From Coriobacteriia bacterium (GTDB lineage Bacteria; Actinomycetota; Coriobacteriia; Coriobacteriales; UBA8131): DNA of 64,000 nucleotides. Position numbers and translations under genes: made by a program. Below, piece after piece: positions 1 to 64,000 of the stretch; positions within the stretch are counted from its first letter, which is position 1, and every line of letters starts with the position of its first letter. The stretch is taken from NCBI GenBank assembly GCA_009783085.1, contig WRHU01000005.1, forward strand, positions 1-64,000. The letters run 5' to 3'. The notes under the pieces are model-generated. The model was given only the letters and a program-made list of their open reading frames with translations. It was not told the origin of the DNA and did not search any database.

Positions 1-2190
1 TCCTCGTTGGCTGACATGTTGACCGAGAACCGAAGTGCCCGCAATGTCAGTCGGGATCCTATCGGTGCCATACATGGTCATCGTTTGGCCCGCAACGACT
101 TTGCAGGTCTCCATCGAGAAGCGTTCAAAGTTTCGCACGGCATTGAGCGTACCGGGATTGCCCGCAACGCCTCCCGAGTTCTGGCCCGAGCAATACAGCC
201 CAACACTGTTACCAAAGGTGTCTTGGAAGATACCCATGTTATAGATGGTAAAGTGGTTGCCCGCGGTGCTCGTCAAGGTGATGGTTGCACCATCGGTACG
301 ATAGATGGTAGTCCAATTGCGTACGTTGCCGTTCAAGTTTATGTTTGCGCCCAGCTCGATCCTGTTGGTCGCCGTACCTTGGGCTGCAGTTCCCCCTGTT
401 TGTGTACCAGCGGCAGCCGTGCCAACATTAGTCAGCGCCCAGCGCAGCTGCTCGCCTGAATACACCGTCAGCGTGTTGCCGTTGCGGGCTGCATATGCCA
501 AAGCCGTGGTTTGAGGGTTACCGGTCGTGTTCGATATTCCACCACCCCAGACCCAATTATTGAGCGCATTGGTTTCTGCTGCAGGAGTCCAGTCGAACTT
601 GTTTACGCCTTTGTTAAGCCAAATGGTATTAACGTAGTCAATCCAAATACCCGGAAGACGCACATCGTTGTTGTATTGTGTGTTGTAATACTGCTCGTTG
701 CCCGAGGTGGGGGCGCGTGCCAGCATCCAGTCGTCCTGAGCAACATCATTTGTGCCACCGCCGTTAGGACCAATGCCCAAAGGTGCAATGTCCTCATCCT
801 CGTCGGCAACCTCTTCTGTCAAAGGCCCTGCGGGTACGTCTTCATCAAAAAAGGCAAACAGCGTTGGGTCGTATAAAGGACACTCCTCGTTGAGAGGGTC
901 GTGTTCATCGCCCTCGCACGTGCACTCAGGTTCTCCCCATAAAGGACAGCCCTCGTTGTGCTGCCATGGGTTGCTTGTTGCGGGTATGCCACATTCGCAA
1001 TCTGCCAAGGCTTCAAAACAGGGGCACTCTGAGCTATGTCCGTTTTCTACATCATCACAGGTACACTCTGGAGTATACAGGGGACAATTTTCTGCGTGAG
1101 TTGTTTGCGCTTCGTCGTTGGTTTCTCCGTTTGCTACGTCGCACGTACATTCAGCAGCAAGTGCTTCCAGAGCAAGAGGCTTAATAGGGGCATCCTCACG
1201 TGCAGGTGCGTCCTCTCGGTAGGCCTCTCCTTCATGTGCGTGTGCTTCTCCCTCATGGTCGCCATCGCACTCGCCTTCGTCATGATCGCACTCAGTTTGA
1301 CCGTAGGGGTCTATGCCCTCTTCGCAAACAGTAACTTCTGCTGCGGGAGCAACGCCATTATATTTGAAGCCTTCTGCTTTAGCAGCAAAAGAGTAGATTC
1401 CTTCTTGAGTTGGCTGATAGTTTCCCTTCCACGTAACGGGTACGTCAACCACAATACCCGTAAGGTTGCCTTGCTCGTCGCAGGCATAAAAACCTTCGTT
1501 CAAGCCGTCATAGGTTCCATGAACACGCCACGCTTGGTTACCGTCGGCGTAATAAATGGTGTAGATTACCAGCTGGTCTGCTGCGCGCAGTTCTAGCTCG
1601 TTGCGTGGTGCAACGTAGCCGTACCAGTAATAATCAAAATCGCCTTGGTCGTCTGCTGCGGGTGCAGTTTGCTGGAATCTGTTTTGGGGCTCATCTGAGT
1701 CTTCGGCCTCTTTGTTAAGTTTGACTGGCTCAGGAAGCTCACAAACAGCACGCAAGGCTTTTGGCAAACTCAGCTTTTCGCGCTCAGTCCCATAGCTCAC
1801 ACATTCGGTGTAGGCTGGGTTAATGCGCTCAAAACTGATGATTTTGTTAGATGCTTTTCCTGGCTCGGCACCATACGCGCCGCTGACACCATAGGTCAAT
1901 AGGCCCGACAAAGACAGGGCCAACACCAGTGCAAGCGCCAAGCGTGCAAAGGTCGCAGGACGCCATCTTTTATCCATGGCAGCAACTGCTGCGGTTGCCG
2001 TGGTTGCCCTAGTTGCCCTCGGCGTTCTAGTCGCAACGGTCGCTCGAGCTACCCGTGTTGCAGGCTTCGCAGACCTTGCTTTAGCCTCACACCTTGCAGC
2101 CACTGTAGACTTCGCAGACCTTGCGGGCGCTGCACCTTTTTGGCTGGTTGCCCTCGGCGTTTTAGTTTTTTTGCTTTTCGTAGAAAACAT
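1..2190 (-). CDS. Secreted beta-helix-type surface protein with Cys-rich repeats (3' end outside window)
   Basis: The reading frame is open from the ATG at 2190 to the window edge (730 codons, no stop), so the C-terminus is missing. An AAGGGG ribosome site lies about 8 bases upstream. Residues 2-70 are a highly basic, Ala/Thr/Arg/Lys-rich tract, then a hydrophobic segment (about 82-100) resembles a signal peptide with a very long n-region. An in-frame ATG at 1977 (MDKRW) would give a normal signal peptide but has no ribosome site. A His/Asp/Glu/Cys-rich stretch lies near 300-320. Residues about 346-437 hold repeated CxC and CPLY/CPLW motifs. From about 575 a stretch resembles the start of a pectin-lyase-like beta-helix (EQLRWAL, then IxLGANI), as in the neighbouring giant protein. 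Probably an adhesin-like surface protein; the ligand is unknown. Confidence 0.75.
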   Translation of the reverse strand, partial: MFSTKSKKTKTPRATSQKGAAPARSAKSTVAARCEAKARSAKPATRVARATVATRTPRATRATTATAAVAAMDKRWRPATFARLALALVLALSLSGLLTYGVSGAYGAEPGKASNKIISFERINPAYTECVSYGTEREKLSLPKALRAVCELPEPVKLNKEAEDSDEPQNRFQQTAPAADDQGDFDYYWYGYVAPRNELELRAADQLVIYTIYYADGNQAWRVHGTYDGLNEGFYACDEQGNLTGIVVDVPVTWKGNYQPTQEGIYSFAAKAEGFKYNGVAPAAEVTVCEEGIDPYGQTECDHDEGECDGDHEGEAHAHEGEAYREDAPAREDAPIKPLALEALAAECTCDVANGETNDEAQTTHAENCPLYTPECTCDDVENGHSSECPCFEALADCECGIPATSNPWQHNEGCPLWGEPECTCEGDEHDPLNEECPLYDPTLFAFFDEDVPAGPLTEEVADEDEDIAPLGIGPNGGGTNDVAQDDWMLARAPTSGNEQYYNTQYNNDVRLPGIWIDYVNTIWLNKGVNKFDWTPAAETNALNNWVWGGGISNTTGNPQTTALAYAARNGNTLTVYSGEQLRWALTNVGTAAAGTQTGGTAAQGTATNRIELGANINLNGNVRNWTTIYRTDGATITLTSTAGNHFTIYNMGIFQDTFGNSVGLYCSGQNSGGVAGNPGTLNAVRNFERFSMETCKVVAGQTMTMYGTDRIPTDIAGTSVLGQHVSQRG

Positions 2191-2652
2191 ATGTGTGCCC
2201 CTTACCTCTGGGATTTACCCCTCGCCTTAACTCCTCAGCGTTAGACCTTGCGCCTTTGCTCAAACCTCTTGAGCTTGGGCTTCTTGGCCGCCAAGCGTTA
2301 CTTCGCGTTACTTCTGCAACGCCAAATAAGCCTCATAGGCCTGTATGGTTTGACAAACCTCACAGACCTCGCTGGGTTTGCTCCCCCACCTGAGACTCTC
2401 CTTTGATAAGCTTTCTCCCCTGCCTAACAAAGACGTGTTTTCTTCTCATGTCAATATTCTTTTGTAATGTACCTTGTGATGTTTGCGCTCATGCTCCCCA
2501 GCATTGCTCTCACCAGCATTGCCGTGCTTCCGTTGTGCAGCAAGGCTTGCGCCTGCAAACAGCAACGATTGCACTTGTACGCCCCACGTACTGCTCACGC
2601 TTTGTTTCTCACATACTTATTCTGATTTTGTCTTCCCACTCACCACGTATCG

Positions 2653-2816
2653 CTTTTGCTCAGACACCATACGTTTTGCTTACGTTTTACGTTTTTGTTT
2701 CTGCTCAGACACCGTACGTTTTGTTCATGCTCACGCAACTCGTATACTCAGACAGCCTACGTTTTGCTCACGTACCACGTTTTGCTTTTGCTCAGACACC
2801 GTACCTTTTGCTTACG
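2653..2816. repeat. Degenerate ~45-bp tandem repeat, four copies
   Basis: Copies start near 2653, 2700, 2744 and 2787, giving a period of 43-47 bp. The shared core reads close to GCTCAGACACCGTACG followed by TTTTGCTTACG on the plus strand. The tails between cores vary. It lies about 460 bp upstream of the leftmost surface-protein gene. Function unknown. Confidence 0.7.
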
Positions 2817-3104
2817 CTTTTTATTTTACTTTTGCTCACACATCGTGTGTTTTGATTTCACTCCCCAAATGCCCCACACCACCCTAAAACCTGAGCCAAG
2901 CTAAAGTATTAAAGTGTTCGATAAATCCCCTACCGCTTTCACGGTATATATCAAGTTACACCCTTTTTTACTCTTTGTCAACCATTTTGCATGAATTAAA
3001 AAAAACATCGCAAAAAACCCTTTATTTTGCTTCTCGCAAACCCTTGTTTTTTTGGAAATCCATGTGCAAATGAAAGTGGGAAAGTGGGTAAAGAATCCTT
3101 TAGG

Positions 3105-3138
3105 TTTCCTGGGCACCCGTAAAAGGCGCCCAGGGAAA
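3105..3138. repeat. Strong inverted repeat (13-14 bp arms)
   Basis: Arms at 3105-3117 and 3125-3138 pair with one bulge and one mismatch around a 7-base loop. No clear U-tract follows on either strand, so it may not be an intrinsic terminator. A second small inverted repeat (GGACAC/GTGTCC, 3144-3162) follows directly. Both sit downstream of the giant gene on the minus strand. Confidence 0.55.
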
Positions 3139-3266
3139 GGGGTGGACACAAGACTGGTGTCCGAACAGGGGTGCAAGTCACAGAAACACCCAAGATAATA
3201 ATCGTTTTGTATTGCGCTTCCTTAGAAAGGTTGCGCGTTTGTTGTATGAAATCCTTGCTAGTCTCC

Positions 3267-3304
3267 CCCGGCAAGCCTTAGGTGGTGGGGCTAAGGGCTT
3301 GCCG
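3267..3304 (-). terminator. Long hairpin downstream of the giant gene
   Basis: The arms CCGGCAAGCCTTAG (3267-3280) and CTAAGGGCTTGCCGG (3290-3304) form about 14 base pairs with one bulge. It lies 54 bases past the stop of the giant gene. No U-run follows, so termination or 3'-end protection is inferred from position and stem strength only. Confidence 0.45.
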
Positions 3305-3321
3305 GAAAGAGTCTTACTTAC

Positions 3322-3351
3322 AAGACAACTTCTCCTTAAGGGAGGTGTCTT
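3322..3351 (-). terminator. Second hairpin immediately after the giant gene's stop
   Basis: AAGACA (3322-3327) pairs with TGTCTT (3346-3351) around an inner CTCC/GGAG stem. It starts only 6 bases past the stop codon and has no strong U-tract. It may act with the next hairpin to protect the 3' end of a 15-kb message. Confidence 0.35.
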
Positions 3352-3357
3352 AGGGAA

Positions 3358-6300
3358 CTATCCTCTATAGGTCCGCTGCACGATCTGTGGAGCAGGAGCT
3401 TGCACAGCAACGTGTGGTTGTGGTGCTGGAGCAGGTGTGCCTTTCTTCTTCATCAGCAGTGCTGCCACCATAGGTGCCAACAGCTGAACGAGCACGATAA
3501 GGGACATCGGCAGTGAGTACTGGTCGATAATGCCCATCTTGGCACTGAAGTCTTGAGTTACCAACAAGACAACCAAACCTTCAATGAATGCAATAACGGC
3601 AATCAGCAGCACGGGAGCATTAACATACATGCTCTTTTGGTTGGCTGGCTTATCTTTCTCCTCGTCATCTTTACGACGATCAAAGAAGAACTTGGCCAAG
3701 AATGCAAGCGCCAACAAAGCGGACAGTATTACTACCAACACGTTGAACAGTGACCAGCTTGCCTTTTCTTCTGCAGGCGGCTCAATAGTTGGCGCAACAG
3801 TTTTATCCACTTCAACAAGCTCAGTGGGCCCAGGTACCTGTACCGCCGGCGGAGCTGCCACGTTTACATACGTTGCAGGTGGATTGACCACGATGCGCGG
3901 TTGTGGAGGTGGTGCATCTTTAGTCCAGTGTGCATAAACCGTGCGATTTGCATTTACTGGAGTTGAAGCGGTAAAGGCAGAGCCACCGGATTTCTTGGTG
4001 TACCAACCATTAAAGCTATACCCCTTGCGTACCGGCTCACTGGGCAAATACGCAATGGTTGTTGCAGGACGCTGTACGTACAAAACGCTCGGACCAGTCA
4101 AACGACCACCATTGGCATTAAAGGTTACCGTGTAGCGTGGCAACGGCTTTGCAACGGGGTCAGGCTGCGTTACGGTAGCAGCGATTTGCTTGGTCAACGT
4201 AGAATCAGCTGATACGGCTATTGTTGGATAGTACACGCCGCGAGCGTTGGTGTAGCCACCGAGGTTGCTTACACGCACGGCAACAGGAGTGCCGTCAATA
4301 CGCGTTGCATAAGCACCCGAACGCTCAATTATCTGAGCAGAACGGTTGCTTGTGTTTACCGCTGCGTGCGCAATGGTAAAGTTCTTTGCGTACAAAACAT
4401 AGTTGTTGTTGAACACAATGTTGCCATCGTCAACAATCAGAGCGGTCTGCGCCTGCGTAGTATTGCCGTCGCTATCGGTAACGCTCATAGTTACCTGATA
4501 GATACCTGGTTGGTTTCCGGGAATATTTCCAGAAACCTTAATCTTGTCAGTCAAATTGCCATCTTCTGCATCGGATGCGGTAGAGTTGCCACGTTTTTGC
4601 GTATCGGTAAGATAAGCAGCGTTGTTTGAAACCGGAACAACAACGGGGCGTTCAGGCGTAATCACTGGTGCAGAACCAGTAACTACTTGAACACTCAAAA
4701 CAGCCTGTGTAACATTTCCAACGTCTTTGACCGTTATCTGATATAAGCCAGGAGCTGCCTTAAGGCCGCCCGTATCGGCAATATAAACATCTTCTGCAAC
4801 AGCGCTGTTGGTCTTTATGTTGGTAATAATTGCGCCAGCTTGAAGTTTTTCAATCAAAGCATCATCAGAAACAATGCGATCGGCAGCCAGTGGGCGTATC
4901 GCTTCTAGGGCTTGAACTTCAGATAAGCGCATCGTAATGTTGTTGCCATAGACATAAACCCGATTGCCTGTTGCAGAATCAATATCGTCCTCAAGAACAT
5001 CAGCTGCCACAACTTGAGCATCGATGGTCTTCGAAATGGTGCCAGAAGGCACGTCTTTTACTGATACAACCACTGAGTGGGTGCCTGCTGTTTTGCCATA
5101 ACTACCAGGATTAATATCGATAATGCTTGGGGAAAGCTCCTCGCCGTTAGTAGCGTCAAACACGCGCGCATTAGACAGAGCTTTTATCTGAGCAATGCGC
5201 TCGTTGGCACTCGTCGCAACATCAGCAGCTCTAATAACAAAGCCTGTTGCCTCAAGAATACGACCCTCGCCAATTTCGTAGCGACCATCGTTAATGATAA
5301 TTGCGTGCTTTTCTCTGGTAGTGTTTCCGTCACTATCAGTTACCTCATAGGTAATCGGATAAATGCCTGGCACGTTGGTATCAATATCGTCTGGATCGGC
5401 ACTTGGGTCATTGGTGAGATAGTAGATAACCTTATCGGTAATATCACCATCTCCTGGACTCCAAGCAGAAACACCGTTCATGGGATTCCACGGATCGCCA
5501 AGAGCTATCTCGTTGGGGTTCGGAACGGTAAGAGTTGGAGGGGTACGGTTAGTGACGCGTGCCTCAACAAGAGCGCTATACTCATCAGATGTAAAGCTGT
5601 TGATGCCAAACTCAATGTCATATAAACCGCTGCGGTCAGTAAAGCCACCTTTGTCAACAACCTTAACGCTTGTATCAGGAGCAGTCTTGACAAGCTTGAT
5701 CACGCGCGCCTGTGCAGCAGCAATCAAGCCAGCATCTCCCGTGCCGCCCGTCTTAGTAATCTCGGCAGCATCAGAAACATCCAGAGCAAAGTTTGATGCA
5801 ATAAGAGCATACTTAGCGTTATAGGGGTCAGGCCCGAGGTCAACAACGTCGGCATCTACTATCTCGCCCGTTATGTCCTTAAATACCTCAGGATAACCAA
5901 CAGGACTTAAGCGGAAGGGATAAGAGCCAATCTCCTTTTCCGCAAAGCGAGGAGGTATCGTACCAACAACGGCGACCTCTAAAGCATTGCCCTCGTAGTC
6001 ATAAGCCTCCGCAAACGACAGCCTTAAGACATCGTCAGCAGCTCCGCCAAAGGTAGCATCTTTTGAAGAAACGACAAAGTCCTTGGCGCCAATAATAATC
6101 TGAGAATCCTCAAAGTCGTCAAAGCGTCCATCGTTGATAATAACGGCACGAGTAACGGATACCTGCTTGGGTGTGCCGTCGGTGTTTTTAATGATGGGGT
6201 CTTCGACCATATAGGTTACCTGCGTTACGCCAACCACTGATTTATCAATGGCAGGCACAGCGCCCATGCTGTCAGTTATTACTACATCAGTGGTAGCAAG

Positions 6301-9300
6301 CATGTTCTTTTCATCAATAACCATTATGCCCAAAAGAAGCTCATTGCGGGTGAGCATAACCGAAGCTGGTGCCTGATCAAAACGAAGCGGACCATCTACA
6401 GCTATGACGGGATCAACACCCCAGTCAACAAAGAAGTCAACAGTTACCTCAACGCCGCCAACATTTTCCGGAATGAAGGTCACCTGATAGGTGCCGTTTG
6501 CTTGCATGATACCGTTGGACTTGACCGCAACGTTGTGTGAGGTCATGCCACCAGTGCCTGCAATCTTAAAGGCCTCTGCATCAGCATAAGCAACCAAACG
6601 TGCTTGCGTTACGTTGTCCATCTTGCCTGCAAGCTCTCCTGCTTGTGCCCAGGTAAGGATAACGTTGTTGGCGGCAACGATATAACGATTGGTATCGTTT
6701 GAATCAGTGGTATTCGTATCATTGACGTTACCGTCATCGTCTGGCGTGTTAGAAATAAGCTCTTTGTCGAGCACGCGACCCGTTACGTTCGCCACGGGCT
6801 TAGCTTCGGCGGCTACACCAATCTTGATAGGTGTGTAAACGTCCTTTTTAGCCATAAAGCCTGCAAGGTCTTTAACAACCGGAGTCCAGTTCTCAACGTC
6901 AATTACGCGCTGGGTAGCTGTATCGCGCACAAGATGCAGTGCTTCTGCATGGCTTAAAGCCAAGACTAAATCGTCAATGCTTGTTGCAGCCTCAACGTCT
7001 ACAACCGTGGTTGCAAAGTCCCATGCCTTAGCCGCATAGTCGCCTTCAAACTCCCAGGGGCCAACGAGCACAAGACCCGTTTGGCTCGTTGAGTTACCCT
7101 CAGTATCAGTAACGGTATAGGTAACCGTATAAGCACCTTCAACCTTGGTGTTTACGGGGCTGTCATGGGTAAGTACCAAATCTTTGACATCGTCTTCGGC
7201 ATCGCCATAGGTAACGCCTGCAAGGTAGTCGTCCTCAGTAAAGCTGCCGTTAAGGTCAACTTGCTTGAACTCAGGAACATTAAGCCATGGTGAGAAACCA
7301 TTAGAAACAATGGCATTTACCCACACAAAGGCCGTGTTGTCCTCCGTTACCCACAGCTTAACAGGAACAATAGTTGGGTAATCAGGACTGTCTGGCTGTG
7401 CAAAGGTTGCGGTCTTAAAGCCGCCGTCATCAGCGAGAGCGCAGGTGCCACTTGGCGCAAGGTTAGTGTCGGAGCGCAAGTAACTCTCTGCCTCTGAACG
7501 CTTGATGAGCTCGTTGCTATAAGCAGCGCCGCTCATTGCCTGCAGCGCAGATGCATCTTTAATATTGATGCGGAAGTCACGGGCGGCAATTGCGTACGTA
7601 TCGCCATTTCCGGCAACCTCTGGATACGGAGGCGTAGAATCAAGCACTTTTGCCGTAATAGTGCGCTTAAGTGCTGCGTATTCCTGAATGCCCAAGATAG
7701 GACGGAAGTCCTTCTTGATGGCAGCCAAAGAAGCAGAATCAGAAACAATAGCCGTAGCAGGACTTCCGTCCGTTGCCCAAGCCTGTGCGCCTGATTGCTC
7801 AAGTATAAGCGTGTTGGTGGAGCCGCCGTCGTCAATAAATGCCTGAACGTCTTTAGCCTCAATAACAAACGACTGCGCACGCAAGATATAGTTCTCATCA
7901 AAGGATGCAGAACCGTCATTGACGATAAGCGCACGACGCACTTGGGCAACATTGCCGTCAGCATCGGTAACGCGATAGGTAATTTGCGTTACTGAGAACT
8001 CATTGAGCGGAATGGCTGGCAGAACCTCTGCGCCACTTGCATCAGGGTTGATGACTACGCTGACGGTTAAATCGCCGTCAACAGGATGTGTTGCCTTAAC
8101 GCCAGTCATAATTACCTCGCGGCTTACCAGAGCACTGCTCGCAGGTTCCCACGAAACATTAAGCGGTTTTGGATCTGCCGTAATGGAGGGCATAAGGCCA
8201 CCCGTGGTCACGTTAACCTCAAGTGCCGCAAAGACGTTTTTGCCCTCATCAGCAATAGTTACCGTATACAAGCCAAGGGCAGGACTTAAGTTGCCCCAAT
8301 CGGTAACAATGGCAGCGATATCATTGACCTCACCAGTGGGAAGCGTTTGGCGTGCCCCAGCACTGAGTAGCATAAGCAAATCTGCATCGGTAGTGGGAAC
8401 CTCGCTCGGACGCAGGCTTATGTTTTTGCCAAAGACGGTGTATTCGCCACTAGTAACAATAACGTCGCCGTCAATAACTTCACCAATAATGTCCATAGTG
8501 AGATAACCGCTTGGAGTATCTACGCCACGAAGCGTAATGTTGTACTTGCCCGCCAGAGGACCGTAGCCATCAGTATTAGTAACCGTGATATCGCCTTGGG
8601 CAATTACGGTACCCGTACGACCGTCATAGAGGGTTGCACCACTCTTGTCGAGAATCTCTGCATTTATCATGCCCGGATTGGTGGTTACGTCTTTAAGCAG
8701 CGTGATAAAGGAGTTGGCCTCCAAAATGCGTCCGTTGCCCACAACGTAACGACCGTCATTTACTACCACAATGCGCTCTGCAGTAACGGTGTTGTTGTCA
8801 GAATCGGTTACTGAGTAGTTAATTTTATACTGACCAACCTTTGCCAAATCAACAGCAGAACCAGCAGCAGTTGCCGTGATGTTGAGCGGCTTGCCATCTC
8901 TGTCATCTTCAAGGTCGGTTGCGCTTACCATATACATCTCTCCGCCACCAGAAGTATAGTCTGCCGGCAAGATAGAGCTTGGAGAGCGACGTGGGTGATC
9001 AGGGGCACCAATCCAAACCTCAATAGGACTTGGAACCGTCAAAACAGGAGGCTCACCTTGAGAAACCGTACCCGTAACACCAATGTCTTGGGTAGGGGTA
9101 ACACCTTCGATACGGAAGGTAATAGGTTTGTATTCGCCTTGCTCTACTCTAAAGCCTGCGTTATCGCCCAGCACAGCATTTTTTGCGCTTGCGGTAGAAA
9201 CCAGTGGAATAACAGAAACTTTAGCTGCAGTGATATAGCTATTGGGAGCTCCGCTCAAAATAGCGGCAGCCTGTTCAAGGTTTACCGTAAAGTCTGAACC

Positions 9301-12300
9301 ATAGATAGCATAACTTGCAGACTTATCGCCTGAGTTGATGTAATCAGCATCGATAACCGTAGCCTTAATGGTCACAGAAGTTGGGAAGTCGTTTGTTTTC
9401 CAGGTAAGAGGATAGGTGCCCGGCTCGGCATTTGCTACATAACCTGAAGGAGCGCCGGTCCAACTAAAGGGAATCTCTTCGCCTTCAAAGTTGTAAGCCT
9501 CAGCATACGAGCTGCTCTTTGCTTGACCTTCGCTGCCATCAACGGAGCCAGTGCCTTTGCTCTTGATAACAAAATCGCGTGCGCCAATGATGACCTCGTT
9601 GTCAGGGTCAATAACATAACGACCATCGTCAACAATAACAGCACGTGAGGCGGTAGTAGTGTTGCCGTCCGTATCAGTAATTGAATAGGTAGCATTCCAC
9701 ACACCAACATTTGCTTGATCAAGCGGAGTTAGTGTTGTGTTGCCCGCATAGGTAACGCCAGCAATAGCAACCGTGGTTTTAGCCCAAGAGTCAATGCCTA
9801 TCATGTCATCTTCGACATCGGTAACCACCATCTTTGCCTTAAGGTCGGCGACGGAAAGCGGCTTGGAGAGATCGGTCTTTTGAAGTACCAACGGTGCCTC
9901 GTCAAACATAATAACGGGGTCGTTACTCTCAACGCTAAAGGTTACCGTTGCAAAGGCGCCAGGAACGCCCTTGGCAATGAAGGTTACCTCATATTGTCCG
10001 TTAGGTACAACAGGGTGTCCTGCTGAGCCAATCTGGTTGTCGAGAACAGCAACCTCCCAGTCGCTCAAGCCTTCTTCGCCACCAGCAGATTTCCAGGCCT
10101 CTGCGCCAGCACGGTCAATCAAGTTTGCCACAGCAATAGCACTCGTGCCCGTAAAGAGATTGGCTTCTGCAAGCTTGAACATGGCGTTGCTAGCACCTAC
10201 AAAGTAGCGGGCATCTTCCTCGTCAACAACCGTATCGCCAATAACGTCTTTGTCTATAACTTTACCAATGACGTTATGCGTTACAGCATCGTCGCCAACA
10301 TAGCCAGGCTCAGGATTAACACCAATCTTGATGGTATATTCGCCCTCTTCGGCTTTGTAGCCACCGTTGCTCGTAATCTTCAAAACGTTGTTGGCGGGAG
10401 CAGGAAGCTCCTCTGATGGGTCGCTGCTCACGTAGCGCCATGCCTTTGCGTTGGCAAGACCTAAGATAACGCTGTCGGAGGTGCCGTTTGTCATAACGTT
10501 TGCAACTGTTTCAACAAAGTCATAGCCGCATACAAAGTAATCACCAATAAAACTACCCGTACCAACATAGACCTTAACCGTCTTGGTTACGGTATTAAAG
10601 TCACTGTCCGTTACTTGATAAGAGATGTCTTGATAGACGTTCTTTTTGCTCAAATCAACGGGGCTTGCAGCAGTTATGGGTTTGACCTCGGTAAAGGTGC
10701 TGCCCGTAAGCGTTCCCACCTTAACCTGTGCCGTAAGGTCATGGTCCTCAGGATCATTTGCACTTACGCCCTGCATACCATTTTGAGAAATCCAATTCTC
10801 TTTGGCAATCCAACGAGGATCACTTGGCATGGTAGAGGTTTCGCCACCCCAAACATAGCGTACTTCAGGAGCGGTAATTTCTGGTCTTCCACCATTGCTT
10901 ACAAGCAGAATAATGGTGGTAGTTGCATCAGTATCCTCTGCACAACGTACCGTAAGCGTAAATTGCTGACCTTCAGAAAGTACGCCCGGTGTGGTGCTAA
11001 AGCCACCGTCAGAAACGAGCTCTCTCGTCATGGCGGGAGCTTCTACAAAGCTTGAGGAGGTGCGGTCGTGAATGGTAACCCCACCCTTTGCCAAAAGCGT
11101 AGCGTCAATCGTAGCCTTAGGCTGCGATTTGAGAGCGTTTGCCTCGGTTTCATTGAGACGGAAGTTAGCCCCAATTATGGAGTAATGAGAGCCATTGTCG
11201 CCATTTTGGTCGCCAACGGCAGGAGTGCCCGTGCCGTCATTTATAACCTTGGCAGTAATAGTTTTCGAAACCGCAGGATAACCTGCTACCTGAACGGTTA
11301 CTGAATAATCATAGGGCAGGCTCGCATACCCACCAGGAAGCGCAATCTCGGCAGCACGAGGAGTACCCGTAGTTGCCCAAGCACGTGCCTCTGATTTTTC
11401 AAGCAGCTGAGCCATAGCGCCCGTTGGGTTGACATCAGATGCCCTAATAACAAAGGAGAGTGCTTCTAAGATGAAGTTATCGTCGTACTCATAGCGTCCA
11501 TCATTTACGATAATTGCGCGCGAGTCGCTCACCTTAATGCGGTTTGCATCGGTGTAGCTGTAAGTCACCTGATAGATGCCAGGCTGCGTAGCTGGAATAG
11601 CTGTTACAACGGTGCCCGGAGTGCCCTCGGTAACGTCAAGGATTTCATAAACAACCATAGTGGTCACATTGCCTATAACATCAGACAAATTGGGGTCACT
11701 TGCCACAACGCCCTCTTTAATCTTTGCATCCGTAAGGTTGCCGCCACTTTGCTCAGTGCTTGCAACGGGCATAGTTACGTTCAAAGGTTTGGGTGTAGCA
11801 GAGATGCTCGGCATCTTGTCGGTGCCTACCATAATAGTAAGTTGAATGGTAGTTTTATCTTCAATGTCGGTAACGTCAAAGCGGTACACACCAAAGAGTT
11901 CTGTTGGGTCTGCAGGAATAGCTCCCGAGAAGGCAGCAACGTAGTCGTCCAAGTCAACAATTTTGACATCGATTTTTGAGGTGGTGCCATCAACAGCCGC
12001 CTTGGTTGCGTATGCTTGCAGGGCTTTGATGATTTGAGCATCAACAGGACTGGTAGTTGCCGTTGTAACCGCCTCATCAACGGTTTGGACAATATTTTTG
12101 CCGTAGACATAGGTTACTGAACCTGTTGCAGGAGGCATGTCAGGGCCAATAACGTCGGCATCAACAACCTCACCCGTAATATTTCGAGTGATGGTTCCTG
12201 ATGGGTCATCAAAGGCGGTAAGGCTAATGTTGTAGGTTCCTACACTCGGCCCATAACCACCAGGACCTACCACAACCGTACTGGAAGTACCAATAGGAGC

Positions 12301-15300
12301 ACCAGTTTCGCCATCTATAAGGCGAACCTGACCCTTGCTGAGAATCTCAGCGTTAATCATATTGGTATCAGTTGTAACGTCTTGCAGTTTTGTTACAAAG
12401 GAGCGGGCATAGAGAATGCGGCCGTTTCCTACGGTGTAGGTGCCGTCGTTAACAACAACCATGCGCTCGGCAGTATCCGTTTCGCCCACTGAGTCGGTAA
12501 CCGTAAACTTAAGGTGATACAGGCCGGGCTTGGTTAAATCAACGCCCGTGGTTGGGTCAAGGTAGTCAACCGTAATAGAAGACGGATCCATGAGCATCTT
12601 AGGCCCGGTGCCTTCTTCTTCATGCGTTGCGACTACTTGGTATAAGTCCTCGTAAGCTCCCGGAAGAATAGCACCTGCGTTAGGTGCTGCACCAGCGCCA
12701 ATCCACACCTCAAGAGGCGTAGTAGCAGTAATGTGCGGAAGCGGACGATCAAGAACTCGAGCGGTAGGAGCTACTTGCGTTGGTGGTGTGGTGACCACAA
12801 CGCTGTTGCTGGCATCGGTGCGACGCGCTCCAAACAGCAAGCTATAATCGCCTTTTTCTGCCTTAAAGCCACCGTTGTTAATAACATACGGAACGGCCTC
12901 AATAACATCATCTACGAGCTTGTAGACTTGAACATTGGCCTTTGCAAGTAGTGAGGCGTTTAGATCTGGCGTAAGCATATCTTCAGCTTCTGCAACCCAA
13001 ACCTCAAAGTTATTGGCCGTCATAGCATATTGGTCGTTGTCGCCACCAACAAAGATAACATCGGCATCAACAACGGTACCCGTTATTTTCTTTACCGTAG
13101 GATAGCCAACAACCGTCCAAGGGAACTCATAGTCGCCCACAGCACAACCGACCGTATACGTTGAGGGGAAGGGGTCTATAGTAAGCAAGTTAGATGCAAT
13201 AGCATGACCCTCAGTATCCCAAGCGTTGGCACGTGAATAGCTGCGAACCTGATCTGCGCTTCCTTGAACAGCAGAACGCTGAATAATAAAGTTCTTGGCA
13301 CCAATAATAATTCCATTGTCGGTGTCAATTTCAAAACGTCCATCATCAACAATAACTGCGCGAGTTGCTGTTGCCGTTAGAGGAACAGAATTGGTGGCAG
13401 TGTACGTAACTGAATACACGCCAACAACACCCTTGCTAATGGTTTTGCCAGAAGTGTTATCAACAACAAACGTTGTTTTTGGCGTCATAAGAATGTCACC
13501 GTCTTGGGCGTCAAGAACGCTCATTTTTGCCTTAAGCTCAGCCTCAGTAAGATTTTGTGTGCTGCCGGGCTCAAACGGAATAATAAGCGGGGCTTCGTCA
13601 AAAGTAATGACGGGTGCCACACCACCAAATGAGAACTCAACCGTTGCCGTAATAGTAGGTGAATCTTTGACCGCAAAGGTTACCTCAAACACATCGCCAG
13701 AGCTAATATTTGATGTGCTGGTAGGAATAGTCGAGGAAAGAACAATAACACCGGCATCATTAAGAGATACAAGGTCAAAGCCCGTCTTGTTCAAAGGAGT
13801 AGAAACATCGGTGAGTTTCCACGCCTCCGCCTTGGCAGCGTTAATCATTCTCAGCTTAGTTGCGTCATCGTTAATATTAGTCCACAGACTTGCTTCGGTA
13901 ATCTTGATGTCGTAAACATGATTTGCACCAATTGCATAGCGAATATTGGTGTCAGGGTCTGTGCCGTCACCAATAACGTCTTTTTGTATGACCGTTGCCA
14001 CTACATTCATCTTAAGAGCAGTATCCGGAGCATCAACCTTAATCTCAATAGGATAATCGCCCTTAGGACAATTCTTGGCATACGCGCCGTAGTTTCCCAC
14101 AGCAGCAGTAGCAGGTTTTTTACCCCCTGCTTCAGCTTCATCTATCTCCCAAGCCTGTGCTTTGGTATCCATGAGGAGGGCAGCAGATGAATTGTCTGCG
14201 TCCTCAGAGGCAATAACAAAACTTGATGCTTGCAAAATATACTTACCGTCAGAGACGATAGTTCCGTCCGTAACAATAACCGTACGCACAGCCGTAGTAA
14301 CGTTGCCTTGTGCGTTAGTTACCGAATACGTAAGAGGATACGTACCAACCTTGGTGTCATCATACGTGCCCGTGTAGCTAATGCTCGTCGCAGGTATTTC
14401 TGCGCCACCGGCAGTTTCAAATGCAGAAACGCCGTCCATAGGATCAAAATCGCCGGGCAACAGATGGTTGGCAGGAGCGGTACCGTCGCCAATCCAAATC
14501 ATAATAGGATTGCTCACGTTAAGAACCGGTGGATCGCCAATAATGATGCTCGCTATAACGGTGACGTAATACTCAGGGCTTGACCCTCCGCTTTTTACGT
14601 GGAAGGTTACCTCGTAGTCGCCTGGAGTACCATCCAGAGGAATCATAACGCTCGTAACCTCAACATTTGCCGCAGAGAAGGGATCGACAAGTTTAAGACG
14701 ACCCTGCGCAGCCGCACGCTCAATGAGCTCTTTGTCGCGGTCAGTTGTGCTTTTTGCCATCATGGTCTTTGCGTTGTTTGAAGACATCGTAAAGTTGTTC
14801 GCACCAATAAAGGGAGTTGCCTTCTCAAACGGAAGCACCGTAACCGTACCGGTATTGTTGATGCTCGGGTCTGCGTCAACCGCATATTTGACCAGGTACT
14901 CTTTGCCGTCAGGGTTGAGCACTCCAAACTCGGGCAAGCTAAAGTAGCCAGCTGGCTCCCACGGTCCATCAACATTAACTACACTTACTGCCTCGCTCAT
15001 AGTCACGCTTGGATTGCGCTTTTCGCCATAGGCCGCAATAACGTTTTTAAGCTCAGCGTACTGATTAAGCGTATCTTGCCCAAGCTCAGCTATTTCTGCA
15101 GCCTGCATGGTGCCAATAAAGGCATCGGTGTGATACAGCAAAATATCAGGCAGAGCAACCGTCAAAAACGGTGCAGGTGCCATGGTGGTGTCATGAATGG
15201 CCGTAGCTATAAGGGGGTTTTTATTGTTGTTTTCATCCTCAAGGATAAAGTAAATCTTGTCGCCTGCATTAAGGCTCGCAACAACACTTTCGGGAATATC

Positions 15301-18300
15301 ATATTCCCAAGTGCCGTCTGGATTAAGCGTGCCCTCTACCACCGAGCCACCATCCATAATAAGGTTATTGGCAGTGTTTACCGCCGCATAAATCTTAACG
15401 GCTGGCTCAGGGTTATGGGGCTCAGCAGGAGCTTGATTCAAGCCTGCAAGCCAGGTACCTTCTACATGCGAGGTAATACCAAGCCACAGTTTATTGCCGT
15501 TGTCTGAGTTAATTTGAGCCGGCGTTGGCGGCAAAACGTCTTGAATGGTAATGGGGCCTGGCATATCCTCAGGCTTTGCCATATGAACCGTCGCTGGATT
15601 TGGGGCGTTGGGGAACTCTACACCACGCCACAGTGATGCCATGGTAAAGATATCGCCTGAACGCAAAAGGTCGCCGTCGGTGTAGCGCACCACGCCGTCA
15701 AGCAACATGCCTGTTAATTCAACTTCGTAAATACCAGTTTCTTCATTGAACGAAAGAACCTGACCGCTTGTTGAAACCTCCGTTGCACCTGTTAGGGCAC
15801 GTAAAATCTCATAGCGTCCATGAACCTCATCGGTCCAAACAGCACGTCCTTCCTTATTAAGGCCCTCGGGTACCACACCAAGAGTGCGCAGATACTTATC
15901 TGCATTGGTGGGCTGGAGAACCTCTTTGATAACTGGCGTCGCATTGTTGCCCTGAACACGCTTATACGGCAACATACCTTGGTTGCCAAAGTTGTCTACT
16001 GCGGTGTTGAGCAGCGTAGTATTGCCACTATAAAAAGAACCACCCGAACCAAAACTTGCCGTGTTGGCAATTTGGACGGTTTGCAAAGTCCACTGCATAT
16101 AGGGGTCTGTCCATGAATTGGCATTGCCCCAAAGAGGGTTGGTTGCAGGGTTTAGTGAGGAGTTGGTGCCATTTGCCGTTCCGCCTACACGGCTCGACCC
16201 GTTACCCCAAACTGCCATGTCAGACTGATTGGATTCAAAGCGCACCTGCGTTGCTGTAGAAGTGCGAAAAACGCGCGCAGGCTGGGTAGCGGTACCCGTG
16301 CCAAAGTTGGCAAAGTCATAGTACAGTGGGTTGGTAAAGGTAAATTCAAAGCCTTGGGTACCGTTTACAATGGCCCCACCATCAACAACACCGTGCATAA
16401 TAGCAATGGCGCCTGGTCCAATAGTAACTGAACCATTGTTGTTATTAATAGTTGAACCCGCTGCATTGCTGCTGCCAGAAATGGCAGGACCAGTTTTTGA
16501 GTAGAGCTCTACTGAGGATCCATAATCCTTAACATCAAAGCTCCAATTTGGTCCTACAAAGTTGATTGCAGGGTTTCTCAAGTTGAATGCTGTTGCGTTT
16601 GTTTGGGCATCTTGTGGGCGACCGCCATTGTTTTCGACTTTAACAATACCACCGCTTTCAATGGTAAAGGAGTTATTGGCACCCATAAAAGATATGCCAG
16701 CAGCTTTTCGGTTGCCCGAGGTAAGCGTGGTGGCTACTCTGTTAACCTCCATTACGGCACCGTTTGAAACACGAAAATCACAGTTTGTTTGCGTAGTAGC
16801 ACTGCCTCCTTCGCCAGCATTTACCCACACAACACCGTGCATCTGGTTCTCGCCACCTCTATCCATGGTTGCCGATTCAGCATAAAGCTTTGAGCCTTCG
16901 CCATCAACGATGAAGTAAGCATCACCTGGATTTTGACCTCGGATGTGCTGCATAATGGCAGCTCCCGCTGCATCACCTTGCCGGTTTGCCGCAGTAGTAA
17001 GCCAGTTGTATGAATTGAGATGACCACCGTTGAGAACAGAAATACCGCCCTTGCCACCGCACATGGCAATACCACCCGCCTCATCAGTCCAACCGCTAAT
17101 ACGACTGTAGGTATTAACTACGGTGCCAGGGTCAGTAACAACAAGATCAATGGTAAGTGTGCGTATGTTGGCAGCAGTATTGCCAGCTGTGGCTCCACTG
17201 CGGTCATAGCTCAGACCCATGAATATTGAAAATGCCCAATAGTCGGGACGATACGACCAAATCTCTGCCTTGGTGCCACCCTTGAACTCTATCTTGCTGT
17301 CGGTGTTGTATACCACCGATGAAACCAAAGCGCCACCGCAGGTATTGGTGCGCAAGTCCATGTCGGCACCATCATAGATTTGATAGCGTGCATTGATGAT
17401 TGGAGTATCTTGATAGTTGGCAGTAGCACTACTGGTTGCAAAGGTAGCTCTTGAAGCACCAGAGCTATTGGCAACCTCATTGACCATACTGCCCCACCAC
17501 TCAATTTTACCGGTGCCTTTTACCGTACCGTTTGCGTTATTAACCAGACCACCGCGTTGGGTGTTATCACTTACAACATCTTCGAGGTTTACCGTCCATC
17601 GGTCGGTGTGCGTAGTAGGACGCGCTGCAGAAGGAGCATTTAGTCCACTGGCGTGACCCCAAGCTGCGTCACCATTGGAGGCGCCTCCAGTACCAGAGGT
17701 AATGGTTCCCACGCCAATAAGCGTGTTGTGGTTAACTCCATTGGAACGCGCAGTTTGACGGTTAATCTTGACGTTTTTAAGGGTGAACTCCAACTTTGAG
17801 CCCCCCGTCATAGGAGAGTTTATCAAAGGCATTGAAATGTTTCGGTTTTGGGTGCCCACGTCAAGGGTAAAGCCATTGCCGTCTACCACCAGATTGCGCG
17901 ACAACACCGCAAGATCTGTTGTGCTGCTGCCACGCGCAATGTTGTTCTTGAGGCGGATGTAGCTCACGTTGCTGGCATCAGCCCAGGCGGTAGCAAAACT
18001 TGCCCAGTCATCGACCTCAACACCGCCGGGAATATCCGTGATGGGCGTTATTGCCAAAGGCACTATCACTTCATCAGGGTCATCTGCCTCGAAATCGCTT
18101 ACGGTGGCCTCCTCTGATTCGTCGACTGCCTCAAAGGTTTCCTCAGGCTCTAGGGCGCTCTCGAAATCTTCTCCTTCGCCCTCAGCGTTTTCTGGCTCGG
18201 TTGCAGATGCTTCTTCACCTCCGCCCGCGCCGTCCGTGGTTTGCCCTTTTTCTTGTGTGTCACTGTCTGTTGTCTCTATCAAGTCTTCACTGACAGGCTC

Positions 18301-18480
18301 AACAATATGATCGGCAACGGCCCCTGCTGGCACCATAAGCATGATTGCCATGTTGAGAGCGAGCAGAACGGCGAGAGCCTTCTTAAGAAGCCCACCGTCT
18401 ATGCCCTGTTGTCGCAAGCGCCCAGTAGCGCTCTTGTGCGTTTTTGTGCTTTCTTTAGCACCCCTTTTTCTCGCGCTCAT
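3358..18480 (-). CDS. Giant (5,040-residue) adhesin-like surface protein: beta-helix head, 12-module Ig-like stalk, InlB repeat, membrane tail
   Basis: The chosen start is the ATG at 18480, preceded by AAAGGA about 9 bases upstream; a GTG six codons earlier is less likely. Residues 1-56 form a long signal peptide ending AGAVA. An acidic linker follows. Residues about 150-900 are rich in Gly/Asn and beta strands, beginning with a DDWASFATAW motif typical of pectin-lyase-like adhesin heads. Residues about 1200-4750 contain 12 modules of about 298 residues. Each has a segment close to NDGRYxxGxxRILxAxSFV, a second YAIxAxNF segment and an Ig-like unit ending VTDSDGNT. Residues about 4781-4853 are one InlB B-repeat (FNANGG, GYSFNGWY). 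Three hydrophobic helices (about 4907-5003) end the protein; there is no LPXTG motif. The likely role is a cell-anchored stalked adhesin. Substrate unknown. Confidence 0.85.
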   Translation of the reverse strand: MSARKRGAKESTKTHKSATGRLRQQGIDGGLLKKALAVLLALNMAIMLMVPAGAVADHIVEPVSEDLIETTDSDTQEKGQTTDGAGGGEEASATEPENAEGEGEDFESALEPEETFEAVDESEEATVSDFEADDPDEVIVPLAITPITDIPGGVEVDDWASFATAWADASNVSYIRLKNNIARGSSTTDLAVLSRNLVVDGNGFTLDVGTQNRNISMPLINSPMTGGSKLEFTLKNVKINRQTARSNGVNHNTLIGVGTITSGTGGASNGDAAWGHASGLNAPSAARPTTHTDRWTVNLEDVVSDNTQRGGLVNNANGTVKGTGKIEWWGSMVNEVANSSGASRATFATSSATANYQDTPIINARYQIYDGADMDLRTNTCGGALVSSVVYNTDSKIEFKGGTKAEIWSYRPDYWAFSIFMGLSYDRSGATAGNTAANIRTLTIDLVVTDPGTVVNTYSRISGWTDEAGGIAMCGGKGGISVLNGGHLNSYNWLTTAANRQGDAAGAAIMQHIRGQNPGDAYFIVDGEGSKLYAESATMDRGGENQMHGVVWVNAGEGGSATTQTNCDFRVSNGAVMEVNRVATTLTSGNRKAAGISFMGANNSFTIESGGIVKVENNGGRPQDAQTNATAFNLRNPAINFVGPNWSFDVKDYGSSVELYSKTGPAISGSSNAAGSTINNNNGSVTIGPGAIAIMHGVVDGGAIVNGTQGFEFTFTNPLYYDFANFGTGTATQPARVFRTSTATQVRFESNQSDMAVWGNGSSRVGGTANGTNSSLNPATNPLWGNANSWTDPYMQWTLQTVQIANTASFGSGGSFYSGNTTLLNTAVDNFGNQGMLPYKRVQGNNATPVIKEVLQPTNADKYLRTLGVVPEGLNKEGRAVWTDEVHGRYEILRALTGATEVSTSGQVLSFNEETGIYEVELTGMLLDGVVRYTDGDLLRSGDIFTMASLWRGVEFPNAPNPATVHMAKPEDMPGPITIQDVLPPTPAQINSDNGNKLWLGITSHVEGTWLAGLNQAPAEPHNPEPAVKIYAAVNTANNLIMDGGSVVEGTLNPDGTWEYDIPESVVASLNAGDKIYFILEDENNNKNPLIATAIHDTTMAPAPFLTVALPDILLYHTDAFIGTMQAAEIAELGQDTLNQYAELKNVIAAYGEKRNPSVTMSEAVSVVNVDGPWEPAGYFSLPEFGVLNPDGKEYLVKYAVDADPSINNTGTVTVLPFEKATPFIGANNFTMSSNNAKTMMAKSTTDRDKELIERAAAQGRLKLVDPFSAANVEVTSVMIPLDGTPGDYEVTFHVKSGGSSPEYYVTVIASIIIGDPPVLNVSNPIMIWIGDGTAPANHLLPGDFDPMDGVSAFETAGGAEIPATSISYTGTYDDTKVGTYPLTYSVTNAQGNVTTAVRTVIVTDGTIVSDGKYILQASSFVIASEDADNSSAALLMDTKAQAWEIDEAEAGGKKPATAAVGNYGAYAKNCPKGDYPIEIKVDAPDTALKMNVVATVIQKDVIGDGTDPDTNIRYAIGANHVYDIKITEASLWTNINDDATKLRMINAAKAEAWKLTDVSTPLNKTGFDLVSLNDAGVIVLSSTIPTSTSNISSGDVFEVTFAVKDSPTITATVEFSFGGVAPVITFDEAPLIIPFEPGSTQNLTEAELKAKMSVLDAQDGDILMTPKTTFVVDNTSGKTISKGVVGVYSVTYTATNSVPLTATATRAVIVDDGRFEIDTDNGIIIGAKNFIIQRSAVQGSADQVRSYSRANAWDTEGHAIASNLLTIDPFPSTYTVGCAVGDYEFPWTVVGYPTVKKITGTVVDADVIFVGGDNDQYAMTANNFEVWVAEAEDMLTPDLNASLLAKANVQVYKLVDDVIEAVPYVINNGGFKAEKGDYSLLFGARRTDASNSVVVTTPPTQVAPTARVLDRPLPHITATTPLEVWIGAGAAPNAGAILPGAYEDLYQVVATHEEEGTGPKMLMDPSSITVDYLDPTTGVDLTKPGLYHLKFTVTDSVGETDTAERMVVVNDGTYTVGNGRILYARSFVTKLQDVTTDTNMINAEILSKGQVRLIDGETGAPIGTSSTVVVGPGGYGPSVGTYNISLTAFDDPSGTITRNITGEVVDADVIGPDMPPATGSVTYVYGKNIVQTVDEAVTTATTSPVDAQIIKALQAYATKAAVDGTTSKIDVKIVDLDDYVAAFSGAIPADPTELFGVYRFDVTDIEDKTTIQLTIMVGTDKMPSISATPKPLNVTMPVASTEQSGGNLTDAKIKEGVVASDPNLSDVIGNVTTMVVYEILDVTEGTPGTVVTAIPATQPGIYQVTYSYTDANRIKVSDSRAIIVNDGRYEYDDNFILEALSFVIRASDVNPTGAMAQLLEKSEARAWATTGTPRAAEIALPGGYASLPYDYSVTVQVAGYPAVSKTITAKVINDGTGTPAVGDQNGDNGSHYSIIGANFRLNETEANALKSQPKATIDATLLAKGGVTIHDRTSSSFVEAPAMTRELVSDGGFSTTPGVLSEGQQFTLTVRCAEDTDATTTIILLVSNGGRPEITAPEVRYVWGGETSTMPSDPRWIAKENWISQNGMQGVSANDPEDHDLTAQVKVGTLTGSTFTEVKPITAASPVDLSKKNVYQDISYQVTDSDFNTVTKTVKVYVGTGSFIGDYFVCGYDFVETVANVMTNGTSDSVILGLANAKAWRYVSSDPSEELPAPANNVLKITSNGGYKAEEGEYTIKIGVNPEPGYVGDDAVTHNVIGKVIDKDVIGDTVVDEEDARYFVGASNAMFKLAEANLFTGTSAIAVANLIDRAGAEAWKSAGGEEGLSDWEVAVLDNQIGSAGHPVVPNGQYEVTFIAKGVPGAFATVTFSVESNDPVIMFDEAPLVLQKTDLSKPLSVADLKAKMVVTDVEDDMIGIDSWAKTTVAIAGVTYAGNTTLTPLDQANVGVWNATYSITDTDGNTTTASRAVIVDDGRYVIDPDNEVIIGARDFVIKSKGTGSVDGSEGQAKSSSYAEAYNFEGEEIPFSWTGAPSGYVANAEPGTYPLTWKTNDFPTSVTIKATVIDADYINSGDKSASYAIYGSDFTVNLEQAAAILSGAPNSYITAAKVSVIPLVSTASAKNAVLGDNAGFRVEQGEYKPITFRIEGVTPTQDIGVTGTVSQGEPPVLTVPSPIEVWIGAPDHPRRSPSSILPADYTSGGGEMYMVSATDLEDDRDGKPLNITATAAGSAVDLAKVGQYKINYSVTDSDNNTVTAERIVVVNDGRYVVGNGRILEANSFITLLKDVTTNPGMINAEILDKSGATLYDGRTGTVIAQGDITVTNTDGYGPLAGKYNITLRGVDTPSGYLTMDIIGEVIDGDVIVTSGEYTVFGKNISLRPSEVPTTDADLLMLLSAGARQTLPTGEVNDIAAIVTDWGNLSPALGLYTVTIADEGKNVFAALEVNVTTGGLMPSITADPKPLNVSWEPASSALVSREVIMTGVKATHPVDGDLTVSVVINPDASGAEVLPAIPLNEFSVTQITYRVTDADGNVAQVRRALIVNDGSASFDENYILRAQSFVIEAKDVQAFIDDGGSTNTLILEQSGAQAWATDGSPATAIVSDSASLAAIKKDFRPILGIQEYAALKRTITAKVLDSTPPYPEVAGNGDTYAIAARDFRINIKDASALQAMSGAAYSNELIKRSEAESYLRSDTNLAPSGTCALADDGGFKTATFAQPDSPDYPTIVPVKLWVTEDNTAFVWVNAIVSNGFSPWLNVPEFKQVDLNGSFTEDDYLAGVTYGDAEDDVKDLVLTHDSPVNTKVEGAYTVTYTVTDTEGNSTSQTGLVLVGPWEFEGDYAAKAWDFATTVVDVEAATSIDDLVLALSHAEALHLVRDTATQRVIDVENWTPVVKDLAGFMAKKDVYTPIKIGVAAEAKPVANVTGRVLDKELISNTPDDDGNVNDTNTTDSNDTNRYIVAANNVILTWAQAGELAGKMDNVTQARLVAYADAEAFKIAGTGGMTSHNVAVKSNGIMQANGTYQVTFIPENVGGVEVTVDFFVDWGVDPVIAVDGPLRFDQAPASVMLTRNELLLGIMVIDEKNMLATTDVVITDSMGAVPAIDKSVVGVTQVTYMVEDPIIKNTDGTPKQVSVTRAVIINDGRFDDFEDSQIIIGAKDFVVSSKDATFGGAADDVLRLSFAEAYDYEGNALEVAVVGTIPPRFAEKEIGSYPFRLSPVGYPEVFKDITGEIVDADVVDLGPDPYNAKYALIASNFALDVSDAAEITKTGGTGDAGLIAAAQARVIKLVKTAPDTSVKVVDKGGFTDRSGLYDIEFGINSFTSDEYSALVEARVTNRTPPTLTVPNPNEIALGDPWNPMNGVSAWSPGDGDITDKVIYYLTNDPSADPDDIDTNVPGIYPITYEVTDSDGNTTREKHAIIINDGRYEIGEGRILEATGFVIRAADVATSANERIAQIKALSNARVFDATNGEELSPSIIDINPGSYGKTAGTHSVVVSVKDVPSGTISKTIDAQVVAADVLEDDIDSATGNRVYVYGNNITMRLSEVQALEAIRPLAADRIVSDDALIEKLQAGAIITNIKTNSAVAEDVYIADTGGLKAAPGLYQITVKDVGNVTQAVLSVQVVTGSAPVITPERPVVVPVSNNAAYLTDTQKRGNSTASDAEDGNLTDKIKVSGNIPGNQPGIYQVTMSVTDSDGNTTQAQTALIVDDGNIVFNNNYVLYAKNFTIAHAAVNTSNRSAQIIERSGAYATRIDGTPVAVRVSNLGGYTNARGVYYPTIAVSADSTLTKQIAATVTQPDPVAKPLPRYTVTFNANGGRLTGPSVLYVQRPATTIAYLPSEPVRKGYSFNGWYTKKSGGSAFTASTPVNANRTVYAHWTKDAPPPQPRIVVNPPATYVNVAAPPAVQVPGPTELVEVDKTVAPTIEPPAEEKASWSLFNVLVVILSALLALAFLAKFFFDRRKDDEEKDKPANQKSMYVNAPVLLIAVIAFIEGLVVLLVTQDFSAKMGIIDQYSLPMSLIVLVQLLAPMVAALLMKKKGTPAPAPQPHVAVQAPAPQIVQRTYRG
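4410..14290 (-). repeat. Hierarchical coding repeat: four-module block present about three times
   Basis: Module boundaries, marked by the DGRY-like motif, fall near 14270, 13350, 12445, 11505, 10550, 9635, 8758, 7920, 7060, 6148, 5290 and 4435, a spacing of roughly 0.9 kb. The modules fall into four types that recur in order every four: xGDY type, IIIGAxxFV type, VGNGRIL type and DxNYIL type. The blocks start near 14270, 10550 and 7060, about 3.7 and 3.5 kb apart. The last module lacks its Ig-like half and runs into the InlB repeat. Confidence 0.75.
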
Positions 18481-18981
18481 GATTCCTTGTCCTTTCACTC
18501 AATCCCACTCTTCCTTGTCAATCCTTTTGCTTTTCTTTTCTTTGTGAATACCCGTTTGTACTGTTTCTCTCTCTTGCTTTTGCTCGTTATACAAGCCAAC
18601 TCAGCACAAGCAGACAGAGGAAGCATGCCGAACAGGCTAGCTTGCCGCATAGCCTTTGCTTCCCCCGTCTTTCATAAGATCATCACGAAACATATTCTTT
18701 TACGAACATTCACTCGTGATATCTATTTTTAGGAAAAGCCCTGAATTGCACAAGCGCATTGTGGGTTGTTTTTGAAAAAAAGTATCGCTTTTTATCATTC
18801 ATTTTGTGGTAATACATATTGCAGATATGGCCCTTTTCCTTCCCCTCAAAAGGAAAACAAACCTCTGCACTACTTAAATCATTTGCGATACTTTGTGTGC
18901 TTGCCCCCTGCAGGCACTCGTTGATACGCTGTTGCAATGCTCGTTATAATCTGTCGCATTGAACCAACTCCTCCCCGTAAT
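18481..18981. other. 500-bp intergenic region upstream of the giant gene
   Basis: No credible gene; a 75-codon open frame (18710-18937, minus) has a TTG start and no ribosome site or family resemblance. The region must hold the promoter of the giant gene, but no clear -35/-10 pair stands out. A 7-bp inverted repeat (ATCACGA at 18682-18688, TCGTGAT at 18714-18720) is the only notable symmetry. Confidence 0.5.
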
Positions 18982-20604
18982 TTAGCGTGATCGTTTTAAT
19001 AGAGCGCTTTCGACCTCCAAATCAAGTAGAACAATAAGCTCGTGACGAGAATGGACATCGAGCTTCGCATAAACACTTTGAATATGAGAGCGTACCGTGT
19101 TCCATGTTACGCAGAGTTTTTCTGCAATGTTGCTGCTGCTGTAGCCGCGCGCAAGGTGCCCGAGTATTTCTGACTCGCGCGCAGAAAGCCCGTTTTTCTC
19201 CGCTAGGCTCTCAACGGCAACATCAAAATACGCCACGGCATCTCTTTGGCTTAAGCCCTCTTCCTTATTAACAGCCATTTGTACAAGGTTTTCATACGTG
19301 GGCTCACTTTTGCTTGTTGTTATAAAAAGGTTTTCATAACTTTTTTCTGAAAACACGAGAAACGCAAAGGTAAGAACAACAACTGCACAAACTACACAAA
19401 AAATCATAAGACTATTTTGAGAGGCTACAAAAAGCGGCAGGACTAACCAACCAAAAGCCACTCCAAGAGCGGCACCAAGCTTAAGAACACCTTGCCCAAA
19501 ACCAAACACCGTGGGCACCAAGAGCTTTTTTTGAAAAATCATAAGCGGCAAAATGCACCATATAGCAACTTCAAACACTTGCAAGGCAAGACGGAGAATG
19601 CTCGCCCAGAGTTCGCCAAATGAAGTCATCAAGGGAATGCATATAATCGTCACTACTGCCGTAATCGCAATGGCAGAAAAGAGCTTCCCAATATTGATAT
19701 TGTGCTTGTAGTTGCGCAGCGCTAAAAAGATTAATACTGCCGCTGTCACAAAGCAGAGCAGGGCGCTAGCACTTACGTTTGCCCCATTCATTATGCTAAA
19801 AGGGACTTCTGTAGAAATCAGCGCGATTGTCGTGTTAGCTATAAAAAAGAGAACTGACGCAAGTATCATCAAACGCCAAAATGCCTTGGGAAGAAACCAG
19901 AAGCCCTTCTTTTGCTCTATGGTAAACTCTGCGTCGGCCTCTTCAGTTTGCCCCTTTATAGACATGAGGAACGCCGCAGCCAAGGGCAGAAGACAAAATG
20001 CGATGAGAACCGCAATCGAGGGGCTTCCTGGAAAAGGAATCCATACCGGCGAAGCCAACAAAATAGTATAGAAAACTGCAAGGATAATTTGCGAATATCC
20101 AACGCTCAGCAAAAGTCTCCCTGGTTTGAGAGCCCCGAGAAGCTCACCGAGCTTTATTACCAACAAACCACCCGAAATACCACCCAAGAGTATTCCCGCA
20201 AAAAAGAGTATCTCAGTTTTCTCGACAAGACCTTGAAAGAAAATAGACCCTGATAGAACAATAAGGATGCAACCTAAGGTGATTGCAAAGCCAAGAGCCA
20301 TAACTACCCATTTGTAGGATAGGAGGCGCTGAATCAAAGACGGTAAAAAGGAGGCAGTAAAGAGGGTAATGCCCATAAGGCCAAAAAAGCCAATCGTAAA
20401 GCGCATCAAGGTGTCGTCGCCTTGTTGTGAATCAGAAAGCCAGAGCACCCCATTAAATGCAATAAAACACCACGCAAGCCATACGCCTAAACCAAGAAGT
20501 GGCAAAGACGGCCACAGCTTAAGCATGTCCTCCGTCAAGGAAGAGTGCTCCGCGTCAACGATGACGGCGTCATAACCTTTACTATTTCCACTACCTGAAC
20601 CCAT
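18982..20604 (-). CDS. LuxR-type regulator with MFS-like polytopic membrane domain
   Basis: The protein has 540 residues. The start is the ATG at 20604 (MGSGSG), preceded by AAGGTGG; an open frame 47 codons longer lacks a ribosome site. After a short acidic N-terminus, residues about 25-430 hold roughly 12 hydrophobic helices resembling a major-facilitator fold. The last 70 residues are a LuxR-type helix-turn-helix (LSARESEILGHLARG, NTVRSHIQSVYAKL). Regulators of this build are greatly expanded in Eggerthellaceae. They are presumed to sense a ligand at the membrane and bind DNA at the inner face. It stands alone, reading toward the giant adhesin gene, which is a possible but unproven target. 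Confidence 0.85.
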   Translation of the reverse strand: MGSGSGNSKGYDAVIVDAEHSSLTEDMLKLWPSLPLLGLGVWLAWCFIAFNGVLWLSDSQQGDDTLMRFTIGFFGLMGITLFTASFLPSLIQRLLSYKWVVMALGFAITLGCILIVLSGSIFFQGLVEKTEILFFAGILLGGISGGLLVIKLGELLGALKPGRLLLSVGYSQIILAVFYTILLASPVWIPFPGSPSIAVLIAFCLLPLAAAFLMSIKGQTEEADAEFTIEQKKGFWFLPKAFWRLMILASVLFFIANTTIALISTEVPFSIMNGANVSASALLCFVTAAVLIFLALRNYKHNINIGKLFSAIAITAVVTIICIPLMTSFGELWASILRLALQVFEVAIWCILPLMIFQKKLLVPTVFGFGQGVLKLGAALGVAFGWLVLPLFVASQNSLMIFCVVCAVVVLTFAFLVFSEKSYENLFITTSKSEPTYENLVQMAVNKEEGLSQRDAVAYFDVAVESLAEKNGLSARESEILGHLARGYSSSNIAEKLCVTWNTVRSHIQSVYAKLDVHSRHELIVLLDLEVESALLKRSR

Positions 20605-20652
20605 GGTTCCCACCTTACAGCTCGCCCAAATCCATTTTATTGTTTGAGCACA

Positions 20653-20671
20653 GCGCTCTGGCACAGAGCGC
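20653..20671. promoter_or_regulatory. Perfect 7-bp inverted repeat in the LuxR-gene leader
   Basis: GCGCTCT and AGAGCGC flank a 5-base spacer about 50 bases upstream of the start codon. It could be an operator for the LuxR-type protein itself or a leader hairpin; the sequence alone cannot decide. Confidence 0.4.
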
Positions 20672-20816
20672 GCCATGCACATAACCAATTTTCTGAACAC
20701 ACAGAAAACAGCCGGTAAAAAGTATTTACTTCTCCAAGAGCCCAACAGCCCCCCACGGCTTGCCAGACGTTTTTGAACCTTCGTTCGCCCTCAATATTTA
20801 CTTTTTTACTCTTATA

Positions 20817-20845
20817 ACTATAGGACAATTAGGATCTTTTGTAAA
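20817..20845 (-). promoter_or_regulatory. Sigma-70-type promoter for the LuxR-type gene
   Basis: On the minus strand TTTACA (20845-20840) and TATAGT (20822-20817) are separated by exactly 17 bases. The implied leader is about 205 nt and contains the inverted repeat at 20653-20671. Confidence 0.6.
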
Positions 20846-20967
20846 TAGACTCTGTGTGTAATCTGTATGCTGTTTGCCCGGATAAAGGGGGTTATTTTAT
20901 AGGTTTATTCTCTGAGTATTTTCTCCGAGCAAGGTGTTTTGGGCAAACTTCGACGCTTTGCAAGAAA

Positions 20968-21031
20968 ACTGGTTTCAGAGCTCTTTGCTTTCAGCGCTCT
21001 TTGGTTTCGGCACTCTTTGGTTTCAGAGCTC
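20968..21031. repeat. 16-bp tandem repeat, four copies, overlapping the 3' end of yggU
   Basis: Read on the minus strand the units are variants of GAGCTCTGAAACCAAA, in exact 16-bp register (21031-21016, 21015-21000, 20999-20984, 20983-20968). The first copy contains the yggU stop codon. Confidence 0.8.
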
Positions 21032-21304
21032 GCTGAGGCTCGCAATCCATGCTTCAAAAACCTCGGAGTCAGTGTCAAGGGCAACAAGTTTGTGGCGCGC
21101 GGTATCTCCGCGCACAAGAGTAATGGCTGTTTTGGGAATATTGAGCGTGCGGGCAAGAAGTTTTATTACTGCTGCGTTTGCTTTGCCGCCCTCGGCGGGG
21201 GCTGTTACTTTGAGTGCCAGTTCATCGTGCGCCTCGCCACACCACCCTACGATGGTGTTGCTTGAGGCGCGCGGCGTTACTTTAATGCGTAGCGTTTGAG
21301 ACAC
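21023..21304 (-). CDS. yggU: DUF167 / YggU-family small protein
   Basis: This 93-residue protein matches the DUF167 family in length and pattern: RIKVTPRAS near the N-terminus, then VTAPAEGGKAN and AITLVRGDTARHK. The family is widely conserved and its biochemical function is not established. It is the last gene of the division cluster, 21 bp after divIVA, and is probably co-transcribed. Its stop codon lies inside a 16-bp tandem repeat, so copy-number changes there could alter its end. Confidence 0.85.
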   Translation of the reverse strand: MSQTLRIKVTPRASSNTIVGWCGEAHDELALKVTAPAEGGKANAAVIKLLARTLNIPKTAITLVRGDTARHKLVALDTDSEVFEAWIASLSEL

Positions 21305-21325
21305 AAGAGCTCTCGCGTGGGTTTC

Positions 21326-22126
21326 CTAGTCGATTTCCTCGATGTCAAGATCATCATCAAGCTCATTGGCAGCCGGCGCTGGCTTGCTTGCAGGAGCAGG
21401 AGTGCTCGGGGCCGGCGCTGGCTTATCGGCAGGCTCAGTATCAAGCAGCGGCATTGCCACCGTAGCTTCCGCCGTAGTTGCGGGTGCAGCTTTTGCTGCA
21501 GGTGCAGAAGCTGCCTCGGCAGCAGGAGGAGCAGCAGGTTGAACCGTTGCGTCGTTTTGTGTTGCGAAATCTGGAGCGCCCGGAGCAGTTATGGGCAGGT
21601 CTGGTCGTATGTTAGAAATGTCTGGAGCATTCGCCTCAAGTACAGGAATTTTCTTTCTTGCATCAACGGAGAAATGCTCGAGCAGCGAGATATACTCAGC
21701 TCTAAACTTCTCACACGAGGAGCGCAGGTGCTCTATCTCATCAACAATGTGCTTTTTCTCAGCCATGGTGTCGCGCACCATATCGCGTGCGTGTTGCTCA
21801 GCCTCACGATACACCTTCTCGGCATCAACACGAGCTTCGTCTTTAATGGCCTCGGCACTGCGCTGGGCAGCAATAAAGGCACGTGATATTTGCTCCTCAG
21901 TTGCGGCAGCGGCAACTGCTGGTTGTGCAATGGCGGCATGTTGCTCGGCCGATAAGGCGCGCGCCTCAGCCTCTTCATAGCGAGTCTTTGCTTCAAGCAA
22001 AGCACGGTTGAAGTTCTCAACCTCGGTGGCAACCCTCTCGAGAAAAACATCTACCTCTTGCGGGTCATAACCATGACGCGCCGTTCCAAAACTTTGCTGT
22101 TGAACATCTAAAGCGGTCAAAGCCAT
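21326..22126 (-). CDS. divIVA: DivIVA-family coiled-coil protein
   Basis: The protein has 266 residues. It begins with the DivIVA membrane-binding motif region (LTALDVQQQSFG, GYDPQEVDVFLERV), followed by a long coiled coil (about 30-165) and a Pro/Ala-rich disordered tail ending in the acidic DDDLDIEEID. DivIVA proteins bind curved membrane at poles and septa and recruit cell-wall or division factors; in actinobacteria the homologue (Wag31) directs polar growth. AAAGGA lies about 8 bases before the ATG. The 133-bp gap to yggT may contain its own promoter (TAAAAT), but the -35 is poor. Confidence 0.9.
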   Translation of the reverse strand: MALTALDVQQQSFGTARHGYDPQEVDVFLERVATEVENFNRALLEAKTRYEEAEARALSAEQHAAIAQPAVAAAATEEQISRAFIAAQRSAEAIKDEARVDAEKVYREAEQHARDMVRDTMAEKKHIVDEIEHLRSSCEKFRAEYISLLEHFSVDARKKIPVLEANAPDISNIRPDLPITAPGAPDFATQNDATVQPAAPPAAEAASAPAAKAAPATTAEATVAMPLLDTEPADKPAPAPSTPAPASKPAPAANELDDDLDIEEID

Positions 22127-22259
22127 GATGTATCCTTTCCTTCGGTCTAAGCTATTTTACCACAACAAAAAGCTCATTCTAAAAAGCTACTAAGTTGTAA
22201 ACTTGCTCCCTTTGTACGTATCCTACCTGCTGTCCTACCTGCGCATCTCGCTCATTACT

Positions 22260-22544
22260 CTAGCCAAAGGTATTCGCGAGAAACTGCGTAACAACCTGCA
22301 CGATGATAATCGCAATAAAGGGGCTAAAGTCAAGGCCTCCTGCCGTGGGCAAAATACGACGAAACAGATTTACAAAGGGTCCAACAAACTTATCGAGCAC
22401 CCGATAAATGTCATTGAGAAAACCAGAGCTATGGTCAAACCACGAGAATATGGCGTAGGTAAAAATCATAAGGGTGTAAACCATACCCAAGGTGTTGATA
22501 ATTTGGGCTATACCCACAGGGGAACCAGAACCAAATACGTCCAT
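22260..22544 (-). CDS. yggT: YggT-family membrane protein
   Basis: It has 94 residues with two hydrophobic helices (about 10-32 and 74-92) and the family motif VGPFVNLFRRILPxxGGLDFSP between them. YggT/YlmG proteins are small integral membrane proteins encoded next to division genes; a role in envelope or division organisation is likely but not biochemically defined. Its ATG overlaps the proC stop codon (TAATG), implying translational coupling. Confidence 0.88.
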   Translation of the reverse strand: MDVFGSGSPVGIAQIINTLGMVYTLMIFTYAIFSWFDHSSGFLNDIYRVLDKFVGPFVNLFRRILPTAGGLDFSPFIAIIIVQVVTQFLANTFG

Positions 22545-23365
22545 TATGCCAGCTCCTCTGCTCGTTTTACCGCTGCTTGCACGGCCGAATTGACAACACC
22601 CTCAAGCCCAGAGGCATCAAAGGCTTCAAGTGCAGCTTGCGTAGTGCCACCCGGACTCGTTACCGCTGCGATAAGCTCCTCGGGTGTCATGTCGCCAAGC
22701 TCTAGTTGCCGAGCCGTGCCGCACATGGTTTGCTGGGCGAGCAAGAGGCTGCTTTTTGCGTCAAGCCCCATGCGCTCTCCAGCGTGAGCAAGCTCAAGTA
22801 CAAAGCGGGCAAAATACGCCGGGCCAGAACCGTTGATGGCGGTTGCTGCATTTATAAGACTCTCGTCAAGCATAACGGCATCGCCAATGAGCGAAAAGAG
22901 CTTGCACACCAGTTCGCCTTCGCTGGGTGGTGTGCCCTCTGCGACGGCTACGGCGCTCATACCAGCCCCCACCATAAGCGGCGTGTTGGGCATGACACGG
23001 ATAACAGCCGCATCAGAGAAATACTCCTGAATTGTTTTAGTGGTAACGCCTGCAGCGATAGAGATAATACGCTCTGGGTTAAAGTTTTCAGCTGCTGATA
23101 AGTGCGCAGCAACCTCTTTGAATATCTGTGGTTTGATGGCAAACAGGCAGGTTGTTGCCTGCTCGATAAGAGTGCCGTCCTCTACGCACACGATGCCGTA
23201 GGTTTCCTCAAGAAAAGTGCGTCGTTCCCCAGAGGTTTCTGCAACAATAAGGGTGGTTGGGTCAAAAAGCGCACCATTGACCAAGCCTGAGATGATTGCT
23301 TCGCCCATTTTTCCGCCACCAATAAAAGCTATTGTGCCTAATCGTGACGCTATGTCGTCGGTCAT
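22544..23365 (-). CDS. proC: Pyrroline-5-carboxylate reductase
   Basis: This 273-residue enzyme catalyses the last step of proline synthesis, NAD(P)H-dependent reduction of 1-pyrroline-5-carboxylate. It shows the Rossmann motif FIGGGKMGEAI, the VMPNTPLMVGAG segment, NGSGPAYF and the C-terminal signature TSPGGTTQAAL. The ATG at 23365 (MTDDIA) is chosen because AAGGA lies 6 bases upstream; the frame extends 27 codons further without a ribosome site. It sits between sepF and yggT, an arrangement also known from other ylm-type clusters, and is coupled to yggT. Confidence 0.93.
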   Translation of the reverse strand: MTDDIASRLGTIAFIGGGKMGEAIISGLVNGALFDPTTLIVAETSGERRTFLEETYGIVCVEDGTLIEQATTCLFAIKPQIFKEVAAHLSAAENFNPERIISIAAGVTTKTIQEYFSDAAVIRVMPNTPLMVGAGMSAVAVAEGTPPSEGELVCKLFSLIGDAVMLDESLINAATAINGSGPAYFARFVLELAHAGERMGLDAKSSLLLAQQTMCGTARQLELGDMTPEELIAAVTSPGGTTQAALEAFDASGLEGVVNSAVQAAVKRAEELA

Positions 23366-23473
23366 GTTTTTCCTTTTTCTCGTTTTGCCACACAAGCTTT
23401 TGCTCAGTGTTTTTGTTGCTGTGTTGCTTCGGTTACTTAGGTTCAAGATTGTTAGTAATTCTATCGCATGCCG

Positions 23474-24658
23474 CTATCGTATGCCGCGCGCCGATAAAAG
23501 TTCGCGCTCCTCTCGGGTCAGCTCATAACCTCGCGTAATGGCATACACACGGTTTGCCAGAGGGCTTACCTGAGCTTCCAGCACGGCAGCTGCACCAAAT
23601 GCAAAATCCAAAATGCGCTTGGCAAGCTCGGCACGCACCTGCGAAAGATCAACAACAACGGCAGAGCCTGCTCGCAAGGCATTTGAAACTTGCTCGGCAT
23701 CTGCGTAGCTTGCTGGACGCACCACTATCAGCTGACGGAAGTCCCCGCCGCTACCTTGCCCGATGCCTTGTCCACCTTGTCCACTTTGCCCTAGACGCTG
23801 CTGAACGGCACGTTTAGAAATAGCGCCTGAACGCGAGCTATATTGTGAGGAGCTGTTGCCTGCGTGGCTCTCTGTGCGCTGAGCCTGTTGATCAGCATAG
23901 TTGCGCGCTGCATGAAGCTCGGCAAGCGACTGTCCGCCGGGACGTCCAAGAATCTCAGCCGCACGCGAGGAGCTGTCGTCAACATAAGGAGAAGTGTAGT
24001 TGTTTTCGGTTTGACGCATATTGTAGTCGCCGCCCGCAGATGCGCGGCCGGTGGCGCTGCGAGTGTCGCGGGTGTCGCGCGAGTTTTCGCGGGTATCGTA
24101 CCCACCGTCACGCCCCACATCGCGTCCAGTATCCCAGCCGCCGTCGCGCCCACCGTCGCGCCCGCTACCACGCTCGGCACGAGGAGTTGGCTCTCCTCGT
24201 CGGGCAGCTGGACGAGGAATATCGCGAGAGCCCTCACGCATGCCATCACGCCCACCATCGCGCCCACCGTCACGCCCACCATCACGCCCACCATCGCGCC
24301 CACCGTCACGCCCACCATCGCGCGGAGTGTCAAATGAGGGCAGTTCCTGAGAGCGCACGTCGGTTCTTGAAATGAGCGGCGTGTGGTCGCTGTTATGGTA
24401 GTTGCGGGCATTGCCATAGCTACCATAGTCACCCGACGACCCGCTGTAACCAGAGTACTGCTCGTCTTCATCGTAGAAGTCGGGATCGTCATAGGTTTCA
24501 GGGTTGCTACGATTTTCGTACTCGTCGTACGCATCGTAGTTCTCGCCGTCATCGTAAGCGGCGTTCTCGTCAAGCTCTTCTTCATACTGCTGGTCGTTAT
24601 CATTGCCACCCAGCAGGCCACCTGGCAAACGATCTTTTATGGAATCAAGTATTCCCAT
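23474..24658 (-). CDS. sepF: SepF, FtsZ membrane anchor, with a long acidic then Arg/Asp/Gly-repeat linker
   Basis: SepF tethers FtsZ filaments to the membrane. The N-terminus (MGILDSIKDRLPGGLLGG) is a plausible amphipathic membrane-targeting helix. The conserved SepF domain is C-terminal, about residues 306-380 (LIVVRPASYADAEQV, VVVDLSQV, GAAAVLEA). At 394 residues it is much longer than usual (about 150-220), because of a ~230-residue low-complexity linker: acidic and Tyr-rich (21-80), seven consecutive RDG(G) units (113-139), further GRDGG/TRD repeats to about 200, and a Gly/Gln/Ser stretch before the domain. The start ATG has GGGAG upstream. It lies downstream of ftsZ and yggS in the same transcriptional direction. 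Confidence 0.93.
   Translation of the reverse strand: MGILDSIKDRLPGGLLGGNDNDQQYEEELDENAAYDDGENYDAYDEYENRSNPETYDDPDFYDEDEQYSGYSGSSGDYGSYGNARNYHNSDHTPLISRTDVRSQELPSFDTPRDGGRDGGRDGGRDGGRDGGRDGGRDGMREGSRDIPRPAARRGEPTPRAERGSGRDGGRDGGWDTGRDVGRDGGYDTRENSRDTRDTRSATGRASAGGDYNMRQTENNYTSPYVDDSSSRAAEILGRPGGQSLAELHAARNYADQQAQRTESHAGNSSSQYSSRSGAISKRAVQQRLGQSGQGGQGIGQGSGGDFRQLIVVRPASYADAEQVSNALRAGSAVVVDLSQVRAELAKRILDFAFGAAAVLEAQVSPLANRVYAITRGYELTREERELLSARGIR
24244..24331. repeat. 12-bp in-frame tandem repeat inside sepF
   Basis: About seven units close to CGCGCCCACCAT on the plus strand encode the RDGG series on the minus strand. Unit length is a multiple of three, so gain or loss of copies keeps the frame. 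Related degenerate copies continue near 24108-24170. Confidence 0.85.
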
Positions 24659-24755
24659 GTTTTCTCCCTAATCCTTGAGCTCACACTCAAAAACCTCTTT
24701 TGGTTGGTACTGCGCCGTTTGTTTGCAGCCGCGGCGCTCATTTTTCCCATATCGT

Positions 24756-25448
24756 TTATGCCCACAACGCTCGTCCTATTCGTATTATAGTAGCACCTTC
24801 CTCAACAGCAATCGCATAGTCGTCAGACATTCCCATGGACAGCTCCCGCAAGCGGACGTTTTTGCTGCCCGCAAAGCGCGGGGCAAGCGTATCGCGAAGC
24901 TCACGCAGAGCCCTAAACGTCGCCCTAATAGTTTCTGCGTCTGCTATGGGCGCCATGGTCATAAGACCCTCAACCGTACAATGCTCACACTGTGTTGCCG
25001 TAGTGAGAAGTGCCTCAAGCTCATCGGGAGAAACGCCGTCTTTGCTTTCCTCGCCCGAAACATTAACCTCAATAAGAACAGGCTGCGCCATCAAACGAGC
25101 ATCTATAGCTTTAAGCGCGCGCTCGGAAGCAACCGAATGTACCAGTGCAGCGCGTCCTGCAAAATCCTTAATCTTGTTTGTTTGAATTGTTCCAATAAAA
25201 TGCCAGTCTTGTTGGGGAAAGGCCGCAGCTCGCTCTTTGAACAAAGCCGTACGGTTCTCTCCAAAATTAACAATGCCCGCTGCGATAGCCTCTAAGATTT
25301 CTGGCTCTCCCACCGTCTTGCTCACCGCAACAATTTTGACCTCTTGCGCCTCGCGTCCAACCTTTTCGCAGGCGCTCGCAACCACGCGCCTCACAGCGTG
25401 ATAGTTACGTTCAATAGCAGATTCATTTTTGGTTTTTGGGGCAATCAT
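24756..25448 (-). CDS. yggS: YggS-family PLP-binding protein
   Basis: It has 230 residues, the usual family length, starting at MIAPKTKN (25448); an ATG nine codons upstream lacks a ribosome site. It is a single-domain alanine-racemase-like barrel that binds pyridoxal phosphate and maintains free PLP levels. Lys44 in AVSKT is the expected PLP lysine. FGENR, HFIGTIQTNK, LMTMAP and the C-terminal phosphate-binding IRIGRALW are present. It lies between ftsZ and sepF, as in many Gram-positives. Confidence 0.92.
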   Translation of the reverse strand: MIAPKTKNESAIERNYHAVRRVVASACEKVGREAQEVKIVAVSKTVGEPEILEAIAAGIVNFGENRTALFKERAAAFPQQDWHFIGTIQTNKIKDFAGRAALVHSVASERALKAIDARLMAQPVLIEVNVSGEESKDGVSPDELEALLTTATQCEHCTVEGLMTMAPIADAETIRATFRALRELRDTLAPRFAGSKNVRLRELSMGMSDDYAIAVEEGATIIRIGRALWA

Positions 25449-25590
25449 GACACTTCTCTCGAAAGTCCCGCGCATGGCTTGTTACATTTATACCACGAGT
25501 TGCCATGCGTCCCACAAAGCATTGCCTTACAAAATCACCAGCAAAACCTTCAATAAAGTCTTTGCTTGTGCCTTTGCTAATAAAACTCAG

Positions 25591-26724
25591 TTAAAATCCA
25601 CGCCGCAAGAAATCAGGGATATATTCCTCATCAAATCCGCTTGTACTGCTTTGCGGCTGCCGCAAGGGCAAGGGTTCATCAAAGGAGATAGAAGCAAGCA
25701 TGTCTTCTTCTGGTGCATATGTCTGTGCCGCTGGGTAGAGATTGTCAAACTCCATCACGGGCTGCATTTGCTTGCCACTAAAGCCAGTTGCAATAACGGT
25801 AACGCGTACTTGATCGTCGAGTGTGTCGTCAACAACTGAACCAAAAATGATGATGGCGTCTGGATCGGCAGCCTCGGTTACAGCATCGGCAGCCTCGGAA
25901 ACCTCGATAAGACCCATGTCTGAAGCACCGGCGACCGAAACAAGAATACGGCTCGCACCCGCAATAGAAACTTCAAGCAGCTTGCTCGTAATGGCTTGCG
26001 TTGCCGCCTCGAGCGCGCGGTTTTCTCCGGAAGCAAGACCAATGCCCATCATCGCCGTGCCGGCATCTTTCATAACAGTGCGCACATCGGCAAAGTCAAG
26101 ATTAATAAGGCCAGGTATGGTGATAAGGTCGGTGATACCTTGCGTGCCCTGACGCAAAATGTCGTCGGCAATGCGGAAGGCGTCAAGCATCGACGTTTTC
26201 TTTTCAACAATTTGTAAGAGGCGATCATTGGGAACAACAATAAGCGTGTCAACGTTTTGCTCGAGCAACATGATGCCGTCTTCGGCCTGCTGCCTACGCT
26301 TGCGACCCTCAAATCCAAAGGGCTTGGTAACTACGCCCACCGTTAACGCGCCAATCTCGTCGCGAGCAATTTCTGCAACAATAGGAGCAGCGCCAGTGCC
26401 CGTGCCGCCACCCTCGCCAGCTGTCACAAAAACCATGTCTGCTCCAGCGAGTGCGTCACGTATGGCCGTGCGACTTTCCTCGGCCGCCTGTGCCCCAATC
26501 TCAGGATTGGCGCCAGCACCGAGTCCGCGCGTTAGGTCTTCTCCGATATGGACGGTTAAATCAGCATCTGACATGAGCAACGCCTGACGATCGGTATTGA
26601 CCGCCACGAACTCAACGCCCCTGATGCCTGCTTCGACCATTCGGTTGACCGCATTTGTTCCACCCCCACCGACACCAACAACTTTGATGACGGCTAGGTG
26701 TTCTCTGCCAGCAAAATCTGACAT
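25591..26724 (-). CDS. ftsZ: Cell division protein FtsZ
   Basis: This is the tubulin-like GTPase that forms the division ring. Its 377 residues include the tubulin signature GGGTGTG (105-111), the N-terminal [14 protein letters not shown] loop, the T7-loop region ([11 protein letters not shown]) and the C-terminal peptide [12 protein letters not shown] that binds SepF and other anchors. The disordered linker before that peptide is short, about 45 residues. GGAGG precedes the ATG. It heads the yggS-sepF-proC-yggT-divIVA-yggU series. Upstream lies modC rather than ftsQ/A, so the classical dcw cluster is split here. Confidence 0.97.
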
Positions 26725-27334
26725 AGGGTCCTCCAGACTACATTTGCCTCAATACGTTGGGCTGCTACGTTTTACAGAGGGCATACAAGCCGCTTACTAG
26801 CTCGAGCGACTCACTAACAAAACGGGCTTTCAGACCTGCCCAACACCCGCCCTCTGATGGCATACGAAAATATGCCCTAAAAACCTTGTTTTGTATGTTA
26901 CCAGACAACAAACGCCCGTCAATAGCAGGGACGATAATTTTGCGAGAAAATATGGCAAATAAGGCCACTGGCACGCCGTTTTTACTCGTTTTTTGCCGTT
27001 TTACTGGGAAAACAGGGGATTTTTGATTCAAAAAGCCGGGCGTATCTAACTTTTGGGCTTATCTTGCGCTGCTGTACAGGGGTTCATCTAAGGTGTAGCT
27101 AGGTTTTTTTCGTTTTTGCTCGCCTTTGTTGGCTTTGGTTGTTTTAGGAGTGCTTTTAGGCTGCATTTTAGAGAAATTGCTGGTCAGCGGGGTGTATCTT
27201 GTGTTAGTGCTGGCAGGAAATCGGGGTGTATCTCCCCTTGCGCAGGCAGATAGATGGAGTTCCCTTGTTTGCCAAGCTGCTCCCGGCAGGTGGAATGCCC
27301 CTTACTTCGCACAAGCTGAAAAACGGGGTGTATC
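26725..27334. other. 610-bp intergenic region between ftsZ and modC
   Basis: No credible gene; an 88-codon minus-strand frame (26765-27031) has no family resemblance. The part next to ftsZ has a possible promoter (26895-26922) and a small hairpin (GGCATA/TATGCC, 26859-26876). The part next to modC has the repeated motif CGGGGTGTATCT. Confidence 0.5.
26895..26922 (-). promoter_or_regulatory. Possible ftsZ promoter
   Basis: On the minus strand TTGACG (26922-26917) is followed after 16 bases by TAACAT (26900-26895). The implied leader to the ftsZ ATG is about 165 nt. The -10 is imperfect. Confidence 0.4.
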
Positions 27335-27335
27335 T
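27036..27335. repeat. Repeated CGGGGTGTATCT motif with ~34-bp spacing, reaching the modC stop
   Basis: Exact copies start at 27188, 27222 and 27324, separated by 34 and 102 (3 x 34) bp. The intervening 34-bp positions hold weaker versions. Two more variants lie at 27036 and 27078. The last exact copy overlaps the modC stop codon. Confidence 0.6.
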
Positions 27336-28450
27336 CATTTTGACACGAGGTAAATCTGGTCTTGGGGAACTTGAATAACAACAGACTCACCGCGAGCAGG
27401 AAGTTCATCTTTTGCAGTGTTGCGCTTGCCTACTCTCCAGTGCACGTACTCGCCAGTAGCTGGAGCTCGCAAGATAACACTACACTCAAAGCGCGACTCG
27501 CTTACCCGAGCTACTTCAAAATCAAACTTATTAACACCCTTCGCAGAGCCATTTGCAACGCCATGTGAAACACCCTTTGCGGACGAACCTCTTTTTGGGT
27601 TGTCCACACGCTTGATGGCAGACGCACCAAAACCAAGATGCGTTACTTCGCGCGGTACTTCTTGAGCCGTCTTAAGCGTGAGACCCCACGCGCTCGCCTC
27701 AACAGTATGCTTGTCTATGTAACGAGCGGCAGAGATATTTTTAACCCCAGAAACCTTGAGTGAAGCATAGGTGGTGGGTTTTGAAACAATAGCTTCTGCG
27801 GGGGCAATCTCAGCAAGTCTACCGTGGTCGATAACGGCAATGCGATCGCAAAATCTAAACGCTTCGTCGATGTCATGAGAAACGTACAAAATGGTTCCCT
27901 CAAAGCGGTCAAACAAATCCAGCAGTTCTTGCTCCAGTCCGCTTTTAAGATGTGCGTCAAGGGCAGAGAAGGGTTCGTCAAGCATCAAAATGCCGGGCTT
28001 GGCTGCCAGCATGCGTGCCAAAGCAACGCGCTGCTGTTGCCCGCCCGAAAGCCGAATGGGATAGCGCTTGCCAAATCCTTTGAGTCCAAAAAGCTCAAGT
28101 TGCTCCTCGACTATTTTTTTTGCTTCAAGTTTTGGAGTCTTTGGAGAGAGCCCCGCAGCAATGTTTTCTGCGACCGTCAAATTGGGGAACAACATATAGT
28201 TTTGAAAAAGCATCGCAGTTTTGCGCTCTTGCGGCGTAAGGTTAATTTTTGCCGCCGAGTCAAAAAAGGTTGTGCCGTTAACGATGATGCGTCCTTCGTC
28301 TGGCGTTTCCAAACCGGCGATGCAGCGCAAGGTGAGGCTTTTTCCGCAACCGGATGCTCCGAGAAAACCGAGCGTTTCTGATCCTGCATCAAAAGCAAGC
28401 TCAAGGCTAAAGGTTGGAAAGCTCTTTTGTATGTCGAGTGATAGGCTCAT
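27335..28450 (-). CDS. modC: Molybdate-type ABC transporter ATP-binding protein
   Basis: This 371-residue ATPase would power uptake of molybdate or a similar oxyanion. It has Walker A GASGCGKS (31-38), signature LSGGQQQR (134-141), Walker B ILMLDEP (154-160) and the switch His in YVSHDIDEA. The C-terminal ~120 residues fit the accessory domain of such ATPases but contain a low-complexity stretch (KGVSHGVANGSAKGVNK). Its ATG overlaps the modB stop (ATGA), so translation is coupled. Substrate assignment rests on the modA-modB-modC set; tungstate is an alternative. Confidence 0.88.
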   Translation of the reverse strand: MSLSLDIQKSFPTFSLELAFDAGSETLGFLGASGCGKSLTLRCIAGLETPDEGRIIVNGTTFFDSAAKINLTPQERKTAMLFQNYMLFPNLTVAENIAAGLSPKTPKLEAKKIVEEQLELFGLKGFGKRYPIRLSGGQQQRVALARMLAAKPGILMLDEPFSALDAHLKSGLEQELLDLFDRFEGTILYVSHDIDEAFRFCDRIAVIDHGRLAEIAPAEAIVSKPTTYASLKVSGVKNISAARYIDKHTVEASAWGLTLKTAQEVPREVTHLGFGASAIKRVDNPKRGSSAKGVSHGVANGSAKGVNKFDFEVARVSESRFECSVILRAPATGEYVHWRVGKRNTAKDELPARGESVVIQVPQDQIYLVSK

Positions 28451-30039
28451 CGCACACCTGCCTTAGGGGAGCGAGCCTCAGGGGAACGGGCCTCAGGGGA
28501 GCGGGCCTCGGAGGAATGGGGCTCACAGGAGCAGACCTCGTCTTGGTCAATGTCTGCGCCCGCCTGACGGTAGCGCTGAACGCGGGCGGCATACCAGTTA
28601 ATAAAGAGAATGAACAAAAATGAAATAAGAATGACCACTACTACCCAAAACGTGGCTACCTCGGTGTGCCCGCCCATCCACTGAAAATAAATAGCAAGCG
28701 GCATGGTTTGCGTAATGCCGGCAAAATTGCCTGCAACAAACAGCGTTGCACCAAACTCTCCCAAGGCACGCGCAAAAGAAAGTACCGTGCCCGCTGCGAT
28801 GGACGGCCAGGCAAGCGGCAAGGTGAGCTTAAAGAACACACGAGAACCCGACCAACCGAGCGTGCGTGCGGCATCGCCCAGGTTTGGGTCAAGGCTTTCA
28901 AAAGCTCCGCGCGCCGTGCGATACATAAGTGGAAACGCCACCACAAACGCTGCGATTACCGCACCGGGCCACGTAAACACAAGCACCACACCATGGTCGA
29001 TAAGCCACCGGCCAAAACCGGTCGAATTGCCAAAAGCAACCAAAAGCAAAAAACCGCAGACTGTGGGCGGCAGCACCATGGGGATAGTAAAAATAGAATC
29101 GAGAACGGCTCGCAGGCGTTCGTTTATTCGCAAAGAATAAAGCGCAGCCGCAAGACCCAACACAAAAACAAAAATCATCGCAACCAAGGAGGTGCGCAGA
29201 GAAACCCAGAAAGGCCGGTAGTCAATGCCCCCAAAAAACTCCCAGACGGCAGCAACCCCTTGCGGAGGGCTGTCTATTACTACGTCGCTTGCAGGAACCA
29301 GCATCCCGCTGTTCACATAATGAGCCACGGTGCTTAAGGAAGCATTATCTGGGTCATTGGTGTTTGCGTTGCTGCTGCCGCTCACGGCGCCACTCGCATT
29401 GCTATCGGCGCTAATGCTCACATAGTAATACCCCGGCTCAACCTCAACACCAAACTGATAAACACAATCATCGAGTGTAAAGCTTGGCTCAGACGTAAAA
29501 ATAAAAGGAGCAGTAAGTGTTTTGAGCGGAAGATTGCCGTTTGCGACCCGCTCGTCAATTTCTTCAATAAGTTTTTTGAACGCCTCTTGGGTGGCGGGCT
29601 CATCAAAGTTCAAGCCAAGCGTCTGGGTGGTGGCAGCAGGCACATATACTACGAGGGCGCTCTCGGCGGCAACAAGCGCAAAGGCGTTGGGCCCAGCAAC
29701 CGGATAACGATAGCCAAAGGAGTGGTTATTGTACGTTTTGTTTGTGCCCTTGTTGCTACGGAGAAAATCGGTCACCGCAAAAGAGATGTTATCTCCCCGT
29801 GCCTCGGTGCCGTTGCGAGAAACTTCAATGGTTCCTGGTTCTGTTGTTTCTGTTGTTTGTGTTGCAGCGGAGTTTGCGACGGGGCTCTCGGTAGAGATTT
29901 CGGCAGGAGGAAGCAGGTTGGCTGGCTCAGCAGGCTCGTTTGCGGCATACGCCACCGAAGACGCACCTAGTACAAGGGCACTGGTCAAAAGCACCAGTGC
30001 GCCAAGCCGCCAAACCATTTTTGGTCGTAATATCCTCAT
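28447..30039 (-). CDS. modB: Molybdate-type ABC permease fused to an unusual N-terminal extracytoplasmic domain
   Basis: The protein has 530 residues, about twice the usual ModB length. Residues 1-33 resemble a signal peptide or anchor helix ending AYA. About 34-265 are a predicted extracytoplasmic domain of unrecognised family, with Thr/Ser/Asn-rich segments. About 275-500 are a standard permease: several helices and the EAA loop (GDAARTLGWSGSRVFFKL) that contacts the ATPase. The C-terminus carries the pentapeptide repeat (R/H)S(P/S)EA. modC overlaps by 4 bp. A terminator separates it from modA, and 12-bp repeats lie just upstream of its start. The start is uncertain; Met8 is an alternative. 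Confidence 0.85.
   Translation of the reverse strand: MRILRPKMVWRLGALVLLTSALVLGASSVAYAANEPAEPANLLPPAEISTESPVANSAATQTTETTEPGTIEVSRNGTEARGDNISFAVTDFLRSNKGTNKTYNNHSFGYRYPVAGPNAFALVAAESALVVYVPAATTQTLGLNFDEPATQEAFKKLIEEIDERVANGNLPLKTLTAPFIFTSEPSFTLDDCVYQFGVEVEPGYYYVSISADSNASGAVSGSSNANTNDPDNASLSTVAHYVNSGMLVPASDVVIDSPPQGVAAVWEFFGGIDYRPFWVSLRTSLVAMIFVFVLGLAAALYSLRINERLRAVLDSIFTIPMVLPPTVCGFLLLVAFGNSTGFGRWLIDHGVVLVFTWPGAVIAAFVVAFPLMYRTARGAFESLDPNLGDAARTLGWSGSRVFFKLTLPLAWPSIAAGTVLSFARALGEFGATLFVAGNFAGITQTMPLAIYFQWMGGHTEVATFWVVVVILISFLFILFINWYAARVQRYRQAGADIDQDEVCSCEPHSSEARSPEARSPEARSPKAGVR
28461..28535. repeat. 15-bp tandem repeat, five copies, at the 3' end of modB
   Basis: The units are variants of CCTCAGGGGAGCGGG in exact 15-bp register. 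They encode the (R/H)S(P/S)EA pentapeptides at the ModB C-terminus and keep frame with copy-number change. Confidence 0.85.
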
Positions 30040-30080
30040 TCCCTAATAATACCCTCTTACTACCTTCAAAGGGCGGGCAA

Positions 30081-30141
30081 AACTTCCTGCGGAACTTTCC
30101 TGAAAAACTTCCTGAGGAGCTTCCTGAGAAAACTACCTACA
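30081..30141. repeat. 12-bp tandem repeat, about five copies, upstream of modB
   Basis: The units are variants of AACTTCCTGAGG starting at 30081, 30093, 30106, 30118 and 30130. They lie in the modA-modB gap, about 40 bases before the modB start. Function unknown. Confidence 0.7.
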
Positions 30142-30161
30142 AAATCCTGCTTAAAACAGTG

Positions 30162-30240
30162 CCAAAAAACTAAAGCTGGCATTTCTGGGCGCGCGTTTAA
30201 TAAGACGTAAAGGAAGGGCAGCGCACCCAAAAATGCCAGC
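30162..30240 (-). terminator. Rho-independent-type terminator between modA and modB
   Basis: The arms at 30221-30240 and 30175-30194 pair over 18 of 20 positions, including ten uninterrupted pairs (GCTGGCATTT/AAATGCCAGC), with a 26-base loop. On the minus strand the stem is followed by TTTAGTTTTTT. It begins 10 bases after the modA stop. Partial read-through would give more binding protein than membrane components. Confidence 0.75.
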
Positions 30241-30249
30241 AAGGTTGGA

Positions 30250-31185
30250 CTACAAAACTTCAAACCCATACTGAGCCCAAACTCTCTGAGCTTCTGGATC
30301 GTTTTGGCAAAATGCGAGAAAGTCAGCGGCTACCTCGGCATTGGCTGAACCCTTGAGAACTGCACCTGGGTACACAATAGGCTTGTGTGTGTCGGCGGGC
30401 AAAACAAAAACTGTTTCAATGCCGGGGAAGCGGAATATATCGCTCGAGTAGACAAAGCCAATCTGACAGTCGCCCGACTCAACGTATTTGGCAGCATTGC
30501 CTACGCTCGCAGCAATCGACAGCTTAGGCTCAATTGCAGCGTCGTAGCTTCCCTCTTTACCCGACTCATCAGAATAGGCACCAATAGTAAAGAGCGCCTG
30601 ATTGGCATATTGTCCTGCTGGTACCGCGTCGGCATCGCCAATAGCTATGCTCGTGATGCCCTCGCCCAAAACGTCTGTGAGTGCGTTGATTTTTGTGTCG
30701 CTGCCTATTGCACGGGCAATAACAAGGTCGTTGGCAAACATATCTCTCCGTGAGCCCTCGTCCATCGAGCCGTTCTCGACAGCGTTATCCATGCTGCCCT
30801 TTGAGGCGGTTATGAGCAAATCGGGAGCGGCTCCACCCTCGATTTCTGCTACAAGATCACCCGAGCCCTTGAACTGGGTGTCGGCGAACGTTACGTTAGG
30901 ATTGGCTTTTGTGTAGAGAGCCTGAACCTCGGGGAGTGCTTTTTCGAGTGAATTGGCGGCGAATGCTTGAAGCTCGACGACGGGTGCGCTTGGGGCAGGA
31001 GTGTCCTGCTCGCCTGCTTGTCCGTCTGCTCCACCGTCTTGCGCTGGTTGCGCGCAGCCAAATAGACCGAACAGTGCGAGCATAAGTGCGAGCGCTGCAA
31101 CCATTGCTCTGCTTGCCCAGAGGCGCGACTTGCGCACAGTACGTGCAGTACGCGAATCTTGCAAAAGTCGTTTGTTCTTTTTCAT
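30250..31185 (-). CDS. modA: Molybdate-type ABC transporter substrate-binding lipoprotein
   Basis: This 311-residue protein starts at MKKNKRLL (31185), with AAAGGA 5 bases upstream; the frame extends 15 codons further without a ribosome site. It has a lipoprotein signal with lipobox LFGC (Cys44). The mature part has ModA features: VVELQAFAANSLEKALPEV at the start, FKGSGDLVAEIEGGAAPDLLITAS, and a C-terminal domain with VLPADTHKPIVYP. It binds the oxyanion outside the membrane and delivers it to ModBC. The basic n-region is long (about 25 residues). Confidence 0.88.
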   Translation of the reverse strand: MKKNKRLLQDSRTARTVRKSRLWASRAMVAALALMLALFGLFGCAQPAQDGGADGQAGEQDTPAPSAPVVELQAFAANSLEKALPEVQALYTKANPNVTFADTQFKGSGDLVAEIEGGAAPDLLITASKGSMDNAVENGSMDEGSRRDMFANDLVIARAIGSDTKINALTDVLGEGITSIAIGDADAVPAGQYANQALFTIGAYSDESGKEGSYDAAIEPKLSIAASVGNAAKYVESGDCQIGFVYSSDIFRFPGIETVFVLPADTHKPIVYPGAVLKGSANAEVAADFLAFCQNDPEAQRVWAQYGFEVL

Positions 31186-31233
31186 GAAAATCCTTTCGCC
31201 GTGTTTGAGTGTTCTCTTAGCCTCTTTCAATGA

Positions 31234-31245
31234 CAGTAATTACTG
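31234..31245. promoter_or_regulatory. Perfect 12-bp palindrome upstream of modA
   Basis: CAGTAATTACTG lies about 50 bases upstream of the modA start codon, downstream of a possible -10 (GATAAT, minus strand). It is a candidate operator; no regulator can be named from sequence. Confidence 0.3.
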
Positions 31246-31273
31246 CTACTGTTCAATGATTATCCTTAACTAA

Positions 31274-31297
31274 CTTTATTTCTAATTAAGAATAAAG
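31274..31297. promoter_or_regulatory. 24-bp imperfect palindrome between modA and padR
   Basis: CTTTATT and AATAAAG flank a TAATTA centre. It lies about 90 bases upstream of modA, near the expected promoter. It does not match the E. coli ModE box closely, so any link to metal or oxyanion control is inference from position. Confidence 0.35.
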
Positions 31298-31385
31298 ATA
31301 TAGTACGGCTTTCTCAGACGTGTGTCAAGCAAAATTTTTGCAAGTTTTGTCCCATCTTCACCCAAAAGAATTTTTCCAAAATCTC

Positions 31386-31428
31386 TTGACACCTCTTGTT
31401 TTTGTATAGTATTATATGAGCTATAATA
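31386..31428 (+). promoter_or_regulatory. padR promoter overlapped by a palindromic operator
   Basis: TTGACA (31386-31391) and TATTAT (31410-31415) are 18 bases apart; TATAGT at 31405 would be too close. The inverted repeat TATTATA-5-TATAATA (31410-31428) covers the -10 and the likely start site, a good layout for autorepression by the PadR-type protein. Confidence 0.6.
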
Positions 31429-31459
31429 TTGTAGATAAAAGAACGAGGAGGTGAATCAA

Positions 31460-31771
31460 GTGGTTTTTCAGATAACGGCAAGCTTGCTTGACGCGTGCGT
31501 TCTCTCACGGCTCTCGCGCAGCGACACCTACGGCTATGAGCTCACGCAAGACTTGCGAGAAAGCCTTCAGGTTTCGGAATCAACACTGTACCCCGTGCTA
31601 CGGCGACTTCAAAGCAGCGCGTTTCTCAAAACCTATGACGTGCCGCACCAGGGGCGCAACCGTCGCTATTACGCAATAACCGAAAGCGGAAAAAAACAAC
31701 TTGATGAGTTTAGAAATGATTGGAAAACGTATCGGAGCAGAATAGATAGTTTTTTGGGAAGTGATGCATGA
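31460..31771 (+). CDS. PadR-family transcriptional regulator
   Basis: The 103-residue winged-helix protein has the PadR pattern: DTYGYELTQDL, recognition-helix region STLYPVLRRLQ and wing RNRRYYAITESGKKQL. The GTG at 31460 is chosen because AGGAGG ends 8 bases upstream; a GTG three codons earlier would overlap that site. PadR proteins are mostly dimeric repressors of the operon they head. The downstream DUF1700 and DUF4097 genes overlap head to tail, so the set is one envelope-associated operon, probably self-regulated through the palindrome at 31410-31428. Confidence 0.88.
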   Translation: MVFQITASLLDACVLSRLSRSDTYGYELTQDLRESLQVSESTLYPVLRRLQSSAFLKTYDVPHQGRNRRYYAITESGKKQLDEFRNDWKTYRSRIDSFLGSDA

Positions 31772-32619
31772 TGGATAAAAACACCTATCTTTTGGAGTTA
31801 GAAAGAGAGCTCAAGGGGCTTTCTGAAATCGACCGCGCAAATGCCCTCGCCTACTATGGTGAGTATCTTGACGATGCCGAGGCGGCTGGAACAGGCTCAA
31901 TAGATGCAGCGGGCGCGACGGGCGACGAAACAAGCGAAGCGGGCGCACAAGCAATAGCAGCCGCCGAAGTAACAGCAGCCGCAGCCGCAGAAAGCATCTT
32001 GGGCTCTCCTCGTACGCTAGCCGCTCAAATAAAAGCCGACATTGCAATGGCGTCTGAGATGCAAGATCCCTTTGGCGAGCAGGCTTCGTTGCCCATTCTT
32101 TCTTGGACAGCTGGCAGTCAGACGAGCGGCGCAACCGCCAACCAAGCCGCCAGCCAAACCACCGCCCAAACCGCCAGCCAGATGCCTCAAGCTGCCAACC
32201 AAACAGCGCCAACCGCCTCCACAGCAGAGAGCACCAAAAGCAAAAGTGGCATAGGAGTAGTGCTAACAGTTGTTTTGGCGATACTGGCGCTCCCCGTTGG
32301 CCTGCCCTTGGCAATTGCGTTGTTTGCCGTCATCATCGCGGTACTCGCAAGCCTCTTTGCCGTTCTCGTATCTTTAGCGGCCGTAGTATTTTCATTCTTT
32401 GTTGCCGGCATAGCTGCCATAGTTGCTGGAATTATTCTTCTCTTTACGGAGTTCGCCGTTGGGCTTTTCTACCTTGGCTCAGGCTTAGTCATGTTTGGAT
32501 TATCTGTGTTGCTCGGAATCGCTTTTTGGCAACTGGGCAGACTATGCATCAAAGGTGTTGCGCGGTTGTTTAACGCCCTGCGCCTTAAACTCGCAAAGAA
32601 AGAGAGGGTGGCACAATGA
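31768..32619 (+). CDS. DUF1700-type membrane protein
   Basis: The protein has 283 residues. The N-terminal ~40 residues (YLLELERELKGLSEIDRANALAYY, not exceeding the helical HAAS-type pattern) are typical of DUF1700 proteins encoded beside PadR regulators. A low-complexity Ala/Gln/Thr/Ser segment (about 100-155) follows. The C-terminal ~110 residues hold about four hydrophobic helices. The start overlaps the padR stop by 4 bases, and its own stop overlaps the next gene by 4 bases. The function is not established; it may couple the regulator to the membrane. Confidence 0.75.
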   Translation: MMDKNTYLLELERELKGLSEIDRANALAYYGEYLDDAEAAGTGSIDAAGATGDETSEAGAQAIAAAEVTAAAAAESILGSPRTLAAQIKADIAMASEMQDPFGEQASLPILSWTAGSQTSGATANQAASQTTAQTASQMPQAANQTAPTASTAESTKSKSGIGVVLTVVLAILALPVGLPLAIALFAVIIAVLASLFAVLVSLAAVVFSFFVAGIAAIVAGIILLFTEFAVGLFYLGSGLVMFGLSVLLGIAFWQLGRLCIKGVARLFNALRLKLAKKERVAQ

Positions 32620-33617
32620 ACACCATAAATACAACAAACACGATGAGCGCAACGAATACAACCGCTCCAACAAACACAACCGCACCAATAAACGCCCTGA
32701 ATAAATCAGTGCGGAACTTTCTCGTAATTGCCGGGGTGCTGGTACTCATTGGCATCGTTTTGGCAGGCATAGGCTTTGGCTTGGGCGGCATGAAATCGGT
32801 CACCTTTACGCCAGACGGCCCCGTTGTTATTGGCTCCGCACATTCAGAAAACGTGCAAATCAACGAGAGCTACACCAAGCTTACCAGCGTCACCGTCAAC
32901 GCCGACCTAACAAAGTTTACGTTGGTAGAAGGAGATGACACGTCCTTTACCTTGCGGGGCACGTATCACCCTGCCCTCCAAGAGTATGAGCTCACCGAGC
33001 AAGACGGAGCTTTGACCATCAGCGGAAAAAACTTGATAAAGAACTGGTGGGGTTTTGGCTTTTTTAACGATGCAAACAACGAGCTGGTGCTCACCTGCCC
33101 AAAGGGAACAAAGCTTAACAACATAAACGTTACCCTTGGGCTCGGAAACTTTGAGGTCAGAAACCTCGAGGCCCACTCGCTCAACGTCAAGCTTGACTTA
33201 GGAAACTTTAACGGGTCTGCACTTGTTGTTGATACGCTCGAAGCAGAGTTGAAACTGGGTGCTTGCACGCTTTCAGAACTGTCGGTAAAAGAATCTGGCA
33301 CATTCAAAATGGACGCAGGCAGCCTCAGAATAAGGGATTCTCTGGTTAACAATCTCACCACCAGAAATAATTTGGGAAGTTTTGAATACTCGGGCACGCT
33401 CACAGGGCTTGTCAAAACAACGCTCGATGCTGGCTCGCTGAGGCTTGATCTTACAAATGCGAAAAACGAGCTGAACTATCGCATCAAAACAGATTTGGGT
33501 TCTGTGAGAGTTAACGGACAAAATCAGGGTAATTCGGTGAACGTTGATATCGTTTCTCCTGCTTGCAGCCTTGATGCCTCCTTGTCTTTGGGAAGTGCTG
33601 AGCTCAATACAAAGTAG
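32616..33617 (+). CDS. DUF4097-type beta-repeat membrane-anchored protein
   Basis: It has 333 residues. An Asn/Thr repeat N-terminus (1-30) is followed by one membrane helix (about 34-58) and then an extracytoplasmic beta-repeat domain with recurring LDLGNF, KLGACTL and TDLGSVRV motifs, the pattern of DUF4097 proteins. Neighbouring PadR and DUF1700 genes are the usual partners of this family, which is often linked to envelope stress. The ATG overlaps the preceding stop (ATGA). No strong terminator is visible after it. Confidence 0.8.
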   Translation: MNTINTTNTMSATNTTAPTNTTAPINALNKSVRNFLVIAGVLVLIGIVLAGIGFGLGGMKSVTFTPDGPVVIGSAHSENVQINESYTKLTSVTVNADLTKFTLVEGDDTSFTLRGTYHPALQEYELTEQDGALTISGKNLIKNWWGFGFFNDANNELVLTCPKGTKLNNINVTLGLGNFEVRNLEAHSLNVKLDLGNFNGSALVVDTLEAELKLGACTLSELSVKESGTFKMDAGSLRIRDSLVNNLTTRNNLGSFEYSGTLTGLVKTTLDAGSLRLDLTNAKNELNYRIKTDLGSVRVNGQNQGNSVNVDIVSPACSLDASLSLGSAELNTK

Positions 33618-33699
33618 AAGCAGCACGGTGTATGAGATGGCACAGAGAGGGCATATGAGAGGGCAGAAAGAAGTCAGGAAGCGTGCGTGAGGCGAGCGT

Positions 33700-33728
33700 T
33701 TGTAAAGCTGTGCATAATGTGGTATTAT
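33700..33728 (+). promoter_or_regulatory. rpmB promoter
   Basis: TTGTAA (33700-33705) and TATTAT (33723-33728) are exactly 17 bases apart. The implied leader is about 115 nt and ends with AGAGGAG before the rpmB ATG. Confidence 0.6.
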
Positions 33729-33851
33729 TCTCAAGTTTCTGTCTGAACTACGGATAATGCGCCGATACGCGCAGATAAGCGCCCGCCTTGTGTTTCTCGC
33801 AAAGAAAGTGCAAAAGAGCGCTTTGCCGTTTGAAAAAAAGAGGAGTTTGTT

Positions 33852-34040
33852 ATGTCAAAAATATGTTCAGTGTGTGGCAAGCACCCGTCCGCCGGGCGCA
33901 ACGTGAGCCACTCGCACCGCGTGACCAATCGCGTGGTAAATCCTAATATCCAAAAGGTTACTATTGTGGAGAACGGTTACGCCCACAAGGCTAACGTCTG
34001 CACCAAGTGCCTCAAAGCCGGAAAGGTTGTTCGCGGCTAG
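33852..34040 (+). CDS. rpmB: 50S ribosomal protein L28
   Basis: The 62-residue protein matches L28 over its whole length (CSVCGKHPSAGRNVSHSHR, then NGYAHKANVCTKC within the family pattern). Cys5/Cys8 and Cys50/Cys53 form the zinc-ribbon version of L28. AGAGGAG lies 7 bases before the ATG. It is transcribed alone from its own promoter and faces thiN convergently. Confidence 0.97.
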   Translation: MSKICSVCGKHPSAGRNVSHSHRVTNRVVNPNIQKVTIVENGYAHKANVCTKCLKAGKVVRG

Positions 34041-34125
34041 TTCACGGCTACTTCGCGTTCAGTTTTGTGGTTGGGCTGGAAAGCTTGCGGGCAAGCGCGT
34101 TTTTGTGCGGGCACAACAGACTTGC

Positions 34126-35064
34126 TTAGCAACTCGCCCAACGAACTGGCAAACCAAGCACAAACACCGCAACCGATCCTTCGAAAACCCTGATGTACGC
34201 ATCGGGGTTTTTTGTTGCGTTGAAAACATTCGAAACCCCACGGGGGTCAAGCGGACGCAGGCGCGCATGGTCAAGCTCCCACGTAAGCCCTACCTCCGAA
34301 ACAACCGCCTCCCCACCAAGAGCCAAAACAGAAACCAGAGTATCTGCATCTGGCAAGACATCAAGGTCAGAAAATTTAAGCTCAGGATTTTGCTCGTTGA
34401 GAAAGACTACCGTGGCTGCACTGTCTATGACAAGCGGCTTAAGGTGAGCAGCGGCAGAAAGCGCGCCGAGCGCCGCAAGCTCGTGGTCGATGCGCCCACC
34501 CAAAACGTTAGTAACTACGAGGGGCAGCGTGCTCAAGGTGAAATGAGAGGCGATGAAGTTCAAGGCAAGCTCAAGGTCAGTTTCATCTTTATGCGGATTG
34601 ACTGAGATAATTTCGCAATCGCTTGCACGATAGGCGGCAAGAGCCTGCTCGCTAATAGAATCAAAATCTCCCATAAGGTAGTTGATGGAAACTCCTGCTG
34701 CGTGGGTGAGGTCGGCCCCACTGTCGGTTGCAAGACAAAAGGCTGCATTTGCCGCCAAGCTCGCCGTTAGCTCGACGGCTGCTGTGTGAGCGTCTTGCCC
34801 ATTGTGGGCATTTTGCAAGCGCTGCTCGCTTTGCTCACTTTGGGCGTTTTGCCCACTTTGCTCACTTTGCACGCTTTTCCCACTTTGCTCACGTTGCGTG
34901 CGCTGCTCAGGTTGCACACGTTGCGTGCGTTGCCCAGCTCGCTCTTGGGGCACACCATTCTCATGGGTCGCATCATTCTCATGGGGCGCACCATTCTCAT
35001 GGGACACACCCTTCTCCTGGGGCGCGCCGCCAACAAGCAAAACATAGGGTTCCTCAATTTTCAC
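34126..35064 (-). CDS. thiN: Thiamine pyrophosphokinase with an ~80-residue repeat insertion
   Basis: The enzyme converts thiamine to thiamine pyrophosphate with ATP. The family motifs are present: MGDFDSIS, HKDETDLELAL and GGRIDHELA. At 312 residues it is about 90 longer than usual. The excess is a low-complexity insertion (about 14-93) between the first beta strand (YVLLVGGAP) and the next (AFCLATDSGAD), made of hexapeptides like GAPHEN and Gln/Ser/Glu-rich repeats. The GTG start has GAGAGG upstream. No TPP riboswitch was recognised before it. Confidence 0.88.
   Translation of the reverse strand: MKIEEPYVLLVGGAPQEKGVSHENGAPHENDATHENGVPQERAGQRTQRVQPEQRTQREQSGKSVQSEQSGQNAQSEQSEQRLQNAHNGQDAHTAAVELTASLAANAAFCLATDSGADLTHAAGVSINYLMGDFDSISEQALAAYRASDCEIISVNPHKDETDLELALNFIASHFTLSTLPLVVTNVLGGRIDHELAALGALSAAAHLKPLVIDSAATVVFLNEQNPELKFSDLDVLPDADTLVSVLALGGEAVVSEVGLTWELDHARLRPLDPRGVSNVFNATKNPDAYIRVFEGSVAVFVLGLPVRWASC
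34184..34213 (+). terminator. Rho-independent terminator for rpmB, inside the thiN 3' coding region
   Basis: On the plus strand ACCCTGATG and CATCGGGGT pair around a TACG tetraloop (34196-34199) and are followed by a T-run to 34213. A weaker hairpin with T-run lies at 34083-34104. The stem lies in codons near the ThiN C-terminus, so the two convergent transcription units overlap. Confidence 0.6.
34941..35028. repeat. 18-bp in-frame tandem repeat inside thiN
   Basis: About five units of the type CATTCTCATGGGGCGCAC encode the hexapeptide series in the ThiN insertion. A second repeat of short TTGCTCACTT-like units lies at about 34800-34925. Confidence 0.75.
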
Positions 35065-35227
35065 AAAAGCCTCTCTTTTCTCGTAAGCTCCTTTGCCTCA
35101 TAAATAATCTGTTGGTCGCAAAGGCTGCTACCTTGCGCCCAACTAACACACTTCGGCATTTCGCGTCTCACAAAAACCTCTTTTGCCGAGATGCGTATAT
35201 TTCTGCCGTAAAGCCCCTTTGCCAAGG

Positions 35228-35255
35228 TTGCACATGGCGAGGTCAGGTATATTAT
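35228..35255 (+). promoter_or_regulatory. queT promoter
   Basis: TTGCAC (35228-35233) and TATTAT (35250-35255) are 16 bases apart. The leader would be only about 20 nt, too short for a riboswitch. A minus-strand TATAAT overlaps (35256-35251) and might serve thiN. Confidence 0.5.
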
Positions 35256-35281
35256 ACAAGTGAATAAACGTAAGGAGAAAC

Positions 35282-35971
35282 ATGGCAGCGCAAGAAACGC
35301 AAGAACCTCAAGAGCCTCGTCAGACGCAAGAAACACAAGGAACGCAAGAGCCCCGTCAAGCGCAAAGAGTGCAAAGAGCGCAAGAGGCTCAAAAAGCACA
35401 AAAACCCCAGCGGTTCACCACACGCCTTATCGCGCGCACCGGCATGATTGCCGCCGTGTACGCCGCGCTCACCATTTTGGCCCTCACGCTGCTGCAAGGC
35501 TTAGCGTGGGGACCCATACAGCTCCGTATCTCAGAGGCCGTTTGCGTGCTGGCACTACTTACGCGCGCGGGTATTCCGGGCCTAACTATCGGGTGTATTA
35601 TTGCCAATTTAGTTGGCATAGCCTTAACAGGCAGTGGGGCTTTGGGTTTGCTTGATGTTGTCTGTGGTTCGCTTGCTACTTTTTTGGGTGCGTTTTGGGC
35701 TTGGAAGCTGCGCGAGCGACCAAACATCGCCCTGCTTGGCCCCGTTATTGCCAACGCTCTCATTGTTGCAGCGTATCTACCACTTATGCTTGCCGCATAT
35801 GGCTTCTACACTGTCCCCTTCACCGAGATTAGTCTTGTTGACAGCTATCCGCTCATGTATTTCTTTGGCGTAGTTGCTATTGGAATTGGCGAAGCGATTG
35901 TGGTCTACGCCCTTGGGCTCCCCCTCTTAAAAGCACTCAAAAAGCTCAATATTTTTACTGGGGAGGGCTAG
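35282..35971 (+). CDS. queT: QueT-family transporter (ECF S component)
   Basis: The protein has 229 residues. A Gln/Glu/Pro-rich repeat tail (1-45) precedes about six membrane helices. GPIQLRISEAVCVLAL and IPGLTIGCIIANL match the QueT family, which is thought to import queuosine precursors such as preQ1 with an ECF energy module. No preQ1 riboswitch is present, so the substrate is less certain. AAGGAG precedes the ATG. The repeat tail is encoded by about 35285-35405 in short direct repeats. Confidence 0.8.
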   Translation: MAAQETQEPQEPRQTQETQGTQEPRQAQRVQRAQEAQKAQKPQRFTTRLIARTGMIAAVYAALTILALTLLQGLAWGPIQLRISEAVCVLALLTRAGIPGLTIGCIIANLVGIALTGSGALGLLDVVCGSLATFLGAFWAWKLRERPNIALLGPVIANALIVAAYLPLMLAAYGFYTVPFTEISLVDSYPLMYFFGVVAIGIGEAIVVYALGLPLLKALKKLNIFTGEG

Positions 35972-36032
35972 AACAGCACCTATATTTGAGTCCAATCATC
36001 AATTTATGTCTCAAGCACAAACATTCGTTCCC

Positions 36033-36063
36033 TTGACAAATGAGAGAGAGGGGGGGGTATACT
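36033..36063 (+). promoter_or_regulatory. Promoter of the protease gene with GA- and G8-tract spacer
   Basis: TTGACA (36033-36038) and TATACT (36058-36063) are 19 bases apart. The spacer contains GAGAGAGA followed by G8 (36050-36057). Loss of one or two G would give the preferred 17-18 base spacing. The layout resembles phase-variable promoters with homopolymer spacers, such as neisserial porA. Confidence 0.75.
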
Positions 36064-36163
36064 GTTCCTTGTTATAAGAGGTGGGGTAACTTCAAGTATT
36101 AGTTGCCACCGTACATTGCTGTCGTTCAAAAGCGAATAATCTAGTACGAAAAGGAGCATACAA

Positions 36164-39100
36164 ATGAAAACGAAACAATCTGTTGGTAGTAAAATTATGG
36201 GCTTTTTTCTTGCCCTAGCATTGGTTGTTACCATACAGCCAGCGAACCTTGCGTGGGCTGCTGATGAGCCAGAGCTTACAGAAGGCTTTGAGAACAGTGT
36301 GATAATCTCAGAAGAAGATCTCGTCGAAAACGAAAATGCAGCCGGCGAAGCAACGGACGAATCAACAGGCGAATATGCAGCAGACGAAAGCTACGAAAAC
36401 GAAGATGCTGCTAGCGCGGAAGCCGAGGGCGACGAGGCTGCCGCAAGCCCCAAAGAGGACACCAGCACAACCCAAGGCGATGTCAAGAGCTATATTGTTG
36501 TTGCAAAGGATGCCGCCAAAACAAAGGCTGCAGTTCGAAAGATTGAAGAGCTGTCAGACAAAAGAACATCAAAAAATACAAAAGCACACAAAAAAGCGCT
36601 TCGCAAGAACACAGCTTTGGAGGAAAACAACGTATTGCTTGCCGATTTATCTCCAGAAGAGGCCAACATACTAAAAGCACAAGATGGTATTTTGCTCGTA
36701 GAAAAAGACTTTGAGATGAGCGCGAGCAGCATTGAGATCGCAGACGATGCCTACGCAGAAGAAAACGATGATTTTTCTGAGGAAATGCAATATTACCTAG
36801 AAAGAGAATCCGTTGACCCTGACGACTACGAGTGGTCTATGAAGCAAATTGGGGCAAATAACATTGATGAGGAAACCGTGGCAGGCAAGCGAATCATTAA
36901 AGTGGCAGTTTTAGATTCTGGTGTAGATATGATTCGTGGCATTGAGCTTGCTGGTTCAATAAATCTGGTTTCAGATGAAGACTGGATGTCTCCAATGTTT
37001 CTTGACGCCAGCGGGCATGGAACCAGCGTGGCATCCCTAATAGGAGGAAACCCTCAAAATGATGTTCAGGGTGTTAGCCCAGGCACAGAGCTGTATTCGG
37101 TAAAAGTATTGGATGCAGAAAACAAAGCTCCTGTGAGTCGAGTTATTGAGGGCATTTATTGGTGCATTGAAAATGATATGGATATCATCAACATGTCATT
37201 TGGAACACAAAATTATTCAAAAGCTTTGGAGCTGGCAATTAGGGCTGCTCATGACAAAAATATGCTTGTAGTTGCTGCAGCAGGCAATGCGGCTGGTGAG
37301 CCTGAGTATCCGGCTAGGTTCCCAGAAGTTTTGGGAGTAGCCGCTACGGGAACTGATGCACAAATCACTGATTTTTCTAATACGGGCGAAGAGGTAGAAA
37401 TAGCAGCCCCAGGCGAGAAAATCAAAGTTTTGAGCTTCTTTGGCTTCCAAACCGTAACTCATGGAACAAGCATAGCGGCCCCAATGGTTACCGGTGCTGC
37501 GGCGCTTCTTTGGCAAAAAGACCCTTCGAAATCTAATGAGTTTATTCATCAGCTCTTGGTACAGAGCACCAAAGACATCAAGAATAACAACGACTGTGGT
37601 TTGTTGGACGTAGCCTATGCTCTGGATATATATGATGAGTTTGAAAAGACGTTTGTGGCAGGAGCTGCTGCATTGAACAATATGCAAGAAAACACAGCTT
37701 CTGCAACAATTTTCCAAGAAATTGACGACGACGAAAACTATGTTGAGGGGCTTTGGGGACAAAGCGCTCACATTGATGCGACAAAGTATGCCAGCGATAA
37801 TGAAGGGGTTAAACTTACTACCAATCAGGTTACTGCTTTGAAGTTGGGTGCAATCTGGCCTGATTATGCACGGGATAAATATGCACAGGATAAGTCTTTT
37901 GGTAATGGAAATTTTGGCATGGTCCACTGGCATGGTGGTGGTGGAGTTACAAACTATATAAAGGCCTGCAAGCTCATTACGCAAATAGCGAATAAGGCAG
38001 GAAATACTACTGGGATAGCTGTGCCAAGCAATTTTGATGCGGACACGGGAAAAAGAGCGAGCGATATTATCAAAATTTTTGATTCTGGAAAAAAAATCGA
38101 CGGTTTGACCTGGGCAGAAGTTTTTGAAAAGAAAACAGGCAAACCGTTTGACTTGTCGGCAAACACTACCATCACAACCAATATCAAAAAGTGCTTCATC
38201 TATGGCCTTGCCATTCATACTGCCACCGATACCTTTGCCCATAGAGCTTTCGTTTCCTACCCCACCAAGCTCGACAAGCCTGACTCGACGAGCCTTATAC
38301 CCGAAAGATTTGGTGGAGCAAAATACGCGGCAGAAAGAGTGGCCATATGCGCGCACAACAGCGTTAAGGACAACGGTAAGGCTGTTGATGTTGCTTCGGC
38401 TGCCTTTTATGGTGCCTATAAGCCTGTTCTTCCCCCAAAATCCCCAAGTTACAACTATAAAAAACCCAAATACAAGCTGCACAACCTCCTCTTATATGCA
38501 AAGGCGAACAGCCCAAATACTGCTTACACCGAGTTCTCATATGTGTCTGTTGATACTCTAAAGGTCTGCTACAACGCAAACGGGGGAACCATAGCGTCCA
38601 ATCATGGTACCTATAAGTTAAAAAACAACGTGGTTTACGTAAAAGGTACAAGCAGCGATTCCAAATATTGGCAAGTTTGGACCTATAACCAAGCAAAAAC
38701 AAACGGCCTAACTAATGCCTCTACTTTTGGACTAACGAGAGCTGGCTATACTTTTGTAGGCTGGGGACGAAAGTCAACCGACACTCCTCCAACAGACGAC
38801 AAAAACGTATTTGATCAAAATAAGAAAGACTTAAAGCCAGCTACCCTAAGTCCAGTAGATGCGGGGAAATATACAATAACGCTTTATGCAATATGGAAGC
38901 AAAACTCATCAGGCACAACAACGCCAGCCCCAGCAAAAACCTATACCGTAAAATACAACAAAAATGGCGGCTCTGGAACTATGGCTAACTCAAATCATAC
39001 CTACGGCGTTGCGAAAGCCCTGTCTGAAAATGACTTTACACGAACGGGACATACGTTTACGGGATGGGCGTTAACGCCAACGGGAGCTGTCAAGTACACT

Positions 39101-39514
39101 AACAAGAAGTCGGTGCTGAACCTTACGTCCACAAACGGAGCAACAGTAAATCTGTATGCGGTGTGGCGTGCTAATACGCTCACAGTTAACTACCACGCAA
39201 ACGGAGGAAAGATTTCTTCAAATACTTATAAGCTAACGAACAGCCTCGTTTATAAAAAGTCTGGAAACGTCAAGTATGGACAAATTTGGACATATAACAA
39301 AAAGGGCGGACTTAAGAAGGCTAGCGCATTTGGCCTAAAAAGAAGTGGCTACAAATTTGTTGGTTGGGGCATCAAGAAGAATGCGAAAGCAAAAGTTGAC
39401 AATAAGAATGTATTTAGCCAAAGCAATACTAACCTACAGCCGGCAACTATTAATCCCAAGCTAAAAAATGACGACTGTTCCATAACGCTGTACGCAATAT
39501 GGAAGAAGAAATAA
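36164..39514 (+). CDS. Secreted subtilisin-like serine protease with His-rich domain and three InlB repeats
   Basis: The protein has 1,116 residues: a signal peptide (1-32, ending AWA), an acidic propeptide (33-230), and an S8 domain with Asp251 (VAVLDSGVD), His285 (SGHGTSVASL), Asn374 (AAAGN) and Ser436 (HGTSIAAP). Residues about 525-750 form a separate domain with HWH (588-590) and LAIHTATDTFAHR (His685, Asp689, His693). This pattern resembles zinc-dependent phospholipase C-like helical proteins. Residues about 798-1116 hold three InlB/Listeria-Bacteroides repeats (YNANGG, NKNGG, YHANGG), likely wall-binding. AAGGAG lies 8 bases before the ATG. Likely a surface protease; the middle domain's activity is inference. 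Confidence 0.88.
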   Translation: MKTKQSVGSKIMGFFLALALVVTIQPANLAWAADEPELTEGFENSVIISEEDLVENENAAGEATDESTGEYAADESYENEDAASAEAEGDEAAASPKEDTSTTQGDVKSYIVVAKDAAKTKAAVRKIEELSDKRTSKNTKAHKKALRKNTALEENNVLLADLSPEEANILKAQDGILLVEKDFEMSASSIEIADDAYAEENDDFSEEMQYYLERESVDPDDYEWSMKQIGANNIDEETVAGKRIIKVAVLDSGVDMIRGIELAGSINLVSDEDWMSPMFLDASGHGTSVASLIGGNPQNDVQGVSPGTELYSVKVLDAENKAPVSRVIEGIYWCIENDMDIINMSFGTQNYSKALELAIRAAHDKNMLVVAAAGNAAGEPEYPARFPEVLGVAATGTDAQITDFSNTGEEVEIAAPGEKIKVLSFFGFQTVTHGTSIAAPMVTGAAALLWQKDPSKSNEFIHQLLVQSTKDIKNNNDCGLLDVAYALDIYDEFEKTFVAGAAALNNMQENTASATIFQEIDDDENYVEGLWGQSAHIDATKYASDNEGVKLTTNQVTALKLGAIWPDYARDKYAQDKSFGNGNFGMVHWHGGGGVTNYIKACKLITQIANKAGNTTGIAVPSNFDADTGKRASDIIKIFDSGKKIDGLTWAEVFEKKTGKPFDLSANTTITTNIKKCFIYGLAIHTATDTFAHRAFVSYPTKLDKPDSTSLIPERFGGAKYAAERVAICAHNSVKDNGKAVDVASAAFYGAYKPVLPPKSPSYNYKKPKYKLHNLLLYAKANSPNTAYTEFSYVSVDTLKVCYNANGGTIASNHGTYKLKNNVVYVKGTSSDSKYWQVWTYNQAKTNGLTNASTFGLTRAGYTFVGWGRKSTDTPPTDDKNVFDQNKKDLKPATLSPVDAGKYTITLYAIWKQNSSGTTTPAPAKTYTVKYNKNGGSGTMANSNHTYGVAKALSENDFTRTGHTFTGWALTPTGAVKYTNKKSVLNLTSTNGATVNLYAVWRANTLTVNYHANGGKISSNTYKLTNSLVYKKSGNVKYGQIWTYNKKGGLKKASAFGLKRSGYKFVGWGIKKNAKAKVDNKNVFSQSNTNLQPATINPKLKNDDCSITLYAIWKKK

Positions 39515-39544
39515 GGATTAGCTTGTATTTCATTGTGTTGATTT

Positions 39545-39575
39545 CAGACAGCTCGGTCAAAGACCGAGCTGTCTG
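39545..39575 (+). terminator. Perfect 14-bp hairpin after the protease gene
   Basis: CAGACAGCTCGGTC and GACCGAGCTGTCTG pair perfectly around an AAA loop, 30 bases past the stop codon. The downstream sequence is only modestly T-rich, so efficiency is uncertain. Confidence 0.6.
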
Positions 39576-39706
39576 GCTAATTAGCGTTTGACACCAGCAA
39601 GTTACCGCATTGAGCCAAATGAGTAGCAAATATGGGCTATACTGTATCAATAGCATATCATATGGGGCAGTCCTGTATGATGAGTTCACAATACAGGAGT
39701 GTGCTA

Positions 39707-41206
39707 ATGGGTTCACTAAAAAATGGGTTTCGCAAAATAATACCGTTGCGGGCAAGTGTTTTTGAAAAGAGTCGCGCCGAAGTGCAAAAAGAGCTGCGGG
39801 CTCTACACAATGAGAACAAGAGCATTGAAAAGACAAACGCACGCTTACTCGAGCAAAATAAACGGCTTATTAAGCTAACAAAAAGCCTTGAAGCAACCAC
39901 CAAGGAGCTTAAGAACGAAATGGGACGAAACCGAAGTGCCTTGGTTGGAAAAATGACCCAGATTGACGGCAAAATAGCTCGAAGCAATCAAAAAATGATT
40001 CAAATGGAAAACACTCTTGGTGCTGTTGACAATGCGTTATGCCAAAAAATAGTTACTGACGCAAAAAAACAAATAAAAGAAAATGGCACGCACCGCTCAA
40101 CAAAGAACAAGAAAATTTGCATTCTCGCGTTTGAGAGCTTTCATGCCTTTATTGTTAACTCCATAATAGAAATCAGCAACCCTCAAGATAATTATGTCGA
40201 AGTTATTACTGTTGATTCCATCAAAACTGAGCTTGAGTATTATTTGGGTGCCAATGTCGACAAAGTTTTTTGGGCTGTGCTTCCTGAGTCTAAGGGTAGG
40301 AGCAAAGAAAAGAATCTTGCACTTCGCTTACCCATAAGTAGCTTAGTGGCTGAACTTAAGCAATGGGATATGGTCATCATTCCTTCTTTTGAGTACTACT
40401 ATGAAGAGTATGCTCCCTTGGCACTTAGGGCATCAAAAGATATGGAAGTTGTAGCAATGATTCACAATATCAACTACACGCTCCGAAGCGAGAAAACTAA
40501 CCCGAGGCTTTATGAGCTACTTCAGAGTGTTTCTTCATATGCCGTACTTGAAAGTCTCCTGATTGAGGAGATTGCTAAGTTTCATTTAACTGACAAAAAG
40601 GTTCACGAGTTTCCCATTGTGTTTCATGAAGCCAAAGAAAAGCCCAAACCCAAAAACAAAGATATGTTTACCTTTGTTATCCCTGGCGTAGTCCAAGAAA
40701 CGCGAAGAAACTATGGCATGGTTCTTGAGGCATTTTCAAACCTGTCAAAGCATTACGACAAGCTCAATCTCGTTCTCCTAGGTCCAACGGAGCCATACGG
40801 GAAAGACATTGCTGAAAAATGTAAGACACTTAAGGAGAACGGCTTTGCGGTGCAGTTCTACGAAAGCTTTGTTCCCGCAGAGATATATAGAGAAATTATG
40901 CAAGATGCAGACTACATACTTGGCCCAATGAACGTACATTATCAGTCAGCGACTATGGATGAAACGTATGGCGTAACAAAAGCAACAGGCATTACAACCA
41001 ATATGGTTGAATATACCAAGCCTGGAATTGTTCCCGATGATTTACAAATGCCCGAACGATTAGCAAGCAGCACGCTTTATTATCAGTCCTCCAAACAATT
41101 AGAGGAGCTGGTTGTTTCGCTTCTTGACCGCAAGGTTGCGGACGATCTGGCAGCAAAAGCACTTGAGAACTCGCGAAAGTATTCGCTGGATAACTACTTG
41201 CTATAA
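39707..41206 (+). CDS. GT4-like (GT-B) glycosyltransferase with N-terminal coiled coil
   Basis: The ATG at 39707 (MGSLKNGF) has AGGAG 7 bases upstream; the longer frame lacks a ribosome site. It gives 499 residues. Residues about 16-110 are a coiled coil. From about 130 a Rossmann-like N-half follows (CILAFESFHAF). The C-half (about 315-499) looks like a GT-B nucleotide-sugar domain: FVIPGVVQETRRNYG, LVLLGPTEPYG and a glycosyltransferase-like DADYILGPM segment. The donor and acceptor are unknown. It points toward the glycan locus from the opposite strand and probably serves it. A TATACT box lies at 39638-39643 without a good -35. Confidence 0.65.
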   Translation: MGSLKNGFRKIIPLRASVFEKSRAEVQKELRALHNENKSIEKTNARLLEQNKRLIKLTKSLEATTKELKNEMGRNRSALVGKMTQIDGKIARSNQKMIQMENTLGAVDNALCQKIVTDAKKQIKENGTHRSTKNKKICILAFESFHAFIVNSIIEISNPQDNYVEVITVDSIKTELEYYLGANVDKVFWAVLPESKGRSKEKNLALRLPISSLVAELKQWDMVIIPSFEYYYEEYAPLALRASKDMEVVAMIHNINYTLRSEKTNPRLYELLQSVSSYAVLESLLIEEIAKFHLTDKKVHEFPIVFHEAKEKPKPKNKDMFTFVIPGVVQETRRNYGMVLEAFSNLSKHYDKLNLVLLGPTEPYGKDIAEKCKTLKENGFAVQFYESFVPAEIYREIMQDADYILGPMNVHYQSATMDETYGVTKATGITTNMVEYTKPGIVPDDLQMPERLASSTLYYQSSKQLEELVVSLLDRKVADDLAAKALENSRKYSLDNYLL

Positions 41207-41273
41207 CAAGACAGTACTGGCACTTGTTTGTATTAGGTGTTTACCGTGTGGAGCCTTGCCCTTATGCGCTGCC

Positions 41274-42587
41274 CTACTCTATAATTCGCGTAATGTCCTC
41301 TTCGCCAAGCTCACCAGTGCCAAGCTGCACTTCAATAAAGTCTAAATCTGTAGTAGCAAAAAGTGAATGTTTTGACTCCCTGGGTATTTGCACCACGCTG
41401 CCAGCAGAAACCTCAGAAGTATTCCCGTCAATTGTCACAACTCCATCACCGTTAACAATTATCCACGTTTCACTCCGCTGTGCATGATATTGATAGCTCA
41501 GAGCTTCTCCAGCCTTAATGTGCATGCGCTTTACAAGTGACGAAGAGCCCTCAGCTTGCATGTAGTCTAAAACTCGGTAGTCTCCCCAGCGGCGCTGTTC
41601 ATACATGGGGCGCAAATCAATTTGCTCAACAAGGGGTTTCAAGAATGAGCTTCCTTGTTTGGTGCTTACCAAAATACCATCATGACTTGCAACTACCACC
41701 ATGTCTTGGAGGTCTTGTGCAACAACAGGTATATTGAGCATGTTCAGCACATGGGAATTGGAACAGCTTTCAGAAACCAACACTTCTTGACCCATAGAAG
41801 TACTTTCCATTTCTTCAGTAAGCGTATTCCATGTTCCAAGATCTTTCCATACGCCTCCGTAGCTTACAACGCCAATAGAGGGTTCTTTCTCAACAACTTC
41901 ATAGTCAAAGCTGGTTTTTAGCAAGTTATCGTATCGCTCATAAAGCTGTTCATAGCTATCAAAATCAACATACTTTCTTGCGTGCTCCAAGACGTAGCCA
42001 ATTTTTATGGCAAATACACCACAGTTCCACAGCGCCCCTTCGGCAAGAAGTTTTTCTGCTTTGTCGCAAGGCGGCTTTTCAACAAAGCTTGTAACAGTAC
42101 CTTTATTTTGGAGGATATAACCGTATTTTTCCGACGGGTACGTAGGAAGAGCTCCCAGCAATCCGATTTTCTTTTGTTCAGATGAAACGAGAGCTTCTAC
42201 TTTGGCAAGTAGCTGGAAGTACTCGTCTTCTGCAAATGTGTCAATTGGGCAAGCCACAAAGGTTTCGTGTAGGTCAAGATTCTTCTCGTAGTAAAGATAG
42301 GCAGCTGCAAGCACAATGGCAGGAAAAGTGTCTCGTCTTGAAGGCTCAAATATCGTCTCAACAGCATCAAGCTGCTGCTGGAGCATATCAGCCTGCGATG
42401 CATTGCAAGAAACAAACACATTTGTGGCTGGGTGCGCCATCTTAATTTGGCGCATAACTCGTTGAACCATGGACTCATATTCGCCATGCTCATTTTTTAA
42501 CAATTTCAAAAACTGTTTTGATAGGGTGTTGTTGCTCAGCGGCCAAAGCCGCTTTCCGGAGCCTCCCGATAAGAGAACTATGTTCAT
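41274..42587 (-). CDS. manC: Mannose-1-phosphate guanylyltransferase / mannose-6-phosphate isomerase-type
   Basis: This 437-residue enzyme makes GDP-mannose. The nucleotidyltransferase half has LSGGSGKRLWPLS and the FVEKP motif. The C-terminal half is a cupin typical of the bifunctional isomerase (RRWGDYRVLDY, YQYHAQRSETWIIVNG). The start overlaps the preceding stop by 4 bases (ATGA). It is the last gene of the gmd-colD-fcl-manC sub-operon and supplies that pathway's GDP-mannose. A phosphomannomutase gene is not in the window. Confidence 0.93.
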   Translation of the reverse strand: MNIVLLSGGSGKRLWPLSNNTLSKQFLKLLKNEHGEYESMVQRVMRQIKMAHPATNVFVSCNASQADMLQQQLDAVETIFEPSRRDTFPAIVLAAAYLYYEKNLDLHETFVACPIDTFAEDEYFQLLAKVEALVSSEQKKIGLLGALPTYPSEKYGYILQNKGTVTSFVEKPPCDKAEKLLAEGALWNCGVFAIKIGYVLEHARKYVDFDSYEQLYERYDNLLKTSFDYEVVEKEPSIGVVSYGGVWKDLGTWNTLTEEMESTSMGQEVLVSESCSNSHVLNMLNIPVVAQDLQDMVVVASHDGILVSTKQGSSFLKPLVEQIDLRPMYEQRRWGDYRVLDYMQAEGSSSLVKRMHIKAGEALSYQYHAQRSETWIIVNGDGVVTIDGNTSEVSAGSVVQIPRESKHSLFATTDLDFIEVQLGTGELGEEDITRIIE

Positions 42588-43537
42588 GGCACATCTCTCC
42601 CCTTTGCGCGGTCAATATTGCGTACATACCAGTTGTAGGTAAGCTCAATGCCCTCACGTAGCGTATGTTTTGGTTTCCAGCCTAACGCTCGTATTTTTCC
42701 CGAATCGACAATCTTTCTAAACATCCCGTCAGGCTTTGCTGTGTCGTAAACAATGTCGCCTTGAAAACCAATAACATCTTTAACCAATTGAGCAATCTGC
42801 GCTATAGTAAAATCTTCGCCATAGCCTACATTCAAAAAATCAGCACTTGAATAATTCTCTGCAACAAACACACAGGCATCTGCCAAGTCGTCTACAAAAA
42901 GCAATTCCCTATAAACCTTTCCCGTTCCCCATACGGTAACGGTATCAGCAGAGCCTATTTTTGCTTCATGGAACTTGCGTATCAGGGCAGGCAGCATGTG
43001 CGAACTGCTTAAATCAAAATTATCGTTATACCCATACAAATTACAAGGCATAACACTTACATAGTCCACTCCATATTGTTTATTGTAATACTCGCAAAGT
43101 TTTAGGCCGGCGATTTTAGCAATTGCATAGCCTTCGTTTGTTGGTTCCAGCAGACCTGTCAACAGTGCGGCTTCAGGCATAGGCTGTGCAGCATCCTTAG
43201 GATACACACAAGAGGAGCCAAGAAGCAGGAGCTTTTTGGTTCCATTACGATAGGCGCTTTCGATAACATTACATTGTATCTGTAAGTTTTCTGTAAGAAA
43301 ACGTGCCTGATTGCTGATGTTGTCCAGTATTCCGCCTACCTTTGCAGCAGCCATATATACATAATCAGGATGCTCCTGTGCAAAAAAAGCGTTTACTTCT
43401 TTTTGAGAGGTTAAGTCAAGTTCTTGTCGTGTTCTTTTTACGATATTGGAAAAGCCCATCTGCTCCAACCTTCGCACAAGAGCAGAGCCAACCATGCCAT
43501 TATGGCCAGCAACATATATTTTTGAGTTTTTGTTCAT
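42584..43537 (-). CDS. fcl: GDP-L-fucose synthase / ColC-type epimerase-reductase
   Basis: The 317-residue short-chain dehydrogenase has the NADP-binding motif GHNGMVGSALV and catalytic residues at family positions: Ser108 and Cys110 (GSSCVYP), Tyr137/Lys141 (YAIAK) and His180 (SSSHMLPAL). GDP-fucose synthase and ColC perform the same 5-epimerisation plus 4-reduction on related keto-sugars and are hard to tell apart by sequence. A ColD-like dehydratase directly upstream makes the ColC role, giving GDP-L-colitose, likely. AGGAG precedes the ATG. Confidence 0.85.
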   Translation of the reverse strand: MNKNSKIYVAGHNGMVGSALVRRLEQMGFSNIVKRTRQELDLTSQKEVNAFFAQEHPDYVYMAAAKVGGILDNISNQARFLTENLQIQCNVIESAYRNGTKKLLLLGSSCVYPKDAAQPMPEAALLTGLLEPTNEGYAIAKIAGLKLCEYYNKQYGVDYVSVMPCNLYGYNDNFDLSSSHMLPALIRKFHEAKIGSADTVTVWGTGKVYRELLFVDDLADACVFVAENYSSADFLNVGYGEDFTIAQIAQLVKDVIGFQGDIVYDTAKPDGMFRKIVDSGKIRALGWKPKHTLREGIELTYNWYVRNIDRAKGRDVP

Positions 43538-43567
43538 AACAAAAGACGCTCCTAATAAACTCTTGGA

Positions 43568-44731
43568 TTATAGCCGTTTAACTGCTTGCGCAAGTAAGTC
43601 AATTTGGTCTTTTATTGAGATGGAATTATTGCCGACAAAAAAGCCGTTTTCATGTAAGTTATCTGCACTAGTTAGACTCCCACTTATCGAGTAATCCATA
43701 AACTTCAATGCTTTTTGCTTGGTAAAGTTTCCCGCAACAATCGGTCTTGTTTCGATACCATTGTTCTGAAGAAGGCCTACCACCTTGTCTCTCTTCTTTA
43801 CAAGGCTATCCGCTAGGATAAGAGAAAAGCCAAACCAAGACGATCTCCCAGTTTCTTTCTGCAAAATAAAACGAGCATCGTCTTTGAATATATCACGAAA
43901 ATACTGAGCGTTTTCACGGCGAACCGAAACAAATTTGTCCAGTTTTTTTAATTGTTCTAATCCAATGGCGGCTTCCATTTCGATGGGACGAAGATTGTAG
44001 CCAGGCATAATGAAATTGAAGGCTTCGTAAAATGTGTTTTCGGTTTTTTTGTGCAGGCTAGAAACTTGAGGCAATTGTCTTGTCCAGCCATGTGCCCGTA
44101 TGCAGAGCATATAGTGGTACAACTCTTCGTCATTGGTAACGGTGACGCCGCCTTCCATCGTACAGATATGATGTGAAAAAAAGGATGAGAACGTTCCCGC
44201 TACGCCAAATGTGCCGGCCTTTTTTTCATTGTACTCTGCTCCCATGGATTCACAGTTGTCTTCGATTAGCATTAGATTATGTCTATCACAAACCTTTTGT
44301 ATAGCATCAAAATCACAGGGATTGCCTAAGAGGTTGACAGCAAGTACTGCTTTTGTTTTTTTGGTAACCGCTGATTCTAAGGCTAAAACATCAATGTTTA
44401 GGGTTTCAATGTCAATGTCGACAAAACGCAGGGATAAACCATATTGTGTTAAGGGGAAGTAGGTTGTACCCCAAGATACAGCGGGAACAATTACTTCATC
44501 ACCTGGGCTTAGCTTCCCAGAATAACAGAGCGCTGCAATTGCTAGCAGATTTGCCGAAGAGCCGGAGTTAGACATAACCGCATACTTTAATCCAAACTTT
44601 TTGGCAAACGCCTCTTCGTATTTCCTAACAAATTTACCCATCGTGAACTGTTTTGACTTTAGCACCTCTAAAATTGCCTGTTCCTCAGCAAGGCTCCATG
44701 TTTCAGTCGCTAGGGGGTATTTGATTTCCAT
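43568..44731 (-). CDS. colD: GDP-4-keto-6-deoxymannose 3-dehydratase (ColD-like)
   Basis: This 387-residue protein has the fold of DegT/DnrJ/EryC1 PLP aminotransferases (SNSGSSANLLAI, IEDNCESMGAEY). Where aminotransferases have the PLP-binding lysine, it has the His pair SHHICTMEGG, with His187 at the lysine position. Loss of that lysine to histidine is the hallmark of ColD-type sugar 3-dehydratases, which remove the C3 hydroxyl from GDP-4-keto-6-deoxymannose; E. coli ColD is of nearly identical length. It lies 14 bp after gmd, which makes exactly this substrate. A GDP-perosamine synthase is excluded by the missing lysine. Confidence 0.82.
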   Translation of the reverse strand: MEIKYPLATETWSLAEEQAILEVLKSKQFTMGKFVRKYEEAFAKKFGLKYAVMSNSGSSANLLAIAALCYSGKLSPGDEVIVPAVSWGTTYFPLTQYGLSLRFVDIDIETLNIDVLALESAVTKKTKAVLAVNLLGNPCDFDAIQKVCDRHNLMLIEDNCESMGAEYNEKKAGTFGVAGTFSSFFSHHICTMEGGVTVTNDEELYHYMLCIRAHGWTRQLPQVSSLHKKTENTFYEAFNFIMPGYNLRPIEMEAAIGLEQLKKLDKFVSVRRENAQYFRDIFKDDARFILQKETGRSSWFGFSLILADSLVKKRDKVVGLLQNNGIETRPIVAGNFTKQKALKFMDYSISGSLTSADNLHENGFFVGNNSISIKDQIDLLAQAVKRL

Positions 44732-44745
44732 ATGAACCTCATTTA

Positions 44746-45795
44746 TTAGTAGATTAATTCTGCGACATCATGCTCTACCATAATGCGCACCAACTCATCA
44801 AAGCTGGTTGCTGTTGGGTTCCAGCCAAGAACAGTTTTTGCCTTGTTTGGGTCGCCAAGCAAATTGACAACATCGGTAGGGCGAAAGAACTCTGACGAAA
44901 CCTCAACAAGCACCTTGCCTGTCTGCACATCAATGCCCTTTTCGCCAACGCCCTCGCCCTCAAAAGAAAGCTCAATACCTGCGCACTTGAAAGCCAACAA
45001 GCAAAACTCTCGTACCGAATGTTGTTCTCCTGTAGCAATCACAAAATCATCTGGTTCTGAGTGCTGCAAAATGCGCCACATGCACTCAACGTAGTCTTTG
45101 GCGTAACCCCAATCTCGAAGCGAACTCAAGTTACCCAAATACAGCTTGTCCTGCAGTCCTTTGGCAATGCGCGCTGCTGCAAGCGTTATCTTGCGCGTTA
45201 CAAAGGTTTCTCCACGGCGCTCAGACTCATGGTTGAATAGGATACCGTTTGAAATAAACATTCCATAAGCCTCGCGGTAGTTTTGAGAAATCCAATAAGC
45301 GTACTGCTTTGCAGCAGCATAGGGAGAATAGGGATAAAAAGGAGTGGTTTCGCTCTGAGGAACCTCTTGAACCTTCCCATACAATTCTGAGGTAGAAGCC
45401 TGATAAATTTTACAGTCCTTTTCCAGCCCCAACAACCGCACTGCCTCTAAAACGCGGAGTGCGCCAAGCCCATCTGCGTTTGCTGTAAACTCTGGCACAT
45501 CAAAAGAGACGTGCACGTGCGACTGTGCTGCAAGGTTGTATATTTCATCCGGCTTAACCATGCCAATAATTCTCATGAGACTGAGGCTGTCAGTCATGTC
45601 GCCGTAGTGGAGTTGAAAATTAGGGTTGTTGCGTAAATGCTCGATGCGCTCTTTACGCTCGGTACTCGTACGCCGCGCGAGCCCATGTACAGCGTAGCCC
45701 TTGTCCAACAACAGCTCCGCAAGGTAGCTGCCATCTTGCCCAGTAACGCCTGTTATAAGTGCCTTTTTTATGATGCTCACCCTTTCAAACTTCAC
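44746..45795 (-). CDS. gmd: GDP-mannose 4,6-dehydratase
   Basis: This 349-residue enzyme converts GDP-mannose to GDP-4-keto-6-deoxymannose. It has the Rossmann motif [29 protein letters not shown], the YxxxK pair (YAAAK) and the family hallmark [16 protein letters not shown]. The frame begins at a GTG (45795); a second GTG (45780) lies directly after AAAGG, so the exact start is unclear. It follows the large glycosyltransferase by 8 bp and precedes colD by 14 bp. Confidence 0.93.
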
Positions 45796-45803
45796 TCACT
45801 AAA

Positions 45804-48176
45804 CTACCCGTCTGTAGAAGTTGCTGCTCGTTCATAGGAAACACAAACTTGCGAATCCAAGCACACTATCGTTTTTGAGCAACCCAATAATTGATGGAAG
45901 AAAGAAACGTTTTGACCTAAAACACTTCCGGCTGCCTCAAGATGGTTTTTCTGCAAATGTTCAGCGCAAATAACAAGAGCCTGTACGTCATGTGCTTGAG
46001 CCTGCGTTTTGGCTAAAAAGTCTTCAGGCAAATTAAGAACTCCCTCGTCTTTTTGAAGGATTTTTTGATAGGTAGACACCATGCTGGTTGCCTCCTGCTC
46101 TTTGCCCTGATGTATCAGTTCTCCTAGAGCAAAGTCGCATTTGTGTTCTTGTATAGCCCGAAGTAAAGAGCTGTAACCATTACCAAGGGCTTCGTTTTCT
46201 GGATCAAGAAAAGCAACGTAAGGGGTTGTTGTCATAGCAATCCCTTGGCTTCTTGGTCTTGCAATGCTGCCGCTTCCTCCTGTAGGAAAGAAATACGCTT
46301 CAACATTATCATGTGTTCTCACAAGTCTTTTAATAATCTCAAGAGTTTCTAGGTCAGTTGAGCCATCATCAACAAGCAATACTTTTGCCTTGTTGAATAT
46401 GTCGCTCCTTTTTAAGCTTGAAAACGCTTTATATTCCAAGTGCCTACCATTGTTGTGTGTCGGGATAATAAAAGTTATCTCGCAAGCTGCGTTGCACTCC
46501 TTATTCATCGTATCTGGCAAAACATCTATTCCTACTGGATCAATAGAATAGCCATTCTCAAGCTCTGCAGCCCCGTTTAACCCGCAGAGCTGCTCACAGC
46601 TAAATGATTCAGCCCAAAACATACTCCGATACTTGTCGGGCATACAAGACACATAATCATGCGATATACCATCTACAAGACTGCCAGCACGGTAGTAAGC
46701 ATCTTTTGTTATATAGTCACAGTCGGTGTACTTAAAACCATTGAGCATGTCCTCAAGATAGTACTGTTCATACCTATAGGCATTATTCCAAAAAGTAACA
46801 GCAGCATACGAAGATGCACCTACCTCTAAAAACTCTTCAAAAGACATAATTCCTTTGTGTTCATAAGACTGAGCCTCATACATCTCAATAACGCCATTGG
46901 AAAGAACGTCAGCAACTACAAGAATATCCTTTTTGTTCTTTTCAAGAATTTCTAGACCAATTTTTTTAAACACTCCCGCAAGAATATCAAAGGAAACATA
47001 CTCTGCCATAACATTTCTAATTCCTGCTGCGCGAAGCTCAAGCACGTCCTTATCGTTTGTGGCTTTAAAATCGAGACCTATGCTTTCTTTGTCGGCATAA
47101 ATTTTAACGTTGGGAAACAAGTTATGGATTCCAAGACCATGATTAGAGAGCAATATGCTTCCCATAGCCTGTAGCTCGGTTACTCGCCTTGCAAACATTG
47201 TTGCGCTGTCTTTTACCGAATTAAAATTGAGATTGAGATAAAAGAGCTTGTGTACTTTTTGAAGCAGCTTCTGGTCAATGGGAGGAGAAAGATACGGTAT
47301 GTACTCCTCTGGATAGCAAACATTTCTGTTTCCAAAGTAAAAGTTGCGATCTAGGATATTGAGCGGAACATCCGCCTCGATAAGACCGTCAAGAATCAAA
47401 TGCATGTCTTGTCCACGCTCGGGGTATTTTGTAGCCCACCATGTTCCAGCAAACAACGCCTCTTTCCGAGAAAAGTCAGACATGCTGCCCACGGGATTGT
47501 GGAGCAATGGATTTATGGCAAACGGATGCTGAAAAACATTCTTGTGTCCGCAGTCCTTTTTGTATTCGTCTACCACCTCTGCCGCTGACGTAAGTATGTA
47601 GTCACATTGTTTGGCTATGTGCAAAAAATGATGGTAGTGTGGAGGATCCTCTCCAGAAAGAAAGACGATTTTTATTCCTTTTTCTTTATAGCAACAAATA
47701 ATTTCGGATAACTTTGCAGCAGCTGGACCAAGAGGATCACTGAGCTTAAGCCAGTCCTTGTTAAGACCACGCCATGTTGTGTAAACGACAAAAACATCTA
47801 GAGCGTTAGCGTGTTTTTCGTAGTTTTCTTGCGTTATATATATAAGGTCAGCAACAGATTCGTAGCAGTTATATATTCCCTCGTCGCAGACAATTCCAAT
47901 TTTTTGAGGAAACGCCTTGTAATAGCGCGTGCCATTCGAAAAAGGAAGCTCGTTGGCGTTTTCTAAAACACTGTCGATGAATTTATCATTATGCTGTGTA
48001 TAGAGCTTTTCAAAATAGTGGCTGCCCAAAAAAAATGGCTCATTGGCTTTTGGATACAGCATAGATTCGATGTTGCCAAACATCCTGCGAGACACCTCAA
48101 GTATTTCATCGGTAGAATCGCAGAATTCCTCAATGCTTGATAGAGCTTTATAAAATTCCATTTGTTGCTTGTACAT
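45804..48176 (-). CDS. Two-domain glycosyltransferase (CgeB-like plus GT2)
   Basis: The protein has 790 residues. Residues about 85-420 resemble CgeB/GT-B-type transferases (KIGIVCDEGIYNCYE, VVYTTWRGLNKDW, FLSGEDPPHYHHF, LFAGTWWATKYPERG). Residues about 565-730 are a GT2 domain (FIIPTHNNGRHLEYKAF, VLLVDDGSTDLET, FLDPENEA). The same two domains in the same order, with closely matching motifs, occur in the protein at 56292-59531. Donor and acceptor are unknown. It sits between the colitose-type and ManNAcA genes and is a candidate to join those sugars. Confidence 0.78.
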   Translation of the reverse strand: MYKQQMEFYKALSSIEEFCDSTDEILEVSRRMFGNIESMLYPKANEPFFLGSHYFEKLYTQHNDKFIDSVLENANELPFSNGTRYYKAFPQKIGIVCDEGIYNCYESVADLIYITQENYEKHANALDVFVVYTTWRGLNKDWLKLSDPLGPAAAKLSEIICCYKEKGIKIVFLSGEDPPHYHHFLHIAKQCDYILTSAAEVVDEYKKDCGHKNVFQHPFAINPLLHNPVGSMSDFSRKEALFAGTWWATKYPERGQDMHLILDGLIEADVPLNILDRNFYFGNRNVCYPEEYIPYLSPPIDQKLLQKVHKLFYLNLNFNSVKDSATMFARRVTELQAMGSILLSNHGLGIHNLFPNVKIYADKESIGLDFKATNDKDVLELRAAGIRNVMAEYVSFDILAGVFKKIGLEILEKNKKDILVVADVLSNGVIEMYEAQSYEHKGIMSFEEFLEVGASSYAAVTFWNNAYRYEQYYLEDMLNGFKYTDCDYITKDAYYRAGSLVDGISHDYVSCMPDKYRSMFWAESFSCEQLCGLNGAAELENGYSIDPVGIDVLPDTMNKECNAACEITFIIPTHNNGRHLEYKAFSSLKRSDIFNKAKVLLVDDGSTDLETLEIIKRLVRTHDNVEAYFFPTGGSGSIARPRSQGIAMTTTPYVAFLDPENEALGNGYSSLLRAIQEHKCDFALGELIHQGKEQEATSMVSTYQKILQKDEGVLNLPEDFLAKTQAQAHDVQALVICAEHLQKNHLEAAGSVLGQNVSFFHQLLGCSKTIVCLDSQVCVSYERAATSTDG

Positions 48177-48222
48177 ACTATGTTTCCTGTTCCTCTTAGC
48201 TCGGCCCCAGTGCTCGCCACAT

Positions 48223-48654
48223 TCATTTTGCTCTTGATGTTGCAGGACGCAACGACCTAAAAATCCAAACGGGCCACAGAAAAATCTTGAGAGGGTTTTT
48301 TGCTGTTGCTACAATTGCATCTCCAATTTTGTAGCGTATTGAGTTTTGCATTTCTTTTGTAAGCCGTCTCTGCCGTTTGAGCTTTCGCCGAAACCTTCGC
48401 GACAGCCAAACCGCTTTGCTTTTTTGTGCTCCCATGGTTGTTGCTTTGTTCTTTTGTAGTTCGGTACATGCTTCTAGCTCTGTGAGCATGTTAACAAGCG
48501 CTGTTTCCATGGTGCTTATCTGAAAGCGGAGCCTTAGAACTTCTTCTTCGAGCTCCTCTTCTCTATTTTTGACAGCAGCTAAAGCTACGCCCTCAACAAC
48601 GGGGGTGCCTCCTTGTTGGTTGTCGAGATTGCTCTTTTGTTCCATAACGTTCAT
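48223..48654 (-). CDS. Small coiled-coil protein with basic/hydrophobic tail
   Basis: It has 143 residues with an AAGGA ribosome site. Residues about 28-70 form a heptad-rich coiled coil, 78-105 are strongly basic, and the C-terminus has IRYKIGDAIVATAKNPLKIF followed by a Trp/Arg-rich hydrophobic end. Similar tails occur on some surface-glycan transferases, so it may be a separated accessory segment that positions a partner at the membrane. No enzymatic motif is seen. Confidence 0.6.
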   Translation of the reverse strand: MNVMEQKSNLDNQQGGTPVVEGVALAAVKNREEELEEEVLRLRFQISTMETALVNMLTELEACTELQKNKATTMGAQKSKAVWLSRRFRRKLKRQRRLTKEMQNSIRYKIGDAIVATAKNPLKIFLWPVWIFRSLRPATSRAK

Positions 48655-48741
48655 CGCTTTCCTTAAATGGGTTCACATTGCTTGCAAAAATTACGTGCCT
48701 GCATTTTTCGCAGTAGTCCAAGCTCTAACAATGAGCACCTT

Positions 48742-49860
48742 TTAAGATGCGCCAGCCATCGCTTTAGCAATACGCAAGGCTGCCGTGCCGTCCCCATACG
48801 GGTTTTTTGCCTGCGCCATAGACTGATACACCTCAACGTCGCTGAGAACCAATTCTAGGGCCGTTTTAACCTGTTCATAACGGTTTCCAGCCAGCTTTAC
48901 CGTACCGGCCTCTACAGCCTCGGGGCGCTCGGTGGTGTCTCTTAAAACCAGTACAGGCTTACCCAGCGAGGGTGCCTCTTCTTGTACCCCACCTGAATCT
49001 GAGAGTATCAAATATGACTTGTTCATAAGGTTTGAAAACTCTCTGTATTGTAACGGCTCAATGAGCTGTATGTTGTCCATGCCTGCAAATGTTTTGCGAG
49101 CAGCTTCCTGAACCTTGGGGTTTAGATGCACGGGAAAAACTACTTCATAGGCATCATCATTGCCCACAGTGTCTTTGATTGCCGAGAAAATCTCCTGCAT
49201 GGGAGCTCCCCAGTTTTCTCGTCGATGACAGGTTAAAAGTATCAACTTTTTACCCTCAGCTCTTTCAAGGTTAACTACACCTTGGTCAAACTGATAGTCC
49301 TCATCAACAATCATATGCAGGGCATCGATTACCGTGTTGCCCGTTATAAATATTGACTGCTCTAAAACTCCCTCATGCAGCAAATTTTGCTTGTTAAGTT
49401 CCGTTGGTGCAAAGTGTAAATCGGTAAGGGCTGTGGTAATTTTTCTGTTCATTTCTTCGGGGTACGGCGAGTACTTGTTTCCCGTTCTCAGTCCAGCTTC
49501 AACGTGCCCAACCGCCACTTTGTTATAAAACGCACTGAGCGCAGCTGCAAACGTTGTGGTGGTGTCTCCATGAACCAGTATAATATCAGGGCTTGTTTCT
49601 TTTATTACTGACGACATGCCCTCCGCAACCCTACTGGTTACCTGCTCGAGCGATTGGCCAGAACTCATAATGTTCAAATCATAATCAGGCGTAATGTCAA
49701 AAAGCTCAAGCACTTGGTCGAGCATTTCTCGATGCTGCGCGGTTACCGCAACTTTTACCTCAAGTTCATTTTGAAGTTTTAGGGTCTTTACAACAGGAGC
49801 CATCTTTATTGCTTCTGGCCTCGTTCCAAAGACAATGAGAACTTTTTTATACCTGGACAA
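48742..49860 (-). CDS. wecB: UDP-N-acetylglucosamine 2-epimerase (non-hydrolysing)
   Basis: This 372-residue enzyme interconverts UDP-GlcNAc and UDP-ManNAc. It has FGTRPEAIKMAPV, GDTTTTFAAAL, GHVEAGLRTG, LLTCHRRENWG and SDSGGVQEEAPSLG, all family signatures. The start is a TTG (49860) only 3 bases after the wecC stop; GGAAAGG about 12 bases upstream may serve it through coupling. With wecC it supplies UDP-ManNAcA. Confidence 0.93.
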   Translation of the reverse strand: MSRYKKVLIVFGTRPEAIKMAPVVKTLKLQNELEVKVAVTAQHREMLDQVLELFDITPDYDLNIMSSGQSLEQVTSRVAEGMSSVIKETSPDIILVHGDTTTTFAAALSAFYNKVAVGHVEAGLRTGNKYSPYPEEMNRKITTALTDLHFAPTELNKQNLLHEGVLEQSIFITGNTVIDALHMIVDEDYQFDQGVVNLERAEGKKLILLTCHRRENWGAPMQEIFSAIKDTVGNDDAYEVVFPVHLNPKVQEAARKTFAGMDNIQLIEPLQYREFSNLMNKSYLILSDSGGVQEEAPSLGKPVLVLRDTTERPEAVEAGTVKLAGNRYEQVKTALELVLSDVEVYQSMAQAKNPYGDGTAALRIAKAMAGAS

Positions 49861-49863
49861 CCG

Positions 49864-51105
49864 TTAGTCGCCTTTCCCTAGACAAACATAGTGCAACCCT
49901 GCATCGTTTACTTTGCTCGAATCAAAATAAGCTCTGGTGTCAAGAATGGTTTTGCCTGCCATAACCTTTGCCAAATGATCGAAATCAATGTCTGCAAAAA
50001 CGGTATGATGAACGCAAAGTACCACAGTGTCTGCACCAGCGGCAACTTCATAAATGCTTTGCGTGCCGCTTGGAACGTGCGGCTCAAAAACCATCACATC
50101 AAAGCCACGCTCTTCTAGGTCTTCTTTTGTCTCCAAAGTTGGACTTTCGCGCATATCGTCAATGTCTGGCTTATAGGTGGCACCGAGCAAAACTACCTTG
50201 CCCTTTGCTTTCGTATTTTGTTCAACCAAATCTGCAACATGATGAGGCATTTTATCGTTGGTTTTGCGCGCAAGGCCTACAATGTGTGCAGTATTTGGTT
50301 GTGCCTCAACAATAAACCATGGGTCAACCGCTAGACAGTGCCCGCCAACTCCGGGTCCTGGCTGGTGCAGGTTTACTCGAGGGTGCATGTTTGCTAATTT
50401 GATTACTTCCCATGCATCAACTCCAAGCTGCTCACTAAGCAAAGCGAGCTCATTAGCAAGGGCAATATTAACGTCTCGATACGTGTTTTCCATAAGCTTG
50501 CAAAGCTCAGCAGTGGTGGCGGAGGTTAAAAACATTTCTCCTACTACAAAAGACTGGTACAAATCTCGGGCGGCTTTTGCCGATGCCTCATCTATACCGC
50601 CAACAATCCTATTATTGTGAACAAGCTCGTACATAATCTTTCCCGGCAAAACACGCTCTGGACAATGCGCCACCAAAAAGTCTTTTCCTGCCTTTAGTCC
50701 ACTCTTTTCAAGTTCAGGTATGAGAACATCTTCTGTACAACGTGGCGGCACTGTGCTCTCAAGCACCACAAGGTTTCCAGATTTCAAAACCTTTGAAACC
50801 GCCTGGGCAGCGCTCTTGACATAACTTAAATCTGCCTTTTTGTCTTTGGTTATAGGTGTAGGAACAGCGATGATATAACAATCGCTTGGGACGGGCTCTG
50901 TTCCAGCTCGCAAGTTGCCTTGAATGAATACTTTTTGCGCGACTTCTTCAAGCCCTGGCTCAACAATATGTATTTTTCCTTTGTTAATTGTTTCGCAAAC
51001 ATCCTCAGAGATGTCAACGCCGCAAACTGTTTTTCCACTTTGAGCAAAGGCAAGAGCCGTTGGCAAACCAATGTAGCCCATACCTATAATGCATACTTCA
51101 GCCAT
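49864..51105 (-). CDS. wecC: UDP-N-acetyl-D-mannosamine dehydrogenase
   Basis: The 413-residue enzyme oxidises UDP-ManNAc to UDP-ManNAcA with NAD. It shows the Rossmann motif IIGMGYIGLPTALAFA, ESTVPPRCTEDVLIPELE, the NTYRDVNIALANELA helix and the catalytic cysteine Cys257 in GVGGHCLAVDPWF. The ATG at 51105 has GAGG 6 bases upstream; a TTG one codon earlier is less likely. The WecC name is supported by the adjacent wecB; other UDP-sugar dehydrogenases are the alternative. Confidence 0.88.
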   Translation of the reverse strand: MAEVCIIGMGYIGLPTALAFAQSGKTVCGVDISEDVCETINKGKIHIVEPGLEEVAQKVFIQGNLRAGTEPVPSDCYIIAVPTPITKDKKADLSYVKSAAQAVSKVLKSGNLVVLESTVPPRCTEDVLIPELEKSGLKAGKDFLVAHCPERVLPGKIMYELVHNNRIVGGIDEASAKAARDLYQSFVVGEMFLTSATTAELCKLMENTYRDVNIALANELALLSEQLGVDAWEVIKLANMHPRVNLHQPGPGVGGHCLAVDPWFIVEAQPNTAHIVGLARKTNDKMPHHVADLVEQNTKAKGKVVLLGATYKPDIDDMRESPTLETKEDLEERGFDVMVFEPHVPSGTQSIYEVAAGADTVVLCVHHTVFADIDFDHLAKVMAGKTILDTRAYFDSSKVNDAGLHYVCLGKGD

Positions 51106-51185
51106 CAAGTCCTCATTTCTGTACGTACCAAGTAATTGATGTAACTATGATACATGATATCGGCGTTTTTAACTATGTGCGATGC

Positions 51186-53354
51186 CTAGGCAGAAACAAA
51201 CATTTCTTTAGTTCGATTTGCTCCTGCTTGGTCTTTTATCTTTGAAACAATCTTATAGTTGCCCCCTTGAAAAAGCTCACATTCAAGTGTTTGCTCATCG
51301 CTATATGGTCTCTTTAATAGATATTTCGCGGCATCAAGATCATAAACAAACCACGCATATTGTAGGGGAACATCAGCGGTAGTCTCGTTAATGAAGCGGT
51401 AGTTGTTCCCCTCATGAGATTCACTCACAGTAAACGTAGCTGCCTGCATTGCTCGAGAGCGTTTTGACGGAACAAGCGGTATGGTTATTGTCTGTTCGTT
51501 GAGCTGGTAAGAAAACTCATTTGTTTGACTGTTTAGTGCAAAGTTTTCAAGATTTTTAACACTCCCAAATTCGTCCTCAATCTTTATAAGGGTAATTGCT
51601 TCAACGTGTTGCCCCGCACGCCCTTCAATATCAAACTTTATGGTGTTTGTTGTTTCGTATTTATCTTGATAGTAAGAGACGTATCCGTATTCGGCATTCT
51701 TGTCGGATCCACTTATCACCGCAGCACTCGTGTTTTTTAGCATCTGCGTAATGCGAAGATAATAGTCTGTGTCACCAAGCCTCATTAGCACTTCGTTGTC
51801 CGATTTTTTGACAACATTCATGTCGGGGGCACATTGAAAAAGTTGCGAATACACGTGTTTTTCTTGGGAGAGCATATTGTCGTATATAACAAAAGCATCT
51901 CCTAGAACATAGAAATATCGCTCGATACTTACACCGTCATAAACATCATTGAACCCTCCAGTGCAATAATATGAAGTGCTCTGTGGCACTTCGAAAAGAC
52001 CTACCTTATTCATGTCATAAGATGTTAAGTCGTAGGAATTATTATCAACAAGTATCGTGTTATGAGCTTTAGCTGAACGTAAATATGCAACAAGCGGATC
52101 GTTTTTTTGATAAGCATAATAGCCTGGATCTATAAATATGTCGTGCCCCTTACCATACAGCACAAAGCTTAAATCGTCTTTGTGCTTGTGTACGCGACTA
52201 ATACAGCCAGCACGAAACAGACACCAGATAGAATCTTGTCGCGGTCGCTCATCGCTGTTCCAAAACTCCCGATACACAAAGTATCCAGCTTCAGGATATT
52301 CTTTATAGGAAGGTGTGTTCCATGATTCTTTTTTATCGTTAAGAAGGCAGGCTAAGAGGTCTTTATTTTTGCGATATTTCTTTGGAAAATTGTTAACATC
52401 GCCCTTGTTGCTGTCTCCTGTTTGCACATACTCTCCGTTTGGCTTTAGCAGCCATGCCATAAAATCACGACTGTTTTCCAATTTTTCGGAAAAATATCCC
52501 AGCGAAAAATCATCATGCGTTTCAAGGAGCCGACAGGTTTTTTGGAACAGTTTTGTAATATTAAGATGGTAGCTATATGAATTCTCCACATGAACCATTT
52601 CAGTAGTGTAAGCATGTTCAAATTGCTTTTCTAGCCTCAGTTTTGCATGTTCAATCCACGCATCACTTTTACCATTTTGTAAGTAAAAGGCAATGTTGAG
52701 TAGTGCTCTGTCTTGGTAAACTCCGTGGTTATGATTCTTTGTGTAATATTTATCATCAGATAAAAACTCAGCTGAGCGTTCAAGGATATCTTCAAATAGA
52801 AGTTTTGTGTCTTTGTCTAATCCCCCCCATTTATCAAGCACAAGCTCACAATAAATAAGATTTTCAGCTCGTATTGCAGCCACGTGGTCGTGCCACACCA
52901 TTTCATTTTCTTTCGCTTTCTCAGAAAGCTCATAAGCTAAATAGCTCCTTATGAGCTGCTCTGACAAATCCAAATACTCTTTACTCTCGGTGAGCTCAAA
53001 GGCTCTGCACAGGATTGCCGGCGCATTAAGTCCCTGCAAGCTTAGCTGATATGAGCGTGGCGACGGGGCAACCTGTACGTTCCAATCAATGTTTTCCACA
53101 TCGAATTTTTCGGGGTAGCCATGAGCTGAATTCACTGCCAGCTTGCCACTCAACAGCAAATCTGCAAGCTTGAGAACTACTTTGTCCGATTCGTATGGGT
53201 AGTGTGGGTCGTATGTCTTTGCGTATAATTCGAGATATGAGGAGTTCCCCCGATGCGGCGGCACTACAGCTCTGCTGGAACCTCTACGCAAGACACGAGA
53301 AAAAAGTGCTGGGACGCTCCGAGCCACGGAAATGTTTTTTTTTGCAACAGCCAT
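51186..53354 (-). CDS. Heparinase II/III-like polysaccharide-cleaving enzyme
   Basis: The protein has 722 residues. Residues about 90-350 form an alpha-barrel with the motif NHNHGVYQD. About 380-600 carry the heparinase II/III beta domain (RVHKHKDDLSFVLYGKG, IDPGYYAY). Enzymes of this type cleave uronic-acid polysaccharides by elimination, or hydrolyse related linkages in exopolysaccharide loci. No clear signal peptide is seen; the N-terminus is basic. The gene has an A9 tract at codons 4-7 (53335-53343): one base fewer or more leads to a stop within about 30 codons. A G7 tract lies at 52822-52828. ManNAcA made by the neighbouring genes could be part of its substrate. Confidence 0.72.
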   Translation of the reverse strand: MAVAKKNISVARSVPALFSRVLRRGSSRAVVPPHRGNSSYLELYAKTYDPHYPYESDKVVLKLADLLLSGKLAVNSAHGYPEKFDVENIDWNVQVAPSPRSYQLSLQGLNAPAILCRAFELTESKEYLDLSEQLIRSYLAYELSEKAKENEMVWHDHVAAIRAENLIYCELVLDKWGGLDKDTKLLFEDILERSAEFLSDDKYYTKNHNHGVYQDRALLNIAFYLQNGKSDAWIEHAKLRLEKQFEHAYTTEMVHVENSYSYHLNITKLFQKTCRLLETHDDFSLGYFSEKLENSRDFMAWLLKPNGEYVQTGDSNKGDVNNFPKKYRKNKDLLACLLNDKKESWNTPSYKEYPEAGYFVYREFWNSDERPRQDSIWCLFRAGCISRVHKHKDDLSFVLYGKGHDIFIDPGYYAYQKNDPLVAYLRSAKAHNTILVDNNSYDLTSYDMNKVGLFEVPQSTSYYCTGGFNDVYDGVSIERYFYVLGDAFVIYDNMLSQEKHVYSQLFQCAPDMNVVKKSDNEVLMRLGDTDYYLRITQMLKNTSAAVISGSDKNAEYGYVSYYQDKYETTNTIKFDIEGRAGQHVEAITLIKIEDEFGSVKNLENFALNSQTNEFSYQLNEQTITIPLVPSKRSRAMQAATFTVSESHEGNNYRFINETTADVPLQYAWFVYDLDAAKYLLKRPYSDEQTLECELFQGGNYKIVSKIKDQAGANRTKEMFVSA

Positions 53355-53390
53355 TTTGTCCTTTCAAAAACCTTACCAATAAGGCTCCAA

Positions 53391-54614
53391 CTACTCGTCA
53401 ATGCTAAAAAAAGTAGCATAGGTGGAGCCAAAGAACTTTTCTGGGGTACCAACAATAACAACGTCGCTTATGTTATTTTCTTCGATATATAAATCAAGAT
53501 CAATACTTTTACTAAATTCGACGGGGAAAATTATATGTACTTCATTGTAGTGTGGAACAAACATTGGCTCAATGTTCTTGATAAATGAATCTGCACATAT
53601 CAAAAGGTTCCCGCGCTTTTCATCATACACATTTTGAACATAAGTTAATATTGAACTTAAGTTTGGACCGAAATAACCTAATGTAGCAATCTTTTGGTCG
53701 TTAAAAATGCTGTCTCGTTTTGGAGTACGATCAAATGGCTCTCCGTCAAGATAAGTTGAAAATGCAGGATAATCAAAAACGAGATCCTGAATATAATCGT
53801 CGTCGTTATAAAAGTAGAGCCCTACCCGCGAGTCGGTGCCCCTAAGCCCATATTCTTCAAATGAAAGAGCCTCAACAGGAACACAAGGTTCAAAGCCAAG
53901 TGCCCTTATTATTTCTACGTAACCAGCATAGCCTCCGTGTATGTTCCAATGAAAGTCGGTTTGATAGTAGTGTTCTTGTCGCTCAGCAACCGTGTTGTAC
54001 CGGGGATACATTGTAAAAATCTTATCATGGGAAAACTGCGAAAAGAAGTTTTTGTCGAGAATTTCCATAGTGGTGGGATCGCTAACATAATCTACAGCTG
54101 GGTTTACAGAACAGCTATTTGATGTGTTTGGCACATAAATAACGGTTCTCACATCATGATTTTGGCTTAGCTGAGTGATGCTGTTAGCCAGATTTATCAT
54201 AATCTCTTTTTGTTTGTCTGTTGCTTTGCCTGGAGTAAAAAATAGTTGCTTGTGTTCTGGGTCATAGAGCCTAATCGAATTCCAAAAGGTTGGATAGACC
54301 TTAAATCCAAAAGGCACATTTGCCGCAGCTATCATATTTCGCTGCCACGCCGCATTAGCAAGCAGGGCGTTGTCCTTAGAAGGAAAGCTGTCTGCCATAA
54401 AGGTTTCAAACTCCTCTTGAAACGTACCCTTGTTAAAAGAACCGCGAGAGAGTTTTGGAAGCTCTTGGTACGCACGACCTTCAAGCGACGATCTGGTAAC
54501 CCCACTCATCGAGTCTGGCAAAATATGCACTCTGTCGGCAGCCTTGTAAATAAAAACAGAACAAAACAGTGTTAAACAAACTGCAATAAAAATTATGTTC
54601 CGTGCTTTTAGCAT
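53391..54614 (-). CDS. DHHW/AlgJ-like polymer O-acylation protein
   Basis: This 407-residue protein has one N-terminal membrane helix (about 7-26) and an extracytoplasmic domain. TDFHWNIHGGYAGY carries the Asp/His/Trp pattern of DHHW and AlgJ/AlgX-type SGNH proteins, which act with an MBOAT to acylate exported polysaccharide. CADSFIKNIEPMF is a plausible second block. It lies 13 bp after the MBOAT gene, the usual partnership. The acyl group (probably acetyl) is inferred. Confidence 0.75.
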   Translation of the reverse strand: MLKARNIIFIAVCLTLFCSVFIYKAADRVHILPDSMSGVTRSSLEGRAYQELPKLSRGSFNKGTFQEEFETFMADSFPSKDNALLANAAWQRNMIAAANVPFGFKVYPTFWNSIRLYDPEHKQLFFTPGKATDKQKEIMINLANSITQLSQNHDVRTVIYVPNTSNSCSVNPAVDYVSDPTTMEILDKNFFSQFSHDKIFTMYPRYNTVAERQEHYYQTDFHWNIHGGYAGYVEIIRALGFEPCVPVEALSFEEYGLRGTDSRVGLYFYNDDDYIQDLVFDYPAFSTYLDGEPFDRTPKRDSIFNDQKIATLGYFGPNLSSILTYVQNVYDEKRGNLLICADSFIKNIEPMFVPHYNEVHIIFPVEFSKSIDLDLYIEENNISDVVIVGTPEKFFGSTYATFFSIDE

Positions 54615-54627
54615 CTACCTGTTCTCC

Positions 54628-56154
54628 TTAAAATTGGAAATAGATAAAGGGGTTGAAAGAACCAGAAACTATCGCAAAAATCGAGAAGACGAGCAACACC
54701 ACTAGGCCTATGTCAACCAAAGTGTTTATCGTAAAAACAAGCCCACGCCTTCCTGTTGCTAAGACAATACTTGGGTCAAGTCCAGCAAGGGGCGGATGTT
54801 CGTTTCCTTTAAGCGGTGCAGCCTCGAACTTTACTGGGTGCCCCCCCCCCTGCTTGCTGATGTAGTTTTCAATATGTTTACGCAACCAAGGAATCACCGG
54901 AGTAGAGGCAAGCGCGCAGATAATAAAGAGTGGCCAATATTCCCATGCGTGAAGTTCCCAAAAAGTCATGGTTCCAGTAAAGCCATGCAAACCAAACATG
55001 CTGGCAAGAAGTCCGCCTACATGCTCAAGGCTGGTCGCCCTAAAGAATACCCATCCTATAATGAACAAAACAATAACGTAGAAATGCTGGATAATGCGTG
55101 GCAGACGTTCAAGCAACTTGCCCCAAACCAATTTTTCAAAAATGAGAATAATGCCGTAATACAAACCCCAGAGAACAAAGTTCCAAGCTGCCCCATGCCA
55201 AAGACCAGTCAAGCCCCAAACAATCATGATGTTAAGCAACCAACGTGATTTTGCAACGCGGTTACCGCCTAAGGGAATGTAGACGTAATCTCTAAAGAAA
55301 GACGAAAGCGAAATATGCCAGCGTCGCCAAAACTCAGTTATGCTCTTTGCGATATACGGATAGTTGAAATTCCTGAGATACTTAAACCCAAACATTTTAC
55401 CCAGACCGATAGCCATGTCGGAGTAACCTGAGAAATCAAAGAAAATCTGAAAACTATAGGCAACAATGCCAGCCCATGCGCCAATAAAGCCAATATCACT
55501 TGGACTTGCATTCATCATGGATTCAGCCAAAATGGCAACATTATTTGCGAGCAGCACTTTTTTTGCAAGCCCTATGATGAACAAACGCAAACCACTGGTA
55601 AAGTCATCGAGGTTCTCTACACGATTATTGACCTGCTCCTCAATGGTCTCATAGCGCACAATAGGTCCTGCAATAAGTTGGGGAAATAAGGCAATATACA
55701 TACCAAGGTTAAGCAGGTTTTTTTGGGGAGTAACTTTTTTTGTATAGACATCAATAATGTAGGACACCGCTTGCAAGGTAAAGAAAGAGATGCCAATGGG
55801 CAGCGGAAGCTCTAAATTAGGCACAAGAGTACTGCCTGCTAAGGCATTGATATTGTCAGCGAGAAAACCCTGGTATTTGAAAAAGCCAAGGATGCCAAGA
55901 TCAATAAGCAAGGCAACAACAAGAAAGGCTCTTCTTCTCGTTGCGGCTTCTGCTTTTCCAATAGCAATGCCTGCTGTCCAGTTGGCCAGAATAGAAACTA
56001 TCATTAAGAAAACGTAGACGGGCTCACCCCAGGCATAAAAAGCAAGCGAAAAGGCAAGTAGGACCACGTTCCTAATCTTTCGATTAGCAAAGTAGTAAAC
56101 ACCAATAACTATAGGTAAAAAAGCGAAAAGAAAAACCGAACTCGAAAATACCAT
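54628..56154 (-). CDS. MBOAT O-acyltransferase (AlgI-like), with G10 tract
   Basis: The membrane-bound O-acyltransferase has 508 residues and about 11-12 helices. Hallmarks are LFPQLIAGPIVRYE, FFDFSGYSDMAIGLGKMFG, EFWRRWHISLSSFFRDYVYIP and the catalytic His in LWHGAAWNFVLWG. It would pass acyl groups across the membrane to the DHHW partner encoded next. Codons 435-438 contain ten consecutive G on the coding strand (54841-54850). With nine G the frame meets TAA within four codons; with eleven it meets TAA about ten codons later. Either change removes the last helix (about 476-500). Confidence 0.88.
   Translation of the reverse strand: MVFSSSVFLFAFLPIVIGVYYFANRKIRNVVLLAFSLAFYAWGEPVYVFLMIVSILANWTAGIAIGKAEAATRRRAFLVVALLIDLGILGFFKYQGFLADNINALAGSTLVPNLELPLPIGISFFTLQAVSYIIDVYTKKVTPQKNLLNLGMYIALFPQLIAGPIVRYETIEEQVNNRVENLDDFTSGLRLFIIGLAKKVLLANNVAILAESMMNASPSDIGFIGAWAGIVAYSFQIFFDFSGYSDMAIGLGKMFGFKYLRNFNYPYIAKSITEFWRRWHISLSSFFRDYVYIPLGGNRVAKSRWLLNIMIVWGLTGLWHGAAWNFVLWGLYYGIILIFEKLVWGKLLERLPRIIQHFYVIVLFIIGWVFFRATSLEHVGGLLASMFGLHGFTGTMTFWELHAWEYWPLFIICALASTPVIPWLRKHIENYISKQGGGHPVKFEAAPLKGNEHPPLAGLDPSIVLATGRRGLVFTINTLVDIGLVVLLVFSIFAIVSGSFNPFIYFQF
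54841..54850 (-). repeat. G10 homopolymer in the MBOAT coding sequence
   Basis: The plus strand reads ten C, so ten G on the coding strand. It is the longest G/C homopolymer seen in the window and lies within an ORF, in an otherwise moderate-GC gene. Length change by slippage would switch the gene off by frameshift. Confidence 0.9.
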
Positions 56155-56190
56155 GTAAACCTTTCAAAAGCTTGACCGTGCAATTTGTTA

Positions 56191-56196
56191 ATTATA
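56191..56196 (-). promoter_or_regulatory. Possible -10 element upstream of the MBOAT gene
   Basis: A consensus TATAAT on the minus strand lies about 40 bases before the MBOAT start, in the only sizeable gap (137 bp) in this part of the locus. No good -35 accompanies it. Confidence 0.3.
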
Positions 56197-56291
56197 GTGC
56201 AAAACCATCACCATCTGCAGGAATATACACTGACGCACTGCTCCAAATATATTCAGGGGCTCTTTTTACACAATGCCTCCCACAAAAGCAC

Positions 56292-59200
56292 TTACCATAA
56301 GCGCTCGGCTTTCAAAACCTCAAGATACGCTGCTTCATAGTTCTTTTTTTTGCTGTGCTTAACAAACTGCTTTATAAGCTCGTTGTTTCCTGTGTAAACG
56401 TCTGCATACTCATGGTAGATATTGTTGCTAACAACAATGGCTGCAGTGCGTTTTTTGACAGTAGTTTCTGCTGCAAGAAGTTTCTTAAGTACCGCATTTT
56501 CAAAATCTTCCTCAAAACACAGCTTCATATATTTTTCCAACAGCTTGTTCTTGGTCAAAAATTCCTTTTGGTGCTGGTAAAATGCCAAGAGCTGCTCAAA
56601 AGAGTCCCCCTTATTACAAGCGCTCGCAAGATACTTGTTGTCAAGATATTGAACCGAAACAATGGTGTCAATAATTGTGCTTCGCTTCGCAGAAAGCATA
56701 AGCTCCCAGCCAAACAAAGCATCCTCCCCCGTTATTCCCTCAATAAAACGCAGTCCTTTGTTTTCAATAAGCTCTTTTGCAACAAGAGAACCTTGGGGGT
56801 TTATGAGTGCAAACTGAGAGGCGGCAATAAAACGTCGTCCTTTGTTTTCCATACACTCACTGTCACAAACAGAAAGCATCTTGCTCTTGAGCGACGTAGC
56901 AACAACTCCATCGGTTGATGCCTCTAAGCTCTCCCCAACAACAAGTTCACAGTCTTGCTTTTCGGCAACCTTGTAAAGCTCAGCGTAACCGTCGTGCAGT
57001 GCTTCGCTTTCTGGATTAAGAAAGGTAAGGTATTTTGCCACTGCAAGCTCGATGCCTTTGTTTTTAGCGAGCGATATCGAGAGGCAGCTGCTATCATTGC
57101 CGTTTGGGTCAAGGAAGTGCGCTTTGACGTTGGGGTATTGACGCTCTAGAAGCTTGACTGTTTCTCTTGTTTCTAAATCTGTTGATCCGCCATCGATCAA
57201 GAGAATTTCCGAGTCTTCAAAGACACTGCTCCTGAGCAGACTGCCAAAAGCTTTGGTATACAAATATCTTCCGTTGTTGTAAACCGGAACAATCACGGAA
57301 ATCTTATATTTTCGTTTTCTTGAAGCAGCAGTTTTACCTTTTGCGGTGCAATAGTTTAGGTGGTCTATGCTGTAGCCGTTAGGCAGCCTAACGGCTTCTT
57401 TCAACAGTAAAAGATCTTGAGCGGTAAAAGAAGAGGCCCAAAAGAGAGTTCGGTATTTGCTCTTCATTATAGAAACGTAGCTGTGTTCATCTCCTTGAAC
57501 GAGAAGTTCCCCGTCGATGTAGGCATCTTTTGTTATGTAATCACTATTTGTGTATTTGAAGGCGTTCATGAGATCTTCTAAATACCAACACTCATACGCT
57601 GAGGTTGCATCCCAAAAAGCTATGGCATCAAAACTCTCTTTTGCTTTCTCGTCAAACTCAGAAATCTCAATGAGCTTCTTGTTTTGATAGCTTTGGTTGG
57701 CAAACATCTCCTCAATTTGCGCAGTTTTTTCTTGCACTACTACCGCAATGCTTCTTTTGTTGCTGCTTGTGTCATAGGAAAGCGCTTTTAGCACTTCTCC
57801 CATGCGACTGTAGGCATCATGGTTGCTCATGACACTTCGAATGCCCATAATTTTTCTTGAGTATAAATACTCCTTATCACAGGTGTTAAGAATACGAGTT
57901 ACTTCCTCTTGTGAATGTGCAATAAAGACCTCTGGGAGTATGGCGTTGAGGCCAGCACTATAGTTCGAAAGAGACAAAGCTCCAAGCGCCAAAAGCTCAA
58001 AGGAGCGATTAGCAAACATGGTTGTGCTAAAGGTTACGGTGTTGACTCCTAAAGACCATTCAAAGAGCTTATGGACGCTCTGCAAAACATCGTGGTCAAT
58101 AGTAGGAACCACGTAAGCCCAATATTTTTCTGGAAAACAATTTCTCGTAGGTTTGCCGTCGTGGTTTCGATCAATTATTTCAAAGTGCTTGTTTGCATCA
58201 AACGTACCCTCAAAAATCATGTACATTTTTTTACATCGTTCAAAGTACTGGGAATACCAAGAGCCTGAAAAGAGTACGCTGTTGTGCTTAAAATAATTTG
58301 CATGACCAATAGGGTTGTGGTAAAGAGGATTTACTCCAAAGAGTAGTAGAAACACTTTGTTGTGCTTGCAGTCGTCTTTGTAAAGAGGAATGCATTCTGC
58401 GCTTGTTGTAAACACAAATTCGCAACGTTTTGCCACTGGCAAAAAGCGATCATAATAGACCGGATCTTCTTTAGAATAAAAAACGGTTTTTATATTTGAA
58501 GCACGACAAGAATCGATGACCTTAAATAAAGTTTCTTGCGTCTCAGTGCCCTCTGTGCTTGAAAGCCACCACTCTCTTTCAAGACCACGCCACGTAGATG
58601 CAACAAAAAGAACATCAATGTCTTTGATTTGATCTTGCCAAATATCTGGTTGAATGAAGACCGTCTCGGCAGAATCTCTAAGCGATTCATACAGAAATCT
58701 GTCTGAAATTATCCCTACTCGATAGGGATGCCTTGTGTAGTATTTGGAGCCGTTGCTCGAAGATATCTTTTTGGCTTGCTCGGTAAGCTCGTTGTATCGC
58801 TGAGCATTTGTGAAAGATGCAAAGCTCTTTTTTGGCTTGAGCGTTTTGTTTCTGTCAACCTCAAGAGAAAGCACCGAGTCGTTTTTGCTATAAAACTTAG
58901 TTCTTTGATGTGTTTTGAGTTTAGCACTGAGTTCTTTTAGGGCTTTTTCTTGGCTTTCTTGACTGTTTTGTTCTTTATGAGAGGCAATGGTGCGGCTTGC
59001 TTTTCGTTTGCCCCGCTCAAGCCAAGTTTGCAGTTTTCCCAACTTTGTCTGCGACAAAGCCTCATATTGACTCAGAATCCTTTGCCTATCGGCACTGATT
59101 TTCTCAAGCTTTTCGTCCTTTTTGTTGAGCTTTTCATCTTTCCTACCGAGTTTTTCCTTGCGGCGGTCAGCTTCTTCTACAGCATAATTGTAGTTATTCC

Positions 59201-59531
59201 AAACCTTAAAGAAAATGAATTCAGATACGCTATCCACAAAAACAACCGGGGCATCAAAACTCTGGTATATTTTTTTGTCTGCCTCCGTCAAGGCAGTAGA
59301 AATAATGCAGATTAAATCTACCTGAACGCCCTTGCTAAAAGTACGAATCTGCGAAGAATCCTGCAAGTTTATCAGTTCTGCATTAATGTTGTTGTCTTGC
59401 AGGGTTTTGAAATCACTTTTTTCTTCGCAAAGAACAGTGATGTGCATTCCTCGATAGAGCCCCTTCTCGAGTTCTAAAATATCTTCTAATGATGAGCGCT
59501 TGTTTTTTGGCAAACAAATAAGTAGGTTCAT
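56292..59531 (-). CDS. Large two-domain glycosyltransferase (CgeB-like plus GT2) with coiled coil
   Basis: The protein has 1,079 residues. The first 110 resemble a Rossmann-like domain (LLICLPKNKRSSLED). A charged coiled coil follows (about 118-165, with GRKDEKLNKKDEKLEK). A CgeB-like transferase spans about 265-620 (YRVGIISDRFLYESL, FVASTWRGLEREWWL, FYSKEDPVYYDRF, LFSGSWYSQYFERC). A GT2 domain spans about 745-1000 (VIVPVYNNGRYLYTKAF, LLIDGGSTDLETRE, FLNPESEA). It is a paralogue of the 790-residue protein at 45804-48176, with extra N-terminal parts. Probably a polymer-assembling transferase; the sugars are unknown. Confidence 0.78.
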   Translation of the reverse strand: MNLLICLPKNKRSSLEDILELEKGLYRGMHITVLCEEKSDFKTLQDNNINAELINLQDSSQIRTFSKGVQVDLICIISTALTEADKKIYQSFDAPVVFVDSVSEFIFFKVWNNYNYAVEEADRRKEKLGRKDEKLNKKDEKLEKISADRQRILSQYEALSQTKLGKLQTWLERGKRKASRTIASHKEQNSQESQEKALKELSAKLKTHQRTKFYSKNDSVLSLEVDRNKTLKPKKSFASFTNAQRYNELTEQAKKISSSNGSKYYTRHPYRVGIISDRFLYESLRDSAETVFIQPDIWQDQIKDIDVLFVASTWRGLEREWWLSSTEGTETQETLFKVIDSCRASNIKTVFYSKEDPVYYDRFLPVAKRCEFVFTTSAECIPLYKDDCKHNKVFLLLFGVNPLYHNPIGHANYFKHNSVLFSGSWYSQYFERCKKMYMIFEGTFDANKHFEIIDRNHDGKPTRNCFPEKYWAYVVPTIDHDVLQSVHKLFEWSLGVNTVTFSTTMFANRSFELLALGALSLSNYSAGLNAILPEVFIAHSQEEVTRILNTCDKEYLYSRKIMGIRSVMSNHDAYSRMGEVLKALSYDTSSNKRSIAVVVQEKTAQIEEMFANQSYQNKKLIEISEFDEKAKESFDAIAFWDATSAYECWYLEDLMNAFKYTNSDYITKDAYIDGELLVQGDEHSYVSIMKSKYRTLFWASSFTAQDLLLLKEAVRLPNGYSIDHLNYCTAKGKTAASRKRKYKISVIVPVYNNGRYLYTKAFGSLLRSSVFEDSEILLIDGGSTDLETRETVKLLERQYPNVKAHFLDPNGNDSSCLSISLAKNKGIELAVAKYLTFLNPESEALHDGYAELYKVAEKQDCELVVGESLEASTDGVVATSLKSKMLSVCDSECMENKGRRFIAASQFALINPQGSLVAKELIENKGLRFIEGITGEDALFGWELMLSAKRSTIIDTIVSVQYLDNKYLASACNKGDSFEQLLAFYQHQKEFLTKNKLLEKYMKLCFEEDFENAVLKKLLAAETTVKKRTAAIVVSNNIYHEYADVYTGNNELIKQFVKHSKKKNYEAAYLEVLKAERLW

Positions 59532-59567
59532 CAGGCATCCAATCGTCTAGTAGCGATTCTGGAAAAT

Positions 59568-61253
59568 CTAATCTGTTGTGCCTGCGTCAACGCTGGCAAG
59601 AAGGAAGTTGTCAATAACATAGTCCGAGGCACTTTGTTGAGAATAAAAATCACCAAAAAACTCATCATAAAATGCCAGAGTTTTATCATAGTCATAGTCT
59701 TCTGTCTGCAGTGCAAGCAGCAACTCATCAAAGGTGTTAACCACTTTTCCAGGCGCTCCATCATCGACCGTTTGATAAACGCCGCGAGTGTTTTCATAAA
59801 CATATTTATCAAAACAGTAAAACAGCATGGGGCGCTTAAGCAAAGCGTAATCGTAGTAGGTTGAAGAATAGTCAGTGATAAGGACGTCTGAAACTACAAG
59901 CAAATCATTTATTTCGGCTTGTTTGGATAGGTCAATCATGTTGCTTGCATACTTGTCGAGCAGAGGAAGCTCTTTGATGCCTTGGTGCATTTTAACAACA
60001 AGAACACTATCGTTGCCAAGAATCTCGTGCATCTTTTCAAAATCCATCATAGAGTAGGGATAGTAGGCCTGAGACAGACCTCCCCTAAACGTAGGCGCAA
60101 AAAGAATGATTCTTTTTTCTTGAAACTGCGGGTATTTTGAAAAGAACTCTGTTTTCACACGTTCAACATTTTCGCTGTCAACCAGAGTATTGAGACGAGG
60201 CATATTTGCAGTAAAGAAACGATCTTCTGGTATTCCTATAACTTCACTAAACACCCTTGTGAGAGGGGGTGATGCAGCAAGCGCATGGGCAACTTGTCGA
60301 TGCGACAAATGGTTAGGAAAAACTGACTGAGCATTGCCAAAACGAGCAAGGCCAGCCCGCTTAAAGCCAGCTCCCCCATGCCAGAGTTGCACAAGCTTGG
60401 TATTTGGTACAAGCTTTATGTGTTTGAGCAAGGGAACACTGCCATCTACAAAAACGTATCGCGCTTTCGCAAGATTATTGACAAGCTTTATGTAGCCAAA
60501 TAATTTCATTTTTTCGCCGACACCATCGCTACACTGCAAAACAACTGAACACTGTTTGTCAACTCCTCGTTCAAGTATGCGTTGGTATAGGGCAGCAAGA
60601 TTTCCAGCAAGAGAACCGGTGAACTTGTAGAGAATGAGCGCCGTTGATTGTTTATGAACTAGAGAAAACGTTCGATACGCAAGCCCTAAGAACGCATAAT
60701 ACAAGGCTGTCAATAAAGATTTAGTTTTCTTTGCAAGAGTTTTTTGCTCCGTGAACGCAAGGGTTTTTCTGCGCTCCCATTTTTTATCTACACGGAGAAA
60801 ATAAGATGCCATTTTGAGATGCATCATCACATCGGCAAAGCCAAATATGTCAAAAGAAATGTTGTAGGCGTAGTTGTTCTTCCCATATTTATATACTCTT
60901 GATAAAGAGGAAATTCTTCTTGAAACACTCTCATGAACGGCACAGGACATAAAAGCATCGCTCTTTTTTCCAATACTTTCAGCCAGCTCGCTGTCGTAAA
61001 ACCCAAACAGATAGGTGCCATTAGAAAGAAAGCTGTTTTTGCCTACGCAGCATAAATTGAGTTCAATATGATAGACATCCTGTTCAATTTCCTTTTTGGG
61101 CAGCATGAGCTTTCCCTTTTTGCCCATGGTGAGATATATGTCATGATTGCCTGCATCAGAAATTGTTAGGCCCAAATAGAGCCCCTCAATAGTAACATCA
61201 GTTATTGTGGGAAACCTTGATACGCTCTCATAAAGCGCCTTTGTTTCATTCAT
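59568..61253 (-). CDS. CDP-glycerol glycerophosphotransferase-family protein (TagB/TagF-like)
   Basis: It has 561 residues. The C-terminal ~360 match the family that transfers glycerol or ribitol phosphate from CDP-alditols onto wall polymers: LWHGGAGFKRAG near residue 290, ILFAPTFRGG, LVVKMHQ and VLITDYSSTYYDYALLKRP. The N-terminal ~200 residues are a separate beta-rich domain (GLYLGLTISDAGNHDIYLT) of the kind often attached to such enzymes. It is followed after 36 bp by the large glycosyltransferase and preceded after 10 bp by the pyruvyl transferase gene. Confidence 0.85.
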   Translation of the reverse strand: MNETKALYESVSRFPTITDVTIEGLYLGLTISDAGNHDIYLTMGKKGKLMLPKKEIEQDVYHIELNLCCVGKNSFLSNGTYLFGFYDSELAESIGKKSDAFMSCAVHESVSRRISSLSRVYKYGKNNYAYNISFDIFGFADVMMHLKMASYFLRVDKKWERRKTLAFTEQKTLAKKTKSLLTALYYAFLGLAYRTFSLVHKQSTALILYKFTGSLAGNLAALYQRILERGVDKQCSVVLQCSDGVGEKMKLFGYIKLVNNLAKARYVFVDGSVPLLKHIKLVPNTKLVQLWHGGAGFKRAGLARFGNAQSVFPNHLSHRQVAHALAASPPLTRVFSEVIGIPEDRFFTANMPRLNTLVDSENVERVKTEFFSKYPQFQEKRIILFAPTFRGGLSQAYYPYSMMDFEKMHEILGNDSVLVVKMHQGIKELPLLDKYASNMIDLSKQAEINDLLVVSDVLITDYSSTYYDYALLKRPMLFYCFDKYVYENTRGVYQTVDDGAPGKVVNTFDELLLALQTEDYDYDKTLAFYDEFFGDFYSQQSASDYVIDNFLLASVDAGTTD

Positions 61254-61263
61254 GCAAAAGCTC

Positions 61264-62583
61264 CTAGTGTATAAACGCGCGTTTAATCTTCTTTAATTGC
61301 CCGACCAAAAAACGCCCCCAACGCCATTTTTTGAGACCTTTAACGATTCGGTTCAAAACCGTAGGGCCCCTTCTTTGTAGCTCTACTTTTGCATATCTGC
61401 GCTCAATGGTCATTATTTTGTCGTGCGCAAGCGCAAGGAGTTCACCGTCGCTTCGAGGTGGCAAATAAAGAGCCTTGGACGCGAGAATTTCTTCAAAACC
61501 ACGCTTTTTAGCTGGAGTGTCTTTGGGCAAGAGCTTTTTTGCTTCGAGACATGCAACAACACCGTCAAACAAAGTGCTGTAGGTGCTGTAAAGATACGAG
61601 GTGTTTATTTTTTGTTCTTTGCGGTCTTTCAAGGCCTGTTCAAGACGAGAAACTGCGCTTTGGGCGTTCCAATCCTCAAACTCAAGCACTCTTTCTGGCA
61701 AATTGATGTTTTGATAAAAATGAGTCACCTTGTTATTCCAGGAAAGGTTTATTGCAGGTACTCCTAGGGCATATGAGACTATGCCAGCATGAAGCCTAAA
61801 GGCAATGACACCAGCCATGTGTGAAAGTGTGTCAAACAGCTGCTCGCTGCTGCATATGGGTGCAACCATTTCGCTTCTATCAATAATGCCTCTTTTGACC
61901 ATTTCAAGGGCAAATACTTCGTCATCAAAGTGTCCCATAGTAAAGACTTGATAGCGATAGCCCTTGCTTTTTAGAAGATCTATCACCTCGCTCCAAAACA
62001 CCATTTCATCTTCAAACTCCCAGTCAATCCCATTTCTTTTGAAAATGCCTTTTCTTACCACAGCAAGACCTATGGTTTTTGCTGTTGGAGATTGCTGGAT
62101 GCCAAACACAGAGCCACTGTATAAAGCTGAATCTGCAGCAGGAGCTATGGCGATATCTGGGTTATCAATGTAAAGCTTAAGCGACTCAAAATCGTCTCGC
62201 GTGGTAATTTGTTTGACACAAGGCTTGTTAAGGGACTCTTTAAGTCTTTGACATCGAGCGCTGTTGGCGTTAAAGCCTTCTACCCCTACCGAAGAAAACA
62301 GTACCGGCACCTCGTTTTCATCGGCAACAGCAACTACTGCAGGAACATATTTGTGAAACTCTTCGTACTCAAACTTGATGATGCCGCCGCCGCCAAACAC
62401 AATCATCTGATACTCTGCAGCACTCTCAGGCAAAAATGCCTCAATGTCTTGGCTGTCAATGTAAAAATCCGCTACCCCTAAATCCTCAAAAACAAGTTTC
62501 AAAAGAGAGTGAATGCAGGCTTCTATTATCTGATCCCCAAGATTATCAGAGCTTTTATAGGTAAGCAGTAAAACTTTTATCAT
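61264..62583 (-). CDS. Polysaccharide pyruvyl transferase family protein
   Basis: The 439-residue protein has the CsaB/WcaK-type fold: an N-terminal LLLTYKSSDNLGDQIIEA, FGGGGII, a central TIGLAVVRKG and the C-terminal AFRLHAGIVSYALGVPAINL with an essential-type His. Members add ketal-linked pyruvate to sugars of surface polymers using phosphoenolpyruvate, which gives a negative charge and can serve as an anchor for surface proteins. A basic tail ends the protein. It has its own upstream promoter (62728-62757). Confidence 0.82.
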   Translation of the reverse strand: MIKVLLLTYKSSDNLGDQIIEACIHSLLKLVFEDLGVADFYIDSQDIEAFLPESAAEYQMIVFGGGGIIKFEYEEFHKYVPAVVAVADENEVPVLFSSVGVEGFNANSARCQRLKESLNKPCVKQITTRDDFESLKLYIDNPDIAIAPAADSALYSGSVFGIQQSPTAKTIGLAVVRKGIFKRNGIDWEFEDEMVFWSEVIDLLKSKGYRYQVFTMGHFDDEVFALEMVKRGIIDRSEMVAPICSSEQLFDTLSHMAGVIAFRLHAGIVSYALGVPAINLSWNNKVTHFYQNINLPERVLEFEDWNAQSAVSRLEQALKDRKEQKINTSYLYSTYSTLFDGVVACLEAKKLLPKDTPAKKRGFEEILASKALYLPPRSDGELLALAHDKIMTIERRYAKVELQRRGPTVLNRIVKGLKKWRWGRFLVGQLKKIKRAFIH

Positions 62584-62727
62584 ATAATTTCCTTGTATTC
62601 CCTGCTGGTTTTGACGAATAGGCAGTATGGAGATTTACGCTCATGCATCTTACAATCCCTCAAAAGCCTCCCAAAAGTGAAGGATGCAACGGCGTGCGCC
62701 TGAGCAATTAAACTCTCGTTGTGTAGT

Positions 62728-62757
62728 ATTATACCTCGCATATCTGCAAAATGTCAT
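62728..62757 (-). promoter_or_regulatory. Promoter upstream of the pyruvyl transferase gene
   Basis: On the minus strand ATGACA (62757-62752) and TATAAT (62733-62728) are 18 bases apart. The -10 overlaps the stop codon of the upstream gene. The leader would be about 140 nt. Confidence 0.55.
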
Positions 62758-64000
62758 CGACTACCCGCTTTGATGCAGTGCCCTTTTCGTACGAACCACG
62801 GTCAAGCAGAAACTGTGAACAGTTCTTTTCGTATTTTTCTTGGTCGAAGCTCTCAATGGAAGTCGCAAGGATGTCATTGTTTGTCGCAAGAGGAAACGGC
62901 GTGCTTTCGAGTGGGTAGTAAAAACCTCTGCCACTGCGATACTCTTCTAGGTCGGACGCGTAAATAAAAGCCGGCTTCGAAGTTAGTACAAAATCACAAA
63001 TCCAGCTCGAATAATCAGTAACGCCTACATCGGCAATCAAAAGCAACTCCTGCATATCCGTGTAGTCTGTCACATCAATTACCCACTCTTTGTTTTGTAA
63101 GAGCGCACTTGCTTCTTTTGAAATCTTGTTGCTGTAGTGGTGGCGAGCCATCACAAGCCACTGACCACCAAAACGCTTTGCAAGGCCTGAGCAAAGGCGC
63201 TCGTAATCAACGTTATAGAACTCAAGAGAATTGCTTTCTCGAAAGGTAGGCGCATATAGAACAATTTTTGTGTTCTCGCTAAATCCATACTGAACACAAG
63301 CTCTCTTTTTGAGTGTCACAACAAAACTGGGTTCGCTGTTTATCAAAGCGTCATTGCGTGCATGCCCATAGGGAAGAATAGTGGTTTTGGGCCAGTGGGT
63401 TTCTCTAAAAACCTCATCCTCAAAAAGACTGTTAGAAATGCAGTAATCAGTAAGTTCGCCAACTCTTTGGGCCTTGCGCTTCCACCTTTTACGCTGCACG
63501 TTTTGCTTGTCAATACGCTTAAGCCCCATGGAGCCGTGCCAAGTGTTGAGCAATACTTGACCACGTTTTTTGGGAAACCAAGCCCACAAGAAGTTCAAAG
63601 CGTTGTCTACCCACACTTTTGAAGAAGCCTGAGCATAGAAAAAGGCAAGCGAATACCTCTTAACCAACGTTATTCCTTGAGGAAAAATATTTTTGGAATC
63701 CTTTTTATCCACCGCCCATATTATTTTGCAGCCGCTATCTCGTCTAAGAAGCTCCTCGCAAATATACTTTGGGTTACAGGTGTAATCATTTGAATAGGTC
63801 ATGAACATGACTTTTTTAGGATTTATGGGAACCATTTTCGAAAAGACAAAGAGAAACGGTATCGCTAGGAATGCCACAAAATACTTTAACGTCTTGACTG
63901 TAGAGCGCCCCAGAGAGTTCTTCTTGCCAACAAACTGCTGGCTTTCATTTGAAGGGGTCTTTGTTTCTGGTTTTTCTGTTATTGGTACTTCAGCGTACAC
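62729..64000 (-). CDS. CDP-glycerol glycerophosphotransferase-family protein (5' end uncertain)
   Basis: 423 codons are visible. The frame runs to the window edge, where the last codon is GTG; it may start there but more likely extends beyond. A hydrophobic helix (about 34-54) precedes the family domain, with NTWHGSMGLKRID near residue 155, VLYAPTFRESNSLEF, LVMARHHYSNKI and DVGVTDYSSWICDF. It probably adds alditol phosphate to a membrane-linked polymer, in parallel with the second family member at 59568-61253. Confidence 0.82.
   Translation of the reverse strand: MYAEVPITEKPETKTPSNESQQFVGKKNSLGRSTVKTLKYFVAFLAIPFLFVFSKMVPINPKKVMFMTYSNDYTCNPKYICEELLRRDSGCKIIWAVDKKDSKNIFPQGITLVKRYSLAFFYAQASSKVWVDNALNFLWAWFPKKRGQVLLNTWHGSMGLKRIDKQNVQRKRWKRKAQRVGELTDYCISNSLFEDEVFRETHWPKTTILPYGHARNDALINSEPSFVVTLKKRACVQYGFSENTKIVLYAPTFRESNSLEFYNVDYERLCSGLAKRFGGQWLVMARHHYSNKISKEASALLQNKEWVIDVTDYTDMQELLLIADVGVTDYSSWICDFVLTSKPAFIYASDLEEYRSGRGFYYPLESTPFPLATNNDILATSIESFDQEKYEKNCSQFLLDRGSYEKGTASKRVVDDILQICEV

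Follow-up and report, generated by a model that had tools for sequence, protein, structure and literature searches.

Does an uninterrupted run of ten G in the coding sequence of a membrane O-acyltransferase act as a switch for the acylation of a surface polymer, or is it a stretch of glycine codons that arose by chance? The run lies at positions 54841–54850 (minus strand) of the 64-kb window, by which we mean the whole stretch of DNA analysed here, and direct reading of the letters gives C10 on the plus strand, that is G10 on the coding strand. It occupies codons 435–438 of the gene and encodes the Gly run in SKQ-GGG-H. This candidate contingency tract is the longest G/C run within the window, as stated in the first-pass annotation; the runners-up are a G8 at 36050 and a C7 at 52822.

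The gene that carries the tract (54628–56154, minus strand) encodes a 508 amino acid MBOAT-family membrane O-acyltransferase of the PatA1/AlgI-like type with its own acyl-shuttle tail. The family had been named correctly in the first-pass annotation: the product matches Pfam PF03062 with an E value of 2.3e-29 and the DltB structure 6bug with an E value of 2.5e-28, and the top fold matches of its AlphaFold model (mean pLDDT 88.7) are DltB as well. Identity with DltB itself was rejected, as the TIGR04091 score is 153.7 bits against an equivalog cut-off of 375, and the shuttle motif is fused to the MBOAT instead of residing in a separate DltX. Alignment of 42 diverse homologues revealed that H280 and H320, the catalytic histidines of the MBOAT fold, are invariant, and so are F503, Y505, F506 and F508. 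The last four residues belong to the C-terminal hexapeptide FIYFQF (residues 503–508; 54631–54648, minus strand), which fits the acyl-shuttle motif FxYxxF (PMC12148441); a motif of this type terminates 130 of the 135 homologous ORFs. In MBOAT–SGNH pairs the MBOAT auto-acylates the tyrosine of FxYxxF, the group is then passed to the SGNH enzyme, and the motif is borne on two additional helices missing from DltB (PMC12148441). The MBOAT of the window presumably employs acyl-Tyr chemistry.

The next gene, 13 bp downstream (53391–54614, minus strand), encodes a PatB1-like SGNH/DHHW acyltransferase, and its ribosome-binding site (AAGGAG) overlaps the MBOAT stop codon. The partner matches Bacillus cereus PatB1 (5v8d; E = 2.4e-6), and the alignment takes in both the D-x-H-W and the D-S-F block; the match to Pfam DHHW (E = 1.7e-4) is below the cut-off. 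An MBOAT fold, a C-terminal FxYxxF and an adjacent SGNH/DHHW partner, the features of a PatA/PatB-type pair, are thus all found here. Because the MBOAT is followed by a PatB1-like gene, the pair looks, judging from its sequence, like an envelope-polymer O-acylation system, and it is situated inside a surface-polysaccharide cluster that runs along one strand (41274–62583, minus strand). Based on Pfam and NCBIfam, the cluster comprises genes for GDP-mannose synthesis and dehydratase, epimerases, an aminotransferase, a UDP-sugar dehydrogenase, glycosyltransferases, a heparinase II/III-like protein, a TagF/TarL-like protein and a polysaccharide pyruvyl transferase. These identities bear out the surface-polysaccharide context proposed earlier, and the MBOAT enzyme probably adds acyl groups to the cell-surface sugar coat.

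The consequences of a change in tract length were read from a simulation in which the tract was replaced by 5 to 15 G. The frame is kept by G7, G10 and G13, with products of 507, 508 and 509 amino acids, respectively. Lengths of G6, G9, G12 and G15 give proteins of 439–442 amino acids (440 for G9), and G5, G8, G11 and G14 give proteins of 446–449 amino acids (448 for G11), such that the gain and the loss of a single G both shorten the predicted product, as in an SSR-type ON/OFF switch, in which a pure tract, long enough to be hypermutable, lies inside the ORF or promoter. The G9 frame (also G6 and G12) is closed by a TAA at 54831–54833, two residues beyond the tract, and the G11 frame (also G8 and G14) by a TAA at 54809–54811, nine residues beyond the Gly codons (both minus strand). 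The first-pass annotation had held that G10 keeps the frame, that G9 meets a TAA within four codons and G11 after about ten, and that both neighbours lose the last membrane helix; the simulated lengths and the position of that helix confirm all of this. It had been made without the lost acyl-shuttle tyrosine, the PatB1-like partner or the other tracts of the genome.

In the AlphaFold model the tract residues (435–438) lie where a helix (residues 420–435) ends and a low-confidence loop (residues 436–464; 54763–54849, minus strand) begins, which connects this helix to the last membrane helix (residues 465–497; 54664–54762, minus strand; hydropathy peak at 478–496). The loop is disordered in the model, with pLDDT below 50 at residues 446–462, and the alignment shows that it varies among relatives in both length and sequence, so an extra or missing glycine should be harmless. 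The G9 and G11 products keep the MBOAT catalytic core; the last helix and the C-terminal motif with Y505 are gone from both, and the short protein is predicted to be inactive.

Several related gut bacteria have similar runs in the same enzyme, and in one of them the enzyme is presently off. Of 54 MBOAT homologues within the order, 6 have G/C runs of at least nine, where within-gene codon shuffling would predict 0.81 (Poisson P = 2e-4, or 1.4e-3 when the window gene is left out). The carriers are the window gene (G10) and the homologues in genomes G057 (C11), G280 and G288 (G9 in each), and G320 and G265 (C9 in each). As the six runs occupy five or six different sites along the gene and their carriers are scattered over the tree, repeated origin of the tracts is favoured. 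Most MBOAT orthologues have no tract at all, and four of the six carriers have a run of only nine, short enough that codon chance could account for it. The C9 site of G265 reads CCCCtCCCC in its sister G267, a difference of one base, so the G265 run may stem from one substitution. The tract is not conserved in position, as none of the relatives has a run at this codon; the sole other genome of the genus that was examined has only a 49% homologue, too distant for a comparison of tracts. An exact search with the tract flanks in viral contigs gave no match.

The C11 of G057 lies near codon 80 and splits the MBOAT gene, the N- and C-terminal parts being in different frames; C10 or C13 at this tract would rejoin the open frame. 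This MBOAT is therefore switched OFF, its frame broken exactly at the tract. G057 is the isolate bacterium D16-34, because a 9-kb stretch is identical to the genome behind L131; the isolate is unclassified at NCBI, and we take it to be placed in the Eggerthellaceae by GTDB, which makes the window genome a probable relative of the Eggerthellaceae/Coriobacteriales. In G263 a contig starts with GGGGGGGG (G8) at MBOAT codon 74, whereas the closely related G268 lacks a run at this place; the G263 assembly is thus interrupted at a G run within the MBOAT gene. The excess of runs and the broken frame in D16-34 lend support to slipped-strand phase variation, the reading put forward in the first-pass annotation.

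Tracts are also present in the genes around the MBOAT of relatives. The PatB-like partner has a G9 at the same place in G264 and G268, and G268 has a further G9 in a gene named DltA-like from a reading of its sequence. Beside the MBOAT/PatB-like pair of G267, a G10 (L181, 6032–6041) splits an ORF, called acyltransferase-3-like (AT3) on the same kind of reading, into two frames. In D16-34, all four reverse-strand G9 words fall in this cluster, in the C11 of the MBOAT and in a C9 (L133, 6602–6610) that directly follows the start codon in the gene for a secreted repeat protein, two genes on from the MBOAT; this protein is out of frame as assembled, and C8 would open its frame. A G13 is located at the start of a 1414 amino acid surface protein in G394. 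We tentatively suggest, as a possibility rather than the favoured expectation, that modules for envelope-polymer acylation recurrently serve as contingency loci in this order, at which tracts have repeatedly arisen at different sites in the MBOAT, the PatB-like partner and neighbouring AT3- or DltA-like genes, and that the tract of the window is so placed that slippage would detach the acyl shuttle and leave the catalytic core.

The genome from which the window comes (G000; 1.58 Mb in 19 contigs) contains 12 G/C runs of at least ten. Three are internal, namely the G10 of the MBOAT and two at promoter-like sites, and nine lie no more than about 120 bp from a contig end. The runs at contig ends are 11–29 in length, are found on contigs C2, C3, C5, C6, C9, C18 and C19 (L011–L017) and have degraded, noisy sequence beyond them, as if assembly had come to a halt at G runs. 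The end runs of contigs C2 and C18 have similar downstream sequence, and that of C18 lies upstream of a LuxR-type regulator. Both promoter-like sites, recognised by eye, are on contig C1: a tract of eleven C between TTGACC and TACAAT with a 19-nt spacer (L009, 5329–5359) upstream of a secreted protein, and a tract of fourteen C between the same hexamers with a 13-nt spacer (L010, 5341–5365) upstream of a membrane protein. A sigma-70 scan of L009 with a spacer range of 16–18 did not list the first of these sites, since its 19-nt spacer exceeds that range.

Slipped-strand phase variation of the G10 tract is, in our judgement of the sequence, quite probable. The simplest account is an ON/OFF slipped-strand switch of polymer O-acylation, for which we infer the slippage rate at G10, the polymer that is acylated and the phenotype. 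Slipped-strand mispairing at replication would lengthen or shorten the tract by one G far more often than ordinary mutation does, and with slippage this frequent the population would be a mixture of ON cells (G7, G10 or G13) and OFF cells (G9, G11 and others). ON cells would make the full MBOAT, in which Y505 would be acylated at the MBOAT core, most likely with acetyl derived from acetyl-CoA, and would carry the group to the PatB1-like partner for transfer to a surface glycopolymer. OFF cells would make a catalytic core lacking the last helix and the shuttle, and the polymer would stay unacylated because the acyl group could not be passed on. Given the tight coupling to the start codon of the partner, the OFF state may also reduce expression of the partner.

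The position of the tract in a glycine-tolerant, disordered loop, with the shuttle motif beyond it, counts for a switch; its length counts against one, as ten G falls near the bottom of the range over which tracts switch. The same loop would accommodate a glycine stretch that arose by chance or through composition, perhaps with a slightly raised mutation rate and no selected switch. Such an origin would agree with the poor conservation of the loop and with the absence of the run from most orthologues, and when the dinucleotides of the window were shuffled 100 times, a G10 turned up somewhere in 5 of the shuffles, so that the bare run is only mildly unusual. Within the MBOAT gene, however, the G10 is unusual: a run of at least ten has a probability of 0.0012 when synonymous codons for the same protein are redrawn from cluster usage, and 0 of 400 shuffles of the gene's own codons reached such a run. 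The at least six-fold excess of runs across orthologues, the orthologue of D16-34 broken at its own tract, and the other long G/C runs that this genome has at promoter-like sites also argue against chance, which we consider unlikely, if still the most serious competitor.

That the tract was misread in the assembly, its real length being 9, 11 or mixed, is much less likely again. Homopolymers are error-prone, and in this assembly contigs break off at long G/C runs that are followed by degraded sequence, but among nearby lengths only G10 keeps the frame that ends in the invariant FIYFQF, and a mixed length would itself constitute a switch. It is also very improbable, marginally more so, that the tract acts at the RNA level, where transcriptional slippage or ribosomal frameshifting would set a fixed ratio of full to short enzyme in each cell. 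Both neighbouring frames do stop shortly past the tract, as in slippage cassettes; the orthologue of D16-34, however, is OFF already at the DNA level, and most sites of transcriptional slippage consist of A/T runs.

Slippage switches have been studied best in Gram-negative mucosal pathogens. Phase-variable O-acetylation of surface glycans and MBOAT–SGNH relays are each already known, and the G10 case represents a type of switch already described, here in an enzyme and a lineage that are new for it; the new points are the placement of the tract, which severs the acyl shuttle, and the recurrence of tracts across the order. Among the closest known systems are PatA/PatB and B. cereus PatA1/PatB1, in which the MBOAT likewise has a C-terminal FxYxxF tyrosine and an SGNH partner, PatB1 being the protein that the window partner matches; no homopolymer switch is described there, in contrast to the candidate G10 switch found here (PMC12148441). 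In Haemophilus influenzae, oafA confers phase-variable O-acetylation of LOS (PMC9558356, PMC11868660). Surface-glycan O-acetylation is there switched by slippage of a coding-sequence repeat, as is predicted here, but oafA, from a Gram-negative organism, contains tetranucleotide repeats and encodes an enzyme of the AT3 family, whereas the window has an MBOAT with a separate SGNH partner and a mononucleotide tract near the 3' end. NeuO of E. coli K1 and meningococcal OatWY also O-acetylate capsular polymers, with phase variation stated for K1; they are polysialate O-acetyltransferases of another family, without a membrane MBOAT/SGNH relay (PMC3046976). Within the Coriobacteriia, Eggerthella lenta reversibly varies its surface polysaccharide through capsule switching by megabase inversions, which has been linked to phage evasion; whole clusters are recombined in that case, whereas slippage would here alter a single modification (PMC13174815). 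A search of an open-access library yielded no paper that describes phase variation by homopolymers in Coriobacteriia or an MBOAT that is phase-variable.

If the interpretation as a slippage switch is correct, a homopolymer switch acting on an MBOAT–SGNH relay of Coriobacteriia-like gut bacteria would add a further phylum and a further class of enzyme to the range of slippage switches. Such a switch would also suggest a way for these bacteria to vary their phage receptors, or their recognition by the immune system, while leaving the rest of the polysaccharide in place. The idea can be tested directly in the isolate D16-34, as the frame of its copy is broken at the C11.

Elsewhere in the window, a further candidate tract was recognised by eye at 36033–36063 (plus strand), where TTGACA is followed by a 19-nt spacer ending in G8 (36050–36057) and then by TATACT, upstream of a gene for a subtilase-type surface protein (36164–39514; Pfam). 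Promoter-spacer contingency tracts are of a kind known from neisserial porA, and the sequence at 36033–36063 is likely to be one. An open reading frame of 5046 amino acids at 3358–18498 (minus strand) probably encodes a giant surface protein. In another genome, G050, which has about nine G/C tracts of at least 11, a C11 lies inside a LuxR-type regulator gene (L141), with the DNA-binding end in another frame.
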